A stretch of DNA of 64,000 nt, taken from assembly GCA_012719445.1 (NCBI GenBank), contig JAAYAH010000037.1, positions 1 through 64,000 of the forward strand. The letters run 5' to 3'. Below, piece after piece: positions 1 to 64,000 of the stretch. The stretch is from Actinomycetales bacterium. GTDB lineage: Bacteria > Actinomycetota > Actinomycetes > Actinomycetales > Kineosporiaceae. Made by a program: the position numbers and the translations under genes. The notes below the pieces were generated by a model. It was not told the origin of the DNA. It did no database searches and saw only the letters and a program-made list of their open reading frames with translations. Positions within the stretch are counted from its first letter, which is position 1. Every line of letters starts with the position of its first letter.

Positions 1-111
1 ATTGTGCTCACATCGACACGAAGGAAACCCAACGAGAGCTGTGTGCGGTTACTATCACCGGTGTACCGAAATCTGTCAAGAGTAGTTACCGGTACACGCG
101 TCAGGCGAAAC

Positions 112-124
112 CGAAATGATTTCG
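112..124. promoter_or_regulatory. Palindrome CGAAATGATTTCG, possible operator
   Basis: A perfect 6-bp inverted repeat around one central base. It resembles the CGAAA/TTTCG half-sites at 5827-5839 upstream of the GH62 gene and, by memory, the CGAAACTTTCG element of Streptomyces xylanase promoters, though the spacing here is 3 bases rather than 1. It may belong to a gene lying left of the window. Confidence 0.3.
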
Positions 125-700
125 CAGTCGCGGTGACGGCAAACCAATCACAGTCACGGGCATGGAGCCGCCGGCGGGCGTCGAGCGGATCGCTCACGTT
201 CTGGCGTTCACCGGTGACAGCCGTCGGACAATCACCGTGCGGTCCACGCCAGCACGGGTGCGCTGCTGGAGGCAGGGGGGCACCGGCATCGGACACCCTT
301 GGCGTGTGCACCTACCGCTGCGGCGTGCGTGGCGGGCCACGTCGGACACCGCGGATCTGTGGGTGGACCAGGTGCTGGTACTGCTGGCGCAGTGTCCCGA
401 GTAGCCGTGTGTCCTGTGCGGGCGGAACGGTCCGGTCCTGCCCGAACGGGCACGGGTGCTGACCTGGGGCGCCGACCGGCTCGTTACCGATCGTGACCGC
501 TCGGCTGACCACCGCGACGGACGCGCTGCGGCTCCTGGTGGTCCGCTCCGGCGTCCAGGGCGCTGGTGACCCTGCCACGGGGCAGCGTGATCTTCGGCAA
601 CCTGTTCACCTCGATCCTGCGGAAGGTCGGGATGTGACCTCACCGAGGACGGGACACACCGGAGGACGCGCCTCCCGTACAGCCGTGGGCTGACTCGTTG

Positions 701-732
701 CGGTGGCCCCACCGATCTTGGTGGGGCCACCG
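701..732. terminator. Strong GC-rich hairpin before the SARP gene
   Basis: Two perfect 13-base arms (cggtggccccacc at 701-713, ggtggggccaccg at 720-732) flank a 6-base loop (gatctt). There is no T-tract, as is common in actinobacteria. It would end transcription entering from the left and implies, weakly, that something upstream is or was transcribed rightward. Confidence 0.5.
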
Positions 733-845
733 CCGGGCGAGAGCAGGGTTGTAGCCTCTGCCTCCGCATAGGCGAGGTGGCTCGGGACCGTGGTTCCGGT
801 GCGGACGGCGCACTGCTCCCCGGACCGACGGTCGTGGAGGCGGGT

Positions 846-3800
846 TTGTCGGTGCGATCAGGATTCCTGGTGCTCGGCGACGTCCAGGCATGGGACGGCG
901 ACGTACGGTTACGGATCGAGCCACGCCAGCGGCAGCTCGTCCTCGCGGCCCTGCTCTGGGACGTCGAGCGGGTGGTGCCGATCAGGGTCCTGACCCAACG
1001 GATCTGGGGTCACCCGGACTCCGACATCGCGCATACATCGCTGCGAGCGCACATCTCCCGCCTCCGCACGGTCCTGGACCAGAGCAGTTGGGGAGTCCCC
1101 GGTGGTGTCCTGGTCCACGACACGGACGGGTACCGGCTCCTGGTGCCGTCCGGCCGCGTCGACCTGCATCGCTTCCGTCAGCTGACCGGGCAGGCCCTCG
1201 ACCTCCCGCAGGAGCCGGCGGTCGAGCGGGAACGGGCCCGGATCCTCACCACCGCGCTCCGCCTGTGGCGTGGCGAGATGCTGGCCGGGTTGGGTGGGAC
1301 CTGGGTCGAGACGGTGCGTACCCGAATGCGGTGCGAGTTCGAGGAGGCCCGACTGGTCTGGGCGTGGAGCATGCTGCGTCTCGGTGACCCGGACCCCGTC
1401 CTGGCCGCTCTCGATCGTCCAGGCATCGACTGCACGGCCACGGAGTCACTGGCCAGGGCGCTGATGACGGCATTGGCGATGACCGGGCGGACCGAGGACG
1501 CCCTGGACTGCTACCACCGGCTGCGGTATCGGGTGCTCTCGGAGCTCGGAACCGAGCCCGGCCCGGAACTGGCCGACCTGTACACCGAGATCCGAGCGGG
1601 CCGGTTCACGGCGGACCGACACCCGGTCCCGGTGACCCGCCCGGCATCCGTGACCCCTCGGCGAGCGGGTGGACCCGGCTCGGTGACCGTCGCGTGCCCG
1701 GCGGGCAGGACGCCGGGACCGGATCGCGCCCTGCCGGGACCGGGACTTCCACCGCCTGCCCAGCTGCCCAACCCGGTCACGGCGTTCACCGGACGCCGCG
1801 ACGAGCTCGCCGGGATGGACACGCTGTCGACGGAGCCCGACGAGACATCGATCATCCTGATCACGGGGACCGCAGGGGTGGGCAAGACCGCTCTCGCGGT
1901 GCACTGGGCCCACCGGATGCGGGAGCGCTTCCCCGACGGGCAGCTGTTCACCGACCTGAGGGGGTATGACCCCGAGCACCCGGCCGACCCGCGGTCCGTG
2001 CTGTCGGGGTTCCTGCGGGCCCTGGGACTGGACGGTGCCGAGATCCCCTCGGAACCCGAGGAGCGAGCGGCCCGGTACCGGAGTCTGATCCGTGGCAGAC
2101 GGTTCCTCGTCGTCATCGACAACGCGCGAGACGTCGAGCAGGTGCGTCCGTTCCTGCCCGACTCACCGACCTGCACCGTTCTGGTGACCAGCCGGGACAC
2201 CATGCCCGATCTCCTTACCGGGGACAGCGTCCGGCGGGTCCCGCTGGGACTCCTTCCCGCCGATGACGCCGAACGGCTGGTCACCGATCTCATCGGCCAG
2301 GACGCTGCCAGCGATCCGCGCGCCGTCCAGGTCGTCGTGCAGCGTTGCGCGCGACTGCCGCTCGCCCTGCGGATCGCCGCCGAGCGGGTCGCCGAGCTGG
2401 CGGGCTCCCGGATGGAGTCGTCGCTGGCCGCGTTGGCGGAGGAACTCGCGGACGAGGAATCCCGCCTGGACGTGCTCGGCGTCACCGGCGATCCGCGTTC
2501 CGCGCCGACCGCGGTGTTCTCCTGGTCCTGTCGTCACCTGGACGACGAGACCGCGCTGGTGTTCCGCATGCTGGGCCTGCACCCGGGACCCGACGTCTCC
2601 TCGCACGCGATGGCGGCGATGACCGGTAGGTCCGTGGAGGCCGCTCGTGCGTCCCTCGACCGGCTGACCCGGGTCACCCTCGCGGAGCCCACCGCTCCGG
2701 ACCGTTACGGCATGCACGATCTGCTGCGCGACTACGCCCGCGGTCTCGCCGCCACGAACGACACCCCCGACCGTCGCAGCCAGGCCCTCACCCGGCTGCT
2801 CGACTACCAGTTCGCCGCCTGCGCCGTGGTCACCACCCTGCTCCCGGCGAAGACGACCCCGCCCCGGGTCCCGGCCCCGGCGGTCGACGTGCCCCTGCCG
2901 GCCCCCGGGGACGCCGCCGCGGCCAGGGCGTGGCTGGACGCCGAACGCCCCGGCCTGGTGCGCTCGATCGTGCACGCCGCCGAGCACGGGTTCCACCAGC
3001 ACGCCGTCGCCCTCGCGGAGACCCTGTGGCTGTACCTCAACTACGGCAACCACCTCGACGAGGGATCCGCGGCCTCCGCCTCCGCCCTGCATGCCGCGCG
3101 GGCGGGTGGCGACCGCACCGGGGAGAGCATCGCCCTGATGAACATGGCCGGCGTCCTGTTCTCCAGGGGGCGGACGGCCGAGTCCGCCGATCACATGGAC
3201 CGAGCCCTCGACGCGATCCGCGAGGGTGATGACCCGGAGACCGAGGCCCTGATCCTGATCAACCTCGGTGTCGTCGAGCGGTTCCTTGGGAAGCTGTCCG
3301 AGGCCGTGACCCACACGGGTGAGGCCCTGGACCTGTGGCGCTCCACCGGCAATCTCGTCGGCCAGGCCCACGCCCTCACCCAGCTCGGCTATCTCCTTCT
3401 GAACTCCGGCGATCGCCCGCGAGCCGAGGAGTACCTCCTCTCCGCCCTCGCTGTCGCGACCGAGTCCGGAGACCTGCGCTCGATCGGCGATGCCCACGAG
3501 GTCCTCGGCGAGGTGTTCGTTGCCGCGGACCGGCTGGAGCTGGCGGCGGAGCACTGCGAACGGGCACTGTCGTGCATGGAGGAGTCCGGGAGCCTCCTGG
3601 AGCAGCGGTCCCCGACCCTGGTCAGGCTCGGCGGTATCCGGCTCCGCCAGGGACTCCACGAGCAGGCCCAGGCCCACTTCGACGAGGCGCTGGCCGCTTT
3701 CGACGGCGTGACCAACCGGACCTACCTGGTCAGCGCCCTCAACGGGCTCGGTGAGGTCTACCGGGTCACAGGTGATCACCGGCAGGCTCTCGACCACTAC

Positions 3801-3983
3801 GTCCGGGCGCTCGTCGTCGCCGAGGAGATCGAGAACGTCGCGGAACAGATCGTGGCCCATCAGGGCCTCGCCGCGGTGTATCGCGACACCGGGGACTCCG
3901 CCTCGGCCGACCGGCACGTCGCGCGGGCCCGCGAACTCGGCGACAGCATCGCGACAGCCGAGACCCCTCGTGCCGGCAGGTGA
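846..3983 (+). CDS. AfsR/SARP-type transcriptional regulator with NB-ARC and TPR domains
   Basis: This is a large pathway-type activator of about 1045 residues. The N-terminal 90 residues look like an OmpR-type winged helix (FLVLGDVQ, then TSLRAHISRLRTVL), followed by a bacterial transcriptional activation domain (VDLHRFRQLTGQA, LATEPGPEL-like end). A nucleotide-binding NB-ARC/STAND ATPase follows, with a clear P-loop GTAGVGKTA near residue 341 and VVIDNARDVEQV as Walker B. The last 300 residues are TPR-like repeats. SARPs often control secondary metabolism, but no biosynthetic cluster lies beside it, so its targets are unknown. Start: GGAGG at 836-840 serves the TTG at 846 or the GTG at 852; the GTG at 777 is also open but adds a tail not usual in the family. 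A -10-like TAGCCT lies at 752-757. Confidence 0.9.
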   Translation: MSVRSGFLVLGDVQAWDGDVRLRIEPRQRQLVLAALLWDVERVVPIRVLTQRIWGHPDSDIAHTSLRAHISRLRTVLDQSSWGVPGGVLVHDTDGYRLLVPSGRVDLHRFRQLTGQALDLPQEPAVERERARILTTALRLWRGEMLAGLGGTWVETVRTRMRCEFEEARLVWAWSMLRLGDPDPVLAALDRPGIDCTATESLARALMTALAMTGRTEDALDCYHRLRYRVLSELGTEPGPELADLYTEIRAGRFTADRHPVPVTRPASVTPRRAGGPGSVTVACPAGRTPGPDRALPGPGLPPPAQLPNPVTAFTGRRDELAGMDTLSTEPDETSIILITGTAGVGKTALAVHWAHRMRERFPDGQLFTDLRGYDPEHPADPRSVLSGFLRALGLDGAEIPSEPEERAARYRSLIRGRRFLVVIDNARDVEQVRPFLPDSPTCTVLVTSRDTMPDLLTGDSVRRVPLGLLPADDAERLVTDLIGQDAASDPRAVQVVVQRCARLPLALRIAAERVAELAGSRMESSLAALAEELADEESRLDVLGVTGDPRSAPTAVFSWSCRHLDDETALVFRMLGLHPGPDVSSHAMAAMTGRSVEAARASLDRLTRVTLAEPTAPDRYGMHDLLRDYARGLAATNDTPDRRSQALTRLLDYQFAACAVVTTLLPAKTTPPRVPAPAVDVPLPAPGDAAAARAWLDAERPGLVRSIVHAAEHGFHQHAVALAETLWLYLNYGNHLDEGSAASASALHAARAGGDRTGESIALMNMAGVLFSRGRTAESADHMDRALDAIREGDDPETEALILINLGVVERFLGKLSEAVTHTGEALDLWRSTGNLVGQAHALTQLGYLLLNSGDRPRAEEYLLSALAVATESGDLRSIGDAHEVLGEVFVAADRLELAAEHCERALSCMEESGSLLEQRSPTLVRLGGIRLRQGLHEQAQAHFDEALAAFDGVTNRTYLVSALNGLGEVYRVTGDHRQALDHYVRALVVAEEIENVAEQIVAHQGLAAVYRDTGDSASADRHVARARELGDSIATAETPRAGR

Positions 3984-4149
3984 CGGTCGGCGTGCCCACC
4001 CCGCCGAGTGAACTCAGACGGCAGGCCCGGACGTGCCGAGCCCGCCGTCTGCCGTTCGCCCTGTCCTGGTCCGTCGCTCGTGGAGGGGCAGGACGTCGCG
4101 GGTGCCTCCGAGGGGTCAGGACCCCGCGGGGCGGATCGTGCGTCTGCCG

Positions 4150-5670
4150 TCAGCGCTGCAGGGTGAGCAGCCCCGGCCGGTAGGGGAGGAGGCCGTAGTC
4201 GCCGCCTGAGCTGGGCGACCGCCCCTGGTAGAGCAGTTGCAGGTTGCACGGGTCGATGGTCATGGTCTGGTCGGCGTTGGTGCGGATCAGTTCACCGTGG
4301 CTGATGTCGTTGGTCCAGGTGGCGCCACTGTTGGCCTTACCGGCGAAGGGGTTGCTCTCGCTGGTGGCGTTCGGGGTCCAGGAACCGCTCAGGCTGGAGG
4401 AGGTGAAGGAGCGGAAGTAGCGCCCCTGGCTCCCGATCGCCTCGACGATCATGAGGTACTGGTTCTGACCGGCGACCTTGTACACCTGGACCGCCTCGAA
4501 GAGGTTGTTCGTGGTGTCGCTCATGACCACCGTCGACGACGAGCCGAAGCTGCCCGGGAAGTTCCCGATCGGCATGCTGGCCCGGTAGATCTTGCCGTTG
4601 TCACCGGCGAAGAACAGGTACATGTTCTGGCTGTCGCCGATGAGGGCCTGGTCGATGGGGCCGGTGCCGGAGTTGGAGATGCTCCCGGAGAACAGGGTCT
4701 GGGCACCCGACCATCCGTTGACGTTGCTGGGGTTGCTCGACGTCCGGTAGGAGAAGGCCGGACCACCCCACTGGTACGCGAGCACCCAGATGCTCTTCGG
4801 CGCGAAGTAGAACAGTGAGGGCGCGACGGCGGCGAACGGCATCCGGTTCTGGCTGGCCGAGGCCATGCCGGACCAACTGCTGAACAGCCCGAAGTTCATC
4901 GAACCCCAGGCCGATCCGGTGTCGTGGGTGGTGGCGTAGACGAGGTTCTGGCCGTTGTAGGGCGCGTGGGTGAAGTCCTTGAGCGAGACCCAGCCCGACG
5001 CCGGGTTCGCCAGCGAGCCCGTCGAGGTCCAGCGGTAGGTCGACGGAAGGGAGCAGCCACCCGAGGGGCTCGACGTCGTCGTGGTCGTCCGGGTGGTCGT
5101 GGTGCCGCCGCCGCTGGAGCCGGCCGGGTAGAGCTGCCAGGTCTGGTTGCGACCGGCGTAGTCGGTGTACTGGGTGATGTCACCGCCGTCGGCCGTGGAG
5201 GCGTTCATGACCTCCAGCGCCTTGCCGGAGTTGCGGTTGATGAACCGGACGGAGGAGTTGTCGTTGCCGGTGAGCCGCCACTGCTGGTTGGCGCCGTTGT
5301 GGTCGGTGTACTGGTTGACCGGTGCGCTGTTGGCGGTCGACCAGCCCCACACGTCGACGACCTTGCCGGAGTGTCGGTTCTTCAGCCGGTAGTACCCGTC
5401 GCCGGAGGACAGGAACTGGAACTGCTGGTTCGTCGCGTCGGTCCGGGTCCACTGCCGGAACTCCGCGCCGTCGGCGGTCGACCAGTTGTAGAGGTCCAGC
5501 GCCTTGCCGCTGTTAACGTTAACAATGACGTACCACGAATTCACGTCGATCGAGATCGCGGCCTGTGCCGGCGGACTGCCGACGAGGAGACCCCCGACCC
5601 CCAGGGCGAGGGCCACCCCGGCGGCCATCGCCCGACGGTGTCGTTGCCTTCTGCGTGTCGTGTCGTTCAT
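4150..5670 (-). CDS. Secreted GH62 alpha-L-arabinofuranosidase with N-terminal CBM13
   Basis: An exported enzyme of 506 residues expected to remove arabinose side chains from arabinoxylan or arabinan. A signal peptide (residues 1-37, twin basic start, hydrophobic core, cut after AQA) is followed by a ricin-type beta-trefoil CBM13 (about 38-180) with its repeated QxW-type ends (QQFQF, QQWRL, QTWQL). A Thr-rich linker ([15 protein letters not shown]) leads to a GH62 domain starting [17 protein letters not shown]. The expected catalytic residues are visible as [12 protein letters not shown] (base Asp) and [10 protein letters not shown] (acid Glu). Start: ATG with GAGAGG six bases upstream. A LacI-type operator lies 83 bases upstream of the start and a second palindrome further up. 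The gene stands alone, convergent with the SARP gene. Confidence 0.93.
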
Positions 5671-5752
5671 GGAAAACCTCTCGACGGTTCCCTTCCGGGC
5701 ATGTGGTGGACGGGGGGTGCGCCTGCCTGACGGGTGGCGCCTCAACTTTCCG

Positions 5753-5766
5753 TTGAAGCGCTTCCC
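5753..5766. promoter_or_regulatory. LacI-type operator upstream of the GH62 gene
   Basis: The sequence TTGAAGCGCTTCCC holds a perfect 10-bp palindrome GAAGCGCTTC with the central CG typical of LacI-family operators. It shares the core GAAnCGCTTC with two sites in the divergent promoter region near 57.2 and 57.5 kb. This suggests common control by a LacI-family repressor. The binding protein is not known; the one encoded at 22258 is a candidate. Confidence 0.6.
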
Positions 5767-5826
5767 TCTTTCAGTCTGCGGACGAGGTTAGCCAACGTCC
5801 TCCACAGTGAGAAGGGCTCCCGAAAT

Positions 5827-5839
5827 CGAAATACTTTCG
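5827..5839. promoter_or_regulatory. CGAAATACTTTCG inverted repeat upstream of GH62
   Basis: Five-base arms CGAAA and TTTCG surround three bases, in the likely upstream promoter region of the GH62 gene. It resembles the xylanase-promoter element CGAAACTTTCG known from Streptomyces but has longer spacing. A related 13-bp palindrome lies at 112-124. Confidence 0.35.
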
Positions 5840-6079
5840 CATACCCACGTCATGCCCTGGGGGTATCGCTGACCGTGATGAATATTAAGCACTGGGTATC
5901 CGCAAATTGCGGGACTCACCCGGCAAGTTTCGCGACGAGGGTGGAGATCCTGCTCGGTCCACATGGTCGGGCGGTTCCACGCCCCACCGTGACCGACGGC
6001 CTCAGCCGCAGGCCACCCCGTTGAGCGAGAACCCGGTCGGCGAGGCGTTGCCCGCCGGCGGAGGCGCGACAATCACGGC

Positions 6080-6709
6080 ATGCCCCGGACACCGGACGAC
6101 GTGCACTGGGCCGACTACAACGCCGCACAGCAGGGGCGTGAGGTCCGCCCCCTGTGCCGCGAGGTGATGGAGCTGGCCGGTCCCGGCGCCGGGCGACAGG
6201 CGGTCGACCTGGGCTGCGGTCTCGGCCTGGAGACCCGCGCCCTGCTCCGGGCCGGCTGGCGGGTGCACGCCGTCGACGGCGAGCCGGGGACGGGGGACCG
6301 GGTGCTGACGACGACGCGGGGCTGCGACCGGAGCCGGCTCACCGTCGAGGTCCGGCGGTTCGCAGACCTGGCAGCCCTCCCTCCGGCGGACCTCGTGTAC
6401 GCGGGCTACTCGCTGCCCTTCGCCGACCCCGGGGACTTCGGCCGGCTGTGGGCGGTGGTCCGGGGGAGCCTGCGCCCCGGCGGGTGGTTCGCCGCGAACC
6501 TGTTCGGCGACCGTGACGCCTGGGCCGGCACGATGCACGGGACCTTCCTCGCCCTGTCCGAGGTGAGGCAGCACCTCGACGGTCTGCAGATCGTGGAGCT
6601 GCACGAGGAGGACGGGCCAGGGTCCTCCTACCGCGGTCCCAAGCACTGGCACGCCTTCCACGTGATCGCCCGCCGTCCCGAGACTCCCTTCTCGGACACC
6701 AGCCCCTGA
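6080..6709 (+). CDS. Class I SAM-dependent methyltransferase
   Basis: A 209-residue cytosolic protein with the Rossmann-type methyltransferase fold. Motif I is VDLGCGLGLETRALL near residue 41, followed by VHAVDGEPG for the acidic end of strand 2. The motif IV region reads ADLVYAGYSLPF and the post-motif LRPGGWFAANLFG is typical of TehB/Methyltransf_11-like enzymes. The substrate cannot be told from sequence. The start ATG has no Shine-Dalgarno but GACAAT ends six bases before it, fitting a leaderless transcript. Confidence 0.85.
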   Translation: MPRTPDDVHWADYNAAQQGREVRPLCREVMELAGPGAGRQAVDLGCGLGLETRALLRAGWRVHAVDGEPGTGDRVLTTTRGCDRSRLTVEVRRFADLAALPPADLVYAGYSLPFADPGDFGRLWAVVRGSLRPGGWFAANLFGDRDAWAGTMHGTFLALSEVRQHLDGLQIVELHEEDGPGSSYRGPKHWHAFHVIARRPETPFSDTSP

Positions 6710-6851
6710 ACCGGACCGGGATGACCGGAGCCGATCGCCGGTCGACGACGTCGATATCGGTACCGGCCGGTCGTGAGGTGGATCAGCCACTATCCGGATA
6801 CCGTCGGTCACTGACACTGCGGAGAGTCCGTGGCGGATGAAAGGGAGACAC

Positions 6852-7619
6852 ATGGTCTTCAAGAAGATGTTGCGCTCGCTGGGCGTGGGCGGCCCCTCGG
6901 TGGACACCGTCCTCTCGACTCCCAACGTCCAGCCCGGCGGGACCCTCGCCGGTGAGGTCCGGATCACGGGTGGGGACCACGACGTCGACATCGAGTACAT
7001 CGCGCTGAGCCTGGTGACCAAGGTCGAGATCGAGACCGACGACGCCGACTACGACGCCACCCAGGAGTTCCACAAGGGGCATGTGGCCGGGGCGTTCCGG
7101 ATGGCGGCAGGCCAGCACACGGTCGTCCCCTTCCAGATCCCCGTCCCCTGGGAGATCCCGATCACTGAGTTCTACGGGCAGCACCTGCACGGCATGTCCA
7201 TGGGGGTCCGGACCGAGCTGTCGGTGGCCAGGGCACTCGACAAGGGCGACCGTGACCCCGTCTCCGTCTCCCCGCTGCCCTCCCAGCTCCGGGTGCTCGA
7301 GGCGTTCGGACAGCTGGGCTTCCGGTTCAGGAGCGCGGACAACGAGCGCGGCCGGCTCCACGGCGTGGCGCAGCAGCTCCCGTTCTTCCAGGAGATCGAG
7401 TTCGCGCCGCCCATGCAGTACGCGAACCGGATCAAGGAGGTCGAGCTGACCTTCGTCGCCGACCCCCAGGGGCTGAACATCGTCCTGGAGGCCGACAACC
7501 GGGGCGGGTTCTTCACCCCGTCGCGGGACACCTACGGCCGGTGGTACGTCAGCCACCAGGACGCCATGCAGCGTGACTGGGCAGCCGAGATCAACAACTG
7601 GCTGATGTCCCGCCGCTGA
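6852..7619 (+). CDS. Spo0M (SpoOM) family protein
   Basis: A 255-residue protein with the arrestin-like fold expected for the SpoOM family, named for a Bacillus sporulation-control protein and widespread in actinobacteria. Family marks are the start MVFKKMLRSLGVGGPSVDTVL, the segment VQPGGTLAGEVRITGG, HTVVPFQIPVPWEIP in the middle and ELTFVADPQGL near the end. It has no signal peptide or membrane span. Its role outside Bacillus is not settled. Start: ATG at 6852 with GGGAGA just upstream gives the conserved N-terminus; an in-frame ATG at 6837 would add five residues. Confidence 0.88.
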   Translation: MVFKKMLRSLGVGGPSVDTVLSTPNVQPGGTLAGEVRITGGDHDVDIEYIALSLVTKVEIETDDADYDATQEFHKGHVAGAFRMAAGQHTVVPFQIPVPWEIPITEFYGQHLHGMSMGVRTELSVARALDKGDRDPVSVSPLPSQLRVLEAFGQLGFRFRSADNERGRLHGVAQQLPFFQEIEFAPPMQYANRIKEVELTFVADPQGLNIVLEADNRGGFFTPSRDTYGRWYVSHQDAMQRDWAAEINNWLMSRR

Positions 7620-7874
7620 CCGCGAAACCCGCCATACCCGCAGTGCCCGCGATGTCAGCACCGCCCGCCATACCCGCAGTGCCTGTTGTGCCTGTCGCGC
7701 CCCGGTCGGACGTCGTCGATGCCCGGCCGGGTGCGCGGCCAGGGCGACGGCTGCCGGGAACGAATCCGGGCAGCCGAGCATTCACACTGGTAGCTGCGTG
7801 GTCATGGCAGCTCGCCACACCGAGATCAGCGCTACCATGCCGCAATCGTTCGTCAGATCGTCCCGGAGGGACCG
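7620..7874. repeat. Intergenic stretch with a 20-bp direct repeat
   Basis: The 20-base unit cccgccatacccgcagtgcc occurs exactly at 7628-7647 and 7664-7683, 36 bases apart. The gap lies between the Spo0M gene and the Bax-inhibitor-like gene. I see no hairpin terminator in it. Confidence 0.6.
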
Positions 7875-8684
7875 ATGGAGAGCCGTAATCCCGTCTTCAA
7901 CCGCAGCCCGGAGTTCAAACGTGGCGGTTACGCCACGTTCGACACCCGGACGCCGAGTTCGGCCGACCTTCAGGACATGTACTCCGCGCCGTCCGCGACA
8001 CCGCTGCAGACCGGACGGATGACCATCGACGACGTCGTGACCAGGACCGCGATGGTCTTCGGCCTGCTCGTCGTCTCGGCCGCGGCGACCTTCACCCTGG
8101 TGGACTTCCTCAACCCGGTGATCCTCTTCGGGTCGGCCATCGTCGGCTTCGTGCTGGCCATGGTCGTGTCGTTCAGCAAGAAGATCAGGCCGGGTCTCAT
8201 CCTCACCTATGCCGTGGTTGAGGGCGTCTTCGTCGGCGGGCTGAGCAAGTACTACGAGACCGCCTTCGAGGGCATCGTCGCCCAGGCCGTCCTCGGAACC
8301 CTCGCCGCCTTCTCGGCGATGCTGGTCCTCTACAAGGTGGGGGCCGTCCGGGCGACGCCGCGGTTCACCCGGATCCTGATGATCTCCCTGGTCGGCTACC
8401 TGGTCTTCAGCCTGGTGCACGTGCTCGGCGTCGTGTTCGGCGCCTGGGACAGCATCTACTGGGGCAGCGACGGTCCCAACGCCCTCGGCATCCTGGTGAG
8501 CGCCTTCGGCGTCATCCTCGCGTCGCTGTTCCTCGTGCTCGACTTCGACTTCGTCGAGCGGGGGATCCGCAACGGGGTCCCGCAGCAGGTCGCCTGGATG
8601 GCGGCCTTCGGGCTGGTCGTCACCCTGGTCTGGCTGTACCTGGAGATCCTGCGGCTGCTGGCCATCCTTCGCGGCAGCGACTGA
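7875..8684 (+). CDS. Bax inhibitor-1/YccA-type integral membrane protein
   Basis: A 269-residue membrane protein. After a polar N-terminus of about 55 residues (NPVFNRSPEF, TPLQTGRMTIDDVVTRT) come seven hydrophobic spans, beginning AMVFGLLVVSAAATFTL and ending VTLVWLYLEILRLLAIL. The central FVGGLSKYYE and the C-terminal DFDFVERGIRNGVP are typical of the actinobacterial YccA/BI-1 group. Family members elsewhere act as pH-gated cation leaks or as protease-linked factors, but the role here is unknown. Start: ATG with GGAGGGA close upstream. A strong terminator follows at 8749-8786. Confidence 0.9.
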   Translation: MESRNPVFNRSPEFKRGGYATFDTRTPSSADLQDMYSAPSATPLQTGRMTIDDVVTRTAMVFGLLVVSAAATFTLVDFLNPVILFGSAIVGFVLAMVVSFSKKIRPGLILTYAVVEGVFVGGLSKYYETAFEGIVAQAVLGTLAAFSAMLVLYKVGAVRATPRFTRILMISLVGYLVFSLVHVLGVVFGAWDSIYWGSDGPNALGILVSAFGVILASLFLVLDFDFVERGIRNGVPQQVAWMAAFGLVVTLVWLYLEILRLLAILRGSD

Positions 8685-8748
8685 CCCCGAGCCGGCCGGC
8701 CGCGGTGGCCGGCCGTACCTCCCGGCCGTTCCTTCCGATCCTTCCCTC

Positions 8749-8786
8749 CCCGAGGGGGCACCCGGTACCGCGGGTGCCCCCTCGGG
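8749..8786. terminator. Hairpin terminator after the Bax-inhibitor-like gene
   Basis: Arms of 16 bases (8749-8764 and 8771-8786) pair perfectly around the loop gtaccg. No T-tract follows. The hairpin separates the membrane-protein gene from the APS kinase gene. Confidence 0.75.
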
Positions 8787-8836
8787 CGTTCCTCGTCCGG
8801 TCGCCGGGTCGGTGACCCCTGTGTGACCATGACCGG

Positions 8837-10180
8837 GTGTCGAGCCCACACCCGGAGGACCCGCCCCCCGGCGGACTCGTGCCGTGGCACCCTCCGCGCG
8901 CGGAACTGGAACTGCTGGAGCTCCTCGCCGTCGGTGCCGTCGAGGACCCGCCGCGCCCGATCCTGGTGCCCGCCGCGCTGGTCGAGGAGGCCGTGCGCAC
9001 CGGCGGGGTGCTCGTCGAGGACGTCGAGGGGACGCCGGTCGTCGCCCTGACCGATGTGACCCCGGTCCTCGACGGCCTCCCGCCGTCCGGTCAGGACCCG
9101 GTGCCCGTCCGGGCCACCACCGGCTTCCTCCGCCCGTTCGCCGACGGCCCGCTGCGCAGGCACCGCCGCACCCCGGCCGAGGTCCGGGCGGAGCTGGCGG
9201 CCGGTGGGGAACGGCCGGTGGTCGCCGTCCCGGTGTCCGCCGCGCTGTCGAGGGTCGCCGTCGCCCGTGCCGCCGAGCGGGCCGCGGCCGGGGCGGCCCT
9301 GTTGTGGCTGGTCCTCGTCGGCGAGGGCCGGCGGGGCGACCTCGCCCCCGAGCCGCTGCTGCGCGCCGTCCGGGCCGGGGCAGCAGAGGTCGCGGGAGCT
9401 CAGGTCGCCGGGGGCCGGGTCGCCGGTGCCGACGGGGCGGGCCACGGGATCGTCGTCCCGGTCGCCGTACCCGCCCTGGCCGATCCCGCGGCCGACGCAG
9501 CGCTGGTGGAGGCGGTTGCCACGGCGTACGGAGCGGGGGAGGTGCTGGCGGTGCCCCCCGGGGACGCCGACCGGTTGCACCGGGCCTCGCGCCGGGAGCT
9601 CAGCCGGGCCCTCCCGCCGCCGTCCACCCGGGGGGTCACCGTGTTCTTCACCGGGCTCTCCGGCTCCGGCAAGTCCACCCTGGCGCGAGGGCTCGCCGAC
9701 CGCCTCCTCGACGACGGCAGGCGGAGGGTCTCGGTCCTGGACGGCGACGGCGTGCGCCGGTTGCTGTCAGCAGGCCTGGGGTTCGGCCGGGCCGACCGGG
9801 ACCTCAACATCCGCAGGATCGGCTTCGTCGCGGCGGAGATCACCCGCCACGGGGGGATCGTCGTCTGCGCCCCGATCGCCCCGTTCGCCGCCGTCCGCGC
9901 CGAGGTCAGGGCGCTGGTGGAGGAGGTGGGGGACTTCGTCCTCGTCCACGTGTCCACCCCGCTCGCCGAGTGCGAGCGGCGGGACCGGAAGGGTCTCTAC
10001 GCGAGGGCGAGGCAGGGGATCATCCCGGAGTTCACCGGGATCTCCTCCCCGTACGAGGAGCCCTCGGACGCGGATCTGAGGATCGACACGTCGACGATCT
10101 CTGTCGACGAGGGGGTCGACCGGGTCTTGGCGCTGCTGGAGCGGGGCGGTCACCTGCCGCCGGACCGGCCGGACGAGTGA
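8837..10180 (+). CDS. cysC: Adenylyl-sulfate (APS) kinase with degenerate N-terminal sulfurylase-like region
   Basis: The last 190 residues form an APS kinase, which phosphorylates adenylyl sulfate to PAPS: the P-loop GLSGSGKST lies near residue 273, then VLDGDGVRRLLS, the FGRADRDLNIRRIGFVA helix and the GLYARARQG loop before FTGISSPYE. The first 260 residues resemble the PUA and catalytic parts of ATP sulfurylase in order (LLAVGAVEDPPRPILVP, VALTDVTPVL, ELSRAL at the end), but I do not see the HxGH/QxRN-type active-site motifs, so this half is probably inactive. There is no cysD/cysN pair beside it. Start: GTG; GACCAT ends six bases before it, consistent with leaderless expression. Confidence 0.85.
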   Translation: MSSPHPEDPPPGGLVPWHPPRAELELLELLAVGAVEDPPRPILVPAALVEEAVRTGGVLVEDVEGTPVVALTDVTPVLDGLPPSGQDPVPVRATTGFLRPFADGPLRRHRRTPAEVRAELAAGGERPVVAVPVSAALSRVAVARAAERAAAGAALLWLVLVGEGRRGDLAPEPLLRAVRAGAAEVAGAQVAGGRVAGADGAGHGIVVPVAVPALADPAADAALVEAVATAYGAGEVLAVPPGDADRLHRASRRELSRALPPPSTRGVTVFFTGLSGSGKSTLARGLADRLLDDGRRRVSVLDGDGVRRLLSAGLGFGRADRDLNIRRIGFVAAEITRHGGIVVCAPIAPFAAVRAEVRALVEEVGDFVLVHVSTPLAECERRDRKGLYARARQGIIPEFTGISSPYEEPSDADLRIDTSTISVDEGVDRVLALLERGGHLPPDRPDE

Positions 10181-10245
10181 TCGGAGCCGCAGTGGGGGCG
10201 GCGGATCAGAGCTTCGGGTATGCGGCACGATGTTACTTGTCGTAC

Positions 10246-10272
10246 GGGCTATCACACTCTGTGTGATAGCCC
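10246..10272. promoter_or_regulatory. Perfect 12-bp inverted repeat upstream of the GS-like gene
   Basis: gggctatcacac (10246-10257) and gtgtgatagccc (10261-10272) pair perfectly over the loop tct. It lies 66 bases after the kinase stop and 70 bases before the next start. It could be an operator (TetR/GntR size) for the GS-like gene or a terminator; the moderate GC content favours an operator. Confidence 0.5.
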
Positions 10273-10342
10273 GGAGGCGTTCCCGCCGGGCGGACCACTC
10301 CGGCGCGACGGATCGCCCCGTCCCTCACCGAGGAGAGCCCCG

Positions 10343-11734
10343 ATGACCGAGCCGGCTATGGTCAGTTCCCCGCTGCCCTACGAGAAGCTCGAGGCCAACG
10401 TCGCCTCCGGCCACGTCGACACCGTGCTCGTGGTGTTCGCCGACCTGCAGGGCCGCCTGCAGGGCAAGCGGGTGCACGCCCAGCACTTCCTCGGCCGGGT
10501 CCGGGAGTTCGGTCTCGACGTGCCGAGCGAGTTGCTGGCCGTCGACGTCGACAACCGGCCGATCGGGGGCTTCGGTGACTCCCACGGCGGCGCGGCCTTC
10601 GGTGACGTCCTGCTCCGCCCCGACCTGTCGACGCTGCGGGCCGTCCCCTGGCAACCCGCCTGCGCGATGGTTCAGTGCGACGTCCGGTGGCCCGACGGTC
10701 GGCCGGTCGAGCAGTCGCCCCGGCAGATGCTGCGCCGGCAGGTCGAGACGGCGAGGGCCTGCGGATTCACCGCCATCGCCGGGACCAAGCTGCAGTTCAC
10801 GGTGTTCGAGGAGACCTACGCGAGGGCGGCGGAGGTCCGTCACCGCGGCCTCATGCCGTCCACCCGGCACGTCCCGGCCGCCTCCGTGCTGGCGACCCAC
10901 CGGATCGAGCCCATGCTGCGGGACCTGCGCAACGCCATGGTCGGCGCGGGGGTGGAGATCGAGGCCCTGGAGGGTCACCACGCACCGGGACAGTACGAGA
11001 TCACCTTCCGGGTCACCGACGTCCTGACCATGGCCGACCAGCACGCCGTCTTCAAGGCGGCGGCCAAGGAGATCGCCTTCCGGCACGAGGCGTCGGTGAC
11101 CTTCATGGCCAAGCACGGCGAGGCCCCGGGCAACGCCGGTCATCTCCACCTCAGCCTGCGCGGCCCCGGCGGCGGGCTGGTGTTCGCCCCGCAGGATCCG
11201 CTGGGCGTCGACGTGGTGGACCTCAGGACGGATGTCTTCCGGCACGTCGTCGCCGGCGTGCTGGAGACCCTGCCGGACTTCACCCTGCTCTACGCGCCCT
11301 ACGTCAACTCCTACAAGCGCCTGGGGGAGAGTTCGTCGGCCTCCACCGCCGTGACCTGGGGCGAGGACAACCGGACCTGTACGGTTCGGGTGCTCGGCAG
11401 GGGACCGTCCCTGCGGCTGGAGAACAGGGTCCCCGGCGCGGACGCCAATCCCTACCTCGCCCTCGCCGCCATGCTCGCGGGCGGTCTGCACGGCATCGGG
11501 AGCTGCCTCCCGCTGCGGGCTCCGTTCATCGGGAACGCCGCGGAGTCCGACCACCCCCGGATCCCCGCCTCCCTGGCCGCGGCGAGGGACGCGTTCGCCA
11601 CGTCCGTCGTCGCAGGCGAGGTCTTCGACAAGGAGGTCGTCGCCCACTACGTCCGGGCCGCGGACGCCGAGCTGGCGGCGTTCGCGGGGGCGGTCACCGA
11701 CTGGGAGCTCACCAGGGGCTTCGAGCGGCTGTGA
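10343..11734 (+). CDS. Glutamine-synthetase-fold protein (GlnA4/gamma-glutamyl-amine ligase type) lacking metal-ligand glutamates
   Basis: A 463-residue member of the glutamine synthetase superfamily, closest by pattern to the GlnA4-type gamma-glutamyl-amine synthetases (FEETYARA, then RIEPMLRDLRNAM). Later motifs are intact: GQYEI, GHLHLSL (metal and ammonia-site histidine), NSYKRLGE, TWGEDNRT and RLENRVPGADANPYL. The usual metal-binding segment E-x-E-F is however K149-L-Q151-F, and the position of the next ligand glutamate before PGQYE is H212. These are three of the residues expected to hold the two catalytic metals. AAG and CAG each differ from GAG by one base. The protein may be catalytically dead or do other chemistry. 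Start: ATG with GAGGAGAG upstream. Confidence 0.85.
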   Translation: MTEPAMVSSPLPYEKLEANVASGHVDTVLVVFADLQGRLQGKRVHAQHFLGRVREFGLDVPSELLAVDVDNRPIGGFGDSHGGAAFGDVLLRPDLSTLRAVPWQPACAMVQCDVRWPDGRPVEQSPRQMLRRQVETARACGFTAIAGTKLQFTVFEETYARAAEVRHRGLMPSTRHVPAASVLATHRIEPMLRDLRNAMVGAGVEIEALEGHHAPGQYEITFRVTDVLTMADQHAVFKAAAKEIAFRHEASVTFMAKHGEAPGNAGHLHLSLRGPGGGLVFAPQDPLGVDVVDLRTDVFRHVVAGVLETLPDFTLLYAPYVNSYKRLGESSSASTAVTWGEDNRTCTVRVLGRGPSLRLENRVPGADANPYLALAAMLAGGLHGIGSCLPLRAPFIGNAAESDHPRIPASLAAARDAFATSVVAGEVFDKEVVAHYVRAADAELAAFAGAVTDWELTRGFERL

Positions 11735-11796
11735 CCGGGGCGCGAGCCCCTGACCGGCGACCACGGCGCGAGCCCGCGGTCGGCGACAATGGCGGG

Positions 11797-12159
11797 ATGG
11801 ACCCGGTGTGGCACGACGACGTCGAGAGGGAGCTGGGGCGGGTCGCCGACCGGTTGCGGGTGATCGGCCCGCGGATGGAGGGGCGCGGCACCGGGCCGCA
11901 CGGGGCGGGCGATCCGGGCCGGGAGGCCGGCGCGGTGCTGGAGTCCGCGCGGGCCGCGGTCCAGCGGCTCGCGGACCTCGCGGCGGACACCGAGGGACTG
12001 CCCCGACGGACCGTCGAGCGCCTGCCAGGGCACGCTCTCGCCGATCAGGTGCTCGTCCTCGGCCACGACCTGCTCGCCGCAGCGCCGGCCGACGAACGCG
12101 GCCGGGAGCCGCTCGAGGCCGGGCACGCCCTGCTCGTGGACCTGCGGAGGTCACTGTGA
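11797..12159 (+). CDS. Uncharacterized 120-residue helical protein
   Basis: A small acidic protein that starts MDPVWHDDVERELGRVADRLRVIGPRM. It is predicted to be mostly helical from its heptad-like Leu/Ala/Val spacing (AAVQRLADLAADTEGL, LADQVLVLGHDLLAAA). No signal peptide or membrane span. It follows the GS-like gene by 62 bases on the same strand. The ATG lies six bases after GACAAT, the same leaderless pattern as the methyltransferase gene at 6080, which supports this start and that the gene is real. I do not recognise a family. Confidence 0.6.
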   Translation: MDPVWHDDVERELGRVADRLRVIGPRMEGRGTGPHGAGDPGREAGAVLESARAAVQRLADLAADTEGLPRRTVERLPGHALADQVLVLGHDLLAAAPADERGREPLEAGHALLVDLRRSL

Positions 12160-12183
12160 GCAGGGCGCTCGCCCGGCGTGCCC

Positions 12184-13353
12184 TCAGCGGACGGTTCGAC
12201 CGAGCACGTCGGACTTGTGTTCCGTGACCCAGGTGTCCAGCTTGTCCTTCGCGATGGCCTGCCACAGCTCGGCGTCCGCCACCCGGTCGAGCACCACGAT
12301 GGACTGCTTGCCGTCGGGACTCCTGCCGGTGCCCTTGACCGGAGCGGTGAGGAACACGACGTCCGAGGAGCGCAGGCTGCGGGCGGAGAAGGCCAGCCCG
12401 CGGATCTCGCCGAAGGTGAACCCGCTGTCGGTGGCGACGGACTTCGTCAGCGCGTCCAGCGACTCGGTGAGCTTGCTCGGGCTCGTCAGCGTTCCCGTGG
12501 AGATCATCTTGGTGAACACGGCTCGGATCCAGTTCTGCTGACGCTTCACCCGGTCGAAGTCGCCGCCGGGGAGGTTGTGCCGCTGCCGGACGTAGCGCAG
12601 CGCCGTCTCCCCGTCCATCTGGTGCGTACCCGCCGTGAAGGAGCTGCCCTTGTAGCCGGTGGTCTGCGGCACGGTGATCGTCACCCCGCCCAGCGCGTCG
12701 GTGATCCTGGTGAAGCCCTCGAAGTCGGCGATGACCACGTGGTCGATGCGGACGTCGGTCAGCTGCTCGACCGTCTTGACCATGAGCGTCGGACCGCCGA
12801 AGGAGAACGCCGCGTTGATCTTGTTGTTGCCGTGGCCGGGGATGTCGACCCAGCTGTCCCTGGGGATCGAGATGACGTAGCCGGCGTCCTTGTCGGCCGT
12901 GAGGTGCGCGATCATGATCGCGTCGGTGCGCTGTGCCCCGGCCTGCCACTGGTTCGGGTCACCGGCGGAGATCCGCGAGTCCGAGCCGAGCAGGAGGACG
13001 TTGACGGCGCCGCCGCTGGCCGGCGCGGGTCGCTCGGCCTCCGGGATCGCCGCGAAGGGGTCGCCGAAGCGCTCGATGTTCGCGTCGAGGCGATGGGAGA
13101 GGGCTCGCAGCCACAGTGCGCCGGTGAGGGCGACCGTCAGCAGCAGCGCGACGATGACCCCGAGGACGAAGAGAGCCCTGCGGCTCCGGCTCCAGGTGCG
13201 CCACCGCGCCCGGAACCCGTGGTCAGCCTTCCGCCGGGAGTGCTTCCGCCTGCTCTCGACCGGGCGCTCGACCGCCGGCATCGGCGCCGGGAACGGGGCG
13301 TCGACCTCCGGGTCCTTGATCATGGGCGCGACATCACGCGCGATATCCGGCAC
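12184..13353 (-). CDS. LytR-CpsA-Psr (LCP) family glycopolymer transferase
   Basis: A membrane-anchored enzyme of about 389 residues expected to attach wall glycopolymers (for example arabinogalactan or teichoic-type chains) to peptidoglycan. A basic cytoplasmic tail (RRKHSRRK) precedes one membrane span, ALFVLGVIVALLLTVALTG. The LCP domain shows the family landmarks: VNVLLLGSDSR, GAQRTDAIMIAHL, GYVISIPRDSWVDIPGHG, NKINAAFSFGGP, VDHVVIADF-like segment, GEXALRYVRQRH-type motif ETALRYVRQRHNLPGGDFDRVKRQQ. Start: GTG at 13353 with GGAAGG nine bases upstream; the ATG at 13323 has no ribosome site. It is convergent with the small gene ending at 12159. Confidence 0.9.
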   Translation of the reverse strand: MPDIARDVAPMIKDPEVDAPFPAPMPAVERPVESRRKHSRRKADHGFRARWRTWSRSRRALFVLGVIVALLLTVALTGALWLRALSHRLDANIERFGDPFAAIPEAERPAPASGGAVNVLLLGSDSRISAGDPNQWQAGAQRTDAIMIAHLTADKDAGYVISIPRDSWVDIPGHGNNKINAAFSFGGPTLMVKTVEQLTDVRIDHVVIADFEGFTRITDALGGVTITVPQTTGYKGSSFTAGTHQMDGETALRYVRQRHNLPGGDFDRVKRQQNWIRAVFTKMISTGTLTSPSKLTESLDALTKSVATDSGFTFGEIRGLAFSARSLRSSDVVFLTAPVKGTGRSPDGKQSIVVLDRVADAELWQAIAKDKLDTWVTEHKSDVLGRTVR

Positions 13354-13567
13354 GTTCGACAGCCTTCCCGGTCGTGGTGGTCCGTCGGAGTGAGGCGGCC
13401 GGGACACGGCGGGACCCGACCGACCAGGCGGGCTCAACCATCACTATTCGTGAACCTGATCCCTACCCATGGTAATGGTTATTGGTCTTTCCTCGGCGTC
13501 ATCGCGGCCCCCGAGGGCATCATGACACCCCTCCGGGGGAGTGACCTCCGGGATCGTGGATCTCCGG

Positions 13568-14557
13568 TCACTCCGTGGCGGCGAGCCGCCGGACCTCCAC
13601 CGGGCTCGCCGCGGTCCAGGTCGTCCCCGGCTCCGGGCGGACGCCGCAGGAGGTCCGTCGTTCCGGGACGACGGCGGTCACCACGTCGACCCACCACTCG
13701 GTCTGCCCGCCACCGGCCCAGACCGTCCGGATCGCGCCCGAGGGCAGGGGGTGGGCGGCTCGGGGGGTGAAGGCGTCCAGGCCGGGCTCGTCGAGGTGAC
13801 GTCTCAGCGCGGCCTCGGCCGCCTGCTGCCACGGTGCGAGGTGGCTGCGGCCGCGGAGCAGTCGGGGGACGACCTCGGACCTGGCCCTGGCACGGAGGAG
13901 GTCGGGCACGTGGCCTGCGGCGACCCTCCCGTACACGGTGCCCTCCGGCAGGGCCACGAGGACTCCGGCGAACCGGTGCCCGCCGGTGTGGGAGATCTCC
14001 CACACGCCGTCGGACGATGCCGCGGACAGCGCGGCGGCGAGCGGACGTCCCCACCGGGCGCAGCAGGCATCCCTCACCCCGTGGGTGCACACGGCCCACG
14101 ACGGCCCGGCGTCCCGCCAGCCCCGCGGGATCCTCTCGCCCCCCGCGAGCTCCGCCCAGTCCAGCCCGGCCAGGTCGTGGATGTCCGTGAGCCCCAGCGT
14201 CGCCGTCCAGCCGCCAGGGCCCATCCGGGCGACGACGACCCGTGGCTGGGTGACCGACCGGTCGGTCGGCCTGGCGCGGTGGCGGCGGGCGAGCACCACC
14301 CGGACTCCCGCCGCCTCTGCGGCCTCGCGCACGGCGACGCCGAGCCCGTCCGGCCACGACGCGCCGGCGACGGCGTCCCTGGCCCAGGGACCGGGATGCT
14401 CGACGAGCACCCACGCCGGTGCGTGCGGAGCGGTTCCGGGCAGGGGCTCGGCGAGGGCGGACAGCGAGCACGGCACGAGCTCGGACGCCGCGCCCGAGCC
14501 GAGGTCGTGCGGCTCGGACAGCGGGTCGCCGTCTCCGATGGGCTGGCGTCGTACCAC
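13568..14557 (-). CDS. Sucrase/ferredoxin-like (Suc_Fer) thioredoxin-fold protein
   Basis: A 329-residue cytosolic protein of the sucrase/ferredoxin-like family, found widely in actinobacteria and related to the thioredoxin-like [2Fe-2S] ferredoxins. Marks are the N-terminal CSLSALAEPLPGTAPHAPAWVLVEHPGPW, the central CTHGVRDACCARWGRPLA cysteine cluster, and EISHTGGHRFAGVLVALPEGTVYGRV. Four cysteines and the HTGGHRF segment would bind the cluster. The physiological partner is unknown. GTG start; the 130-bp gap to the LCP gene upstream is AT-rich (13440-13495) and likely holds the LCP promoter. Confidence 0.85.
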   Translation of the reverse strand: MVRRQPIGDGDPLSEPHDLGSGAASELVPCSLSALAEPLPGTAPHAPAWVLVEHPGPWARDAVAGASWPDGLGVAVREAAEAAGVRVVLARRHRARPTDRSVTQPRVVVARMGPGGWTATLGLTDIHDLAGLDWAELAGGERIPRGWRDAGPSWAVCTHGVRDACCARWGRPLAAALSAASSDGVWEISHTGGHRFAGVLVALPEGTVYGRVAAGHVPDLLRARARSEVVPRLLRGRSHLAPWQQAAEAALRRHLDEPGLDAFTPRAAHPLPSGAIRTVWAGGGQTEWWVDVVTAVVPERRTSCGVRPEPGTTWTAASPVEVRRLAATE

Positions 14558-14782
14558 GCCACCAGTCCACCACGGGCTGGTCCGAATTGTCCCTGTGAGA
14601 CCCCCGGGATCGTCGCCGTGAGACCCCGGCGCGTCGGTGTTGCGGCTGCCGACCCCGGCGTGACGGCGGGACTAGGGTCGTGCGTGTTGAGGTCATCACC
14701 GAGCGTGTCGGTGGTGGGGGGACAGGCACGCGCTCGTCGCCGAACGGGCAGCGGGCGTGCCCTGGAACAGGGGGGTCGCGTG

Positions 14783-15634
14783 ATGGGGTACGTCGCAGGA
14801 GTCACCCGCTGTCTCGGGTCGGCAGCCGTCGCCGTGGTGCTGGCGGGAGCCCCGGTGGCCCTGGCGGCACCGGCCCAGGCCGCGGTGGAGCGGGGCGGGG
14901 TCACGGTGACGGGCGGGTGCACGGGAACGGCCACCTCGACGGACCGGGACGCGAAGCCGCTGGGGTCCCTCGACACCGCCGCCGGTGTCGGGGCGAGCCG
15001 GAGCGCGCCGTTCCTCGTCGACCGCTCCGGGACGGTCAACTACCGCGCCGGCAGCCCCTCCGCCATCACCGACAACACCTGGTCGGTGAAGATCGCCGGA
15101 ATCACCGTCGACTCCGGGGCCGCGGCCAACGCCACCCGCAGGACGTCGAAGGAGGAGACCGTCGACCTCGCGGACTACCTGCCCGTCTCCCTGACCGGGA
15201 CGGTGCTGGTGGAGGCTTCCGTCACCGGGCAGGGCGGCTCCTGCACCGGAGAGACCTGGATCAAGCTCACCGGGAACCCGTTCACCAGCGCCAACGGGCT
15301 CGGCGGGACGCTCCTGCTGGTGGCCGGTCTCGCCGGTGCGGTGCCGGCAAGACCTCGCCTGGTGCCGGCACCCGCGGGGTCAGCGGGGGTCCCGCGCCGG
15401 AGGCGGCGGCCGTTCCTGGGGTTGGTGGCCGGTCTGCTCGTCGGGCTCGGGGCCTCGCTGCTGCTCACCAGCGCGAGCATCGTCCCGCTCGGTGTGCTCT
15501 GGGTCGCCCTCGTCGTCGTGATCGGACTGCTCCTCGGTGTCACGTTCGGCGTTCTCGGACCGGTGAAGGGCGTCGCCGGAGGAGCGGGAACCGGTTCCGC
15601 GGCGCCGTCCGGCGCGGGAACGGATCCGGCGTGA
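14783..15634 (+). CDS. Exported protein with C-terminal membrane spans, function unknown
   Basis: A protein of 283 residues. A signal peptide (MGYVAGVTRCLGSAAVAVVLAG, cut after AQA) is followed by an extracytoplasmic domain of about 140 residues with two cysteines (GGCTGTA and GSCTGE) that could form a disulfide. A hydrophobic stretch (GGTLLLVAGLAGAV), a basic loop (PRRRRRPFLG) and two strong spans (LVAGLLVGLGASLLLTS, VLWVALVVVIGLLLGVTF) close it, ending in a Gly/Ala tail. It stands alone. Start: ATG preceded by an in-frame GTG at 14780; a -10-like TAGGGT lies at 14672-14677. No family recognised. Confidence 0.75.
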   Translation: MGYVAGVTRCLGSAAVAVVLAGAPVALAAPAQAAVERGGVTVTGGCTGTATSTDRDAKPLGSLDTAAGVGASRSAPFLVDRSGTVNYRAGSPSAITDNTWSVKIAGITVDSGAAANATRRTSKEETVDLADYLPVSLTGTVLVEASVTGQGGSCTGETWIKLTGNPFTSANGLGGTLLLVAGLAGAVPARPRLVPAPAGSAGVPRRRRRPFLGLVAGLLVGLGASLLLTSASIVPLGVLWVALVVVIGLLLGVTFGVLGPVKGVAGGAGTGSAAPSGAGTDPA

Positions 15635-16045
15635 GGCAAACCGGTTTCGTTCGACGTCTCGTGATCCCTGGGGAATCGTTCGCGAACGTGACGGTGAATC
15701 CATGATCCTCGGCCCGAACTCCGCCGTGATACGGCGGTGTCCCTGAAGGGAATACCTGCTGAATCCGGTCGGTCCTGTTACCCGGAGTCACTCCCGGCGA
15801 CGGGTCGTCATTCTCCGGATCGGTAACCAGTACCGGGTGAACCGTTGCATGCCGTGACGGAAGCCCTGGGCAGTCGTGGGTCAGAATGGACAGGCCCGGC
15901 GGCGTCCGCAGCGGTCACCCCGTCGGAGAGGGATGCCAGGTCACCGAAGGTGACCTCCTGCGTGTCCCCGGCTGCGACCAGTGATGTTGCCGGTTGTGAC
16001 GGTGCCGGCCCGGGGACGGCGGTGAGAGTCGACCCCGTCCAGGCG

Positions 16046-16074
16046 TTGACACGTTCTTTGGTCGACCGTAATAT
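16046..16074 (+). promoter_or_regulatory. Near-consensus sigma70-type promoter of the mannanase gene
   Basis: A perfect -35 hexamer TTGACA (16046-16051) is 17 bases from TAATAT (16069-16074). This is unusually close to consensus for so GC-rich a genome. The predicted start point near 16081 leaves a leader of about 235 bases before the ATG. Confidence 0.75.
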
Positions 16075-16170
16075 CCGCTGCACCTGAATCGGTTAAGCGT
16101 CGCATGCCGGGATGTGCGTGAGGTTCAGGCGCCGGCGGTCGGTCCACAATCGGATTGGTGAGGCATCGGT

Positions 16171-16188
16171 CACGGTTCGTCAACCGTG
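16171..16188 (+). other. Hairpin in the mannanase leader
   Basis: cacggtt and aaccgtg pair over the loop cgtc, and the flanking cggt/gccg can extend the stem with a bulge. It lies mid-leader, 128 bases before the start codon, and has no T-tract. Confidence 0.4.
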
Positions 16189-16315
16189 CCGACCGTCCAC
16201 CTCTCCTCGGTGGGTGGGTGGGGGACGTGGCTGTCGGCACCACTGTCCTGTCGTTCCTGCGCGCACTCGGCGGTCTGGTTCGGGGACCCGCCGGGAGGAC
16301 CCATTGAGAGGAATC

Positions 16316-17710
16316 ATGAGAGCACGATTCATCGGCGCGACGGTTGTCGCCCTGCTCGCCTCGGCGTTCGTCGCGGCCTCGCCGGCCCAGGCGGCGGCGG
16401 GGATCCGCGTCAGCGGTACGAACATCGTCGAGGCGAACGGCAGCAACTTCATCATGCGTGGCACCAGCCACGCCCACACCTGGTACCCGAGTCAGACCAG
16501 CTCGTTCGCCAACATCAAGGCCGCGGGCGCGAACACGGTGCGGGTCGTGCTCAGCGGCGGCCGGTGGACGGCGAACGGTGTCAGCGACGTGGCCAACGTC
16601 GTGTCGCTGTGCAAGCAGAACCGACTGATCTGTGTGCTGGAGAACCACGACACCACGGGCTACGGCGAGCAGTCCGGCGCCTACACCATGACCCAGGCGG
16701 TGCAGTACTGGAACAGCGTCAAGAGCGCGCTGGTCGGCCAGGAGAACTACGTCATCATCAACATCGGCAACGAGCCGTTCGGCAACGGCTCGGCGTCCAA
16801 CGACTGGCCGACCGAGACCGCCAACGCGATCCGGGCGATGCGTTCCAACGGGTTCGAGCACGCGCTGATGGTTGACGCACCGAACTGGGGCCAGGACTGG
16901 CAGTTCATCATGCGGGACAACGCCCAGACGGTGGCGGCGGCCGACTCGCAGAAGAACACGATCTTCTCCATCCACATGTACGGGGTGTTCGACACCGCGT
17001 CCGAGGTGACCTCCTACGTGTCGGCGTTCCGGACCATGGGCCTGCCGCTGGTGATCGGCGAGTTCGGGCACAACCACTCGGACGGCAACCCGGACGAGGT
17101 CACGATCATGCAGCAGTCGATCGGATGGCTGGGCTGGTCGTGGAGCGGCAACGGCGGCGAGGTGGAGTACCTGGACCAGGTCACCAACTTCGACCCCAAC
17201 CAGATGACCTCGTGGGGCACGCAGCTCTTCTCCCAGATCCGGGCCTCGGCGCGTGAGGCCAGCATCTACAGCGGCCAGACCCAGACCACCACGCGGACCA
17301 CGACCACCACGACGACCCGGACGACTCCGCCGACCACCACGACGACCACGACCCGGACGACTCCGCCGACCACCACGACCCGGACGACTCCGACGACGAC
17401 CACGTCGCAGGGGTCGGGCGGGTGCACCGCGGCCTACTCGGTGCAGAGCCAGTGGCCGGGCGGGTTCGTGGCCAACGTCAACGTCACCGCGGGCAGCTCG
17501 GCGATCAACGGCTGGCGCGTCACCATGACCCTGCCCAGCGGGGCCGCCGTCAACAACATGTGGAACGGCGTCAACTCCGGCACCAGCGGCACCGTGACCG
17601 TGACCAACCAGAGCTACAACGGTCGCCTCGGCGCCGGGCAGACCACCAACTTCGGCTTCGTCGGCACCGGCACCGGAGCCGGAGCCACGGTCTCCTGCAC
17701 CGCCGGCTGA
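16316..17710 (+). CDS. Secreted GH5 (subfamily 8-like) endo-beta-mannanase with CBM2
   Basis: An exported endo-1,4-beta-mannanase of 464 residues. Signal peptide to about residue 26 (cut after AQA), then a GH5 barrel (27-315) opening GIRVSGTNIVEANGSNFIMRG, typical of GH5_8 mannanases. The acid/base is the Glu in NIGNEPFGNG and the nucleophile the Glu in VIGEFGHNH. A linker of Thr with Arg and Pro (about 325-362) joins a C-terminal CBM2 (CTAAYSVQSQWPGGF to VSCTAG) with end cysteines and surface Trp residues for cellulose or mannan. Start: ATG with GAGAGG just upstream. Its CBM2 is almost the same as that of the esterase at 20242, suggesting recent module exchange or duplication. Transcription ends at the hairpin 17773-17815. 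Confidence 0.92.
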   Translation: MRARFIGATVVALLASAFVAASPAQAAAGIRVSGTNIVEANGSNFIMRGTSHAHTWYPSQTSSFANIKAAGANTVRVVLSGGRWTANGVSDVANVVSLCKQNRLICVLENHDTTGYGEQSGAYTMTQAVQYWNSVKSALVGQENYVIINIGNEPFGNGSASNDWPTETANAIRAMRSNGFEHALMVDAPNWGQDWQFIMRDNAQTVAAADSQKNTIFSIHMYGVFDTASEVTSYVSAFRTMGLPLVIGEFGHNHSDGNPDEVTIMQQSIGWLGWSWSGNGGEVEYLDQVTNFDPNQMTSWGTQLFSQIRASAREASIYSGQTQTTTRTTTTTTTRTTPPTTTTTTTRTTPPTTTTRTTPTTTTSQGSGGCTAAYSVQSQWPGGFVANVNVTAGSSAINGWRVTMTLPSGAAVNNMWNGVNSGTSGTVTVTNQSYNGRLGAGQTTNFGFVGTGTGAGATVSCTAG

Positions 17711-17772
17711 TCGAGTTCCGGTCGACGGCGCCGTCCGGCTGATCCACCGGGTCGGTCCCGGCACCGACCCAC

Positions 17773-17815
17773 ATCGGTGAGGGGCCCCGCGCGACGCGCG
17801 GGGCCCCTCACCGAT
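17773..17815. terminator. Bidirectional terminator hairpin, 20-bp stem
   Basis: A perfect 20-base stem (17773-17792 with 17796-17815) around the loop gac. It lies between the convergent mannanase and msrA genes and can serve both strands. Confidence 0.9.
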
Positions 17816-17879
17816 GCTCGGGTCGTCCGCTCCGGCGGCTCGTTCGCTCCGGCGGAGCGTTCGCGGCAGCTCGTCGTCC

Positions 17880-18509
17880 TCAGGCGTCGGTCACCCGGGC
17901 GCTGGTGCCGACGGGACAGCTGACACCGGTCCCGTGGTCGGGGCAGTACCCCTGCGGCACCGTGTACAGGTACTGCTGGTGGTACTCCTCGGCGTAGTGG
18001 AACGGGCCTGCCTCGGTCGCGGGTCTCCCCTCGGTGGTGATCGGGCCGAGGCCGGCGGCGAGGAGCGCGCTCCGGTAGGCCTCGCGGGTCTCCTCGTAGG
18101 CGAGGGACTGCTCCCGGGTGGTCCAGTGCACGACCGAGCGGTACTGCGTGCCGACGTCGTTGCCCTGCCGGTTGCCCTGGGTGGGGTCGTGGGACTCCCA
18201 GAACACCCGCAGCAGCTCCCGCTCCGGCAGTCGCTCGGGGTCGTAGCCGACGAGCACGGTCTCGGCATGGCCGGTCAGCCCGGTGCACACCTCCTCGTAC
18301 GTGGGATCGACCGTGGTCCCGCCCTGGTAGCCGACGGCCGTCGCCACCACGCCGGGAAGCTGCCAGAACGTCTTCTCCGCGCCCCAGAAGCAGCCCATCC
18401 CCAGATAGATCACCGAGGTGCCGTCGGGCCACGGGCCGCGCAGCGGCGAGCCGAGGACAGGGTGGATCGCGGGTGTCCCACGGGGGATCCGGCTCGATCG
18501 GAACGACAT
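17880..18509 (-). CDS. msrA: Peptide-methionine (S)-S-oxide reductase MsrA
   Basis: A 209-residue cytosolic repair enzyme that reduces S-methionine sulfoxide in proteins. The catalytic motif [13 protein letters not shown] lies near residue 40, followed by [26 protein letters not shown] and [23 protein letters not shown], all hallmarks of the family. Further cysteines near the C-terminus (GYCPDHG, SCPVG) could act in resolving the disulfide. Start: ATG with GGAAGGAG eight bases upstream, which discards 30 further open codons. The gene is single and convergent with the mannanase gene. Confidence 0.95.
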
Positions 18510-18773
18510 GCTGGCTCCTTCCGGGACGGCGGTCCGGGGATCGCGCGGGTGGATGCCGATCACGGCTGGGCGCCGATCACGGGTCCGGGTGCCGATCACG
18601 AGGACGGGTGCCGATCACGGGTCCGGGGTCTGTGCCGGTCGTCGGACACAACGCTGCTGAGGGCAGCCTTACTCCCGGTGCGCCCGACTCGTCCCGCCCG
18701 GCCCGCGTCCACTGGGATGACGGGACCTCGGCGTGAGGGTGGCCCGGCGGGGTGACGCGTAGCGTGTCGGGCC

Positions 18774-20114
18774 GTGGACGAGCACACTCCCCCCGCCCCG
18801 GACCCTTCGGTACGCCGGGATCCCGAGCCCTCGCCGGGGCCGTCCCGTCGACGTGGGCGGCACGCCGGGTCGGGCACCCGGAGCACGGGCTGGGACGGTC
18901 GCGGCTTCGCCACCAGGGCGATCCACGTCGGCTCCGAGCCGGACCCGGCGACCGGCGCGGTGGTCACCCCCGTGTACCAGGTGAGCACCTTCAAGCAGGA
19001 CGGCGTGGGCGAGCCCCGCCGGGGTCTCGGCACCGGGTACGAGTACTCCAGGACCGCCAACCCCACCCGGACCGCGCTCGAGGACTGCCTCGCCGCGCTG
19101 GAGTCCCCCCGGGCCGGAGGGATCGGTTCCGTCGGGGCAAGGGCCTTCGCGTTCGCCTCCGGACTGGCGGCCGAGGACTGTCTGCTGCGGGCGTCGCTGG
19201 CGCCGGGGGACCACGTCGTGCTGCCGGAGGACGTCTACGGCGGCACGCACCGGCTGGTCAGCAGGGTCTGCGCGAGCTGGGGCGTCGCCCACTCGGCGGT
19301 GGCGGCCGAGTGCGACGCCGTGCGTGAGGCGGTCGTCGCCGGGCTCACCCGCCTCGTCTGGGTGGAGACGCCGTCCAACCCGCTGCTCTCGGTCGCCGAC
19401 ATCGTCGCCCTCGCCGAGGTCGCCCACGAGGCGGGCGCGCTGCTCGTCGTCGACAACACCTTCGCGACCCCCTACCTCCAGCGGCCGCTCGCCCTCGGCG
19501 CCGACGTCGTCGTGCACTCGACGACGAAGTACTGCGGTGGGCACTCCGACGTCGTCGGTGGGGCGGTCGTGGTCAAGGACGGGGTCGGTGTGCCATGGCT
19601 CGACGGCGTCGCCGGATGCTCGGCCGACCTGACGGAGCGGGTGGGTTTCGTGCAGAACGCCGCAGGGGCGGTCGCAGGCCCGCTCGACGCCTGGCTGGTG
19701 TCTCGCGGACTCAAGACGCTCGAGGTCCGGATGGAGCGGCACTGCGACAACGCCGAGCGGATCGCGGAGTTCCTGGCCGAGCATCCCCGGGTCGTCCAGG
19801 TGTACTACCCGGGGATGCCGGACCATCCGGGGCACGAGGTGGCGACGCGGCAGATGCGGCGGTTCGGCGGCATGGTCAGCTTCCGGGTCGAGGGGGGAGA
19901 GGAGGTCGCGCTCGCGGTGTGCAAGGCCACGGAGATCTTCGCCCTCGGTGAGTCCCTGGGCGGGGTGGAGTCCCTCATCGAGCATCCCGGCCGGATGACC
20001 CACGCCTCGGTGGCCGGTTCGCCCCTCGCGGTTCCCGACGATCTCATCCGGCTCTCCGTCGGCATCGAGGACGTGGAGGACCTGCTCGCCGATCTGGACC
20101 GTGCCCTGTCCTGA
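18774..20114 (+). CDS. metB: Cystathionine gamma-synthase (PLP-dependent)
   Basis: A 446-residue PLP enzyme of the Cys/Met metabolism family. After a proline-rich, probably disordered N-terminus of 40 residues come FATRAIHVGSEPDPATGAVVTPVYQVSTF, the ring-stacking YEYSRTANPTR, and the PLP lysine in VVHSTTKYCGGHSDVVGG. ESLIEHPGRMTHAS is typical of bacterial cystathionine gamma-synthases; a gamma-lyase cannot be fully excluded. It would join O-succinyl- or O-acetyl-homoserine with cysteine in methionine synthesis. The GTG start is eight bases after TAGCGT and has no Shine-Dalgarno, so it is likely leaderless. Confidence 0.9.
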   Translation: MDEHTPPAPDPSVRRDPEPSPGPSRRRGRHAGSGTRSTGWDGRGFATRAIHVGSEPDPATGAVVTPVYQVSTFKQDGVGEPRRGLGTGYEYSRTANPTRTALEDCLAALESPRAGGIGSVGARAFAFASGLAAEDCLLRASLAPGDHVVLPEDVYGGTHRLVSRVCASWGVAHSAVAAECDAVREAVVAGLTRLVWVETPSNPLLSVADIVALAEVAHEAGALLVVDNTFATPYLQRPLALGADVVVHSTTKYCGGHSDVVGGAVVVKDGVGVPWLDGVAGCSADLTERVGFVQNAAGAVAGPLDAWLVSRGLKTLEVRMERHCDNAERIAEFLAEHPRVVQVYYPGMPDHPGHEVATRQMRRFGGMVSFRVEGGEEVALAVCKATEIFALGESLGGVESLIEHPGRMTHASVAGSPLAVPDDLIRLSVGIEDVEDLLADLDRALS

Positions 20115-20133
20115 CCCTGCCGCTGCTTCCCCT

Positions 20134-20196
20134 CGCCGACCGGTGGCTAAGTGGGCTCAAATCCATGAAATGAGCCCGTTTCGCCACCGGTCGGCG
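20134..20196. terminator. Composite nested hairpin between convergent genes
   Basis: An outer stem of 14 bases (20134-20147 with 20183-20196) encloses an inner stem of 7 bases (gggctca at 20153-20159, tgagccc at 20171-20177). The inner loop is AT-rich. It lies between metB and the esterase gene and likely ends both transcripts. Confidence 0.7.
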
Positions 20197-20241
20197 GTGC
20201 GCAGAGGGTGCGGACGGCGCGCCGTGCGCGGGTGGGGTGGG

Positions 20242-21621
20242 TCAGGTGGCGGTGCAGGTGACGGTGGTTCCGGCTCCGGTGCCGTTGCCGACGAAGCCGA
20301 AGTTGGTGGTCTGTCCGGCGCCGAGGCGGCCGTTGTAGGCGGCGTTGGTGACGGTGACGGTTCCGCTGGTGCCGGAGTTGGCGCCGTTCCACAGGTTTCC
20401 GATGGAGGCGCCGCTGGGCAGGGTCATGGTGACCCGCCAGCCGTTGATCGCGGAGCTGCCCGCGGTGACGTTGACGTTGGCCACGAACCCGCCCGGCCAC
20501 TGACTCTGCACCGAGTAGGCCGCGGTGCACCCGCCAGACCCCTGCGACGTGGTCGTCGTGGTGGTCGGCGGAGTCGTCCGGGTCGTGGTGGTCGTGGTGG
20601 GGGTCGTCGGCCGCGTGGTCGTCGTGGTGGTGGTCGGTGTGGTCCGTGTCGTGGTGGTCGTCGTGGTGGTCGTGGTCCGCGTGGTGGTGGTGTCCAGACC
20701 GAAAAAGGCGAGAGTGTAGGCGGCCATCCCGCTGGACAGGATGTTGTGCGGGCCGCCGGAGATGCTGATCCCCTCGACCGGGGCCTGGGTGCCGTTACTG
20801 CCGTACCGGGTGCGGGTCCACGACGCCTGGGGGGAGTCGGTGGAGGCTGGCGTCTGGCTCACGCCGTTGAGGTTCGTCCACTGCTTGATCTCTTCGGCGA
20901 AGTTCGGGTAGCGGAGCGTGTCGTCCGCGGTGCCGTGCCAGAGCTGCATCCTCGGGTAACGACCGGTGTAACCCGGGTAGGCGGCGCGGGCCAGGTCACC
21001 CCACTGCTGGGCGGTCTTGGTGGTCTGGCCGTTCGCGCACTCGCTGTTCCAGGTGGACCCACCCGTGGTGGCGAAGCAGCCGAACGGAACCCCGGCGAAG
21101 GCCGCGCCTGCGGTGAAGACATCGGGGTAGTCCCCGAGCAGGACGTTCGTCATCATCGCGCCGGAGGACGCTCCCATGGCGAACACCCGAGTCGGATCGG
21201 CGTTGTACCGCTGCTTGACGTAGCTGACCATGGATGCGATCCCGACCGGGTCGCTCCCGCCGTTCCGGGTCAGCGCCTGTGAGCTGTAGACGTCGAAGCA
21301 CTGACCGCTCCGGGTCGCCTCCGGGAAGACCACGATGTAGCCGTACCGGTCGGCCGCGGTGACGAACTCCCTGGCCATCCCCGAGTACATGGCCTGCGCG
21401 GTGCCGGTGCAGTAGTGGATCGACACGAGGATCCCCGGCCGGGCAGCGACCGTGTCGGGGACGTACACGTACATCCGGAGGTTGCTCGGGTTGGTGCCGA
21501 AGTTCGTCACCTGCTGGAGCGAGGCGGCCGACGCCGGTCCGGCCAGCCACACGCCGGTGGCGGCCAGGGCTGCCACCGTGCACCCGGCGATCCTGCCCAG
21601 GGCGCTCGTCCACGTTCTCAT
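20242..21621 (-). CDS. Secreted PHB-depolymerase-type (CE1-like) esterase with CBM2
   Basis: An exported esterase of 459 residues, probably an acetylxylan or feruloyl esterase. Signal peptide to about residue 33 (cut after ASA), then an alpha/beta-hydrolase domain of the PHB-depolymerase family: MYVYVPDTVAARPGILVSIHYCTG, the nucleophile in FAMGASSGAMMTNVLL (G-x-S-x-G), FAGVPFGCFATTG, and LWHGTADDTL with the likely acid Asp. A long Thr/Arg/Pro linker (about 315-360) leads to a CBM2 nearly identical to that of the mannanase. Start: ATG with GAGGAGA upstream. The mannan- and xylan-active enzymes with matching CBM2 suggest joint action on plant wall. Confidence 0.88.
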   Translation of the reverse strand: MRTWTSALGRIAGCTVAALAATGVWLAGPASAASLQQVTNFGTNPSNLRMYVYVPDTVAARPGILVSIHYCTGTAQAMYSGMAREFVTAADRYGYIVVFPEATRSGQCFDVYSSQALTRNGGSDPVGIASMVSYVKQRYNADPTRVFAMGASSGAMMTNVLLGDYPDVFTAGAAFAGVPFGCFATTGGSTWNSECANGQTTKTAQQWGDLARAAYPGYTGRYPRMQLWHGTADDTLRYPNFAEEIKQWTNLNGVSQTPASTDSPQASWTRTRYGSNGTQAPVEGISISGGPHNILSSGMAAYTLAFFGLDTTTTRTTTTTTTTTTRTTPTTTTTTTRPTTPTTTTTTRTTPPTTTTTTSQGSGGCTAAYSVQSQWPGGFVANVNVTAGSSAINGWRVTMTLPSGASIGNLWNGANSGTSGTVTVTNAAYNGRLGAGQTTNFGFVGNGTGAGTTVTCTAT

Positions 21622-22257
21622 CGATTCTCCTCGTCGTTCGATGGCCGCTCGTCCGGGACGTCTGCCGCATCCTCGACGTGCCGTGCGTGTGGGCAGGGCG
21701 CGCTCGTGATCGCGAGAGGCCGGAGGGAGGGCTGGGGAAGATGGTGGCGCGGAACGAGCGGGGCGAGCTCGTTCCGCGCCACCCAGGTGGAGCCGACTCG
21801 TCGTCGGCGGGTCGCCGCAGGTCTCACCCGCGACGCTCGGCCGGTTGTCCTCGGCCGGGTAGACGTCGGCTCCCACGACGTCCGGCGTCCCTGTACCGGT
21901 GGGGCGGCGTACGGGACGTCAGGCTGTTGCCCGCTCGGAGCGTAGGCTTGTTCCGGAAGTTTCGTCAAGATACGAAGGCATTCGTTTCAGGGGGATTCGA
22001 CACAGAGATCGGCAGAGTCCCTGGACAACACGGGTCTGTCGATCTCCTCTCCTCCCGGTGGCGTGGCTCTCGCGCGAGAGGAGAGCCTGATCGGCTCTCG
22101 CCGAGAGGGGTGTGATCGAAATATCCTGGAAGCCCTTTCGGTGCCTTTTCCGTGGCCGGGGCAGATCCCCGCGGCGTGATCGCGACGTCCCGTGGTTCCG
22201 AGGGGCCGTCCACGACGAGCAGCCGTCCGATCACCCGAAGCGCCCTACACTGCTCCG
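21622..22257. other. Divergent intergenic region between esterase and LacI genes
   Basis: 636 bases holding both promoters. It contains the strong hairpin at 21743-21783, an AT-rich stretch (21940-22020) with an inverted pair ttcgt/acgaa, and further right GAAAGCC/CTTTCG-type halves near 22118-22146. I see no credible gene. A -10 TACACT lies at 22246-22251, six bases before the LacI start. Confidence 0.5.
21743..21783. other. 16-bp stem hairpin upstream of the esterase gene
   Basis: ggtggcgcggaacgag (21743-21758) and ctcgttccgcgccacc (21768-21783) pair perfectly over a 9-base loop. It lies upstream of both flanking divergent genes, where a terminator is not expected. It may be a structured leader of the esterase mRNA or the end of a small unannotated transcript. 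Confidence 0.5.
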
Positions 22258-23490
22258 GTGCCCGCGCCGCCCGGACCTGACACCGCTCCCGACCCAGGTC
22301 CGGACCCAGGGCCGGGCCCAGGTCCGGACCCAGGATCGAGCCCAGGTCCCGATGCCGGTCCGGGTCCAGTTCGCGCCGCTGCTTCCGCCCCAGCCCCCGA
22401 CCCAGAACCCGACGCCGGCCCGGACGCCGGTCCCGGGTCCGGCTCCGATCGCGGCTCCGACCGGGGCATGACCAGGAACCGGCCGCGCCGTCCGCTCACC
22501 ATGGCCGAACTGGCCGGGGAGGCGGGAGTGTCCGTGCCCACGGTCTCCCGCGTCCTCAACGGGCGGTCCGAGGTGTCCGAGGAGACCCGGCGCAAGGTGA
22601 TGGCGGTGATCGCCGAGCACGGGCCTCCGCGACTGTCCAGGCCGGGGAGGGCGGTGCCGCGCACCGAGGCCATCGAACTGCTCTTCCACGAACTGGAGAG
22701 CACCTGGGCGATCCAGATTCTCTGGGGGGTGCAGAGGGCCGCGGCGGAGAGCGGGTGCGCGGTCATGGTCTCCGGGCTCGGCGGGCGGTTCTTCCCACCG
22801 GACACCTGGGTCGAGGAGGTCGTCGCCCGCCGGTCCACCGCGGTGATCGCCGCCCTCTCCGGGTTCACCGCCGCCCAGCACCAGCGGCTCCTTGCCGGCG
22901 GCGTCCCGGTGGTGGTGCTCGACCCGCCCAGGGCTCCGCTGCCGAACACCCCGTGGGTCAGTGCGACCAACGGGGCGGGCGCGGCCTCCGCCACCCGTCA
23001 CCTGCTCGAGTTGGGTCACCGCCGGATCGCCCTGGTGGCCGGGCCGGAGGAGATCCCCTGTGCCTTCGACCGGCTCCAGGGGTATCACGCCGCGATGGCG
23101 GACGCCGGGGCCTCGGTGACGGGTCTCGTCCGGTCGGTCAGCATGAACTCGGACGAGGGACTGGTCGCGGCCAGGGAACTGCTGCGGGTCCGGCCGACGG
23201 CGATCGTCGCGACGAACGACCTGCAGGCCATGGGGGTCTACGAGGCTGTTCGGGAGGCCGGGCTGCGGATCCCCGACGACGTCAGCGTGGTGGGGTTCGA
23301 CGACCTGTCCGTCGCGGCGTGGATGTCTCCCGGGCTGACCACCGTCCACCAGCCGTTGCACGATCTCGCCGTCACCGCGACGGACCTCGTGCTCTGCCTC
23401 GCCTGGGGAACGCCCGTCCCGACGCTGCGACTGGAGCTACCGACCCACCTGGTGGTCAGGGGAAGCACCGCGCCTCCCACGCCGGGCTGA
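22258..23490 (+). CDS. LacI-family transcriptional repressor with Pro/Asp/Gly-rich N-terminal extension
   Basis: A sugar-responsive repressor of about 410 residues. The helix-turn-helix reads LTMAELAGEAGVSVPTVSRVLNGRSEVSEETRRKV, followed by a hinge and a periplasmic-binding-protein-like effector domain (AIELLFHELESTWAIQILWGVQ; ATNGAGAASATRHLLELGHRRIALVAG; IVATNDLQAMGVYEAVREAGLRIPDDVSVVGFDD). The opening resembles XylR/CebR-like actinobacterial repressors of plant-sugar genes. Before the helix-turn-helix lie about 70 residues of Pro-Asp-Gly repeats, unusual for the family. Start: GTG at 22258, six bases after -10 TACACT (leaderless); the ATG at 22468 would remove the repeats but lacks a ribosome site. 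It may bind the GAAnCGCTTC operators, an inference from family only. Confidence 0.85.
   Translation: MPAPPGPDTAPDPGPDPGPGPGPDPGSSPGPDAGPGPVRAAASAPAPDPEPDAGPDAGPGSGSDRGSDRGMTRNRPRRPLTMAELAGEAGVSVPTVSRVLNGRSEVSEETRRKVMAVIAEHGPPRLSRPGRAVPRTEAIELLFHELESTWAIQILWGVQRAAAESGCAVMVSGLGGRFFPPDTWVEEVVARRSTAVIAALSGFTAAQHQRLLAGGVPVVVLDPPRAPLPNTPWVSATNGAGAASATRHLLELGHRRIALVAGPEEIPCAFDRLQGYHAAMADAGASVTGLVRSVSMNSDEGLVAARELLRVRPTAIVATNDLQAMGVYEAVREAGLRIPDDVSVVGFDDLSVAAWMSPGLTTVHQPLHDLAVTATDLVLCLAWGTPVPTLRLELPTHLVVRGSTAPPTPG
22280..22460 (+). repeat. Low-complexity repeats encoding Pro-Asp-Gly tract
   Basis: Imperfect 6- to 12-base units of the type ggtccggaccca recur about 14 times inside the start of the LacI gene. 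They encode alternating PDPG/PGPD residues. Slippage could change the tract length between strains. Confidence 0.6.
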
Positions 23491-23492
23491 GG

Positions 23493-24872
23493 TCAGCGGA
23501 GCAGGGGCACCGTGCCGCCCCCGCGGAGGGAGCCGACCGTCGCCCGGAACACCGTGCCGGTCCCGACCAGGGTCACCGCGCCCGCTGCGTCCCCGACGAA
23601 GCAGGAGTTCCCCGGGGTGAGGGTGACGGCCGGGCCGCCGTCGACGGTGACGGCGACCGAACCCGAGACGCACAGCAGGACCCGCGGACCGGGAACCGGT
23701 TCGGCGTCCACGACCTCCCCATCGGTGATCGACGATCGGGCGAGCCGGAACTCCTCGGCGGGGGCCGCCCAGTCCAGCCAGGCCGGGGAGCCGGGGACGG
23801 GGGCAGCGGGCAGATGCTCGGGGCGGGTCCGGCCGTCGACGACCCGGAGCAGTTCGTCGACGGCGATCTCCTTCGGGGTGAGGCCGGCACGCAGCACGTT
23901 GTCCGAGCTGCCCATGATCTCGACGCCCAGCCCGTGCAGGTAGGCGTGCGGGGCGCCGGCGGGGATGAACAGCGCCTCGCCGGGGGCCAGCCGGACGAGG
24001 TCGAGCAGCAGGGGTGCGGCGACGAGCGGGTCGTGGGGGTGGTGCTCGGTGAGCCGCACCACCCAACGCAGGGCGTCGGCGGTGTCGGTCCGCCCGGTGT
24101 CCCCGTCCCGATCGGGGCCGGTATCGCTGGTGGTGCCGAGCAGCCGTTCGGCCTCGGCGGCGACCTCGTGGGAGAAGGCGGCCCTGTCGTCGTCCGGCCA
24201 GGTGACGAGGACGGCGAAGGCCGCCTCCAGTCGGGCCGCGTCGGGGCTGTGGCCGGGGCCGGGGTCGGAACCGGAGTCAAGGCCGGAGCCGGGGCCGGGG
24301 CGGTCGAGGGCATCGGCGAGCCGGGCGAGCCGGGGAGAGCGGAACAGGCCGAGCAGACGGGCCGCGTCGTCGACGCTCCGGAACCCGCTCAGGGCGTCGA
24401 CGGGCCGCAGGGCGTACAGCATCTCCGGCTTGGGCCACGGGTCGACGTACCGGTGGGTGTCGCGGGCGCCGTCGGGTGCGGCGAAGCAGGACGCCGCGCG
24501 CTCGGCGCTCGGGTGCACCTGTACCGAGAGCGGTCGTGCGATGGCGAGGATCTTCAACAGGAACGGCAGCCGTGGCCCGAACCGTTCGACGAGGGCAGGG
24601 CCGAGGGTCCGCAACGGATCCGCCTCGACGAGGTCGCGCAGGCTGATCTCGGCGCCGTCCCGGCCGAGCAGGGCGGACGGCGCCGACGGGTGGGCACCCA
24701 TCCACAGCTCCGCCTCCGGACCGCCGGAGGGCACCCGGTTCTGCAGTTCGGCGAGGGCCGTGGCGGATCCCCAGGCGTAGTCGCGGATCGGGTTGCGCAT
24801 GGGCGCGGGCCAGGCGAGGCCGCCGAGGGTGGTGTCACCGAGGGTGGTGTCGCCGGAGAGAGGTGTCGTCAC
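23493..24872 (-). CDS. manA: Mannose-6-phosphate isomerase, class I
   Basis: A 459-residue zinc enzyme converting mannose 6-phosphate and fructose 6-phosphate. Type I marks: NPIRDYAWGSATALAELQ at the start, AELWMGAHPSAPSAL with the QxEH-like metal region, FLLKILAIARPLSVQVHPS, KPEMLYALRPVDALSGFR and the GEALFIPAGAPHAYLHGLGVEIMGSSDNVLRAGLTPK motif. Start: GTG at 24872; an ATG at 24800 next to the conserved NPIRDYAWGS would give a shorter protein, and neither has a clear ribosome site. It converges with the LacI gene, with two bases between stops. It would channel mannose, including that from the mannanase, into glycolysis or GDP-mannose. Confidence 0.92.
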   Translation of the reverse strand: MTTPLSGDTTLGDTTLGGLAWPAPMRNPIRDYAWGSATALAELQNRVPSGGPEAELWMGAHPSAPSALLGRDGAEISLRDLVEADPLRTLGPALVERFGPRLPFLLKILAIARPLSVQVHPSAERAASCFAAPDGARDTHRYVDPWPKPEMLYALRPVDALSGFRSVDDAARLLGLFRSPRLARLADALDRPGPGSGLDSGSDPGPGHSPDAARLEAAFAVLVTWPDDDRAAFSHEVAAEAERLLGTTSDTGPDRDGDTGRTDTADALRWVVRLTEHHPHDPLVAAPLLLDLVRLAPGEALFIPAGAPHAYLHGLGVEIMGSSDNVLRAGLTPKEIAVDELLRVVDGRTRPEHLPAAPVPGSPAWLDWAAPAEEFRLARSSITDGEVVDAEPVPGPRVLLCVSGSVAVTVDGGPAVTLTPGNSCFVGDAAGAVTLVGTGTVFRATVGSLRGGGTVPLLR

Positions 24873-25273
24873 GGTGCGTGCCGTCCTGCGTCCGTTGATG
24901 CCCCGCGGCGGTGTGGTCCGCGGAGATGCCCGATGCCCGTCAGACGCGCGCACCGGACACGCCTGGAAGCTCCGCATGCGGGTCAACGATGAGAACAGTA
25001 CCGGCAGCGTGGTCAGCGCCGTCCGAGGAAGGGCGGCCAGAGCGTGCGCATGAGGCCGAGCGCACCACAGGGGAATCCGCCCGCGAGCCTCCGACCGGCG
25101 TGGTTCCTCACCCGGTGAACCGGGTCGACGGGTTCGCCCCGTGAACCGGGCCGAGGCGTTCATCCTCTGAACCGGGCCGACGCGTTCATCCGGACGAGCA
25201 GTGGTCGTGTGCCGGTTCCGGGCAGGTCAGGCCGGGGTCGTGTTCCGGGCAGGTCGGATCGTGGCCGTACCGG
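24873..25273. other. Intergenic region with tandem repeats
   Basis: 401 bases between manA and the S51-CysRS fusion gene on the same strand. The right part holds the 26-bp triplicate repeat and, at about 25209-25257, two copies of gttccgggcaggtc. No gene seen. Confidence 0.5.
25115..25192. repeat. Three tandem copies of a 26-bp unit
   Basis: Units at 25115-25140, 25141-25166 and 25167-25192 share the core tgaaccgggycga-gcgttc. They lie just downstream of the S51-CysRS fusion gene, which reads leftward, and before the manA promoter. Confidence 0.8.
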
Positions 25274-26599
25274 TCATGGTCCGCTCGTCGTCGCCACCGA
25301 CCACTGCACGCCGTCCGGCGAGTCGCGGACCTCGATACCGGCGGACACCAGCCGGTCGCGGATCAGGTCGGAGGTCGCGTAGTCCCTCGCCGACCTGGCC
25401 GCGCCCCTCACCTCGATGAGAGCGTCGACGAAGGGACCGACGATCTCCCGTGGATCGCGGAGACCCCGGTGGGCGAGCTCGCCGAGACGGACGATCATCG
25501 ATCGCAGTGCCCGGCGCGCCTGGTCGGTGTCGTCGCTCTGCAGCGTGTCGGAGCTCCACGCGACGATCGCGGACTCGAGGTCGAGCACGGCGCCGACGCA
25601 GTCGTCGGCATCCCTGCTGGCGAGGGCGGTGTCGAACCTGGCCAGGGCCGTCTCCGCCTCCTCTCGCAACGAACCGGGTAGCGCCGACGAACCTTCCGGG
25701 GGAGCGGGGTCCTGGCGCGGGGCCTGCCCGGTGGTTCCGGACCTCTCGTCCGGAGCGGCGCCGTCCACGGATGACTGCTCGCCGCGGAGCAGGGCCGCGA
25801 GGGTCTCCAGCGAGAGCGAACTCCCCGCCGGGAACGTGCGGCTGGACCCGCGCCTGCGCACCGTCACCACCCCGTTGCCCTCCACCATGACGCGACCCGC
25901 CGTCAGGTCGACGAGCAGGGCCGTGTGCTCGTCGATGCCGAGCACGCCGATCTCCTCCGGCAACTGGGCCTCCATCGCGGCCAGTCGCTGCTCGCCGAGG
26001 TAGCAGAAGCGCGTGTCGTGGTTGCCGCCCTCGGCGTTGTCGAAGTGCGGGATGAGGACGGCGTGGATCCCCGTGAGACGCCCCAGCAGGTCGAGCCCCT
26101 GGGCCCAGTGCGGTTCCGCGCCCACCTTGTAGATCTCGTAGACGGGGACGGTGTGGGTCCCCAGCGTGCAGGCCGCAGCCGAGCCGAACACGAGGGTTCC
26201 GCCGCGGGTCACGACGTCGAGCAGGGCGTCCGGCATCGGTGTGCCCGACCACTGTCGAAGCACGTAGGTCGGTGAGCCGGGGCCGGCGAATGCCCAGGAT
26301 GCCCGGGTGAGCAGGGCGAGAGCGCGTTCCTGTTCGACCACGGGTGCGTCCGCGCTGCGCCACCCGGCGACCTCGACCGACACCCCGACCGTCTGGGCGA
26401 AGTAGGCCTTGGTCCGGGTGACGAGGTCGTCGGCGTTCATCTGGAACCCGAAGGGGGTGTCCACCATCACCGCGAGGCCAGGACCGGTGGGGGCACCGGT
26501 TCGGGGACCGGTCTCAGCCGCCAGGGCGAACACCCTGCGATGAACCTTGACCATGGTCGGTGCCGTCTCGCCCGACCCCATCACGACGAGCATGCCCAT
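25274..26599 (-). CDS. Peptidase S51-like domain fused to a cysteinyl-tRNA-synthetase-type C-terminal domain
   Basis: A 441-residue two-part protein. Residues 1-260 resemble the peptidase S51/cyanophycinase class of glutamine-amidotransferase-like hydrolases: MLVVMGSGETAPTMVKVHR, AFAGPGSPTYVLRQW, the likely nucleophile Ser140 in LVFGSAAACTLG, and IPHFDNAEGGNHDTRFCYLGE with a possible catalytic His. A Ser/Pro-rich linker (about 275-307) leads to a helical domain ending ARDYATSDLIRDRLVSAGIEVRDSPDGVQW, the signature of the C-terminus of CysRS and the mycothiol ligase MshC. The catalytic synthetase core is absent. The function is unknown; the tail may bind tRNA-Cys or a similar ligand. Start: ATG with GGGAGGAG four bases upstream. 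Confidence 0.8.
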   Translation of the reverse strand: MGMLVVMGSGETAPTMVKVHRRVFALAAETGPRTGAPTGPGLAVMVDTPFGFQMNADDLVTRTKAYFAQTVGVSVEVAGWRSADAPVVEQERALALLTRASWAFAGPGSPTYVLRQWSGTPMPDALLDVVTRGGTLVFGSAAACTLGTHTVPVYEIYKVGAEPHWAQGLDLLGRLTGIHAVLIPHFDNAEGGNHDTRFCYLGEQRLAAMEAQLPEEIGVLGIDEHTALLVDLTAGRVMVEGNGVVTVRRRGSSRTFPAGSSLSLETLAALLRGEQSSVDGAAPDERSGTTGQAPRQDPAPPEGSSALPGSLREEAETALARFDTALASRDADDCVGAVLDLESAIVAWSSDTLQSDDTDQARRALRSMIVRLGELAHRGLRDPREIVGPFVDALIEVRGAARSARDYATSDLIRDRLVSAGIEVRDSPDGVQWSVATTSGP

Positions 26600-27010
26600 C
26601 GGGCTCCTCCCGGAAGGTCTCGGAGCGAGCGTAGGCGTCCCGCCCGACAACCGCCGGGCAGGCGGAGCGGTGGGGGTGTGCAGCGGTGAGCGTGGAGCGG
26701 TGAAGCAGGTGAGCGGTGAGCGTGGAGCGTGGATCGGTGAGCGTTGGAGGCATGGCGCGGTGGGCGTGGAGCGGTGATTGTGGCATCGCCCGCTGAGTGA
26801 TCATTTGGGTGAGGGAGGTGCTCCTCGATTCTCGGATACATGTCTTCTCCGTGCTGGGCACTGCTCCGTACTTTGAGGCAGTGCTTGGCATCCCGACAGC
26901 CGTCCTCCGCCGGAGATGCCGAGCGGAGCGATCTGTCCACCTGTGCCTCGTGTCCACAGAATCCTCGTACACCGGCATCGACCTCCCGAAACGCTCTAGA
27001 GTGGGCGCCC
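26600..27010. repeat. Intergenic region with imperfect repeats
   Basis: An 18-base unit agcggtgagcgtggagcg occurs exactly at 26680-26697 and 26710-26727, with decayed copies on to about 26774. The remainder (26790-26990) is less GC-rich and shows nothing I can name. A -10-like TAGAGT lies at 26997-27002, eight bases before the lipoprotein start. Confidence 0.6.
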
Positions 27011-27616
27011 ATGACGGGGGTTCTCGGGGTGCGGGGTATGGGGTTGCTGGTACTCGCGATCGCCTGTGTGGCCGGTTGTGATGGCGAGCAGGGTGGAACC
27101 TGGCCTACAGGCCCGCGATCGACGGTGGTGACGGAATCGCCGATCGGTTCATCTCCGTCGCCTTCGGCGATCACTGTGGATCCACCGATGCTTCCCGAAG
27201 CAGCCACCAAACCGACCCGAGCTGGCGCTGAAGCCTTCTTCCGCCACTTCTGGGACGTGTATAATTACAGTTTCCAGGTCGTCGATAGCTCATATATCAG
27301 GGATGTTAGCGATCAACAATGCATCTACTGTAACAGCGTTATTGACGGGGTGGATAAATCAAGACGTCTCGACCAATCCTATGCCGGTGGGCGAGTTGAT
27401 GTTTCGGCTTCTGTGGTGGCGCCAGGTGATATCGAGCGAGGCTTGTTCGTGAGCGCAACCCTGTCTCAGGAAGCGGGCATTACTCGTGATCGGAACGGCG
27501 GCATTGTCGCAAGTCAGCCCCCCATAACGGCTCGGCGAGTGGATGCGGTAGTTCGATGGATTCACGGGGGATGGCTTTTGATGGATGTGGATGTCCACAA
27601 GACCAAGGTGGCGTGA
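27011..27616 (+). CDS. DUF6318-type lipoprotein
   Basis: A putative exported lipoprotein of 201 residues. The N-terminus has a hydrophobic run GLLVLAIACVAGC with the lipobox VAGC, then a Ser/Pro-rich spacer. The body carries FFRHFWDVYNYSFQVVDSSYI and CIYCNSVIDGV, matching the actinobacterial DUF6318 pattern with a CxxC pair. Function is not known. The coding region from about 27240 is visibly AT-richer than the rest of the window (codons such as TAT, AAT, ATA), suggesting transfer from a lower-GC source. The ATG is eight bases after TAGAGT, so probably leaderless. The next gene starts five bases after its stop. Confidence 0.7.
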   Translation: MTGVLGVRGMGLLVLAIACVAGCDGEQGGTWPTGPRSTVVTESPIGSSPSPSAITVDPPMLPEAATKPTRAGAEAFFRHFWDVYNYSFQVVDSSYIRDVSDQQCIYCNSVIDGVDKSRRLDQSYAGGRVDVSASVVAPGDIERGLFVSATLSQEAGITRDRNGGIVASQPPITARRVDAVVRWIHGGWLLMDVDVHKTKVA

Positions 27617-27620
27617 CACG

Positions 27621-28469
27621 GTGGGGCATGGTCTAGGGGTTATGGTTGCGTCGTTCATATTGTGCGGGGTAAACCCGGGTGCGTTGCCGGCGTCACAGTC
27701 GATTGATGCATGGCAGGATGCCGATGCGACCAAGCTGAGTGGGTTGATAGAGGAATCAGGTTCGAATCAAAGGGATGCTCGCTCGGAAACTCTGGTCACG
27801 AGAGCGGTGCGCATTGTGCCGGCATGCGAGGAGAATGACCCGGCTCTGACGGAGCCCGTCAATGCGCTCTGCCCGGAAGCCGTGATTCTGTGCCAGAAGA
27901 CGCCGGAGCCCGACGTCATGTACTGGATATTCACAGGCCCGCCGGGAGTCGCGGAGCCCGGGCGGTTCCAGTGGGAGCGGACAGGACAGCGGTGCATGCG
28001 GGAGACCGAGACCAGGTCACCCGACCTGCCCGCGTTCACGGTCGAGGACTTCCGTCGCCTCCCGTTGCCCGAAGGGAGGGTGCGCGTCCAGCCTCCTGGC
28101 GGACAGACCCTCGTCAACATCTCCACCAACGTTTTCGCTCTCGCGAAGCCCGTGACCCTGCCGACGACACTGCTGGGCTTCCCCGTCAGCGTGCGAGCCC
28201 GGCCGGTGGAGTACCGCTGGGCCTTCGGCGACGGGGGTCGCCTGGCCACCTCCGACCCGGGTCACCCCTACCCGGACATGACCACCACGCACGTCTACCG
28301 GAGCGCCGGCCGTCGACGTCTTGTGCTGACGACGGTGTACGAGGGCGAGTACTCGGTGTCCGGAGGGCCATGGCTGCCGGTGGAAGGCCAGGCCATGGTG
28401 GTGTCACCGGTCGTCGAGATCGACGTGCTGGAGGCCAGTTCCCACCTGGTCGCCGATCTGCTCACCTGA
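27621..28469 (+). CDS. Secreted PKD-like domain protein
   Basis: About 282 residues. The start has a hydrophobic segment (GVMVASFILCGVNPGALPASQS) that reads as a signal peptide. Cysteines in PACEEN, NALCPEAVILC and QRCMRE probably form disulfides. The C-terminal part has a PKD-type fold signature: VEYRWAFGDGG, then HVYRSAGRRRLVLTTVYEGEYS. Such proteins often pair with DUF6318 lipoproteins in actinobacteria; function unknown. The first third shares the AT-richer composition of the neighbour, the rest is GC-rich, so the boundary of the atypical DNA lies inside this gene. Start: GTG at 27621 with AAGGTGG upstream; ATG at 27642 is the alternative. Confidence 0.65.
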   Translation: MGHGLGVMVASFILCGVNPGALPASQSIDAWQDADATKLSGLIEESGSNQRDARSETLVTRAVRIVPACEENDPALTEPVNALCPEAVILCQKTPEPDVMYWIFTGPPGVAEPGRFQWERTGQRCMRETETRSPDLPAFTVEDFRRLPLPEGRVRVQPPGGQTLVNISTNVFALAKPVTLPTTLLGFPVSVRARPVEYRWAFGDGGRLATSDPGHPYPDMTTTHVYRSAGRRRLVLTTVYEGEYSVSGGPWLPVEGQAMVVSPVVEIDVLEASSHLVADLLT

Positions 28470-28809
28470 TCCGGCACACCGCCGTCGGTGACCCGCGTGG
28501 CCGCGGGGAGAGGCTGTGGGCTCGGTCCGGACCGGCGTCCGAGCTGCTGGAAAGCGTCTGCCGAGAGGTCACGGACTGCAAGGATCCTCGACCCGAGAGC
28601 GACACCAGGCGCGGGCATCCGCTTCGAAAAGTATTCCCTCTGGGGCTGGTATCCGCGGTCGATCCGCCGATAGCCTGCCCCGCAATCAGCGGACACCTGG
28701 AGTTCCGATGGAGGTCAGCCGAGTCGAGGGACGACCCCCAGCCGGTTGCAGCCGGATCCACCGGGCGACGGGCACCGTCGGTTCTCCACGGGGAACGAGG
28801 AACACGACG
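28470..28809. other. Intergenic region, no gene seen
   Basis: 340 bases between the PKD-like gene and the next small gene. Open frames across it do not resemble proteins. A less GC-rich patch near 28620-28650 may hold a promoter but I cannot define hexamers. Confidence 0.4.
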
Positions 28810-29136
28810 ATGGACGACGAGCAGCGGGTGACTCTGTGGCGCGACGAGGAGCTGAACGTCGACGCCCGGGTGACCGAGGGCGGCGAACTGATCCTCGCCG
28901 GCCACGACGTCCGAGATCTCTCAGCGTTCGGGATCTCTGCCACGGAGTACACCTACGAGCTCACCGTGACGGCCGATGACGTCCCCACGGTGATCGAGGC
29001 CCTGGGAGGGACTCCCAGCACGGCCGATGTCCTGGACCTGCTCCAGGCGCACCGCGAAGTGATCATTCGGGTCGGTGAACTCACCTGGCTGCGGCGGCAC
29101 GGCATCGAGCCGGGGCTCCGGTCGCGCGCACAGTGA
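28810..29136 (+). CDS. Uncharacterized 108-residue protein
   Basis: A small acidic cytosolic protein: MDDEQRVTLWRDEELNVDARVTEGGELILAGHD, then TEYTYELTVTADDVPTVIEALGG and VLDLLQAHREVIIRVGELTWLRRHGIEP. The regular alternation of beta-like and helical stretches and the GAGGAA six bases before the ATG support a real gene. No signal peptide or membrane span. I do not recognise the family by name. It is convergent with the oxidoreductase gene, 15 bases between stops. Confidence 0.65.
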   Translation: MDDEQRVTLWRDEELNVDARVTEGGELILAGHDVRDLSAFGISATEYTYELTVTADDVPTVIEALGGTPSTADVLDLLQAHREVIIRVGELTWLRRHGIEPGLRSRAQ

Positions 29137-29151
29137 TCGCTCTTCAGGCGA

Positions 29152-30201
29152 TCATTCTCCCGCTGTGGCCGTAGAGCCGGCCGCGGCCGCCGTCGTGGTC
29201 CGGACGGCGTCAAGGGTCGTCACCACCTGGGCCGAGTGATCGAGGGGGACCACGAAGGCGTCCTCACCCCGCACCCTGGCCGCGACGGCCTCGACCATCC
29301 GTCGGTACGGGTCGACCGGCGCGAACGTCTCGACCCGCACGGTCCCGCCGGCCTCGCGGATCTCCAGGGTGGACGACCGGTTCCACGAGGTGAACGCCTC
29401 GTCCCCGGGGAGTTCGAGGACGGCGTCCTCACCTTCGACCCGGAACACCTGCCGGGGGGGTGCGGCGATACCGCAGGCGACGACGGCACCGGCACCCGCG
29501 TGCACCCCACCGGGAACCCTGAGGGTCGCGGAGGTGGCGAGATCGACCCCCGTCTCGCCGAGGGTCGCCGTCGCCTTCTCGACGGTGAGCTCTGGGCCCA
29601 CCGCCAGGTGGGCGCCGGACACCGCGTAGCAGCCCACGTCGTACAGGGCGCCGCCGCCCCGCGCCGGCTCGAGCCGGTAGTTGCCGGCGAACTCGCCGGT
29701 GTAGTCGCCGAGGAAGGTGAAGTCGGTCTCGACGCCGAGGATCCTGCCCGGGACTCCCTCGGCGAGGAGGTGCTCCAGGCGCAGCGTGCGCGGATGCCAG
29801 CGGTACCAGAACGCCTCGACGGCCAGCCGGTCGTGGGTGACCGCCATCGCGGTGATCTCGGCGACCTCCGTCGCGTCGAGGCCGAGCGGCTTCTCGCACA
29901 GCACGTGCTTGCCCGCCTGGAGGGCTGCCAGTGTCCAGGGCCGGTGCGCCTCGTTGCTGAGCGCGACGTAGACCACGTCGACGTCCGGATCGGCGACCAC
30001 GGCGGCGTAGTCGTCGTAGCAGCGCCCCTCCGGTTCGAGGGCGGCCGCCCTCCCGAGGTCGCGGGCGGCCACCGCCTGCAGCGTCGCCCCGTCCGCCGCA
30101 TGCACCGCCGGAGCCAGAGCACGGCTGGCGATCCAGCCCGCACCGAGGAAACCGAAGCGGACGGCGCGTCCCGTGCTCCGTCCGGAGGTACCACCGGTCA
30201 T
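29152..30201 (-). CDS. Gfo/Idh/MocA family oxidoreductase
   Basis: A 349-residue NAD(P)-dependent oxidoreductase. The Rossmann start is RFGFLGAGWIASRALAPAV, followed by VDVVYVALSNEAHRPW, the EKP motif HVLCEKPLGLDATEV, and EAFWYRWHP and GGGALYDVGCYAV typical of the glucose-fructose-oxidoreductase/dihydrodiol-dehydrogenase branch. The substrate is probably a sugar or cyclitol but cannot be told. Start: ATG with GGGAGGAG nine bases upstream. It is single, between the small gene and the divergent acyltransferase gene. Confidence 0.9.
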   Translation of the reverse strand: MTGGTSGRSTGRAVRFGFLGAGWIASRALAPAVHAADGATLQAVAARDLGRAAALEPEGRCYDDYAAVVADPDVDVVYVALSNEAHRPWTLAALQAGKHVLCEKPLGLDATEVAEITAMAVTHDRLAVEAFWYRWHPRTLRLEHLLAEGVPGRILGVETDFTFLGDYTGEFAGNYRLEPARGGGALYDVGCYAVSGAHLAVGPELTVEKATATLGETGVDLATSATLRVPGGVHAGAGAVVACGIAAPPRQVFRVEGEDAVLELPGDEAFTSWNRSSTLEIREAGGTVRVETFAPVDPYRRMVEAVAARVRGEDAFVVPLDHSAQVVTTLDAVRTTTAAAAGSTATAGE

Positions 30202-30439
30202 GAGGTCACTCCTCCCGTGGGCGATCGCCCCGGCCGGGGGAACGCCCTGTCTCCGTGGTCGCCGACCGGCGTCCGCACGCCCGCCGGTCCGGCCCTGACT
30301 CCGACTCCGATCCTCACACGTGACGACCGGTGCGGCCTATGCCTGCGGTGACCGTCCCTGCCTCCGTGCAGGGTGGCACGCGCGCCCCGGATCGGCACGC
30401 CTCGTCGCGCGCGGGCGGCAGGGGGTTCATGATCTCCCC

Positions 30440-31186
30440 GTGAGTCTCTACGGTGTCGGTGCCCTCGTCGTCGATGCGCTCCTCGGCCTGCTGACCCGTC
30501 GCACCCACCGTCACCTCGAACGGATACCGGCCCGCGGCCCGGTCGTGGTCGTCGCCAACCACATCTCGCTCGCCGATCCCCTGGTGGTGGCCTGCGCCCT
30601 GCGGCGCGCCCGGCGGCGGGCGACCTTCCTCACCATGGTCGAGGCGTTCTCCTGGCCCGGCGTCGGGTGGCTCCTGCGCCGGACCGAGCAGATCCCGGTG
30701 GACCGCGGGCTGAGCGGGCGCCGGGCGGAGGCGTTGCAGCCGGCTCTCGACGCGCTGCGGGCCGGGCACTGCGTCGCCCTCTATCCGGAGGGCAGGATCA
30801 CCACCGACCCCGGGTACCGGATGCTGCCGACCGGGCGCACCGGTGCCGTGCGGTTGGCTCTCGCCGCGGGATGCCCCGTTCTCCCGATGGCGCAGTGGGG
30901 CGCCCAGGAGCTGTTCTCACGCGAGCACACGTCGTCCCTCACCCGACGGCCACGGTTCCGCGGCCGGTGGGGCTCCGAGCGGACGCCCCGCCGCCCCCGG
31001 ATCACCGTTCTCGTGGGTGAGCCGATCACGGCAGCCGAGTTGTGGGCGGCCGGAGGGGTGGACCAGCCACCGCTGGAGGGCCACCAGCCTCCTGAGCCCG
31101 ATCCCGCGGTGCTGCGCGCGGCCACGGCTGAGGTCATGTCCCGGCTTCGGGCCCTGCGCGCCGAGATCGTTCCCGACGAGGCCTGA
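30440..31186 (+). CDS. 1-acyl-sn-glycerol-3-phosphate acyltransferase-like (PlsC family)
   Basis: A 248-residue acyltransferase of phospholipid synthesis. Block I is VANHISLADPL (NHxxxxD), block III YPEGRITTDPGYRMLPTGRTGAVRLAL, and block IV CPVLPMAQWGAQEL. The N-terminal GVGALVVDALLGLL can anchor it in the membrane. Start: GTG at 30440, six bases after CATGAT and without a ribosome site, so probably leaderless; longer in-frame starts are not supported. It is convergent with galK, 54 bases between stops. Confidence 0.88.
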   Translation: MSLYGVGALVVDALLGLLTRRTHRHLERIPARGPVVVVANHISLADPLVVACALRRARRRATFLTMVEAFSWPGVGWLLRRTEQIPVDRGLSGRRAEALQPALDALRAGHCVALYPEGRITTDPGYRMLPTGRTGAVRLALAAGCPVLPMAQWGAQELFSREHTSSLTRRPRFRGRWGSERTPRRPRITVLVGEPITAAELWAAGGVDQPPLEGHQPPEPDPAVLRAATAEVMSRLRALRAEIVPDEA

Positions 31187-31240
31187 GGACCGCACCGGGC
31201 CGGACCGGGCCCCGGACGCGCCGGCCCCGCGATCGGCGCG

Positions 31241-32482
31241 TCAGCGCACCCGGCCTGCCGGGTCGGAGGGGACGGCGCGCAGGAAGGCAGGCGCCGCCCA
31301 GTCCCGTGCCGCGAAGGCGGCCGTCACCGCCCCGGCCACGGCCTCGGTCCGGCCGGTCTCCACGAGGGCGATCGCCGAACCGCCGAACCCACCGCCGGTC
31401 ATCCGTGCCCCCGACGCGCCCGCCTCCCTCGCGACGGAGCAGCCGAGGTCCAGCTCCGGACAGGAGACCTCGTAGTCGTCCCGGAGCGAGGCGTGCGAGG
31501 CGTCGAGCAACGGTCCGAGCTCCCCGAGCCGGCGCGAGGACAGCAGGTCCGCGGTCCGGCGCACCCGCTCGATCTCGGTGACGACGTGGCGCACCCGACG
31601 GCGCATCTCGTCGTGCGGCAGCCGGTCGAGCGCCGCCGCGAGATCGTCGACCTCGCGCAGGGTCGTCACGCCGAGGATCCGCGCGGCCTGCTCGCACATC
31701 GCGCGCCGGGACCCGTACTGGCCGTCCACCAGGCTGTGTCGGGCCCTGGTGTCGATGACGAGGAGCTCCGTCCCCGCGGCCGCCAGGTCGAGCGACAGGT
31801 GCTCCACGGACCCGTCCCGCGTGTCGAGCAGCAGTGCGTGCCCCGCCCGGCAGCGCAGGGCCGCGGTCTGGTCCATCCCGCCGGTCGGTGCTCCGGCGAT
31901 CTCGTTCTCCGCGGCGATGCAGGCCTCGGCCAGCTGGGACGGGTCCGCGCCGAGTCCGGCCACCTCGTCGAGGGCAACGGCGACGGCGCACTCCAGGGCG
32001 GCGGAGGACGACAGCCCCGATCCCAGCGGTACGTGGCCGTCGACGACGGCGTCGAACCCGGGTACATCGAACCCGAGCCGGCGCAACCCCCAGGCCACCC
32101 CCGCGGCGTAGCCGACCCATCCGGGTGACCGACCAGGGGCGATCTCCCCGAGGGATCCCCGCCAGGTGGCCGCTCTGGTGGCCCCCCGGGCGTCGGGCAC
32201 CGGCCGGATCTGGGCTGAGGTGAGTCGGATCCGGTCGTCGGACCGGGGGGACAGTGCGACCAGGGTCCGGTGCGGCAGCGCGAACGGCAGGCAGAGTCCA
32301 CCGTTGTAGTCGACGTGCTCACCGATGAGGTTGACCCTGCCCGGTGCCGCCCACACCCCGTCGGGAGAGCGGCCGGTGAGGGACCGGAAGTGCCCGGTGA
32401 CCCTCCGCACCGCGGTGTCGGGGTCCGGCATCGGGTACCACTCCGGCGTCGGGCGGGGCGCGGGCCGGTGGGAACCGGTCAT
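31241..32482 (-). CDS. galK: Galactokinase
   Basis: A GHMP-type kinase of 413 residues that phosphorylates galactose at C1. The galactokinase signature GRVNLIGEHVDYNGGLCLPFAL is near residue 45, the ATP-binding VPLGSGLSSSAALECAVAVAL in the middle, and motif 3 ARMTGGGFGGSAIALV near the end. It is the last gene of the DeoR-galT-galK operon; its ATG follows the galT stop by one base (TGACATG), implying translational coupling. No epimerase (galE) lies in this window. Confidence 0.95.
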   Translation of the reverse strand: MTGSHRPAPRPTPEWYPMPDPDTAVRRVTGHFRSLTGRSPDGVWAAPGRVNLIGEHVDYNGGLCLPFALPHRTLVALSPRSDDRIRLTSAQIRPVPDARGATRAATWRGSLGEIAPGRSPGWVGYAAGVAWGLRRLGFDVPGFDAVVDGHVPLGSGLSSSAALECAVAVALDEVAGLGADPSQLAEACIAAENEIAGAPTGGMDQTAALRCRAGHALLLDTRDGSVEHLSLDLAAAGTELLVIDTRARHSLVDGQYGSRRAMCEQAARILGVTTLREVDDLAAALDRLPHDEMRRRVRHVVTEIERVRRTADLLSSRRLGELGPLLDASHASLRDDYEVSCPELDLGCSVAREAGASGARMTGGGFGGSAIALVETGRTEAVAGAVTAAFAARDWAAPAFLRAVPSDPAGRVR

Positions 32483-32483
32483 G

Positions 32484-33632
32484 TCACCACCCACCCGGCG
32501 ACGCCACCTCGCGGAGCCTGGCGGCGATCCGCTCCGGGTTCGCGTCGTTGATCCAGGCGCCCATGGCCGACTCGGACCCGGCGAGGTACTTCAGCCTGCC
32601 CGGTGCCCGCAGGATCGAGAACAGCTGCAGGTGCAGCCGGCCCAGCTCCCGGTCGGCGCCGACCGGCGCCTGATGCCACCCGGCGATGTACGGCAGCGCC
32701 GTGACCCCCTCGTGGTAGCGGTCCGCCCGGCGCAGCAGCTCCAGGTAGGCCCTGGCCAGCTCGTCCCGCTCCGGCCCGGTGAGCGCCGGCAGGTCGGGGA
32801 CGTCGCGGTGCGGCGCCAGATGCACCTCGACCGGCCAGCGGGCCGCCGCCGGGACGTAGGCCGTCCAGTGCTCCCCGGACAGGACGACCCTGGTGCCCGC
32901 CGTCCGCTCGGCGATCAGGACGTCGCGCAGCAGGTTCCCCCCGGTCCGCGCGTGGTGCTCCGCGGCCTGACGCAGCATCGCGGCCGACCGGGGTGGCACG
33001 AACGGGTAGGCGTAGACCTGACCGTGCGGGTGGTGCAGGGTGACCCCGATCTCCGGCCCGCGGTTCTCGAAGCAGAACACCTGCCGGATCCCGGGCATCC
33101 GGCTGAGCTCGTCGGTGCGGTCGGCCCAGGCCTCGATCACGGTCCTGGCCCGCCGGGGGGTGAGCGAGGCGAACGAGGCGCCGTGGTCCGCGGTGAAGCA
33201 CACCACCTCGCACCGGCCGGTCCCGCGGCGGGCAGGCCACAGCGGATCGCCGTCCACGAGAGCGGGGACGTCCTCGGCCACCCGGGTGAGTGACGGGAAG
33301 CGGTTCTCGAACACGACGACGTCGTAGTCGGCGGCCGGGATCTCCGACGGCACCGGGCCGGTGCCGGTCGGGCACAGCGGGCAGGCGTCGGCCGGCGGCA
33401 GGAAGGTCCGCTCGTTGCGATGGGAGGCGATCGCCACCCACTCCCCGGTGAGGACGTCGTACCGCAGTTGGGAGCCGCCGGCGACGGGGTCGAGCCGCCG
33501 CAGGTCGGGCCGCCTGCGGTCCTCGGCTCCGCTGACGAACGCCTCGTCGTCGTCGAAGTAGACGATCTCCCGGCCGTCGGCCAGCCGGTCCTCGGTGCGC
33601 CGGACGATGCCTCCGGCGAGCAGGGCGGTCAC
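32484..33632 (-). CDS. galT: Galactose-1-phosphate uridylyltransferase
   Basis: A 382-residue HIT-superfamily enzyme of the Leloir pathway that exchanges galactose 1-phosphate with UDP-glucose. The active site HPHGQVYAYPF is present, with the zinc-type CPLC pair near residue 85 and VVVFENRFPSL before it. Later segments ALPYIAGWHQAP and LQLFSILR fit the family. The GTG start overlaps the stop of the DeoR gene by one base pattern (GTGA), so translation is probably coupled. Confidence 0.95.
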   Translation of the reverse strand: MTALLAGGIVRRTEDRLADGREIVYFDDDEAFVSGAEDRRRPDLRRLDPVAGGSQLRYDVLTGEWVAIASHRNERTFLPPADACPLCPTGTGPVPSEIPAADYDVVVFENRFPSLTRVAEDVPALVDGDPLWPARRGTGRCEVVCFTADHGASFASLTPRRARTVIEAWADRTDELSRMPGIRQVFCFENRGPEIGVTLHHPHGQVYAYPFVPPRSAAMLRQAAEHHARTGGNLLRDVLIAERTAGTRVVLSGEHWTAYVPAAARWPVEVHLAPHRDVPDLPALTGPERDELARAYLELLRRADRYHEGVTALPYIAGWHQAPVGADRELGRLHLQLFSILRAPGRLKYLAGSESAMGAWINDANPERIAARLREVASPGGW

Positions 33633-34534
33633 TGGGCCACCTGCCCCGTGCCGTCCGTGTCGGCCGCACCGTCAACGCCGTCCGGGGTGGTGCCCGGTCC
33701 GCCCCCCGGGGCGCGCTGCGGCGATCCCGACGGGGGGTGCGGCGGGGACGATCCCCCGGGGACCGGTCCGGCCACCACCAGGCGGCCGACCCGGGACCGC
33801 AGCACCCGCTGTGCCTCCGCGTCGAGCCCCCCGTCGGTGACGAGGACGTCGACGTCGTCGAGCCGGGCGATGGAGGACAGCCCGACCACCCCCCACTTGG
33901 AGCTGTCCGCGACCACGACCACCCGGCGGGCCGAGGAGATCAGCGCCCGGTTGGTCTCCGCCTCGACGAGGTTGGGCGTGGTGAGTCCCGCGTGTTCGTC
34001 GATGCCGTGGACGCCGAGCATCAGCCAGTCCACGTGCAGGGTCGACAGCGCCGTGACCGCGACCGGTCCGACGAGAGCGTCGGAGGGGGTGCGTACCCCT
34101 CCGGTGAGGATCACGGTGAGGTCGTCCCGTTCCGTGAGGTGCAGCGCCTCGGCGACCGGCACCGAGTTGGTCACGACGGTGAGGTCGGGCACCCGGCGCA
34201 GTTCGAGGGCGACGGCGTGGCTCGTCGTCCCGCCGGAGACGGCGACGGACTCGCCCGGGGAGACCAGGGCCGCGGCGGCGAGCGCGATCGAGGCCTTCTC
34301 CGTGGTCTGCCACCCCGACTTGGCGGCGAACCCCGGCTCCTCGGCGCTGCTCCCGGTCACGGCGACGGCACCGCCGTGCACCCGGGTCACCAGTCCCCGC
34401 TCGGCGAGGGCGGCGATGTCCCTGCGGATGGTCATGTCCGAGACGTCGAGGAGCTCGACGAGGTCCGAGACCCGCGCGCCACCGCTCAGCCGGACCTGGT
34501 CGAGGATGCGTTCCTGTCGCTGGCGGGCCAGCAT
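33629..34534 (-). CDS. DeoR/GlpR-family repressor of the gal operon
   Basis: A 301-residue regulator. The DeoR helix-turn-helix is LARQRQERILDQVRLSGGARVSDLVELLDVSDMTIRRDIAAL, followed by the sugar-phosphate-sensing domain (VHGGAVAV; ESVAVSGGTTSHAVALEL; LMLGVHGIDEHAGLTTPN; VADSSKWGVVGL). A Gly/Pro-rich tail of 55 residues is not part of the fold. As first gene of the operon it likely senses a galactose phosphate and represses galT-galK. Start: ATG with GGAGGTGG eight bases upstream; a longer frame reads through a 24-bp repeat and is less likely. Confidence 0.9.
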   Translation of the reverse strand: MLARQRQERILDQVRLSGGARVSDLVELLDVSDMTIRRDIAALAERGLVTRVHGGAVAVTGSSAEEPGFAAKSGWQTTEKASIALAAAALVSPGESVAVSGGTTSHAVALELRRVPDLTVVTNSVPVAEALHLTERDDLTVILTGGVRTPSDALVGPVAVTALSTLHVDWLMLGVHGIDEHAGLTTPNLVEAETNRALISSARRVVVVADSSKWGVVGLSSIARLDDVDVLVTDGGLDAEAQRVLRSRVGRLVVAGPVPGGSSPPHPPSGSPQRAPGGGPGTTPDGVDGAADTDGTGQVAQ

Positions 34535-36031
<1,497 letters not shown>

Positions 36032-36034
36032 CCG

Positions 36035-36697
36035 GTGGGGGACGACCTGGCCTCCTGGGGGCCCGGCGCATCGGGTACGGGTCGCGACCAGTTCGCGACG
36101 ATGGGACTCCCCGTCCAGGTCAGTCCCGACCTCGACCTGGTGACGATCGGCGTCGCCATCGAGATCCCGCAGCCGTGGGGTGAGCAGCTCCAGCGGTTGC
36201 GCGGGGACTTCGGCGACAGCCAGGCCGCGGCCATCCCGGCGCACGTGACCCTGCTGCCGCCCACGACGCTGCCGCATGTCGACCTGGACACCGTCATCGC
36301 CCATCTGGAACGGGTCGCGGCGGTCTCGACCTCGTTCGAGCTGTGCCTGCGCGGGACCGGCACCTTCCGGCCGGTGTCACCGGTGGTGTTCGTCAAGGTG
36401 GCCCGCGGGGCACCGGGCTGTGACGCCCTCCAGCAGGGCATCCGGCGCGGTCCGCTGGTCCGTGACCTCGCCTTCCCCTACCACCCGCACGTGACCGTCG
36501 CCCAGGACCTCGACGACGCAGCCCTGGACCGGGCGAGCGCGGCGCTGGCCGACTTCTCGGCGACCTTCCTCGTGGACGCCTTCTGGCTCTACGAGCACGG
36601 CGCGGACGGCGTGTGGCGGCCCCGCCGGCCGTTCGCCTTCCCCGCGACGGCCCGTCGTCGCGGCTCCGCCGGGCCGGACGGCGACGGGGCACCGTGA
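36035..36697 (+). CDS. 2'-5' RNA ligase-like protein (2H phosphoesterase superfamily)
   Basis: A 220-residue protein with the paired HxT motifs that define the 2H fold: PAHVTLLPP near residue 69 and HPHVTVAQ near residue 150. Members hydrolyse cyclic phosphates or join RNA ends; the bacterial role is unclear. Its GTG start lies four bases after the trpS stop, and its end overlaps the start of the YihY gene by GTGA, so the three are likely co-transcribed. An ATG at 36101 (MGLPVQVSPDL) is a possible shorter start. Confidence 0.85.
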   Translation: MGDDLASWGPGASGTGRDQFATMGLPVQVSPDLDLVTIGVAIEIPQPWGEQLQRLRGDFGDSQAAAIPAHVTLLPPTTLPHVDLDTVIAHLERVAAVSTSFELCLRGTGTFRPVSPVVFVKVARGAPGCDALQQGIRRGPLVRDLAFPYHPHVTVAQDLDDAALDRASAALADFSATFLVDAFWLYEHGADGVWRPRRPFAFPATARRRGSAGPDGDGAP

Positions 36698-37830
36698 CCC
36701 GGGTGCGCTCCGGAGCCGACCGGCTCCGCGGCACCAGGGTGCTGCGGGCCTGGGACCGGTACCGGGCGGCCAGGGGCGAGGTCTTCGCCGGGGGCATGGC
36801 CTACCACGCCTTCCTCCTGGTCCTGCCCGCCCTCGTGATCGGGTTCACCGTTCTCGGGCACCTGCTGACCGGTGATCCGGAGCTGCGGCGTCGGCTGGTC
36901 GAGAACGTCAATGCCACGACCGGCGTCGAGCTGATCGGGATCGGCCAGGGAGACCGCGGCGTCGTCGTCCTCGACGAACTGTTCACCGCCGCGACGCTGC
37001 GGGCGACCGGGGTCCTCGGGGGGGTCCTGTTCGTGCTCGCGGCGCTGGGCTGGCTCAACGCCACCAGGGAGGGCGTCAGGGCGGTGTTCGACCGGCCCCC
37101 GCTGCGTCCGGGACCGGTGACGAGGCTGGCTGACCTGCTCGTCCTGGCGACCCTCGGCCTGGTCCTCCTGTCGGCCGCGGTCGCCGAGGTGGTGCTGACC
37201 TCGGCCACCGACTGGGCGCTCACCGGGCTGGGGCTCGGCGGGTCGACGACGGCCGAGGCGGTGCTGACGTCGACCGGGGTGCTGGTGGTGCTCGCCGTCG
37301 ACAGTGCGGTGCTCGTCGCCCTGTTCCGGGTGGCGCTCGGCCGGCTGGTCCCGGTGCGGGAGCTCGTCGTCCCCGGAGTGATCGGCGGAGCCGGTCTCGG
37401 GGTGTTCAAGGCGCTCGGTGGGGTCGTGCTGTCCACGACCGCCGGCTCCCCGGTGGCCCTCGCCCTCGCCGTCAGCATCGGGGTGCTCGTCTGGATGAAC
37501 CTCACCAGCCGGATCCTGCTGCTGGTGGCCGCCCTCGCCGCGGAGACCGCGGCGGATCACGGGTACCTCCCGCTCCTCGGCCCGTGGGACGTGCTCGAGC
37601 TGCCCGAACCGCGGACGGCGCCGCGCCGGGGCCGGGGGGAGGTTCGGCGGGCGACGGCACCCATCGAGACGGCCGGTGCCGCGCCGGGCTCGGTGCCGGC
37701 GTTCGGGACCCGGTCTGAGGATCGGGTCGCCCTCGCCGCCGGAGCAACCCTCGGCGTGGCGGCGGTGCTGGGTCTCGGGACCCTTCACCGGGCAGCGACC
37801 CGGATGCGAGGGCTCCTCCGCAGGGCCTGA
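36694..37830 (+). CDS. YihY/BrkB-family inner-membrane protein
   Basis: A polytopic membrane protein of 378 residues. After a basic tail comes RAARGEVFAGGMAYHAFLLVLPALVIGFTVLG, the family's typical first span, then about five further spans (VLGGVLFVLAALGWL; LLVLATLGLVLLSAAVAEVVL; VLLVVLAVDSAVLVALFRV-like; PGVIGGAGLGVFKALG; VALALAVSIGVLVWMNLTSRILLLVAALAAE). The RYxTLNxxYGxxG-like C-terminus is replaced by a proline-rich cytosolic tail. Function is not established; the old RNase BN name is wrong for the family. GTG start overlaps the previous stop. Confidence 0.88.
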   Translation: MTRVRSGADRLRGTRVLRAWDRYRAARGEVFAGGMAYHAFLLVLPALVIGFTVLGHLLTGDPELRRRLVENVNATTGVELIGIGQGDRGVVVLDELFTAATLRATGVLGGVLFVLAALGWLNATREGVRAVFDRPPLRPGPVTRLADLLVLATLGLVLLSAAVAEVVLTSATDWALTGLGLGGSTTAEAVLTSTGVLVVLAVDSAVLVALFRVALGRLVPVRELVVPGVIGGAGLGVFKALGGVVLSTTAGSPVALALAVSIGVLVWMNLTSRILLLVAALAAETAADHGYLPLLGPWDVLELPEPRTAPRRGRGEVRRATAPIETAGAAPGSVPAFGTRSEDRVALAAGATLGVAAVLGLGTLHRAATRMRGLLRRA

Positions 37831-38036
37831 CCACCCGCTGACCACCCGGACACGCGGAAGATCTTGGTGGATCTGTTCCGCATGCGGTGCCGGATCCACC
37901 AAGATCTTCGAGCCGGGCGGGACCGAGCTGAGAGGGCAGGGTCACGTCGAGAGGCGGGACCGAGCCGGGCGGGCAGGGTCACGTCGAGCCGGGCGGGACC
38001 GAGGGGCGTGGTGGGCTCGCGGCGGTGGCGGCCCGG
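37831..38036. repeat. Convergent intergenic region with palindrome and direct repeats
   Basis: After the 53-bp palindromic element come direct repeats: gggcagggtcacgtcgag at 37934-37951 and 37971-37988, and cgagccgggcgggaccgag at 37909-37927 and 37985-38003. The gap lies between the convergent YihY and carboxypeptidase genes. Confidence 0.6.
37857..37909. repeat. 53-bp palindromic element, copy 1
   Basis: Perfect 17-base arms (37857-37873 and 37893-37909) containing AAGATCTTGGTGGATC surround a 19-base loop that itself holds the palindrome CCGCATGCGG. A second element of the same length with related arms lies at 63806-63858. It also can act as a bidirectional terminator. Confidence 0.75.
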
Positions 38037-39383
38037 TCAGGTGCGGGAGTGTGCGGTCCTCCGCAGGGGCCTGCGCCGTCGGAGCAGCAGTACCACTGAG
38101 AGGCAGGCGACGAGCCCGGCGACGGCCCAGGTGATCCGTCCGGCTCCCGCCGAGCGGATGACGCCGACGAGGGAGTTCAGCGGGGAGCCCGCCCGCATGG
38201 TCGGTGCTCCGCCCTCGGCGACGCCGAGCGCCTGGGCCGGGGGAGCGACCTCCGGGGGAGCGATCTCGGATCGCGGCGGGACCAGCACCCCGACGGGACG
38301 GGCGCTCCTCCCGGCGAGGAAGGCCCAGTCGAGCAGGTCACGGGCCATGTGCCAGGTGCTGCCCTTCGCTCTGAGCACCACAGCGACGTAGCTCCGCCCG
38401 CCCCGGGTCGCGCTGCCGACGAAGGACCCCCTGGCCTGCACCGTGTAGCCGTTCTTCACGCCGGTGGCGCCCGGGTAGTTGCGCAGCAGTCGGTTGTGGT
38501 TCTGGATCTCGAACCTGGACCGGGTCGGGCCGAGAGTCCTTCCCTTCCCCGGGAACCGGTACCGCGTCGTCCTCACCAGCCTGGCCACCGTCGGCTCCGC
38601 GAGGGCTTCCCTGCCGAAGATCGCGAGGTCGTAGGCGCTGCTGACCTGCCCGGGAGCGTCCAGGCCGCTGGTGTTGACCACGTGGGTGTCCATGGCCTGG
38701 AGGTGGGCGGCCTTCTCGGACATCCGCCGGGTCGCCTCGGGGAGGCCGCCGCCGAGGGTCGCCAGGGCGTTCGCGGTGTCGTTCCCGCTGCCGAGCATGA
38801 GCCCGTGCACCAGGTCCTTCACCGTGTACCGGGAGCCGGCGACCAGGCCGACCTTGCTGCCCTCGATGGCGGCGTCGGCGTCCGTGGCGGTGTACACGGT
38901 GTCGGGATCGAGGTCGGGGACGAGCGTGATCGCGGTGAGGATCTTCAGGGTGCTGGCCGGGGCGAGGCCGACGTGCGCCCGGTTGGCCGCGAGCACCTCG
39001 CCGTTGTCCAGATCGGCGACGAGCCAGGCGGTGGCGGCCACTCGCGGCGGTTGCGGGGTCCCCGGCGGCAGGTCGACCTGGATGCCCGGCAGCCCGAGTC
39101 GCTGCCCACCGATGACCTCCTCTGTGCCCGCAGCCGGTCCGCCGTCGGCCCCCTGGTCCACCTGCCCTGTCGCGGCGGAGGACACCGTCGGAGCCGTGGT
39201 CGCCGGTGGCCAGGCCGGGACGGCGGACGCGGTGGGGGTGGTGACCGTCGCGGACGCCGTCGGGTCCTGGGTGACCGTCGGGGTCGCCGCGGCGGGAGCC
39301 GGCGCGATGGCGATGGCGAGACCCAGGGCCCAGACGAGGGCCACGGGCGTCGCCGGTCGGCGGGCTCGTGGAGATCGGGTCAT
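38037..39383 (-). CDS. D-alanyl-D-alanine carboxypeptidase (peptidase S11)
   Basis: A wall-modifying carboxypeptidase of about 448 residues that trims the terminal D-Ala of peptidoglycan stems. Signal/anchor near the start (PVALVWALGLAIAIAPAPAAA), a long Thr/Ala/Pro spacer, then the penicillin-binding domain: SxxK in LAPASTLKILTAI, SxN in GLMLGSGNDTANAL, and the third motif as VKNGYT (KNG where KTG is usual). VNTSGLDAPGQVSSAYDLA fits the S11 family. A C-terminal span (ITWAVAGLVACLSVVLLL) with a basic tail anchors it outside. Start: ATG at 39383; the longer frame adds a repetitive tail. Confidence 0.88.
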   Translation of the reverse strand: MTRSPRARRPATPVALVWALGLAIAIAPAPAAATPTVTQDPTASATVTTPTASAVPAWPPATTAPTVSSAATGQVDQGADGGPAAGTEEVIGGQRLGLPGIQVDLPPGTPQPPRVAATAWLVADLDNGEVLAANRAHVGLAPASTLKILTAITLVPDLDPDTVYTATDADAAIEGSKVGLVAGSRYTVKDLVHGLMLGSGNDTANALATLGGGLPEATRRMSEKAAHLQAMDTHVVNTSGLDAPGQVSSAYDLAIFGREALAEPTVARLVRTTRYRFPGKGRTLGPTRSRFEIQNHNRLLRNYPGATGVKNGYTVQARGSFVGSATRGGRSYVAVVLRAKGSTWHMARDLLDWAFLAGRSARPVGVLVPPRSEIAPPEVAPPAQALGVAEGGAPTMRAGSPLNSLVGVIRSAGAGRITWAVAGLVACLSVVLLLRRRRPLRRTAHSRT

Positions 39384-39552
39384 GGCGGGGTCGAGAGTAG
39401 CCGAGCCACCGGTGGAGGTGTCGACCCCCGAACCCGCCTCGGTCACGCCGCACGCACCCACCGTGACCGCCCTCGTGCCCGCCCGCGTGACCGCCCTCGT
39501 GCCCGGCACCGCGACCACCCTCGTGCCCGGCAGCGTCCGGCCATGGCGCGCC

Positions 39553-40016
39553 TCACATCCGCCGGGTGATCAGGGCGCGCTTGACCTCCTGGATCGCCCT
39601 GTGACCTCGATGGCCCGGGGGCACGCCTCGGTGCAGGTGAAGGTGGTGCGGCAACGCCACACGCCCTCCCGGTCGTTGAGCGTCTCCAGTCGCTGCTCGC
39701 CGCCCTCGTCCCGGCTGTCGACGACGAGGTCCTTCTCCACCGGGAGGCCCTTGATCGGTTCGATCGTGATCGGTCGGCGCGGGTTGAGGTCCTTGACCAG
39801 GGTCTTGCAGGCCAGCCGGTTCCTGCCGTTGATGCGGACGGCGTCGGAGCCGCAGATGCCGTGGGCGCAGGACCGCCGGAAGGTCAGCGTGCCGTCCTGC
39901 TCCCACTTCACCGTGTGCAGGGCGTCCAGGATCCGGTCGGTCCCGTGCACCAGGACGCGGTAGTCCTCCCAGTGCGGCTCGGTGTCCCTCTCCGGGTCGT
40001 GGTTCGGGTCCGCTGC
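39553..40016 (-). pseudogene. sdhB: Succinate dehydrogenase iron-sulfur subunit, remnant with internal deletion and frameshift
   Basis: The frame reads HWEDYRVLVHGTDRILDALH, then FRRSCAHGICGSDAVRINGRN (the 2Fe-2S cysteines), LACKTLVKDLNPRRP and IEPIKGLPVEKDLVVD, a clear SdhB N-half. It then jumps at about 39717-39723 straight to SRDEGGEQRLETLND and VWRCRTTFTCTEACPRAIEV. About 75 residues are missing, including the CxxCxxCxxxCP cluster. Near 39598-39604 one base is lost, so the usual tail AIQEVKRALITRRM is in the next frame and ends at 39553. The first 20-25 residues are missing too. The product cannot carry the 4Fe-4S centre. Confidence 0.85.
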
Positions 40017-40128
40017 CCGCCTCGAGCGCGGCGCGCATCCCGGCGCCACCGGCACCGACGACGATCACGTCGTACCTGGGGTCTGCAGGTGTACCACCTC
40101 CGGTGTCGCTGCTCGCCGTGACGCGCAC
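40014..40128 (-). pseudogene. sdhA: Succinate dehydrogenase flavoprotein subunit, 5' stub only
   Basis: From the GTG at 40128 the frame reads VTASSDTGGG, then RYDVIVVGAGGAGMRAALEAG, the FAD-binding N-terminus of SdhA. After 38 codons it meets sdhB sequence out of frame at about 40013-40016. Around 550 residues of SdhA, with all catalytic residues, are missing. It follows sdhD by 32 bases, the normal operon place. Confidence 0.85.
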
Positions 40129-40160
40129 TGCCCCTGGCCGGCGCCCGGGCGGGACCGGCC

Positions 40161-40610
40161 TCAGCGGGCTGGGCAGAAGTCGGGGAGCAGTGCCGCGTCT
40201 GCGCCGACCGGGCACGGGTCGAAGGTGAGGACGACCAGCGTCCCGAGCACGACGACCACCGTGAAGGACAGGTAGAGCAGCATCTTCAGCCAGTACCGGG
40301 TCAGGTCGCGCCGGGCGTGGTCGTTGATGACGGTGCGCACCCCGTTGGTGCCGTGGATCATGGCGAGCCACAGCATGGTGAGGTCGACCACCTGCCAGAA
40401 CGGGTCGGCCCACTTGCCGGCGACGAAGGCGAAGTCGACGCCCTGGATCCCGTCGCCGACCACCAGGTTCATGACCAGGTGCAGGGTGATCAGGGCGACC
40501 AGGACCACCCCGGACATCCGCATGAACAGCCAGCTGCAGAGCTCGACGTCCGTCCGCGTGGCCCGGATCCGGCTGCGGGTGCGCGGGGCCTCGATGTCCG
40601 GTGCGCTCAT
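40161..40610 (-). CDS. sdhD: Succinate dehydrogenase membrane anchor subunit SdhD
   Basis: A 149-residue membrane subunit. Three spans are visible: MRMSGVVLVALITLHLVMNLVV, WQVVDLTMLWLAMIHGTNGVRTVI and MLLYLSFTVVVVLGTLVVLTF. The histidines in LHLVMN and MIHGTNG are in place for heme b and quinone binding. The frame is whole, with a stop and spacing as in working operons, yet the catalytic genes downstream are broken. Its ATG follows the sdhC stop by ten bases. Confidence 0.88.
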   Translation of the reverse strand: MSAPDIEAPRTRSRIRATRTDVELCSWLFMRMSGVVLVALITLHLVMNLVVGDGIQGVDFAFVAGKWADPFWQVVDLTMLWLAMIHGTNGVRTVINDHARRDLTRYWLKMLLYLSFTVVVVLGTLVVLTFDPCPVGADAALLPDFCPAR

Positions 40611-40620
40611 GGCGGGGTCC

Positions 40621-41040
40621 TCACTCGCCGAAGACGTTGCCGAGGTGGCGGACGGTGAATGGGATCATCAGCAGCACCCAGGTCCCGACCACGCCGTAGA
40701 ACAGTTGGCGGTGGTAGCGGGTCCCCTTCGCCCAGAGGTCGACGGCCATCACCCGCAGGCCGTTGAGGGCGTGGAAGAGCACCGCGGCGACGAGCCCGGT
40801 CTCGCCGAGGCCGACGACCGGGTTCTGGTAGGTGCCGATGATGTCGTCGTAGGCCTCGGGCGACACCCGGACCAGCGCGGTGTCGAGCACGTGGACCAGC
40901 AGGAAGAAGAAGATCAGGACACCGGTGATCCGGTGCGCGACCCAGGACCACATGCCCTCTCGCCCCCGGTACAGCGTTCCTGCGGGCGCCTTCGTCACGG
41001 GGCGCCTGCTCACGGTCCTGGACGTCGCCACACCGGTCAT
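40621..41040 (-). CDS. sdhC: Succinate dehydrogenase cytochrome b subunit SdhC
   Basis: A 139-residue membrane subunit with the family signature GTLYRGREGMWSWVAHRITGVLIFFFLLVHVLDTALVR split over the first span, then SPEAYDDI, ETGLVAAVLFHALNGLRVMAVD (heme-ligand His) and a third span LFYGVVGTWVLLMIPFTV. Start: ATG at 41040, or the GTG three codons on with AGG nine bases upstream. It opens what was an sdhCDAB operon; sdhA and sdhB are now remnants, so a second complex must exist elsewhere if the organism uses this enzyme. Confidence 0.88.
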   Translation of the reverse strand: MTGVATSRTVSRRPVTKAPAGTLYRGREGMWSWVAHRITGVLIFFFLLVHVLDTALVRVSPEAYDDIIGTYQNPVVGLGETGLVAAVLFHALNGLRVMAVDLWAKGTRYHRQLFYGVVGTWVLLMIPFTVRHLGNVFGE

Positions 41041-41306
41041 CCTGCTGCGGATACCCGACGTCGGCACCTCCGGACGACGCCGGAAACGACCCGAATCGGG
41101 GAGGTGTCGCGAGTGAGGCCGCCGACCCTCTACGGTGGATCGTGTGGTGAGGCCGACGAGGACCGCGGAGCGGCGCTGCGGGCCCGGCGAGGCCCCGTCG
41201 CCGGGCGGCGGACGGGTGCCTGTCGGCCACGACCGGACGGGTGCTCCCACCTGACGCCGAGGAACGCCGACGGCTCCGAGAACCACACGACCCCAGGAGT
41301 ATGCAG

Positions 41307-42410
41307 GTGACGTCTCTGTCCGGCTTCCATGCGATCGTTCCCGCCGGTGGCGCGGGGACCCGGTTGTGGCCGCTCTCCAGGAGCGGTCGTCCGAAGTTCC
41401 TGCTCGACATCACCGGGGCCGGCAGGTCCCTGCTCCAGCAGACCTGGGACCGCCTGCTCCCGCTCACCGGTGCCTCCGGCGTGCTGGTCGTCACCGGCCG
41501 GTCGCACGTGGAGGCGGTGGCCGAGCAGCTCCCGGAGCTGCCGCAGGCCAACCTGCTCGCGGAGCCCTCGCCGCGCGACTCCGCCGCGGCCATCTGCCTC
41601 GCCGCGGCCGTCGTGGTCAGCAGGGACCCGGACGCGGTGGTCGGGTCCTTCGCCGCGGACCACGTGATCCAGGACGTGCCCGCCCTGCACGCCGCGATCG
41701 TCGAGGCTGTCGCGGCGGCCCGCGACGGCTACGTGGTGACCATCGGGATCGCGCCGACCCGCCCCTCGACGGCCTTCGGCTACGTCCGCCTCGGCGAGGC
41801 GCTGGGGGTCGCGGGCGCGCCGTCGGCGCTCGCCGTCGAGGCGTTCGTGGAGAAGCCGGACGCCGCGACGGCGCGGGCCTACCTCGCCGACGGACGGCAC
41901 CGGTGGAACGCCGGGATGTTCATCTCCCGGGCCGACGTGCTGCTGGAGGAGCTGTCCCGGTCCCGGCCGGAGCTGCACGCGGGGCTCCTCGAGATCGCCG
42001 CGGCCTGGGACACCCCTGAACGGGACGACGCCCTCGGCCGGGCCTGGCCGGACCTGGAACGGGTCGCCATCGACTACGCCGTCGCCGAGCCGGCCGCTGC
42101 CCGGGGCAGGGTCGCGGTGGTGCCCGCGGACCTCGGCTGGGACGACGTCGGGGACTTCGCCTCCCTCGCCGGTCTGCTCAACGGTTCCGGGCCGCTGCAG
42201 GTGCTCGGCGACGACGCCCAGGTGCTCGCGGTGGACGCCGGCGGGCTCGCGGTGGCGGCCGGGGGGCGCCTGGTCGCGGTGCTCGGGCTGGAGGACGTCA
42301 TGGTGGTCGACACGCCGGACGCCCTGCTGATCACCACCCGGGACCGGGCCCAGCAGGTGAAGGGGGTCGTCGACCGGCTCCGTGCCACCGGTCGCGGCGA
42401 CCTCCTGTAG
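41307..42410 (+). CDS. manC: Mannose-1-phosphate guanylyltransferase (GDP-mannose pyrophosphorylase)
   Basis: A nucleotidyltransferase of 367 residues making GDP-mannose for wall mannans and glycoproteins. The signature IVPAGGAGTRLWPLSRSGRPKFLLDI opens the protein; LAEPSPRDSAAAICLAAAVV, GSFAADHVI, VEAFVEKPD, RWNAGMFISRADVLL and GWDDVGDFASL follow as in GMP-type enzymes. The short left-handed helix domain at the end is present but there is no isomerase domain. Start: GTG at 41307, with AGGAG seven bases upstream; the ATG at 41301 is too close to that site. Divergent from sdhC. Confidence 0.9.
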   Translation: MTSLSGFHAIVPAGGAGTRLWPLSRSGRPKFLLDITGAGRSLLQQTWDRLLPLTGASGVLVVTGRSHVEAVAEQLPELPQANLLAEPSPRDSAAAICLAAAVVVSRDPDAVVGSFAADHVIQDVPALHAAIVEAVAAARDGYVVTIGIAPTRPSTAFGYVRLGEALGVAGAPSALAVEAFVEKPDAATARAYLADGRHRWNAGMFISRADVLLEELSRSRPELHAGLLEIAAAWDTPERDDALGRAWPDLERVAIDYAVAEPAAARGRVAVVPADLGWDDVGDFASLAGLLNGSGPLQVLGDDAQVLAVDAGGLAVAAGGRLVAVLGLEDVMVVDTPDALLITTRDRAQQVKGVVDRLRATGRGDLL

Positions 42411-42422
42411 CCCTCGCCGTCC

Positions 42423-42458
42423 CCGGGTGCCACCGGAGGAGGTCCCCGCGGCACCCGG
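42423..42458. terminator. Hairpin after manC
   Basis: ccgggtgcc (42423-42431) pairs with ggcacccgg (42450-42458) over an 18-base loop. No T-tract. It separates manC from the mutase gene, whose -10-like TAGCCT lies near 42503-42508. Confidence 0.5.
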
Positions 42459-42560
42459 TGCCGACACCCGGGGCCTGCTCCGGCGCCTCCGGACCGGGCA
42501 GTAGCCTCGCTCGTGGCGTGCGTCGAGCCGCCGGCTGGAACGGCCGCGAGGAGGATTCTG

Positions 42561-44159
42561 ATGAGCGTGGACGCGACGGGTGTGACGAGGACCGAGTCCG
42601 GCCTGCCGCTGGAGGCGGTCTACGGTCCCGAGGCCCTCGAGGGGTTCGACCCCGGCACGGTGCTCGGAGCGCCCGGCTCGTACCCCTTCACCCGCGGCGT
42701 CTACCCGACCATGTACACCGGCCGCCCCTGGACGATGCGCCAGTACGCCGGGTTCGGCACCGCCAAGGAGTCCAACGAGCGCTACCACCAGCTCGTGGCG
42801 GCCGGGACCGGCGGCCTCAGCGTCGCCTTCGACCTGCCGACCCAGATGGGCTACGACTCCGACGACCCGATCGCCTCCGGCGAGGTCGGCAAGGTCGGCG
42901 TCGCCGTGGACTCCGTCGAGGACATGCGGGTGCTCTTCGGCGGTCTCCCGCTGGACAAGGTCTCGACGTCGATGACCATCAACGCCCCGGCCGCCGTGCT
43001 GCTGCTCATGTACCAGCTCGTCGCGGCCGAGCAGGGCGTCGACGGTGCCGCGCTCAAGGGGACCATCCAGAACGACGTGCTCAAGGAGTACATCGCCCGG
43101 GGCACCTACATCTTCCCGCCGAAGCAGAGCCTCCGCCTGATCAGCGACATCTTCGCCTACTGCAAGCGGGAGATGCCGCGCTGGAACACCATCTCGATCT
43201 CCGGCTACCACATGGCCGAGGCGGGGGCGACGCCGGCGCAGGAGATCGCCTTCACCCTGGCCAACGCCAAGGAGTACGTGCGGGCGGCCCAGGCGGCCGG
43301 GCTGAGCATCGACGACATCGGCCCGCGGCTGTCGTTCTTCTTCGTCGCCAGGACCACGTTGCTGGAGGAGATCGCCAAGTTCCGGGCCGCCCGGCGGGTG
43401 TGGGCCCGGATCGTGCGCGAGGAGTTCGGCTCCACCAACCCCAAGGCCCAGATGCTGCGGTTCCACACCCAGACCGCCGGCGTCCAGCTCACCGCGCAGC
43501 AGCCGGAGGTCAACCTGGTCCGGGTGAGCCTGCAGGCCCTCGGCGCGGTCCTCGGCGGTACCCAGAGCCTGCACACCAACTCCTACGACGAGGCCATCGC
43601 CCTGCCGACCACCAAGGCCGCGCGGCTGGCCCTGCGCACCCAGCAGGTCATCGCCTTCGAGACCGACGTCTGCAAGACCGTGGACCCGTTCGCCGGGTCC
43701 TACGTCGTCGAGTCGCTGACCGACGACCTCGAGGGCTCGATCACCGAGCTGATCCAGGCGGTCGAGGACCGCGGCGGCGCGGTGGCGGCCATCGAGCAGG
43801 GCTTCCAGAAGGCGGAGATCGAGCAGTCGGCGTACCGGACCACGCAGCAGATCGACGAGGGCGAGCGGACCGTCGTCGGGGTCAACAGGTTCGCCGTCGA
43901 CGAGGAGGAGCCCTACGAGCCGCTGCGGGTCGACCCGTCGATCGAGGCGGAGCAGCGGGAGCGGTTGGCCGTGCTGCGGTCCGGGCGCGACGCCTCCGCC
44001 GTCGACTCGGCCCTGGACGCGGTCCGGACGGCGGCGACGGGCACCGAGAACCTGCTCCCGCCGATGAAGGAGGCCCTCGCCGCGAGGGCGACCATCGGCG
44101 AGGTGTGCAACGCCCTGCGCGGTGTCTGGGGCACCTACACGCCCGCGGACGCCTTCTGA
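42561..44159 (+). CDS. Methylmalonyl-CoA mutase-type acyl-CoA mutase, large subunit without B12 domain
   Basis: A 532-residue TIM-barrel subunit of a cobalamin-dependent acyl-CoA mutase. Landmarks: [115 protein letters not shown] and [11 protein letters not shown]. Tyr62 and Arg180 occupy the places of Tyr89 and Arg207 of methylmalonyl-CoA mutase; the isobutyryl-CoA enzyme has Phe and Gln there. The protein ends before any DxHxxG B12-binding domain, so a small partner subunit must be encoded elsewhere. Start: ATG with GGAGG six bases upstream. Confidence 0.9.
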
Positions 44160-44228
44160 CGGTCCCGGCCGTCGCGGTTCCCGGCCCCCGGCCGGGGCGA
44201 CGGTCGGTTCGGCGTGACGAGGAGAGGC

Positions 44229-45626
44229 ATGTCGTCTTCATCATCAGTGCGGCCGGAACCGGTGCTCACGGATCGGGGGACCTCCGTCGACATCGGAACG
44301 GACGAGCCCTCCGTCGACCTCTCGGCCGGTGGTCTGCCCCGGATGCGCGGTCCGGAGCCCGACCCGGCGGAGGCCGGTCGGGCTTCCGGTACCGTCGACG
44401 GGGTGGTGCCCGGTGCGATCGACCTCATCGCGTCCGCCCGTGCCCTGAACCAGGAGCTCCTCGCCTTCCGGCGGGACCTGCACGCTCACCCGGAGACGGG
44501 ACGTCGTGAGGTCCGCACCACGGCGCGGGTCGCCCAACGGCTCAAGGACGCCGGGCTCGAACCCGTGCTGCTGCCCGGGACAGGGCTGCTGTGCGACATC
44601 GGTGACCCCGAGGCCCCCGCGGTGGCCCTCCGGGCGGACCTCGACGCCCTGCCGGTGCCGGACCTCACCGGCCTGCCCTGGGCCTCGCAGATCCCCGGCG
44701 TCGCCCACGCCTGCGGGCACGACGTGCACACCACTGTCGTGCTCGGCGCGGGTCTTGTGCTCGCCCGGATGCCGGTGAACGCCCTGCCGCACCGGATCCG
44801 GCTGGTGTTCCAGCCCGCGGAGGAGCTGACCCCCGGCGGGGCGCAGGACGTCATCGCGGCGGGCGCCCTCGACGGCGTGCGCGCCATCTACGCCCTGCAC
44901 TGCGACCCGCGCCTGGACGCCGGCTGCATCGGCACCCGGATCGGCCCGATCACCTCCGCGGCCGACCACGTCCTGGTGCGGCTGCGCGGCCCCGGCGGGC
45001 ACACCTCGCGGCCGCACCTCACCGGTGACCTCGTCTACGCGCTGGCCCAGGTCGCGACCGTCGTCCCGGCCGCGCTGTGCCGGCGGGTCGACCCGCGGGC
45101 GGTGGTCAACCTCACCTGGGGCCGGATCGAGGCCGGACGGGCACCCAACGCGATCCCGGCCGAGGGCCTCCTCGAGGGCACCCTGCGGTCCATGGACACC
45201 GGTGCCTGGGAGACCGCTGCCGCCCTGGTCCCCCGGATCGTCGCCGAGGTGGTCGCCCCGTTCGGGGTCGAGGCAGAGGTCACGGTGACCTCCGGGGTCC
45301 CGCCGGTGGACAACTCGGAGGGTGCCGTGGCGATGCTGGAGATGGCCGCCGGCGCGGTGCTCGGCGAGGGGGCGGTGCTGCTCACCGCGCAGTCGCTCGG
45401 CGGCGAGGACTTCGCCTGGTACCTCCGTCAGGTTCCCGGTGCGATGGCCCGGCTGGGCACCCGGACGCCGGGTGGGCACACCTTCGACCTGCACCAGGGC
45501 GACCTGGTCGTGGACGAGCGGGCGATCGACGTCGGGGTCCGTCTGCTCGCCGCGACGGCGCTGGCCACCGCCGTCGACGCCGAGCCGCTCGCCGAGCCGG
45601 GACCCTTCCCCGCCCCGGAGCCGTGA
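44229..45626 (+). CDS. M20-family amidohydrolase (N-acyl-amino-acid hydrolase type)
   Basis: A 465-residue metal-dependent amidohydrolase. After a variable N-terminus of about 75 residues comes the M20D pattern: LLAFRRDLHAHPETGRREVRTT, VALRADLDALPVPD, VAHACGHDVHTTVVLGA (metal-binding cysteine and histidines), FQPAEELTPGGAQDVIAAGALDGV, LRGPGGHTSRPH and SLGGEDFAWYL. The substrate could be an N-acyl amino acid or indole-acetyl conjugate. Start: ATG with GAGGAGAGG just upstream. Its stop overlaps the menC GTG (GTGA), so the two are co-transcribed. Confidence 0.88.
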   Translation: MSSSSSVRPEPVLTDRGTSVDIGTDEPSVDLSAGGLPRMRGPEPDPAEAGRASGTVDGVVPGAIDLIASARALNQELLAFRRDLHAHPETGRREVRTTARVAQRLKDAGLEPVLLPGTGLLCDIGDPEAPAVALRADLDALPVPDLTGLPWASQIPGVAHACGHDVHTTVVLGAGLVLARMPVNALPHRIRLVFQPAEELTPGGAQDVIAAGALDGVRAIYALHCDPRLDAGCIGTRIGPITSAADHVLVRLRGPGGHTSRPHLTGDLVYALAQVATVVPAALCRRVDPRAVVNLTWGRIEAGRAPNAIPAEGLLEGTLRSMDTGAWETAAALVPRIVAEVVAPFGVEAEVTVTSGVPPVDNSEGAVAMLEMAAGAVLGEGAVLLTAQSLGGEDFAWYLRQVPGAMARLGTRTPGGHTFDLHQGDLVVDERAIDVGVRLLAATALATAVDAEPLAEPGPFPAPEP

Positions 45627-46639
45627 CCGGCGGGCCGGGTGGGGCCCTCGGTCCGCCGCACGTCTACGCGATCCCGCTGACGACCCGGTTCCGCGGCATC
45701 ACCGTCCGCGAGGGTCTGGTGATCCCCGGGGCGGCGGGGTGGGGCGAGTTCTGCCCGTTCCCCGAGTACGACGACGGCACGGCGGCGCCATGGCTGGCCG
45801 GCGCCGTCGAGGCGGCGACCCTGGGCTGGCCCGCGCCGCTGCGCGACCGGGTCCCGGTCAACGTCACGGTGCCGGTGGTCGGTCCCGAGCGGGCGCACGA
45901 CCTCGTCGCCGGCTCCGGCTGCCGCACGGCCAAGGTCAAGGTGGCCGACCACCCGGCGTCGCTGCCGGAGGACCTGGCCCGGCTCGAGGCGGTCCGCGAC
46001 GCGCTCGGCCCGGACGGTGCGGTCCGGATCGACGTCAACGGCGCCTGGGACGTCGACCACGCCGCCGCCGTGCTCCCGGCGCTCGACAAGGCCGCGGGTG
46101 GCCTGGAGTACGTCGAGCAGCCCTGCCCCACCGTGGACGACCTGGCCGCCCTGCGCCGCCGCACCAGCGTGCCGATCGCCGCAGACGAGGCGATCCGGCG
46201 TGCTCCCGACCCGGTCGCCGCGGTCCGATCCGTCACCCGGCGGCAGGCCGCGGACGTGGTGGTCGTCAAGTGCGCTCCGCTGGGCGGTGTCCGTGCCGCC
46301 CTGCGCGTCGCCGAGGCCGCCGAGCTGCCCTGCGTGGTGTCCTCCGCGCTGGAGACCAGCGTCGGCCTGGCCGCGCAGCTCGCCCTGGCCGGGGCGCTGC
46401 CCTCGCTCGACCACGCGTGCGGCCTCGGCACCGTCCGGCTGCTGACCGGGGACCTCGTCCCGGCGCAGGCCTCCCTCGTCCCGGCCGACGGGTTCCTCCC
46501 GGTGCCGCGCACCCCACCGGCACCCGACGCCGGGCTCCTCGACTGGTGGGCCCAGCCGGAGCCGGATCGGGTGCGCTGGTGGGTCGAGCGTCTCCGGCGG
46601 GTGGCCAGGCTGCTCGCCCGACCGACCACGGGGATCTGA
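45623..46639 (+). CDS. menC: o-Succinylbenzoate synthase
   Basis: A 338-residue enolase-superfamily enzyme of menaquinone synthesis that dehydrates SHCHC to o-succinylbenzoate. Family marks in order: RGITVREGLVI, GWGEFCPFPEY, CRTAKVKVAD with the catalytic lysine pair, VRIDVNGAWD, YVEQPCPTVDDLA, PIAADEAIRR, VVVVKCAPLGGV and VVSSALETSVGL. Length is normal for the actinobacterial type. The start GTG overlaps the previous gene. No other men genes are in the window. Confidence 0.92.
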   Translation: MTGGPGGALGPPHVYAIPLTTRFRGITVREGLVIPGAAGWGEFCPFPEYDDGTAAPWLAGAVEAATLGWPAPLRDRVPVNVTVPVVGPERAHDLVAGSGCRTAKVKVADHPASLPEDLARLEAVRDALGPDGAVRIDVNGAWDVDHAAAVLPALDKAAGGLEYVEQPCPTVDDLAALRRRTSVPIAADEAIRRAPDPVAAVRSVTRRQAADVVVVKCAPLGGVRAALRVAEAAELPCVVSSALETSVGLAAQLALAGALPSLDHACGLGTVRLLTGDLVPAQASLVPADGFLPVPRTPPAPDAGLLDWWAQPEPDRVRWWVERLRRVARLLARPTTGI

Positions 46640-46666
46640 CCGACCACAGGGAACGGTGGGGGAGGG

Positions 46667-47917
46667 TCAGCGCTCCGGCCCGGAGCCGCAGACGCTGACG
46701 ATCGCCGAGAGCACGTCCGCCCTCACCGAGCCCGGGGCCACCGGGTCGAGGTGCACCTGCCCGCGGTCCTCCGAGCGCGGCCCGGTGACGGCGAGCGTCG
46801 AGGACGGCGTGAGCAGCCACAGGCCGTGCCGGGCGAGGGTCCTGGCGCGGGGGCTGGACACGGTGATCTCCACGGCGCCGCGCAGCCGGGTCGCGAGGCT
46901 CGCCAGCAGCGGGGGCACGGCGTGCTGCTCCCCGCCCAGCCCGTCGAGCATGACGCCCAGCAGATCGTCGCGCCCCTCGCGGAGCACCGAGGCCAGCAGC
47001 AGGGACTCCTCGAGGCTCATCTCCAGCTCGCCGCCGACGACCACCCCGTGCGAGGAGGTCCCGTAACCGGACGGCCGGTACCCCTGGCCCCCGTAGCTCC
47101 CGCTCCCGCGGCCGCCGTGACCGCCGGGTCCGTACCCGCCCTGCCCGTACCCGCCGGCTCCGTACCCGCCCTGCCCCGGTACCCCGTACCCGGTGGAGTA
47201 CGGGCCGGTGCCGTGGCCGGTGTTGTGCGGCCCGGTGTCGTAGTGACCGGTGTTGTGCGGCCCGGTGTCGTAATGGGGCATGCTCGCGTGCCGCCCGGCA
47301 CCGGCCTGCCCGCCCGCGTGCGGGACCGACCCCGTCCCGGGAGCCATGGGCCCCGCCCCCGGCGGCACGGCCCGTCGGGAGTCGACGGCGAGGGGGACGG
47401 CGCGCATCGCCTCGTCGAGGAGGTCCTCGGGCAGGAACCCGGACATCTCCATCCCGGACCGGTCGCCGACGATGACGGGGTGCCCGTCGGACCCGGTGCC
47501 GACCAGCTGTGCCCGGATCACCGAGCAGGCGCGGTCTCCTGCCACGGCGAGGTAGGCGAGCACGGCGCGGTCCGCCACCCAGGACCGCACCGCGACGGTG
47601 ATGTCGGCGGTCCCGAGCACGAGCAGCCCGTGCAGCACGGCGGGGTGGATCGCCCGCGCCGCGTCCGGCCCGGACACCGGGACGGAGGACAGCAGGCCGA
47701 GCCGGAGCATCCGGCGCATCGCCGCGGCGTACAGGGCGGAGCGCTGGCCCCGGTCGAGGTCGACAGGCCAGCGCGGCTGCATCCACTCCGGCAGCGGGAT
47801 ACCCGCCATGACCTCGTTGAGGACCAGCCAGGAGTCGACGTCCATGAGCAGTCGGACCGCCGGGTTGCGCGAGCGGCTCGCCGTGCCGGTGCGGGCCCCG
47901 GCCGTCAGCTCGCTCAT
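46667..47917 (-). CDS. EspG-like (ESX secretion-associated type) protein with Gly/Tyr-rich insert, tentative
   Basis: A 416-residue protein without signal peptide. The N-terminal part (LLMDVDSWLVLNEVMAGIPLPEWMQP, MRRMLRLGLLSSV, VLGTADITVAVRSWVADRAVLAYLAVAGDRACSVIRAQ) and the C-terminal VEITVSSPRARTLARHGLWLLTPSSTLAV recall the two halves of EspG-fold proteins, which chaperone PE/PPE-like ESX substrates. No ESX genes are near, so this is a weak call. Between the halves lie about 110 residues of His/Asn/Thr repeats (HYDTGPHNTG twice) and GYGAGGYGQGGYG, encoded by DNA repeats. Start: ATG with GGAG eight bases upstream. Convergent with menC. Confidence 0.55.
   Translation of the reverse strand: MSELTAGARTGTASRSRNPAVRLLMDVDSWLVLNEVMAGIPLPEWMQPRWPVDLDRGQRSALYAAAMRRMLRLGLLSSVPVSGPDAARAIHPAVLHGLLVLGTADITVAVRSWVADRAVLAYLAVAGDRACSVIRAQLVGTGSDGHPVIVGDRSGMEMSGFLPEDLLDEAMRAVPLAVDSRRAVPPGAGPMAPGTGSVPHAGGQAGAGRHASMPHYDTGPHNTGHYDTGPHNTGHGTGPYSTGYGVPGQGGYGAGGYGQGGYGPGGHGGRGSGSYGGQGYRPSGYGTSSHGVVVGGELEMSLEESLLLASVLREGRDDLLGVMLDGLGGEQHAVPPLLASLATRLRGAVEITVSSPRARTLARHGLWLLTPSSTLAVTGPRSEDRGQVHLDPVAPGSVRADVLSAIVSVCGSGPER
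47217..47272. repeat. 26-bp unit repeated twice within the EspG-like gene
   Basis: ccggtgttgtgcggcccggtgtcgta spans 47217-47242 and again 47247-47272, a 30-bp period encoding ten residues. Neighbouring DNA encodes Gly/Tyr repeats. Confidence 0.75.
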
Positions 47918-48512
47918 GGCCGGTCTCCGTGACGACGTGCCGGGGAGCTGGTGCCGGCGCTCTGGCTCCCGGTACACCCCGCACACCTCCCGTCAGCGGC
48001 CGCTCCCGTCGTGGCACGCGGGCGCGTCGGCGCCCGCCCCGCCACCTCGCGTCGGGTGGCCGGTACATGACGGCGCCAGGGCACCCTCCCCGCTCCGGCC
48101 ACGGCTCGCGCACCGCGGACGGCACCAGGGGACGGTGCCGACATGATCAGCGTGTACCCCGTTCAGTGATCACGGCGGTGTTCCGTCGTGATGTCACCTG
48201 GATGGCCTTGCCGGACTCGCCGGCACGGTGGTGGCTCCCCCTGCTTCGACCGGTCACAGGCGGCTCCTTCGTCCTGGCCGCCGAGCCCCTGGCGCCTCGG
48301 CGTGTCGAGATCATCACCCCTTGGAACCGCCAGGTCAACCATGTGAAGCGTCGGATAGCCCAGCACTTCCGACGGATCTGGCGAAAGGGGGGTTCCTGCT
48401 CCTTTCTGTTGCTGCACGGTCACTCCGAGTGGTGAGAACAGTGATCGTCAGGTGACGGAGGGGGCGATCATCACGTGACGGACGGCGGGGCCAGCAGGTG
48501 ATGGAGGAGGGG
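47918..48512. other. Intergenic region, mostly featureless
   Basis: 595 bases between the EspG-like gene and the GH31 gene. An imperfect hairpin (atcacggcgg/ccgtcgtgat, one mismatch) lies near 48169-48192. Three similar units around ggtgacggag recur between 48449 and 48505. A small open frame at 48178-48435 is listed separately. Confidence 0.4.
48178..48435 (+). CDS. Doubtful small ORF, 85 residues
   Basis: Reads VFRRDVTWMALPDSPARWW, later VEIITPWNRQVNHVKRRIAQHFRRIW and LLLHGHSEW. Composition looks somewhat protein-like (Trp, Phe, His in place) but third-position GC is lower than in neighbouring genes and there is no clear ribosome site. The opposite strand is also open. It may not be a gene. 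Confidence 0.2.
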   Translation: MFRRDVTWMALPDSPARWWLPLLRPVTGGSFVLAAEPLAPRRVEIITPWNRQVNHVKRRIAQHFRRIWRKGGSCSFLLLHGHSEW

Positions 48513-50558
48513 TCAGGAGACGTCGGTCCCCGGGCCGCAGGGCTCGTGGATCGGCAGCAGCGTGCCGTCCCTGAGGAACAGCGGGACGCGCTCCAGCGGG
48601 GCGTCGACGGTGACCGTGGCACCGCCCGGGTATGCGGTGCCGGTCCACGCGTCGCACCAGAGCGCACCGCTCGGCAGGTACACCGTCCGGGTCCTGGCGC
48701 CCGCCTCGAGCACCGGCGCGACCAGCAGATCCCTGCCGAACAGGTAGGCGTCGTCGACCGTCCACGCCTGCTCGTCGTCCGGGAAGTCGACGAACAACGG
48801 GCGCATCACCGGGAGGCCGTCCCGGTGCGTGACGGCCATCTGCTCCAGCAGGTAGGGGGTGATCCGCTCGCGCAGCCGGACGTAGGACGCCATGATCTCG
48901 AAGGCGCGCTCGCCGTAGGACCAGAGCTCGTTGGGCCCGCCGGTGATCTGCGGGCTGAACTCCATCGCCGGCTCCCGGAACCCGTGCAGGCGCATGATCG
49001 GGGAGAACGTCCCGAACTGGAACCACCGCACCATCACCTCGCGGTACTCCGGCGACGTCGGATCACCGCCGTGGAACCCCCCGATGTCGGTGTTCCACCA
49101 CGGGATGCCGCTGACGGCCACGTTGAGCCCCGCCGCGATCTGGCTGCGCAGGGTCGCGAAGTCGGTGCCGATGTCGCCGGACCACAGCGCGGCGCCGTAG
49201 CGCTGGCTGCCGGCCCACGCGGACCGGTTGAGGGTGACCACGTCCGTCCGCCCGGTCTCGACCATGCCCTCGTAGAAGGTCCTGGCGTTCTCGCGCGGGT
49301 AGACGTTGCCGACCTCCAGCCCGGGGCCGACGTGGTACCGCAGGTTCGCGGGGCAGGCGGGCTTCAGCTCGGGCTCGCAGGCGTCGGCCCACCAGCTCTC
49401 GACGCCGAGGGCGAGGTAGTTGTCCGCGAGCCGGCTCCAGACGAACTCCCTCGCCTCCGGGTTGGTCGCGTCGTAGAAGGCGACCTGCACCGTGGTGTCG
49501 ATCCCCTTGTCCGGCCAGTCGGCGTGTGCCGTCGGGCCGAACTCGGTGCCGATGAACAGCCCTCGCCGCTCCAGCTCGGCGTGGTTCTCGCTGAGCGGGC
49601 TGACCGACGGCCAGACCGAGACCATGAGCCGGGTGCCGTAGCTGGCCAGCTCCTTCACCGCCGCCGCCGGGTCCGGCCACTCCTCCGGGTCGAAACGCCA
49701 GTCGCCCAGGTGGGTCCAGTGGAAGAAGTCGCAGACGATCACCGAGAGCTGGATCCCCCTGCGGTGGTACTCCCTCGCCACCTCCAGCAGCTCTTCCTGG
49801 GAGCGGTAGCGCAGCTTGCACTGCCAGAACCCGGCGGCCCACCGGGGGAACTCCGGTGCGTGGCCGGTCGCGTCGGCGTAGCGGCAGAGGACGTCGGCCG
49901 GGCGTCCGGCGGTGACCCAGTAGTCGATCTGCCGGGCGCAGTCGGCGACCCAGCGGGTGCCGTTGGCCGCGAGCTCCACCCGGCCGATCGCCGGGCTGTT
50001 CCACAGCAGCCCGTATCCCCGGCTGGACAGCAGGAACGGGATGGTCACCTCGGAGTTGCGCTGGACGAGGTCGACGACGACGCCCTTCTGGTCGAGCAGC
50101 CCGTGCTGGTGCTGGCCGAGGCCGAAGAACCGCTCGTCGTCGTAGGCGCGGAACCGCTGCTCGATCCGGTGGTACCCGTTGCCGTGCGAGGTGCGCAGCC
50201 GCGGCCCCGGCCACCAGAAGTGGGCGTCCTGCTCGGCGAGCAGTTCGGTGCCGTCGGCGGTGCGGCGGAACGTGAGCCGCCCGGTGGGGCTGAGCTCCAC
50301 GGTCACGGCTCCGTTGACGATCCGAGCCCCGGCGGGGCCGACCTCCACCTCGGGGGTGGTCGGCACCGGGTCGACCAGCGCCCCCGGGAGATCGTCGAGA
50401 ACCGGCCCGGCCAGCCGGGACCGGACCCGGATCCCGTCGGCACCCCATGCCTGCACCCGCAGCGTCTCCTGCTCGGCGGACCACTCGACCCCGCCGGGGC
50501 ACAGGCGGAAGTCCCCACGGGCGTGGGTGTGGTTGGCCAGGGGCGAGTCGTCGAGCAT
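48513..50558 (-). CDS. GH31 glycosidase, probable alpha-xylosidase
   Basis: A 681-residue cytosolic glycosidase without signal peptide. The GH31 N-domain (ERFFGLGQHQHGLLDQKG) precedes the barrel: FPRWAAGFWQCKLRYRSQEELLEVAREYHRRGIQLSVIVCDFFHWTHLGDW, the nucleophile segment ESWWADACEPE, and the acid/base region LNRSAWAGSQRYGAALWSGDI. DFFHW with W-W-x-D-x-x-E-P-E is typical of alpha-xylosidases acting on xyloglucan oligosaccharides, though an alpha-glucosidase is possible. ATG two bases after the GH95 stop: translationally coupled last gene of the transporter arm. Confidence 0.88.
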   Translation of the reverse strand: MLDDSPLANHTHARGDFRLCPGGVEWSAEQETLRVQAWGADGIRVRSRLAGPVLDDLPGALVDPVPTTPEVEVGPAGARIVNGAVTVELSPTGRLTFRRTADGTELLAEQDAHFWWPGPRLRTSHGNGYHRIEQRFRAYDDERFFGLGQHQHGLLDQKGVVVDLVQRNSEVTIPFLLSSRGYGLLWNSPAIGRVELAANGTRWVADCARQIDYWVTAGRPADVLCRYADATGHAPEFPRWAAGFWQCKLRYRSQEELLEVAREYHRRGIQLSVIVCDFFHWTHLGDWRFDPEEWPDPAAAVKELASYGTRLMVSVWPSVSPLSENHAELERRGLFIGTEFGPTAHADWPDKGIDTTVQVAFYDATNPEAREFVWSRLADNYLALGVESWWADACEPELKPACPANLRYHVGPGLEVGNVYPRENARTFYEGMVETGRTDVVTLNRSAWAGSQRYGAALWSGDIGTDFATLRSQIAAGLNVAVSGIPWWNTDIGGFHGGDPTSPEYREVMVRWFQFGTFSPIMRLHGFREPAMEFSPQITGGPNELWSYGERAFEIMASYVRLRERITPYLLEQMAVTHRDGLPVMRPLFVDFPDDEQAWTVDDAYLFGRDLLVAPVLEAGARTRTVYLPSGALWCDAWTGTAYPGGATVTVDAPLERVPLFLRDGTLLPIHEPCGPGTDVS

Positions 50559-50560
50559 CG

Positions 50561-53050
50561 TCAGGTGCCTTTCGTCGGTACGGGTGCTGCGGTCGGTGCG
50601 GGGGCGGCGTCCGGGTGGCCGGGATCGCCGGGCCGGACCCGGGTGGGGATGGTGAGCCGCAGGCGGACGGGGACCCCCGCCGGGAGGTCGACCGGCCACG
50701 AGGACGGCGCGTCGTCCGCCGCCGGGGGGCAGCCGGTGGCCAGGCGGCAGCTGACCGTGACCCGGCGCGGGACGGGGGAGACCAGCTCGACCGTGACCCG
50801 TCCGGCCGGGAGATCCCAGCTCAGCTCGCCGATCCGGACCCCGGCCCTGGTCATGGCCCCGTGCAGGGACCCGGTCGGCAGCCGGCCGGGCAGGGCGGGG
50901 AGCAGCTCGATCCGGGCCGGGCCTTCGGCCGTCGCCGGGGACGAGCCCAGGAGCAGCTCCGTCAGCACCCCCGGCAGGGCGCACGCGGCGTCGGCGTTGA
51001 ACACCCTGCGGCCGGGGTAGTGGCTGGACATCAGGCTCGGGAAGAAGCTGTCCCCCGCGAGGAGGGTCCGCAGCGCGTCCGCGGCGTGGTCGGCGTCCCG
51101 CAACCGGGCGGCGGCGAGCGCCCGGTGCAGGAGACCGTGCGCCGAGGAGTCCTCGGCGGTGCGGAGCCGGAGGGCCCGCCGGGCCGCCGCGGCGAGACGG
51201 GGGTCGGTGTCGGGGGAGATCTCGTGCAGGGGCCACACCGGGTAGAGGTGGCTCACGTGACGGTGCGCGTACCGGTCCGCCAGCCCCGGCCGGACCCACT
51301 CGGCGAGGGCACCGTCGGCGTTCACCCGGTAGTCCGGCAGTCGCCGCGCCAGGTCCTCCCAGCGGGCGACGTCCCGCTGCGGTACGGCCTCGCCGAGCTC
51401 CCGGCACCAGCGGGCCGCCCTGGTCAGCGCGTGCCGGGCCGCCGCCACGTCCATGGTCGCGTCCACCGCGGCCGCGGCGTTCACGGCGGCGCCGAGGGGC
51501 CGGTTCTCCGGGGAGTACGACGGGACGAGCGTCACCACGCCCCCGTCCCCGGGGTCGCGGAGGACGTCGGCGTAGAACTCGGCGACGGCGCGCAGGGCCG
51601 GGAGCACCCGACGGCGCAGGAAGTCGAGGTCGCCGGTGGCGTCCACGTGGTCGAGCAGCGTGGTGAGCAGCCAGTCGGCTCCCGCCGTCCACAGGTGCAG
51701 CGGGTAGGCGGGCTCGAAGTGGGTGGTCAGGCCGGTCCTGCCGTCGGTGTGGGCCGGGGCGACGGCACCGCGGGCTCCGAAGATCCTTCGGGCGTTGGTC
51801 CTCCAGTCGGGCAGCTGGGCCGCGACGAACCCGGCGAGAGCGTGCACCGCCTCGCGGACGTCGGTGGTGACCGCTCCGGCCAGTTGCAGCGGGAGGTTGG
51901 CGTCGAGGGTCAGCGCGCCAGACCAGGCGGCGTGCCAGTCGCCCTGCCACAGGCCGACGAGCCGCGGCGGGAGCAGGTCGCTCGCGCTGAGCAGGAGGTA
52001 CCGGCCGGTGTCGAAGAGCCGTTCCAGCAGCGCGGGGGAGCAGCCGCCGTCCGGCGTCACCGGTCTCGCCAGCAGGTCCTCGACGGCCAGGGCCCGCTCG
52101 GCCGCGCTCGCCCCGAGGTCGAGGCGCACCCGGTCCATCACCGGGGTGTGCAGGCCGACGTGCCGGGACAGCAGGGTCTCGTGGTCCTGCGGAAGCCGGG
52201 CCAGGTCGTCCAGCAGTCGGGTGCGCAGCAGTTCGCCGCTCTCGCCGGGGGAGCGCACGGCCACCCGGGACAGCAGCAGCACCTCGTCGGCCCCGACGGC
52301 TTCGACCGCCGGGTCGGCCTCGCCGGTCCCGGCCTGCGTCCCGGCCCCGACGGCCTCGTCCCGGACGACGACGCGGGTGGCGACCAGGTAACCGCCGACG
52401 TCGGCCGGTCGGCTGCCGGGACTCGGGTGGTCGACGGCGGTCACCAGGACGGCACTCCCCGGTGCCCGTCCGCCGGAGGGGACGGTGGTGGTGACGGCGA
52501 GCTCCTCCGGGCTGCCGGGGAGCCGGGCGTCGTGGCGGACCACCAGCCGGGGCACCGGTCGGGGCCGGCGGAGCCGCTGCACCACGACGTCGTCGGACCG
52601 GGAGACGAAGCAGGTGCGTGTCCACTCGCCGTCCCGGTCCGTCCAGGCGGTGCCGACCACCCCGGTGCGGAGATCGGTCCAGCGCAGGTAGTCGTCCGGT
52701 GCGGGCGCGCCGTCCGGGGCGGCCTCCGTCCGCACCGCGAGGGCGGGGTGGAACGGTCGCGGTGCGGACTGCGCGAACCCGTCGGTACACCGGGCGACGG
52801 CCTCCTCGGAGCGACCGGCGAGCACCAGTTCGGCGACCTCGGGCATGACCCCGGCCACCTCCGGCGGGAGCGTCACCTCGTCCGGCATCGGTCGGACCAG
52901 CCGGTGGTGCGTCACCACGACGCGCTCCCGCCAGGTCCCGCCGTCGACCAGGGCGCCGTGCCGGCCGTTGCCGGTGAGGAAGCTCTCCTCCCAGTGCGCC
53001 GCGGGGCGTGCGGAGTGCACGCCCCGTGCCGGAGGTGGGGTCGCGGCCAT
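50561..53050 (-). CDS. GH95 family glycosidase (alpha-L-fucosidase/alpha-L-galactosidase type)
   Basis: An 829-residue cytosolic enzyme. GH95 landmarks: AHWEESFLTGNGRHGALV at the start, PPRLVGLWQGDWHAAWSGALTLDANLPLQLAG, TAGADWLLTTLLDHVDATGD, VPSYSPENRPLG with the catalytic Glu, and HRHVSHLYPVWPLHEISPD. The Asp partner lies in RRVFNADAACALPGVL. The Asn-x-Asn that positions water in characterised fucosidases reads D-A-N here, so the specificity may be shifted, for instance to alpha-L-galactose or arabinose. ATG is one base after the permease stop (TGACATG). Confidence 0.85.
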   Translation of the reverse strand: MAATPPPARGVHSARPAAHWEESFLTGNGRHGALVDGGTWRERVVVTHHRLVRPMPDEVTLPPEVAGVMPEVAELVLAGRSEEAVARCTDGFAQSAPRPFHPALAVRTEAAPDGAPAPDDYLRWTDLRTGVVGTAWTDRDGEWTRTCFVSRSDDVVVQRLRRPRPVPRLVVRHDARLPGSPEELAVTTTVPSGGRAPGSAVLVTAVDHPSPGSRPADVGGYLVATRVVVRDEAVGAGTQAGTGEADPAVEAVGADEVLLLSRVAVRSPGESGELLRTRLLDDLARLPQDHETLLSRHVGLHTPVMDRVRLDLGASAAERALAVEDLLARPVTPDGGCSPALLERLFDTGRYLLLSASDLLPPRLVGLWQGDWHAAWSGALTLDANLPLQLAGAVTTDVREAVHALAGFVAAQLPDWRTNARRIFGARGAVAPAHTDGRTGLTTHFEPAYPLHLWTAGADWLLTTLLDHVDATGDLDFLRRRVLPALRAVAEFYADVLRDPGDGGVVTLVPSYSPENRPLGAAVNAAAAVDATMDVAAARHALTRAARWCRELGEAVPQRDVARWEDLARRLPDYRVNADGALAEWVRPGLADRYAHRHVSHLYPVWPLHEISPDTDPRLAAAARRALRLRTAEDSSAHGLLHRALAAARLRDADHAADALRTLLAGDSFFPSLMSSHYPGRRVFNADAACALPGVLTELLLGSSPATAEGPARIELLPALPGRLPTGSLHGAMTRAGVRIGELSWDLPAGRVTVELVSPVPRRVTVSCRLATGCPPAADDAPSSWPVDLPAGVPVRLRLTIPTRVRPGDPGHPDAAPAPTAAPVPTKGT

Positions 53051-53051
53051 G

Positions 53052-54044
53052 TCAGCCCTTCACGGCCCCGATGAGCATCCCCTTGGTGAAGTGCCTCTGG
53101 ACGAAGGGGTACACGAGCATGATCGGTACGAGGGTGAGGACGACGACCGCCATCTGCAGCGAGAGGTGGGCGACCTGCTGGCGGCCGAGATAGCCGCCGA
53201 GCTCCGTCCTGCCCGTCCCGGCCATGGTGAAGCCCTGGGTCACGTAGTTGTACAGGACGAGCTGCAGCGGCCACTTCTCGTTGGCCGCGGGCATGTACAG
53301 CAGCACGTTGAAGAACGAGTTCCAGTAGCCGACGGCGTAGAACAGGGCGATCACCGCGTTGACCGCCTTGGAGGTGGGCAGCACGATCGACCACAGGATC
53401 CGCCACTCGCTGGCGCCGTCGATCCGGCCGCTGTCGATGAGCTCCGGCGCGGTGTTGGCGAAGAACGCCCGCATGACGAGGATGTTGAAGACCGACACCG
53501 CACTGGGCAGGATCAGCGACCAGTACTGCTCGTAGCCGCCGAGGGCGGCGACGACGAGGAAGCTCGGGATGATCCCGCCGCTGAAGAACATCGTGAGGAT
53601 CAGCGTGAACAGGATCGTGCGGTGGGCGAAGGACCGGGGGCGGGACAGGCCGTAGGCGCACAGCACGGTGACCACCATGGAGACCGCGGTGCCGACGACG
53701 GTCACCCCGAGGCTCACCACGAGGGCCCTGGTGACCACTCCGCCCTGGATGATCTCCCGGTAGGCGTTGAGGGTCACCCCGCCCTCCGGGACGACCACCA
53801 GGCCGCCGGCCGCGTCGACGGACGCCTTGGTGGAGAAGCTCGTCATGATCACGCTGTAGATCGGGAGGAGGATCACCGCCAGGACGGCAAGGATCGTGGC
53901 GCCCTTGGCGACGTTGCCGGCGACCGTCGGCGGTTCCTCCCACGGCGGGCGCTGGTTCGGCCGCTCGTTCCTGGGGTTCCGGCGGGGCTCGGCGGCCGCT
54001 TCGCGCGAGGCGCGGCCGCGACGGGAGGTCTTCGTGAGGTTCAT
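53052..54044 (-). CDS. ABC sugar permease, LplC/YtcP type
   Basis: A 330-residue inner-membrane permease. After a basic N-terminus, six spans begin TILAVLAVILLPIYSVIMTSF and include TILFTLILTMFFSGGIIPSFLVV and MAVVVLTLVPIMLVYPFVQ. FFSGGIIPSF, RAFFANTAPELIDSGRIDGASEWRILWSIVLP (EAA-like loop contacting the ATPase) and QRHFTKGMLIGAVKG at the end are typical of the YtcP/LplC group, which imports complex oligosaccharides. No ATPase gene lies in the locus, so a shared one such as MsiK is probably used. Start codon overlaps the previous stop (ATGA). Confidence 0.93.
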   Translation of the reverse strand: MNLTKTSRRGRASREAAAEPRRNPRNERPNQRPPWEEPPTVAGNVAKGATILAVLAVILLPIYSVIMTSFSTKASVDAAGGLVVVPEGGVTLNAYREIIQGGVVTRALVVSLGVTVVGTAVSMVVTVLCAYGLSRPRSFAHRTILFTLILTMFFSGGIIPSFLVVAALGGYEQYWSLILPSAVSVFNILVMRAFFANTAPELIDSGRIDGASEWRILWSIVLPTSKAVNAVIALFYAVGYWNSFFNVLLYMPAANEKWPLQLVLYNYVTQGFTMAGTGRTELGGYLGRQQVAHLSLQMAVVVLTLVPIMLVYPFVQRHFTKGMLIGAVKG

Positions 54045-55087
54045 CTCCGGTACAGCCCGTCCTCTCCGAACGCGTGTGCCAGCTTGTTCGCCCCGATGAT
54101 CAAGATCATGGACAGCACCCCCTTGAACAGGCCGGCGGCCGCGCCGTATCCGAAGTCGGACGTCACCACGCCGTAGTAGTAGGAGAAGGTGTCGAGCACC
54201 TCGGACGCCTGGAACCCGACGGCCTTGCGCTGGATGAGCATCTGCTCGAACCCGACGGTCAGCGCGTTCCCGAGCCGCAGCACGAGCATGAGCACGATGA
54301 CCCCGCGGATCCCCGGCAGGGTGATGTGCCAGGTCCGGCGCCACCGGCTGGCTCCGTCCACCGCGGCGGCCTCGTAGAGGGTCGGGTCGATGGCGGCGAG
54401 CGCCGCGAGGAACACGATGATGCCCCAGCCGGCCTCCTTCCACACCGCCTGCGAGGTGACCAGAAGGGCGAAGGTGTCCGGGTCGGTCATGATGTCGATG
54501 GTCGGCAGTCCGCCGTTGCGCAGCAGGGTGTTCACCAGCCCGGCGCCGCCCAGCATCTGCTGGAAGATGGTGACGACGAGCACCCAGGAGAAGAAGTGCG
54601 GTAGGTAGACCACGCTCTGGACGAAGGACCGCAGCTTGGTGCTCATCAGGCTGTTGAGCATGAGCGCCAGGGCGATCGGCACCGGGAAGTAGAGGATGAG
54701 CTGTACCGCGCTGATGGTGAGGGTGTTCTCCAGCGCCATCCAGAAGTTCGGGTCACGGAACAGCCGCTCGAAGTTGTCCAGCCCGATGAACGGGCTGTTC
54801 CGGAAGCCGTTGTAGATGTCGTAGTACTGGAAGGCGACGACCGACCCGAACATCGGGATGTAGTTGAAGACGACCAGCAGCAGCACCGCGGGCGCCGTCA
54901 TGATCAGAAGCGACTTGTCCCGCCAGAGCCGGGTCCGCCAGGTCCACCGCCGCTCGGGTGGGGCGTCGAGGTCGGGGACGTCGGCGGCTCCGGGGTCCGC
55001 CGAGCCGGGGCTCCCGGAGCCGTTCTCGCTCGCCGGGTCCCTGGTCGGGACGACCTGGTCCGGGAGGGTTCCGGTGTCCTCCGCCAT
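54041..55087 (-). CDS. ABC sugar permease, LplB/YtcQ-operon type
   Basis: A 348-residue permease, partner of the one downstream. An acidic, disordered N-terminus of 45 residues precedes KSLLIMTAPAVLLLVVFNYIPMFGSVVAF, the usual first span and periplasmic loop of the LplB group. LRSFVQSVVYLPHFFSWVLVVTI and EAAAVDGASRWRRTWHITLPGIRGV (EAA loop) follow. It lies 188 bases downstream of the binding-protein gene, beyond a hairpin likely to lower permease expression relative to the binding protein. Confidence 0.93.
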   Translation of the reverse strand: MAEDTGTLPDQVVPTRDPASENGSGSPGSADPGAADVPDLDAPPERRWTWRTRLWRDKSLLIMTAPAVLLLVVFNYIPMFGSVVAFQYYDIYNGFRNSPFIGLDNFERLFRDPNFWMALENTLTISAVQLILYFPVPIALALMLNSLMSTKLRSFVQSVVYLPHFFSWVLVVTIFQQMLGGAGLVNTLLRNGGLPTIDIMTDPDTFALLVTSQAVWKEAGWGIIVFLAALAAIDPTLYEAAAVDGASRWRRTWHITLPGIRGVIVLMLVLRLGNALTVGFEQMLIQRKAVGFQASEVLDTFSYYYGVVTSDFGYGAAAGLFKGVLSMILIIGANKLAHAFGEDGLYRR

Positions 55088-55172
55088 CTCGTGCCTCCGT
55101 TGTCGATCCTGCGGGTGGTGCCGACGTCACCGGGTCTCGGTGCCGCCGGCACGACCAGGTGCGGCCGCAGGG

Positions 55173-55222
55173 ACGGGCCCCGTGTCCGCGCCGTTGGAGG
55201 GGTTGCGCGAACACGGGGCCCG
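55173..55222 (-). other. Intra-operon hairpin between binding-protein and permease genes
   Basis: cgggccccgtgt (55174-55185) and acacggggcccg (55211-55222) pair; a further inner cgcgc/gcgcg pair shortens the loop. Such hairpins commonly protect the upstream mRNA end or act as partial terminators, giving more binding protein than permease. Confidence 0.65.
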
Positions 55223-55275
55223 CTGGCCGCGAGCGCTCCTGGTGGGCTACCAGCCAGTGGGGTGGGGCCGGGCGG

Positions 55276-56937
55276 TCACTGGCCGGTGCCGTACTGCTCG
55301 CGGATTCCGGTGTAGAAGTCGCGCAGGGCGTCACCACCGTTCCTGCGCCAGGTGTCGACGGCCTTCTTGAAGTCGTCGATCGACTTCCGGTTGCGGCAGA
55401 CGTCGGTGATGGTGTCCTCGACCGGCTGGCCGATGCTCGAGTACTGCTGCGGCTCGGTGATGTTCATGCCGTAGAACACCGGCTTGTAGGCGGTGGCGCC
55501 GGCCTTGGCGTGCCAGTCGCAGTAGGTCCGCACCCAGTCCTCGTACCCGGGCTTGGAGGTGACCGACGGCGCGGTGGCGAGGAACTGGTAGGTCGTGGCG
55601 ACCTGCTTCTCCCCGGTCTTGGTGAGCTTCGGGCCGTTGGCCTCCATCGTGTGCGTGACGTCGGCCGGGCCGAAGTTGACCAGCGTGTACTCGGCGGAGC
55701 CGAACGGGGCCGCGATGTAGTTCGCCAGCCGGAGACACTCCTCGATCTGGGCCTTGTTGAGCTTCTTGTTGAGATAGCTGAACATGCTGGCGCCGTTGCC
55801 GAGCGCGTACCGCGGCGTTCCGGTCCCGGACGCGGTGAAGGGCTGCATCGCCTGCATCTTGAAGACCGTGTCACCGGCGAGGTCCTGCTGCTCGACCATG
55901 CCGCCCCACGCGCCGGTGCCGTCGCCGTACATGGCGATCTTGCCGCTGGTGAAGCGCTGCTTGGTCTCGTTGGTGTTGCCGGCGAGGGCGTCCGGGTGGA
56001 TGAGCTCTGCGGCCACGATCTTCCGCATGAACTCCAGCGCCTGGATGATCTCCTCGGTCTCGTACTTGTGCACGAGCTTGTCGGAGGAGTCGATGGCCCA
56101 CTTGAAGGGGATGTCGAACGGCTGGGCGAGGTAGGTCCAGAGGTCGTCGAAGCCCCAGACCTTCTTCTTGGGGTCGGTCAGGGCCTTGCCGGCCTCGAAC
56201 AGCTCGTCGGCGCTCTTGGGCTCGGCGATGCCGGCCTTCTCGAACATGTCCTGCCGGTAGAAGATCGCGCCGGCCAGGACGACGTTCGACGGGTAGACGG
56301 GGATCCCGAAGAGCTTGCCGTTCCACACCCCGGCCTGCCAGGCGTTGCTGGGGACGTTGGCGAGGTTGGGGTACTTCTTGACGTTGTCGCCGGACAGGAA
56401 CGGGGTGAGGTCGACGAACTTGGCCTCGACCGCGCTGCCGAAGTTGAGGTTCGTGGTGTTCCAGCTCGGGATGTCGATCCAGTCCGGCAGCTTGTCCCCG
56501 GTGAACAGGGTCGGCAGCACGTCGCCGTAGGTGTTGCCGTTGGCCGGTTTCATGGCCAGGCTCGCGCCGAAGGCGGCGTTCATGGCCTCGTAGTACTTGT
56601 TGCCCTTGGCGGAGGGGATCGCGCCCCACAGCGGGGTGATCGCGGTGTAGCTGCCGCCGGCCCCCGGCGCCTCGGGAACCGTCGTGATCTGGTCGGTCGG
56701 GTACTTCAGGTAGCCGGGGTCACTCCCGTTGGCACTCGGGATGTCCGGGGGGACCAGGGTGCTGGGTACGTACGCGGGGAGGATCTTCGCCAGCTCGGAG
56801 GTGCTCGTGCCGCCGGTCTTCTTCGCGCTGTCCGACTCACAGCCGGCGAGCACGGACGGCGCGGCGAGCGCACCGGCACCCGCCGCGACGGTGAAGAGGA
56901 ACGACCTGCGGGACGGGCCCGGTGTGTGGGTACCCAT
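55276..56937 (-). CDS. Extracellular sugar-binding lipoprotein of an ABC importer (LplA/YtcQ type)
   Basis: A 553-residue lipoprotein. The N-terminus has a twin-arginine pattern SRRSFLFTVAAGAGALAAPSVLAGC with the lipobox LAGC at the end, so it may be exported folded by Tat and then lipidated. The large size, the segment GDVLPTLFTGDKLPDWIDIPSW, and RQDMFEKAGIAEPKSADELFEAGKAL fit the cluster that binds complex plant oligosaccharides. First gene of the transporter-GH95-GH31 arm. Start: ATG with AAAGGTGG upstream. Its likely promoter is at 57211-57239, about 270 bases upstream, with an operator just downstream of it. Confidence 0.93.
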   Translation of the reverse strand: MGTHTPGPSRRSFLFTVAAGAGALAAPSVLAGCESDSAKKTGGTSTSELAKILPAYVPSTLVPPDIPSANGSDPGYLKYPTDQITTVPEAPGAGGSYTAITPLWGAIPSAKGNKYYEAMNAAFGASLAMKPANGNTYGDVLPTLFTGDKLPDWIDIPSWNTTNLNFGSAVEAKFVDLTPFLSGDNVKKYPNLANVPSNAWQAGVWNGKLFGIPVYPSNVVLAGAIFYRQDMFEKAGIAEPKSADELFEAGKALTDPKKKVWGFDDLWTYLAQPFDIPFKWAIDSSDKLVHKYETEEIIQALEFMRKIVAAELIHPDALAGNTNETKQRFTSGKIAMYGDGTGAWGGMVEQQDLAGDTVFKMQAMQPFTASGTGTPRYALGNGASMFSYLNKKLNKAQIEECLRLANYIAAPFGSAEYTLVNFGPADVTHTMEANGPKLTKTGEKQVATTYQFLATAPSVTSKPGYEDWVRTYCDWHAKAGATAYKPVFYGMNITEPQQYSSIGQPVEDTITDVCRNRKSIDDFKKAVDTWRRNGGDALRDFYTGIREQYGTGQ

Positions 56938-56971
56938 CAGTGGGCCACCTTTCGTCCTTACGCCTCGGTCA

Positions 56972-56984
56972 GCGTTTCGAACGC
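56972..56984. promoter_or_regulatory. GCGTTTCGAACGC inverted repeat
   Basis: Arms GCGTT and AACGC around TCG, 35 bases before the start of the binding-protein gene. The geometry differs from the two GAAnCGCTTC operators (odd centre), so it may be a weaker site for the same repressor or chance. Confidence 0.35.
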
Positions 56985-57185
56985 AGCCTCACCAGGTCAC
57001 CGACCACGGCGCGAGGTGTCCGCCCCGGTCCCGATGCCGCAGCGGACGCGGCGTGGAATCCGGCGTGACACCGGAGGCATCCCTGCCGTCGGCACATCAA
57101 ACCGACCACGCGAGGTACGTGAACGCACCGTCACCTGGCCGGCAGCGTGAACCGATCCACGTAGCGCCTGTCGTGGTGATCTTCG

Positions 57186-57199
57186 TCGAAACGCTTCGA
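57186..57199. promoter_or_regulatory. LacI-type operator of the binding-protein promoter
   Basis: TCGAAACGCTTCGA, symmetric at six of seven base pairs with a central CG. It starts 12 bases downstream of the minus-strand -10 hexamer, so a bound repressor would cover the transcription start. Confidence 0.7.
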
Positions 57200-57210
57200 T
57201 ATGCTGCGGG

Positions 57211-57239
57211 AGAGTACGACATCGCGCAGCACGGGGCAA
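57211..57239 (-). promoter_or_regulatory. Promoter of the transporter arm
   Basis: On the minus strand TTGCCC (57234-57239) is 17 bases from TACTCT (57211-57216), a fair actinobacterial promoter. The operator lies immediately downstream. Confidence 0.55.
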
Positions 57240-57460
57240 GGGGCTGGCGCAAGTGATTTACCGCCAGCCCTCCGCATTCCCCGGGCGATCCCTGGCCCCG
57301 GTCCCGCCGTGGTGTCCCGGTTCCCCTGGATGCCGGCAGGTCGCCCCGACCGCCCCGGTTGATCCGCGCGGGACACGGCCAAGAAATCGCGGATAGTGAG
57401 AGCGCAATTCCTGACAGTCACCATCGGTGTCGGGGAAGGTGTCGGGTGGGCGACGAAACC

Positions 57461-57489
57461 TTGACATGCCCTGACGGCGATGCCAGGGT
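57461..57489 (+). promoter_or_regulatory. Promoter of the GH3-GH42 arm
   Basis: A perfect -35 TTGACA (57461-57466), 17-base spacer, then CAGGGT (57484-57489). The operator at 57489-57502 overlaps the -10 end and the start point. The leader to the GH3 ATG is about 150 bases. Confidence 0.65.
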
Positions 57490-57502
57490 CGAACCGCTTC
57501 GA
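57489..57502. promoter_or_regulatory. LacI-type operator of the GH3 promoter
   Basis: TCGAACCGCTTCGA, symmetric at six of seven base pairs, differs from the site at 57186 by one base. Its position over the transcription start implies repression. Confidence 0.7.
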
Positions 57503-57645
57503 TGATCGGGTGTCGTCCACCCGAACGGCGGGTCGCACCGGGGCGGATCCCCGGTCCCGGCCCGTATCCTCGTCGGGCGCGAAGATCCCCCCGGACGCGT
57601 GCCCGACGACGGCGCGCCCGGACCACGACGGAGGGGACACGGCCC

Positions 57646-60600
57646 ATGGGAACGCCGTCCGGCCCAGGACATGCGATCACAAAAATGACCACGGACGCGG
57701 CGACCACCCGCGCCCTGCGGGAGGAGCGGGTCGACAGCCTGCTGCGCCGGCTGACCCGGACGGAGAAGCTGGAACTGTTGCACCAGGTGTCCCCCGGGGT
57801 CCCGCGCCTCGGCCTGGCCCCGTTCCGGACCGGGACGGAGGTCCTGCACGGCGCGGCCTGGCTGGGGACGGCCACGGTGTTCCCCCAGGCCGTCGGCCTC
57901 GGAGCGACCTGGGACCCCGCCCTCGTCGAACGCGTCGGCCGCGCGGTCTCGGCGGAGGTCCGTGCCCTGCACCACCGTGACCCCCTGATCAGCCTCAACG
58001 TGTGGGCGCCCGTGGTGAACCTGCTGCGCGACCCTCGCTGGGGGCGCAACGAGGAGGGCTACTCCGAGGACGTCCTGCTCACCGTGACCACGACCCTGGC
58101 CTACTGCCGCGGGCTGCGCGGCGAGGACCCGCTCGCGCTGCGGACCGCGCCCCTGCTCAAGCACTTCCTCGCCTACAACAACGAGACCGCGCGGGACACC
58201 ACGGACGTGTCGTTGCGGCCCCGGGTGCTCCGCGAGTACGACCTCCCGGTCTTCGCCGTCCCGCTGCTCGCCGGGGTGGCCACCGGGGTCATGCCGTCGT
58301 ACAACATCGTCAACGGGCGGCCCAACCACGTGACCCCGCTGCTGGGCGAGCTCAGGGCGCTGGTCGTCGCCGCGACCGGCGAGGACATCGTCGTCTGCTC
58401 CGACGCGGAGGCGCCGTCCTTCCTCGTGGACACCGAGCACTACTTCCCCGACCACGCGACGGCCTACGCGGCGGCGCTGCGGGCCGGGGTCGACAGCTTC
58501 ACCGACCACGGTGACCAGACCGAGGTCACCGTGGGACGGGTCACCGAGGCCCTCGACCGAGGGCTGATCACCGAGGAGGACGTCGACCGCGCGGTCCGGC
58601 GGCTGCTGACGCTCCGGGCCCGGCTGGGGGAGTTCACCCCGGAGCGGGACCCGCACGCGGGGGCGGGCGACGACGCCCTGGACAGCCCCGAGCATCGGGA
58701 CCTCGCCCTGACCGCGGCGAGGGCCCAGGTCGTGCTGCTGCGCAACCGGGGTGACCTGCTGCCGATCACGCCGGGCCCCGGGGCCCGGATCGCCGTCGTC
58801 GGGCCGTACGCGGACGTCGTCTGCACCGACTGGTACAGCGGCACCCCGCCCTACCGGGTGGGGATCGCGGGCGGGCTGGGCCGGGCGCTCGCCGCGACGG
58901 GTGGGGAGGTGCGCTGGACCGAGGGGGTCGACCGGATCCGGCTGGTGTCCCGGCGTGGGGACGCCCTCCGGGTGGGCGGTGCCGCGGCCCCGGCCCTCAC
59001 CTGCGTCCCCGTCGACGGCCCTGTGCCTGCCGGCGACCCCGCGTCTGCCGGCGACCCCGCGTCCGCCGGTGGCGCGCCGTCCGCGGACGGCCCTGCGCCT
59101 GCCGAGGGCGCCGGCTCCGCCGACGCATCGGTGGCCGAGTTCGACGTCTTCGACTGGGGCTGCGGGGTGGTGACCCTGCGCAGTGTCGCGACCGGCGGCT
59201 ACGTCTCCGCGCGACCGGACGAGGCACCGGCCGCCGACGTCCCGGAGCCCAACGGCTGGTTCGTCCGGGAGACCCTCTCCCTCGACCCGGCACCGGCTCC
59301 CGACCCGGCACCGGCTCCCGATCCGGTCCGGGCACCGGAACCCGCTCCCGACCAGGTCTACCGGCCGGGACGGGGCGACCGGTCCGGCCGGGAGGACCGG
59401 GTGGTCGTCCTCCGCGCGGTCTCGACCGGTGAGTACACCGTCGTCGACGCCGACACCGGTGCCTTCCGTTTCGCCGACGTGCCGGCGGCCGAGGCCGAGC
59501 CCTTCACCGTCGAGGTGATCCGGCGCGGGGTCGACGAGGCGCTGGCGGCGATCGCGGACGCGGACCACGTGGTGGTGGTCGTCGGCAACGACCCGCACGT
59601 CAACGGCAGGGAGACCGAGGACCGGACGACACTGGCACTGCCCCCGGCGCAGGAGGAGCTGGCCAGGACCGTCGCCGAGGTCCACCCCCGCACCGTCCTC
59701 GTGGTCATGAGCGGGTACCCCTTCGCGCTGGGGACCGCGGCCGAGCACGTCCCGGCGATCCTCGCCACCAGCCACGCTGGGCAGGAGACGGGTACCGCGA
59801 TCGCTGACGTCCTGCTCGGGACGTACCCGCCGTCCGCCCGGCTGGCGCAGACCTGGCATCGCGCGGACGGTGACCTTCCCGACCTCCTCGACTACGACAT
59901 CATCAAGGCCCGCCGCACGTACCTCTACGACGACAGGGAACCGCTGTTCCCGTTCGGGCACGGCCTCACCTACACGACGTTCGGCTACGGGGAGCTCGCG
60001 CTGTCCCCCGGTGCCGTCGAGGCCGACCGCGCCCCGGTGACCGTCCGGGCCGAGGTGGCGGTCACCAACACCGGCAGCCGGACCGGCACCGAGGTGGTCC
60101 AGCTCTACAGCAGGCACCTGCCGCCCCGTCCGGACCGGCCGCTGCGGCGGCTGCAGGCCTTCGCCCGGGTCACCCTCGCCCCGGGCGAGACCCGAATCGC
60201 CCGACTGGAGTTCCCCCTCACCGCCCTGGAACACCTGGACGTCGCGAGCGGCCGGATGCGCGTCGAGCCCGGGACCTACGAGCTGTTCGTCGGTCGGTCG
60301 TGCCTCGACGTCGTCGCGACCGCGCGGCTGGAGGTGGACGGTCCCGCGCCGGAGCCGCGCCGGGTGGTCGGGACCCGGGTGCGGGCGGTGGACTTCGACG
60401 ACTACGAGGACGTCGTCCTCGTCGACGTGAGCCGGGTGTCGGGGGACGCGGTGGCCCCTCGCGGCGAGGGCCCTGGCCTGCTGCTGTTCCGCGACGTCGA
60501 CCTGGGCCCGCTGGCCCCCGTGACCGGTGCGTGCGGCGTGACCGGTGCGCGCGGCGTGACCGGTGCGCGCGGCGGAGACGGTGCGACCGGCGGGGTCGGC

Positions 60601-60927
60601 GCGGCCGGCACCGGGGGGCGGGTGACCGTGCGGGTGGCCAGGGCGGCGGAGGGCAGCGCACGCCTGGAGCTGCGCCGCGACCACCCCGAGCACGGGGTGC
60701 TGCTCGCCGAGGTCGAGGTCCCGTCCACCGGCGACGTCCACGCCTGGACCGAGGTGGAGGCCGACCTCCTGCTCGGGGCGACGGTGTCCTCCCTGCCCGG
60801 AGGGACGGTGTCCTCCCTGCCCGCGCCGGACGTCGTGCCGTCCACCGGCGACCTGTACCTCGTCCTCCACGGTGAGCAGCGGGTGGAGAGCTTCCGGTTC
60901 GACGTGACCGGCGGCGACCGTGCCTGA
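57646..60927 (+). CDS. GH3 beta-glycosidase with inserted beta-trefoil-like domain and C-terminal CBM6-like domain
   Basis: An unusually long GH3 enzyme of 1093 residues without signal peptide, probably a beta-glucosidase or beta-xylosidase. Barrel domain: FRTGTEVLHGAAWLGTATVFPQAVGLGATWDP, NVWAPVVNLLRDPRWGRNEEGYSEDV, LLKHFLAYNNE and the nucleophile Asp in VVCSDAEAPSF. The sandwich domain starts LTAARAQVVLLRN and ends VVVVVGNDPHVNGRETEDR. Between these, about residues 490-620, sits GVVTLRSVATGGYVSARPD and VVVLRAVSTGEYTVVDADTG, a fascin-like beta-trefoil. A fibronectin-type domain (FPFGHGLTYTTFGY, TGTEVVQLY) is followed by a jelly-roll CBM6/35-like end. Start: ATG with GGAGGGG upstream. Overlaps the GH42 gene. 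Confidence 0.87.
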   Translation: MGTPSGPGHAITKMTTDAATTRALREERVDSLLRRLTRTEKLELLHQVSPGVPRLGLAPFRTGTEVLHGAAWLGTATVFPQAVGLGATWDPALVERVGRAVSAEVRALHHRDPLISLNVWAPVVNLLRDPRWGRNEEGYSEDVLLTVTTTLAYCRGLRGEDPLALRTAPLLKHFLAYNNETARDTTDVSLRPRVLREYDLPVFAVPLLAGVATGVMPSYNIVNGRPNHVTPLLGELRALVVAATGEDIVVCSDAEAPSFLVDTEHYFPDHATAYAAALRAGVDSFTDHGDQTEVTVGRVTEALDRGLITEEDVDRAVRRLLTLRARLGEFTPERDPHAGAGDDALDSPEHRDLALTAARAQVVLLRNRGDLLPITPGPGARIAVVGPYADVVCTDWYSGTPPYRVGIAGGLGRALAATGGEVRWTEGVDRIRLVSRRGDALRVGGAAAPALTCVPVDGPVPAGDPASAGDPASAGGAPSADGPAPAEGAGSADASVAEFDVFDWGCGVVTLRSVATGGYVSARPDEAPAADVPEPNGWFVRETLSLDPAPAPDPAPAPDPVRAPEPAPDQVYRPGRGDRSGREDRVVVLRAVSTGEYTVVDADTGAFRFADVPAAEAEPFTVEVIRRGVDEALAAIADADHVVVVVGNDPHVNGRETEDRTTLALPPAQEELARTVAEVHPRTVLVVMSGYPFALGTAAEHVPAILATSHAGQETGTAIADVLLGTYPPSARLAQTWHRADGDLPDLLDYDIIKARRTYLYDDREPLFPFGHGLTYTTFGYGELALSPGAVEADRAPVTVRAEVAVTNTGSRTGTEVVQLYSRHLPPRPDRPLRRLQAFARVTLAPGETRIARLEFPLTALEHLDVASGRMRVEPGTYELFVGRSCLDVVATARLEVDGPAPEPRRVVGTRVRAVDFDDYEDVVLVDVSRVSGDAVAPRGEGPGLLLFRDVDLGPLAPVTGACGVTGARGVTGARGGDGATGGVGAAGTGGRVTVRVARAAEGSARLELRRDHPEHGVLLAEVEVPSTGDVHAWTEVEADLLLGATVSSLPGGTVSSLPAPDVVPSTGDLYLVLHGEQRVESFRFDVTGGDRA

Positions 60928-63127
60928 CCACGGGCCCGGGGCCCAGCCGGGGTCCGCCCCCGACCACGGTCCGGGGTCCCGTCCCCAGGCAGCGCTCGGC
61001 CACGGTCCGGCCTCCGAGCACGGTCCCGGCGACGACTCCCGGCCCGGCCGGGCGGTCCGGGGTCGGCGCATCCTCTTCGGCGGTGACTACAACCCGGAGC
61101 AGTGGGACGACGACGTCCTGGCCGAGGACGACGTCCTCATGCGCCGGGCGCGGGTCACCGCGGCGACGGTCGGGGTGTTCTCGTGGTCCTGCCTCGAACC
61201 GGAGGAGGGCAGGTACGACTTCGGCTGGCTGGACCGCACCATGGACCGGTTGCACGCCGTCGGCGTCCGGGTGGTGCTGGCGACCCCCACCGCCTCGCCG
61301 CCGCCGTGGTTCACCGTCGCCCACCCCGACGCGCTGCCGGTCACCCCGGAGGGGACCCGGCTGTGGCACGGCAGCAGGGACACCTACTGCGTCGCGGCCC
61401 CGGCCTACCGGGCGGCGGCGCTGCGGATCGCCACCGCCCTCGCCGAGCGCTACGCGGACCACCCGGCGCTGGCCTTGTGGCACCTCCACAACGAGTACGG
61501 GACGTTGTGCTGGTGCGACCACGTCGCGGCGGCCTTCCGGGTATGGCTGAGGCGGCGTCACGGGGAGGGACGGGACGGCCTGGAGTCCCTCAACCAGGCC
61601 TGGAACACGGCGTTCTGGAGCCAGCGGTACACCTCGTGGGAGCACGTGCTGCCGCCGCGGGCCACCCAGTACCTGCACAACCCCGCGCAGGTGCTCGACT
61701 TCCGCCGGTTCTTCTCCGACGAGCTGCTCGCCGCCTACCGCGAGCAGCGCGACGCCGTCCGTCGGTTCACCCCCGACGTCCCGGTGACGACGAACTTCAT
61801 GCTGCCCGACTACCAGAACCTGGACTTCTGGCGGTGGAGCCGCGAGGTCGACGTCGTGGCCGTCGACCACTACCTGGCCACCCCCGACCCGGAGGGGCGG
61901 GCCGACCTGGCCTTCGGGGCCGACCGGGCCCGCTCGTTCAACGGCGGACGGCCGTGGCTGCTCATGGAGCAGGCCCCGAACCTCGTCTTCGACGCGGGCA
62001 TCCTGCGGGCCAAGACCCCCGGTCGGATGCTCGGCGACAGCCTCGCCTACCTGGCCCGCGGCTCCGACGCGGTGATGTTCTTCCAGTGGCGCCCCGGCCG
62101 GACCGGCTCCGAGGTCCACCACTCCGCGATGGTGCCGCACGCCGGCGCCGACACCCGGGTCTTCCGGGAGGTCGTGGAGCTGGGCGAGACCCTCGGCAGG
62201 CTCGACGAGGTGGTCGGCAGCACGCTGCGGGCCGACGTCGCGATCCTGTGGGACGCCGACGCCTGGTGGGCGCTGGAAGCCCCTGGGTCCCCGTCACCGC
62301 GGATGCGCTACCTCGATGCGCTCCGCCAGGCGCACCATGCCCTGTGGCGGGCGGGCGTCGTCACCGACTTCGCCCACCCGGAGGACGACCTGTCGCGCTA
62401 CCGGCTGGTGCTCGCCCCGAGCGCGTACCTGCTCTCCGACGCCGCGGCGGCCTCGCTGTCGGCCTACGTCGACGGTGGCGGTCACCTGTTCGTCGGCTGC
62501 TTCTCCGGGGTGGTGGACGCCACGGGCCGCACCCGACTCGGCGGCTATCCCGGCGGCCTGCGCGACGTGCTCGGGATCCGGGTCGAGGAGTTCCGCCCGC
62601 TCGCGGACGGCGAGGAGGTCGTGCTCGCCCGGGCTCCGGCCTGGCCTGCCGAGGGTCGGCCGGACGGCGCTCCTGACCAGTCCCGGGACGACGCCCCGGA
62701 CGGGGCCCGGGACGGGGGGCTGCGCGGGCGGTTGTGGTCGGAGTACCTGCACGCCCCGGGCGCCGAGGTGCTGGCCGGGTACCGGGGCGGGGTGCTCGAC
62801 GGGCAGCCGGCCGTCACCCGGAACCGGTGGGGTACCGGCACCGGCTGGTACTGCTCCACCCGGTTGCGCGACGACGACCTCGCCGCTCTGCTCGCCGAGG
62901 TCGGCAGGGCCGCCGGGGTCGCCCCGACGTGCCCCGGCCTGCCCGAGGGGGTCGAGGCGGTGCGCCGGCTGGCCCCGGACGGGCGGAGCTGGCTGTTCGC
63001 GTTCAACGACTCCGGAGCCGCGGTCGAGGTGCCGGCCAGGGGAGTGGAGCTGCTCACCGGCGCGGTGGTCACCGGCGCCGTCGAGGTGCAGTCCGGCGGG
63101 GTCGCCGTGGTCCGCGAGACCGGATGA
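60920..63127 (+). CDS. GH42 beta-galactosidase
   Basis: A 735-residue cytosolic enzyme. After a 48-residue low-complexity N-terminus with HGPG repeats comes RRILFGGDYNPEQWDDDVLAEDD, the GH42 opening. The acid/base is the Glu of WHLHNEYGTLCWCD and the nucleophile the Glu of WLLMEQAPN; VTTNFMLPDYQNLDFWRWS and VMFFQWRPGRTGSEVHHSAMVPH are characteristic. The trimerisation and C-terminal domains are present, with an Asp/Arg-rich insertion near residues 580-600. It would remove galactose from imported oligosaccharides. Start: GTG overlapping the GH3 end by eight bases; the exact start is uncertain because of the repetitive lead. Confidence 0.92.
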   Translation: MPDHGPGAQPGSAPDHGPGSRPQAALGHGPASEHGPGDDSRPGRAVRGRRILFGGDYNPEQWDDDVLAEDDVLMRRARVTAATVGVFSWSCLEPEEGRYDFGWLDRTMDRLHAVGVRVVLATPTASPPPWFTVAHPDALPVTPEGTRLWHGSRDTYCVAAPAYRAAALRIATALAERYADHPALALWHLHNEYGTLCWCDHVAAAFRVWLRRRHGEGRDGLESLNQAWNTAFWSQRYTSWEHVLPPRATQYLHNPAQVLDFRRFFSDELLAAYREQRDAVRRFTPDVPVTTNFMLPDYQNLDFWRWSREVDVVAVDHYLATPDPEGRADLAFGADRARSFNGGRPWLLMEQAPNLVFDAGILRAKTPGRMLGDSLAYLARGSDAVMFFQWRPGRTGSEVHHSAMVPHAGADTRVFREVVELGETLGRLDEVVGSTLRADVAILWDADAWWALEAPGSPSPRMRYLDALRQAHHALWRAGVVTDFAHPEDDLSRYRLVLAPSAYLLSDAAAASLSAYVDGGGHLFVGCFSGVVDATGRTRLGGYPGGLRDVLGIRVEEFRPLADGEEVVLARAPAWPAEGRPDGAPDQSRDDAPDGARDGGLRGRLWSEYLHAPGAEVLAGYRGGVLDGQPAVTRNRWGTGTGWYCSTRLRDDDLAALLAEVGRAAGVAPTCPGLPEGVEAVRRLAPDGRSWLFAFNDSGAAVEVPARGVELLTGAVVTGAVEVQSGGVAVVRETG

Positions 63128-63134
63128 TCCCGCC

Positions 63135-63162
63135 GCGACCCGCGACCCGCGACCCGCGACCC
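63135..63162. repeat. Four tandem copies of gcgaccc
   Basis: A 7-bp unit in tandem just after the GH42 stop; two further copies at 63184-63197 follow a repeat of gatcccgcc. The stretch 63128-63271 holds no gene. Confidence 0.7.
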
Positions 63163-63271
63163 GCGAGACCGGGTGATCCCGCCGCGACCCGCGACGGCGG
63201 ATCAGGGCGTCGGCAGGCCCGACCCCGGTGATCGACCGGATCGCTCCTGGCCACCGCCTATGCTCCGGGGA

Positions 63272-63697
63272 GTGACGACCCACGGCGTGCAGGGCGACTC
63301 CGGGCAGGAACCGGGCCAGGACGACGGGCGACCCCGGCACCCGTCGGCGGTGTACGGGGTCGGCACCGATCCCGACCCGCGCTTCTCCCTCGCCAACGAA
63401 CGGACCACGCTGGCCTGGGAGCGCACCGCGCTCGCCGTCGTCGCCGCGGGGATCGGGCTGACCTCCCTCGCCAACCTCACCGCGCTGCCGCGGGGGGTGT
63501 ACGTGCTGTCGCTGGGCATGTGCCTGGCCGGAGGCTGGCTGGCGATCGCGGCGGTCCTCGACTGGCGGCGCCGGGAGCTGGCCCTGCGCACCGGGTGCGT
63601 CCTCCCCGCCCCCCGGTCGCTGCCCTGGCTCGCCGGGACGGTGGCCCTGGTCGCCCTGGCTCTCGCCTGCTGCGTGCTCGTCGTCGCCTGGGGGTGA
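63272..63697 (+). CDS. DUF202 (YidH-type) membrane protein
   Basis: A 141-residue protein. A polar lead of about 45 residues precedes DPRFSLANERTTLAWERTALAVVAAGIGLTSL, the conserved DUF202 start with its LAxERTxLAWxRT pattern and first span. Two further spans follow: GVYVLSLGMCLAGGWLAIAAVL and SLPWLAGTVALVALALACCVLVVAWG. Function unknown. Start: GTG seven bases after TATGCT, no ribosome site, so leaderless; an ATG at 63260 lies within that hexamer and is unlikely. Confidence 0.88.
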   Translation: MTTHGVQGDSGQEPGQDDGRPRHPSAVYGVGTDPDPRFSLANERTTLAWERTALAVVAAGIGLTSLANLTALPRGVYVLSLGMCLAGGWLAIAAVLDWRRRELALRTGCVLPAPRSLPWLAGTVALVALALACCVLVVAWG

Positions 63698-63736
63698 CCC
63701 GGCCACCGCGACACCGCTCGGCGTGTCACCGCTCGC

Positions 63737-63778
63737 CGCGTCACCCTCACCGCGTCACCCTCACCGCGACACCCTCGC
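63737..63778. repeat. Three tandem 14-bp units
   Basis: cgcgtcaccctcac at 63737-63750 and 63751-63764, with a third variant at 63765-63778. Looser copies precede it from 63706. The region 63698-63915 holds no gene. Confidence 0.7.
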
Positions 63779-63805
63779 CGCGGCGTCCCTCGTTCCGGAG
63801 GTCCT

Positions 63806-63858
63806 CAAGATCTTGGTGAATGCGAACCGTGGAGCGCGTCGGATCCACCAAGATCTTG
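63806..63858. repeat. 53-bp palindromic element, copy 2
   Basis: Arms caagatcttggtg (63806-63818) and caccaagatcttg (63846-63858) are perfect; including the next four bases the layout (17-base arms, 19-base loop) equals that of the element at 37857-37909. The right arm shares ggatccaccaagatctt with copy 1; the loops are unrelated. Confidence 0.75.
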
Positions 63859-63915
63859 GTTGTGCCCCTGTGGCCCGCCGCACGGTGTTCTCCGTACGGC
63901 GGTTAGCGTGACCGG

Positions 63916-64000
63916 GTGAGCAGCGAGCGCTCGGTCCGGCGGTCTCCGCACCCGGATGCCGGGATCCGGGACGCCGTCCGGCTGCTCCCACCGGTTCTCC
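63916..64000 (+). CDS. Partial gene at the window edge
   Basis: An open frame from GTG runs off the end: VSSERSVRRSPHPDAGIRD, then AVRLLPPVL. TAGCGT (63904-63909) ends six bases before the GTG, the leaderless pattern seen at other genes in this window. Too short to assign. Confidence 0.4.
   Translation, partial: MSSERSVRRSPHPDAGIRDAVRLLPPVL

Follow-up and report, generated by a model that had tools for sequence, protein, structure and literature searches.

A glutamine synthetase-fold protein of a Kineosporiaceae genome with three metal ligands replaced: a probable retained pseudoenzyme

When a protein has the fold of glutamine synthetase (GS), is encoded by a complete gene and has exchanged half of the residues expected to hold its catalytic metals, is it still an enzyme, is its gene a relic on the way out, or has it been kept for something else? 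The question is posed by a gene in a soil actinobacterium of the Kineosporiaceae, whose draft assembly consists of 283 contigs; the window considered here is the whole stretch analysed, the first 64,000 nucleotides of contig JAAYAH010000037.1. A preliminary description of the gene had noted the exchanged ligands and proposed that either a pseudoenzyme or a new chemistry was more likely than decay.

The gene, its fold and its descent

10343..11734, + strand: the GS-fold protein of 463 aa (P0001, a pseudo-GlnA4), delimited by open reading frame, Pfam and predicted structure
10330..10337, + strand: Shine-Dalgarno-like GAGGAGAG, with the ATG at 10343 beginning 5 nt after it

The frame is open throughout and encodes a full-length GS-fold protein, with a GC content by codon position of 0.73/0.48/0.95. 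The Pfam model Gln-synt_C matches with 274 bits over 334 residues, and that for the N-terminal beta-grasp gives a weak match only. Structure prediction, as the preliminary description had advised, returned the GS fold: the AlphaFold model (pLDDT 91.2, pTM 0.92) has its best structural match in 5dm3 (Z 51.6, rmsd 1.2 over 374 residues). The input alignment for this model consisted mostly of intact GS proteins, so that a GS fold was to be expected of it; the model shows that the sequence is compatible with that fold, from which ring formation does not follow. The closest solved structures are the GS-like proteins Csal_0679 (5dm3) and that of Brucella melitensis (11zs, Z 49.5), 41 and 38% identical over the aligned residues, and in the alignment both have E-x-E-F and the GE motif intact, which P0001 does not.

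Residue mapping, closest structures and operon type, with Streptomyces coelicolor GlnA4 compared via its published mapping, place P0001 as a descendant of the GlnA4-type gamma-glutamylethanolamide synthetases, enzymes that join glutamate to amines, and both full-length homology to GlnA4-type gamma-glutamylamide synthetases and their GS fold are present. It scores below the NCBIfam equivalog cut-offs for glutamine synthetase GlnA of type I and type III (174.5 of 429 and 201.3 of 469.6 bits), and an intact GlnA4 relative also falls under the NCBIfam glutamine synthetase equivalog cut-off. With S. coelicolor GlnA4 (SCO1613; PMC6529630) it shares subfamily by residue mapping, fold, glutamate-binding arginines and ADP-phosphate residues, and the likeness extends to the operon type of its intact relatives, with aldehyde dehydrogenase, dehydrogenase and gamma-glutamyl hydrolase. 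Unlike GlnA4, it is without three of the six metal ligands, the equivalent of E269 and the flap Phe, and its genome is without orthologues of the aldehyde dehydrogenase and the hydrolase.

Active-site residues and their fate among relatives

The six ligands of GlnA4, E156, E158, E219, E226, H274 and E359, correspond to E129, E131, E212, E220, H269 and E357 of Salmonella GS (GSISt) (PMC6529630). P0001, offset by seven residues from GlnA4 at E156/E158/E219, has K149, Q151, H212, E219, H267 and E360, so that the E/E/E/E/H/E of GlnA4-type synthetases reads K-Q-H-E-H-E.

10787..10789, + strand: K149 (AAG), in place of GSISt E129, an n2 metal ligand; Glu in 45 of 45 aligned intact relatives
10793..10795, + strand: Q151 (CAG), in place of GSISt E131, n1 ligand and glutamate contact; from codon, alignment and PMC6529630
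10976..10978, + strand: H212 (CAC), in place of GSISt E212, n1 ligand; from codon and alignment
10997..10999, + strand: E219, n1 ligand kept (GSISt E220); from alignment and codon
11126..11128, + strand: P262, in place of the glutamate-binding GlnA4 E269 (GSISt N264); from alignment and published mapping
11141..11143, + strand: H267, n2 ligand kept (GSISt H269); from alignment and codon
11420..11422, + strand: E360, n2 ligand kept (GSISt E357); from alignment and codon

The assignment of K149, Q151 and H212 to the positions of Glu129, Glu131 and Glu212, made at the outset from the sequence, is borne out by the three codons and by the published GlnA4 mapping. Might other residues nearby have taken over? 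In the alignment the ExE segment (T-K-L-Q-F-T) has no compensating Glu one or two positions off, and E210, two before H212, sits where intact relatives have Lys.

The statement that the other family motifs are intact holds only in part: E219, H267 and E360 are kept, but other active-site residues have changed. Within the glutamate-binding set of GlnA4 (E158, E269, G270, R325, R361) two are replaced, by Q151 and P262, and G263, R326 and R362 are kept; the residue at P262 is Pro in all eight degenerate members of the family. The ADP-phosphate residues H276 and R348 are both kept, as H269 and R349. S265 has become Ala, and the flap Phe (GlnA4 F331, at the position of GSISt E327) is S332. Across 45 intact relatives 151 positions are at least 97% invariant: P0001 retains 116 of them and has changed 35, its relative G002 retains 132, and the species of the related genus g5 retain 90-97. 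The C-terminal region of P0001 is the best kept (24/27 invariants) and the N-terminal region keeps 25/37. Its losses show no significant excess in the active site (4/12 against 31/139, p 0.29); for the g5 species tested such an excess gives p 0.03-0.05.

How common such changes are was read at the six ligand positions in 186 non-redundant relatives from genome collections. EEEEHE is present in 177, and the nine exceptions are P0001 alone with KQHEHE, G002 (SEEEHE), six g5 species (S/A-QTDRQ) and a second copy at locus L047 (EGLEHE); the replacement of three ligands is not a matter of chance. Orthologues with the same K/Q/H triad, whose search had been suggested, do not occur among the 186, the triad being unique to the window genome. 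What is found within the Kineosporiaceae is a graded series, with one ligand of six changed in G002, three in P0001 and all six in g5. Membership of the family was judged from shared contigs (G001 being Kineosporiaceae MAG contig L005, and G011 Kineosporia sp. R_H_3). In an order-level search (88 of 396 genomes matched) every locus read outside the Kineosporiaceae keeps EEEEHE, as do the best 30 read outside the family in a class-level search (208 of 395 matched). Close orthologues with all three glutamates had been named in advance as an argument against the pseudoenzyme reading: the nearest intact ones (~49-56% identical) do keep them, but their genomes still hold the pathway considered below, and in G002, the degenerate relative closest to P0001, E131 and E212 are still present and E129 is gone.

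The eight degenerate Kineosporiaceae proteins group together in two quick trees (SH-aLRT 98 and 97.9). A careful 53-row tree sets g5 apart from the window genome (G000) and G002 with weak support, which leaves a single origin unproven; it is nevertheless favoured by the common replacement E262P and the common locus arrangement. An unrooted tree of BaxI (a membrane protein encoded nearby), APS kinase, GlnA and GlnA2 joins G000 to G002, the g5 species to each other, and the intact genomes to G003, a genome in which the GS gene is deleted. This branching fits one loss in the degenerate lineages and a separate deletion in G003.

The degenerate copy at L047 (4093-5388, in an uncultured bacterium) lies 3' of an intact GlnA4-like gene, an aldehyde dehydrogenase and a hydrolase. 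This tandem second copy is most similar to its neighbour (40.7%) and represents an independent case, unrelated to the Kineosporiaceae eight.

Locus order, pathway genes and selection

7875..8684, + strand: Bax-inhibitor-1-like membrane protein (BaxI), the syntenic anchor of the locus comparison
8879..10180, + strand: APS kinase with an N-terminal shortened ATP-sulfurylase-fold domain, 5' of the GS gene in all degenerate genomes
10245..10273, strand not assigned: perfect 13-bp inverted repeat with a 3-nt loop, CGGGCTATCACAC-TCT-GTGTGATAGCCCG, between APS kinase and GS
11797..12159, + strand: c4, a small conserved protein of 120 aa with no Pfam match, 3' of the GS gene in degenerate genomes

Intact loci of the Kineosporiaceae (L005, L008 and L200-L202, several of them split over separate contigs) have the order BaxI, APS kinase, TauE, GS, aldehyde dehydrogenase, (SDR), hydrolase, c4. 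Degenerate loci have BaxI, APS kinase, pseudo-GS and c4 (BaxI being off the contig in G002), and G003 has BaxI, APS kinase and c4, with GS cleanly deleted. The aldehyde dehydrogenase, SDR dehydrogenase and Peptidase_C26 gamma-glutamyl hydrolase of the intact operons are the genes with which Streptomyces has been proposed to use ethanolamine by way of GlnA4 (PMC6529630), and these pathway neighbours are absent from the P0001 locus, to which the search for the SDR gene was confined. Orthologues of the hydrolase (at least 67% identical) and of the aldehyde dehydrogenase (at least 82%) occur in intact genomes only and in none of the degenerate ones, which have one 44% paralogue of each, the hydrolase in G004 and the aldehyde dehydrogenase in G008. 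Sister genera with an intact GlnA4 still have the pathway genes; loss of catalytic residues and loss of the pathway thus go together.

APS kinase and pseudo-GS are separated by 13-107 nt in g5 and by 162 nt in the window, where the intervening stretch contains the palindrome. The palindrome could be an operator or a tail-less terminator. No second site within 3 mismatches of its 21-bp core was found genome-wide, no similar palindrome in the sister-locus intergenic stretches checked, and neither a sigma-70 promoter nor a T-tailed terminator near P0001. The c4 family (~108-134 aa, no Pfam match) lies 3' of APS kinase or GS in Kineosporiaceae; a functional tie between c4 and GS was considered and is weakened by G003, where c4 directly follows APS kinase and there is no GS.

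Comparison of the six g5 species gives a median dN/dS of 0.20 for the pseudo-GS (0.10 for the closest pair, G006-G008). Values for genes nearby are 0.25 (APS kinase), 0.26 (c4), 0.31 (BaxI) and 0.10 (a cysteine-synthase-like gene downstream); of the five neighbours in the comparison, four have a dN/dS higher than or similar to that of the pseudo-GS. The six g5 species all share a fixed new state at nineteen canonically invariant sites, Q151, T212, D219, R267 and Q360 among them. Since g5 has changed six ligands and lost H269 and R344 as well (P0001 numbering), selection there does not track catalysis. The 'clear constraint' first ascribed to the protein is accordingly well founded for g5. For P0001 we infer it indirectly, from the intact frame, the codon-position pattern, the ribosome-binding site and the relatives, because between-genus dS is saturated, so that no between-genus dN/dS was used, and the genus of the window is represented by one genome.

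A retained pseudoenzyme and the rival readings

P0001 is probably a catalytically dead descendant of GlnA4, retained for a non-catalytic role in a cluster of APS kinase, pseudo-GS and small protein. A pseudoenzyme was already the first of the two readings offered from the sequence, and it has been strengthened by the clade of progressive loss and by the missing downstream pathway genes. Damage to both metal sites and to the glutamate site, together with the missing acceptor pathway, most likely puts the two-metal gamma-glutamyl-phosphate reaction beyond it. Against a dead enzyme it counts that R326, R362, H269, R349 and three metal ligands have been kept, and that the losses are not significantly concentrated in the active site.

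The course of events may be envisaged as follows. The pathway would have been lost in an ancestor shared by some of the Kineosporiaceae, the genes for aldehyde dehydrogenase, SDR dehydrogenase and gamma-glutamyl hydrolase between GS and c4 disappearing together with TauE before GS, and the GS gene would have been left in place, flanked by APS kinase and c4. The metal site may then have eroded, by different steps in each lineage, with the fold preserved. We infer that P0001 is inactive and most likely still a GS-type ring. Instead of carrying out ATP-dependent gamma-glutamyl transfer it would act by binding or assembly, whether as a scaffold, as a sensor of some ligand or as a protein that binds a partner; the fold has been kept, and so has part of the cavity that binds phosphate and carboxylate. 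Speculatively, a basic residue in the n2 metal site (K149 in P0001, R267 in g5) may replace the metal. A more specific version, in which a ring-shaped pseudo-GS with a basic side chain for the catalytic metal is the binding or regulatory partner of the adjacent APS kinase, itself fused to a shortened ATP-sulfurylase-fold domain, is unlikely.

What else could the gene be? There is a modest chance that it is a relic in slow decay, its pathway lost and the gene drifting under relaxed selection though still undisrupted. The terminal branch of P0001 is indeed long (0.77 against 0.2 for the intact G001 in the quick tree, and 1.1 in the 53-row tree), the invariant sites lost are many and not concentrated in the active site, GS has been deleted outright in G003, and glnA3/glnA4 pseudogenes are reported in mycobacteria (PMC2667176). 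Yet frames are intact in eight genomes of three genera ~50% apart in protein sequence, the GC pattern by codon position is strong, dN/dS in g5 is 0.1-0.2, and P0001 has a good ribosome-binding site and a dedicated palindrome; as G003 is placed among the intact lineages in the marker tree, its deletion is an independent loss.

An enzyme of altered chemistry, working with one metal or none or transferring another group, is a good deal harder to uphold and quite unlikely. The retention of E219, H267, E360, R326, R362, H269 and R349, and selection on the gene in related genomes, would suit it, but both metal sites are damaged, the glutamate-binding residue is Pro in every degenerate member, the partner enzymes are gone, and g5 is under selection despite its further losses; the 'new chemistry' once proposed is without positive support. 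GS rings consist of many like subunits whose neighbours share active sites, and two further GS genes are present in the genome (C155, C167), so that P0001 might be a regulatory subunit that assembles together with one of the cell's own active GS proteins, GlnA or GlnA2; with only ~28-31% identity to these paralogues, and no linkage to them, this is very improbable. That sequencing or assembly error produced the changes is scarcely credible, draft of many contigs though this is, as at least four separate base changes would be needed in a clean frame, and related losses recur in seven independent genomes.

The closest precedent for a retained pseudoenzyme of this fold is lengsin, the vertebrate lens pseudo-glutamine synthetase (2j9i) and the best-known GS pseudoenzyme (PMC2667176), in which a GS fold is kept and there is no catalysis; in P0001, too, a GS fold goes with lost catalytic residues. 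Lengsin belongs to a separate lineage and has a eukaryotic lens role, and specific kinship is not indicated: among the PDB matches listed 2j9i is the weakest (E 6e-4), against 1e-90 or better for 5dm3 and 11zs. Bacterial GS-fold pseudoenzymes are little described. A search for literature on Kineosporia GS gave nothing relevant, a full-text search pairing 'glutamine synthetase' with 'pseudoenzyme' gave no title containing either term, and lengsin was the sole inactive GS met in that literature. The observation is real and its ancestry well explained, and P0001 is probably a rare bacterial case of a GS-fold protein with a non-enzymatic job. One bacterial family has, at one conserved locus, intact, one-ligand-lost, three-ligand-lost, all-ligand-changed and gene-deleted states, with the pathway lost in step, and these states form a natural series well suited to studying how a metabolic enzyme outlasts its own catalytic activity, and why. 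It is also a warning for annotation, since a fold-based pipeline would name these proteins glutamine synthetases.

The neighbouring APS kinase deserves a remark of its own. Neither Pfam models nor PDB sequences match its N-terminal ~245 residues, which are predicted to form a shortened ATP-sulfurylase fold, with a structural match to 1r6x (Z 16.6, 223 aligned of 386) and nearest two-domain relatives in 1i2d, 2gks and 3cr8. Like the two-domain APS kinase of Thiobacillus denitrificans (3cr8, Z 19.3) it has an N-terminal ATP-sulfurylase-fold domain, though a much shorter one, which may be a second degenerate enzyme domain adjoining the pseudo-GS. Further off in the window are a large SARP/AfsR-type regulator with NB-ARC and TPR domains (870-3983, +), adjoined by a GH62 arabinofuranosidase with a ricin-type lectin domain (4150-5628, -), a sucrase/ferredoxin-like protein (PF06999; 13568-14557, -) near a LytR-CpsA-Psr protein (12184-13323, -), and, at 16316-21621, plant-biomass genes for a GH5 cellulase with CBM2 and an esterase/PHB-depolymerase-like protein, likewise with CBM2.

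Follow-up and report, generated by a model that had tools for sequence, protein, structure and literature searches.

A probable xyloglucan oligosaccharide import and digestion locus and a proposed split LacI regulon in an actinobacterium

Seven genes fill positions 48513-63127 of the window, i.e., the whole 64,000-nucleotide stretch analyzed here from an actinobacterial genome of 5.42 Mb in 283 contigs, and are arranged in two divergent arms. Read from the center outwards, the minus-strand arm comprises a substrate-binding lipoprotein (SBP, 553 aa; 55276..56937), two ABC permeases of CUT1 type (permease 1, 348 aa, 54041..55087; permease 2, 330 aa, 53052..54044), a GH95 glycosidase (829 aa; 50561..53050) and a GH31 enzyme with the features of an alpha-xylosidase (681 aa; 48513..50558). 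On the plus strand, a GH3 enzyme of beta-glucosidase type (1093 aa; 57646..60927) is followed by a GH42 beta-galactosidase (open frame of 735 aa, with an uncertain GTG start; 60920..63127). The limits of the locus are the stop codons of GH31 (48513) and GH42 (63127). The permease genes share a 4-base overlap, GH95 and GH31 are spaced by two bases, and the GH3 and GH42 frames overlap by 8 bases, the GH3 start having been picked from a purine-rich stretch upstream. All seven genes described in the initial annotation are thus present in their reported orientations, and Pfam confirmed the enzymes and permeases, with E-values of 4.3e-80 for GH31, 1e-69 for the GH95 catalytic domain and 2e-130 for GH42, BPD_transp_1 domains in both permeases, and N- and C-terminal domains in GH3. 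Between the arms lie two operator-like palindromes, TCGAAACGCTTCGA (57186..57199) and TCGAACCGCTTCGA (57489..57502). The window also has, at 46667-47986, an open frame of 439 aa that contains Gly/Tyr-rich repeats and had no match in Pfam.

Near its start the SBP has the twin-arginine motif SRRSFLF and a lipobox whose cysteine is Cys33, and an alignment of 33 relatives shows no variation at R10, R11, F13, L14 and C33, in keeping with its earlier description as a Tat-type binding lipoprotein. No Pfam family matched this protein. Its model (pLDDT 81.5) is predicted to fold as a large oligosaccharide-binding protein, the best Foldseek matches being AlgQ2, AlgQ1, glycosaminoglycan-binding proteins and FusA, with moderate TM-scores of 0.54-0.68 and 13-17% identity. 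Athe_2052 of Anaerocellum bescii is reported as a solved xyloglucan-binding protein of 551 aa with a cluster G fold (PMC12710961), and the SBP, at the moderate TM-scores of its model, may belong to this structural class; the Athe_2052 entry was not among the PDB matches listed for the SBP. The SBP and two permeases make up the importer, which has no local ATPase. Across the whole genome there is one MalK-type ATPase (OB_MalK), located elsewhere than the locus, as expected for shared use. The 5.4-Mb genome has 76 matches to PF13377 (the LacI sensor domain, Peripla_BP_3) but only this one MalK-type ATPase, and is geared to many sugars via one shared pump motor.

When the GH31 sequence was compared with solved structures by phmmer, MeXyl31 (5zn6) scored 668.8 bits, far ahead of the next match, the alpha-xylosidase 7kmp (356.7 bits). 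Of the four PDB sequences after MeXyl31, three carry an alpha-xylosidase label and the other (6dru) is named as a GH31 protein, placing alpha-xylosidases as the nearest characterized relatives. MeXyl31 acts on isoprimeverose. GH42, in which Pfam recognized the GH42, 42M and 42C domains, matches solved beta-galactosidases (511 bits to PDB 9ta3). The relatives of GH3 are a mixture of beta-glucosidases and beta-xylosidases, and its role is therefore assigned from context; its C-terminal GH3 domain is interrupted at residues about 430-620 by a beta-rich insert, in which visual inspection suggested repeats resembling a beta-trefoil; the insert is common to the Streptomyces orthologues and variable in length. 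Export was gauged by the highest 15-residue hydrophobicity within the first 60 residues, a crude measure used in place of a signal-peptide predictor. Peak values were 0.26 for GH31, 0.24 for GH95, 0.63 for GH3 and -0.49 for GH42, and 1.73-2.17 for exported proteins (the SBP, GH74s and a GH12). By this crude test none of the four glycosidases has a hydrophobic start, consistent with the earlier remark that they have no signal peptide, and GH31, GH42 and GH3 are predicted from hydrophobicity to be cytoplasmic, as in a system of the Ruminiclostridium cellulolyticum type.

A single GH95 scan of a species genome collection yielded 307 relatives, of which the best 80, mostly from Streptomyces, were kept; GH95 is present in all 80 by construction, since the loci were chosen by it. 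Among these best 80 of 307, GH42 was found in 74, permease 2 and GH12 in 69 each, GH3, SBP, permease 1 and LacI in 68 each, GH74 in 58 and GH31 in 57. Since GH74s were counted from as little as 80 bits, a low threshold, this tally includes a few fragments lying at breaks of contig or frame (e.g., L067, L088, L092). All ten tested parts occur in 39 of the 66 loci of at least 20 kb, and in seven of these 66 GH74 is the only part missing. Some loci, Microbispora among them, have GH95 but not the other parts. Because the block recurs in most of the 80 loci, the seven-gene set is not a chance assembly. In most of the relatives, GH3 occupies one strand and the order then runs through SBP, two permeases, an extra gene, GH42, GH95, a second extra gene and GH31; the extra genes were identified by Pfam, in two examples each, as GH74 and GH12, and the one protein of each kind tested carries an export signal. 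The related loci (L014-L092) thus share the block, and nearly all of the GH31 matches in the Streptomyces loci are 67-71% identical to the window protein (75% for one fragment). They differ from the window in that GH74, GH12 and LacI lie inside or beside the block rather than elsewhere in the genome, GH42 adjoins GH95, and GH31 is on the opposite strand.

The GH95 protein has the three-domain fold and catalytic domain of its family, as judged by Pfam and an AlphaFold model (pLDDT 80.1). By both sequence and modeled fold, its nearest solved relative is XacAfc95 (7kmq), described as removing fucose in the Xanthomonas xyloglucan system (PMC8245568), and it is likely to be an alpha-1,2-L-fucosidase or alpha-L-galactosidase. 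In alignments with solved GH95s, the active-site positions are occupied by Thr381, Asp383, Asn385, Glu515 and Asp687, with Asp383 and Asn385 opposite Asn372 and Asn374 of BACOVA_03438 (Asn numbering as given in PMC4491172). The pair proposed to activate water in AfcA (Asn421/Asn423) is accordingly Asp383/Asn385 in the window protein, which stays in GH95 by fold and Pfam despite Asp383. Where the first catalytic Asn is expected, Asp is present in 59 and Asn in 17 of the 76 members of the clade, and all eight outgroup members have Asn; the other four positions, including the general acid Glu515 and the activating Asp687, are invariant in 76/76. For this count, five of the 80 loci (L030, L047, L061, L073, L082) were not extracted, and L014 and L020 were added by hand. 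On a tree of 82 rows, built by a quick method without L014 and L020, with the trait column included and with long branches around the window row, the Asp/Asn label changes 6 to 7 times, at least 4 of them on well-supported branches; three Microbispora rows are unlabeled on this tree and have Asp in the alignment column. Thr381 was considered as a marker of L-galactosidases and rejected, as XacAfc95 has Thr yet is a fucosidase (PMC8245568).

The exchange of Asp for Asn at a catalytic position bears on water activation in GH95, which has been called unusual (PMC4491172, PMC12282258). In one account the first Asn positions the acid and the second is the base (PMC12282258), whereas in another both are treated as activating water (PMC4491172); given these differing assignments, the exchange may either adjust the acid or bring in a carboxylate that acts as base. 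The replacement of the first catalytic Asn in 59/76 clade members, against 0/8 in the outgroup, and the identity of only 18-28% to solved GH95s in the fold alignment could also be taken to mean that the protein acts with a novel specificity or is a remnant without catalysis, leaving no working fucosidase or galactosidase here. We consider this unlikely, given that the counterparts of base, acid and activator (Asn385, Glu515 and Asp687) are the same in all 76, and that most loci have the gene within the block, albeit in a set of loci that was itself collected by GH95. GH95 was found in 0/12 same-family genomes and GH31 (at 50% identity) in 2/12, a distribution that is no more than suggestive of horizontal transfer.

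As the initial annotation had indicated, no endo-xyloglucanase was found in the window as far as tested; the one GH5 examined (16112-17710, with a CBM2) was considered as a hidden endo-xyloglucanase and rejected, its nearest structures being beta-mannanases. The genome has one GH74, with a CBM2, on contig C200 (C200:7529-9784), which scores 1135 bits against a solved GH74-type entry, matches several named xyloglucanases and is taken to be a secreted endo-xyloglucanase. There are also two GH12 proteins, one with a CBM2 (contig C212), so that the GH74 and the two GH12s together would cover extracellular digestion. Identity of this GH74 to the GH74 of the Streptomyces loci is no more than 40-44%, and it may hence not be the same gene moved, or may have another history. 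Within the window, a GH62 with a ricin-type lectin domain is encoded at 4150-5745, and a GAAGCGCTTC palindrome is present at 5755, just upstream of the open frame.

Exact copies of the operator motif TCGAAnCGnTTCGA occur twice in the 5.4-Mb genome, both between the two arms, with no copies of the backwards control; at up to one mismatch there are 14 sites, and two for the control. Over all 80 related loci (the best 80 of 307), 207 copies were counted in 1.65 Mb against one of the backwards control, and the two copies are likewise placed, at orthologous positions, in 66 of the 67 relatives with enough upstream sequence; in L014, the upstream sites are degenerate. One of the one-mismatch sites in the window genome (C200:9964-9977) lies 153 bases upstream of the GH74 start (L126:9811), and a LacI gene is found near this GH74 on C200 (L126:11160-12185). 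Its product is 56% identical over the full length to the LacI of a Streptomyces locus, the next full-length matches in the window genome being about 29-34% identical and partial or local ones reaching 40-51%. It is also 58-59% identical to LacI proteins encoded beside GH95 and GH42 in two same-order genomes (L002, L003). From the operator copies at both loci and the orthologous LacI, we propose a single LacI regulon split over two loci, in which LacI would control both arms and GH74 through TCGAAnCGnTTCGA. No sensor or response regulator was found among the seven genes of 48513-63127, and the absence of two-component genes bears on regulation and not on uptake strategy. Another LacI-family regulator is encoded in the window at 22192-23490.

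It might instead be supposed that the locus serves a scavenger importing oligosaccharides released by others, with the C200 GH74 devoted to cellulose breakdown and outside any co-regulation. The GH74 does lie on a separate contig, carries a CBM2, has limited identity to the locus GH74s and is preceded by an operator copy with one mismatch. That copy, however, is close to its start and near the orthologous LacI, and with 14 sites in 5.42 Mb the chance of one falling within 300 bases upstream of a named gene is, by simple arithmetic, about 8e-4, which makes the scavenger explanation improbable. The 11 further one-mismatch sites are on contigs C120, C126, C29, C32 and C169, which were fetched, and on the remainder, C21, C137, C190, C197, C232 and C269. 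The C29 site is about 240 bases upstream of a second GH31 (L152:3807-6254), which is perhaps a further member of the regulon. The sites on C32 and C169, which have a different center, may be other LacI operators, and other LacI proteins of the genome, to judge from the 76 Peripla_BP_3 matches, could read similar palindromes.

Genes for handling the released sugars were also found. A galactokinase and GalT are encoded in the same window (31241-33632), in a row with a DeoR-like regulator recognized by eye (31241-34621), and would provide a route for galactose released by GH42. A xylose isomerase is encoded on C226, and no fucose isomerase of family PF07881 was found in the genome.

Xyloglucan had initially been guessed as the substrate from the four enzyme families, and the proposal now draws on four independent lines of evidence: the best solved relatives of GH31 are alpha-xylosidases; the Streptomyces block includes secreted GH74 and GH12; the organism's own GH74 carries a near-copy of the locus operator; and the architecture, on comparison with characterized loci, matches the experimentally proven xyloglucan system of R. 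cellulolyticum as described in PMC4780118. Hardly any substrate but xyloglucan would fit a pathway in which a secreted GH74 is joined by an importer and by an alpha-xylosidase, a beta-galactosidase and a beta-glucosidase. It is very improbable that the locus is instead devoted to a different branched glycan whose terminal linkages are identical, for example the side chains of pectin or a complex xylan bearing alpha-xylose, with xyloglucan as a secondary substrate, for although Bacteroides ovatus xylan loci are reported to combine GH31, GH95 and GH3 as well, with GH31 taking xylose and GH95 L-galactose from corn xylan (PMC4491172), and GH42 and GH95 are not specific to xyloglucan, GH74, whose solved members are mostly named xyloglucanases, occurs in 58 of the best 80 of 307 related loci and bears the operator near-copy in this genome, and inspection by eye of the listed gene starts of five loci, some of them tested by Pfam, revealed no xylanase or pectinase in the block.

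Taken together, these data make it highly probable that the locus supplies one half of a xyloglucan regulon in a soil-type actinobacterium, the half for import and for digestion in the cytoplasm. From the genes, families, fold matches, operator copies, LacI orthology and synteny observed in the sequence, we infer the activities, order of cuts, binding, repression and inducer as follows. Xyloglucan would be cut outside the cell by the secreted GH74-CBM2 (C200) and probably the GH12-CBM2 (C212), and the lipid-anchored SBP would capture the XXXG-type oligosaccharides, which the two permeases would import, powered by the single MalK-type ATPase. Inside the cell, GH95 would take terminal L-fucose (or L-galactose) and GH42 galactose, and GH31 and GH3 would alternate from the non-reducing end to release xylose and glucose. 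The LacI-type repressor encoded near GH74 would hold both arms and GH74 off at TCGAAnCGnTTCGA until released by a xyloglucan product.

Import of xyloglucan products followed by digestion is known from Ruminiclostridium (PMC4780118) and Anaerocellum (PMC12710961). In the experimentally proven system of R. cellulolyticum, XXXG-type oligosaccharides are imported and degraded in the cytoplasm by GH42 and then by GH31 and GH3 in turn (PMC4780118). As in the window, Ccel_2451-2458 encode an SBP and two permeases without an ATPase, divergent from cytoplasmic GH31, GH3 and GH42, and the extracellular GH74 is elsewhere; the R. cellulolyticum cluster as described nevertheless differs in having a two-component system where the window system has a LacI type, in being without GH95, and in its cellulosomal extracellular enzymes (PMC4780118). 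Anaerocellum bescii, in Athe_2052-2054 and the GH31 Athe_2057, similarly has a 551-aa SBP near GH31 (553 aa in the window), no local ATPase and a GH74 elsewhere, whereas its cluster, according to the same account, is without GH42 and a fucosidase, and a LacI operator pair is not part of that description (PMC12710961). The Xanthomonas XyGUL likewise combines GH74, GH31 and GH95, and holds the nearest solved GH95, but is reported to use TonB-dependent outer-membrane uptake, GH35 instead of GH42, and an acetylesterase (PMC8245568). No description of the actinobacterial locus or operator was found in the literature searched, which covered few subscription journals. Tentatively, the locus may represent a widespread xyloglucan regulon of actinobacteria that is controlled by a LacI repressor and has apparently not been described, with a GH95 clade in which the first catalytic Asn has repeatedly given way to Asp.

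In the tomato rhizosphere, plant loci have been linked to variants in microbial genes that carry the annotations xyloglucanase Xgh74A and alpha-xylosidase, in a section of the report dealing with Cellvibrio and Streptomyces (PMC9203511), and the block described here may be the machinery behind these signals. Should the GH95s of this clade prove active, the Asn-Asn pair would be dispensable for catalysis in the family, and a carboxylate close to the water may be used by some members; the clade would then be a natural experiment on the family's unusual base. What began as a family-based guess has become a regulon with a candidate regulator gene, operator, importer and enzyme set, which is testable in ordinary Streptomyces.
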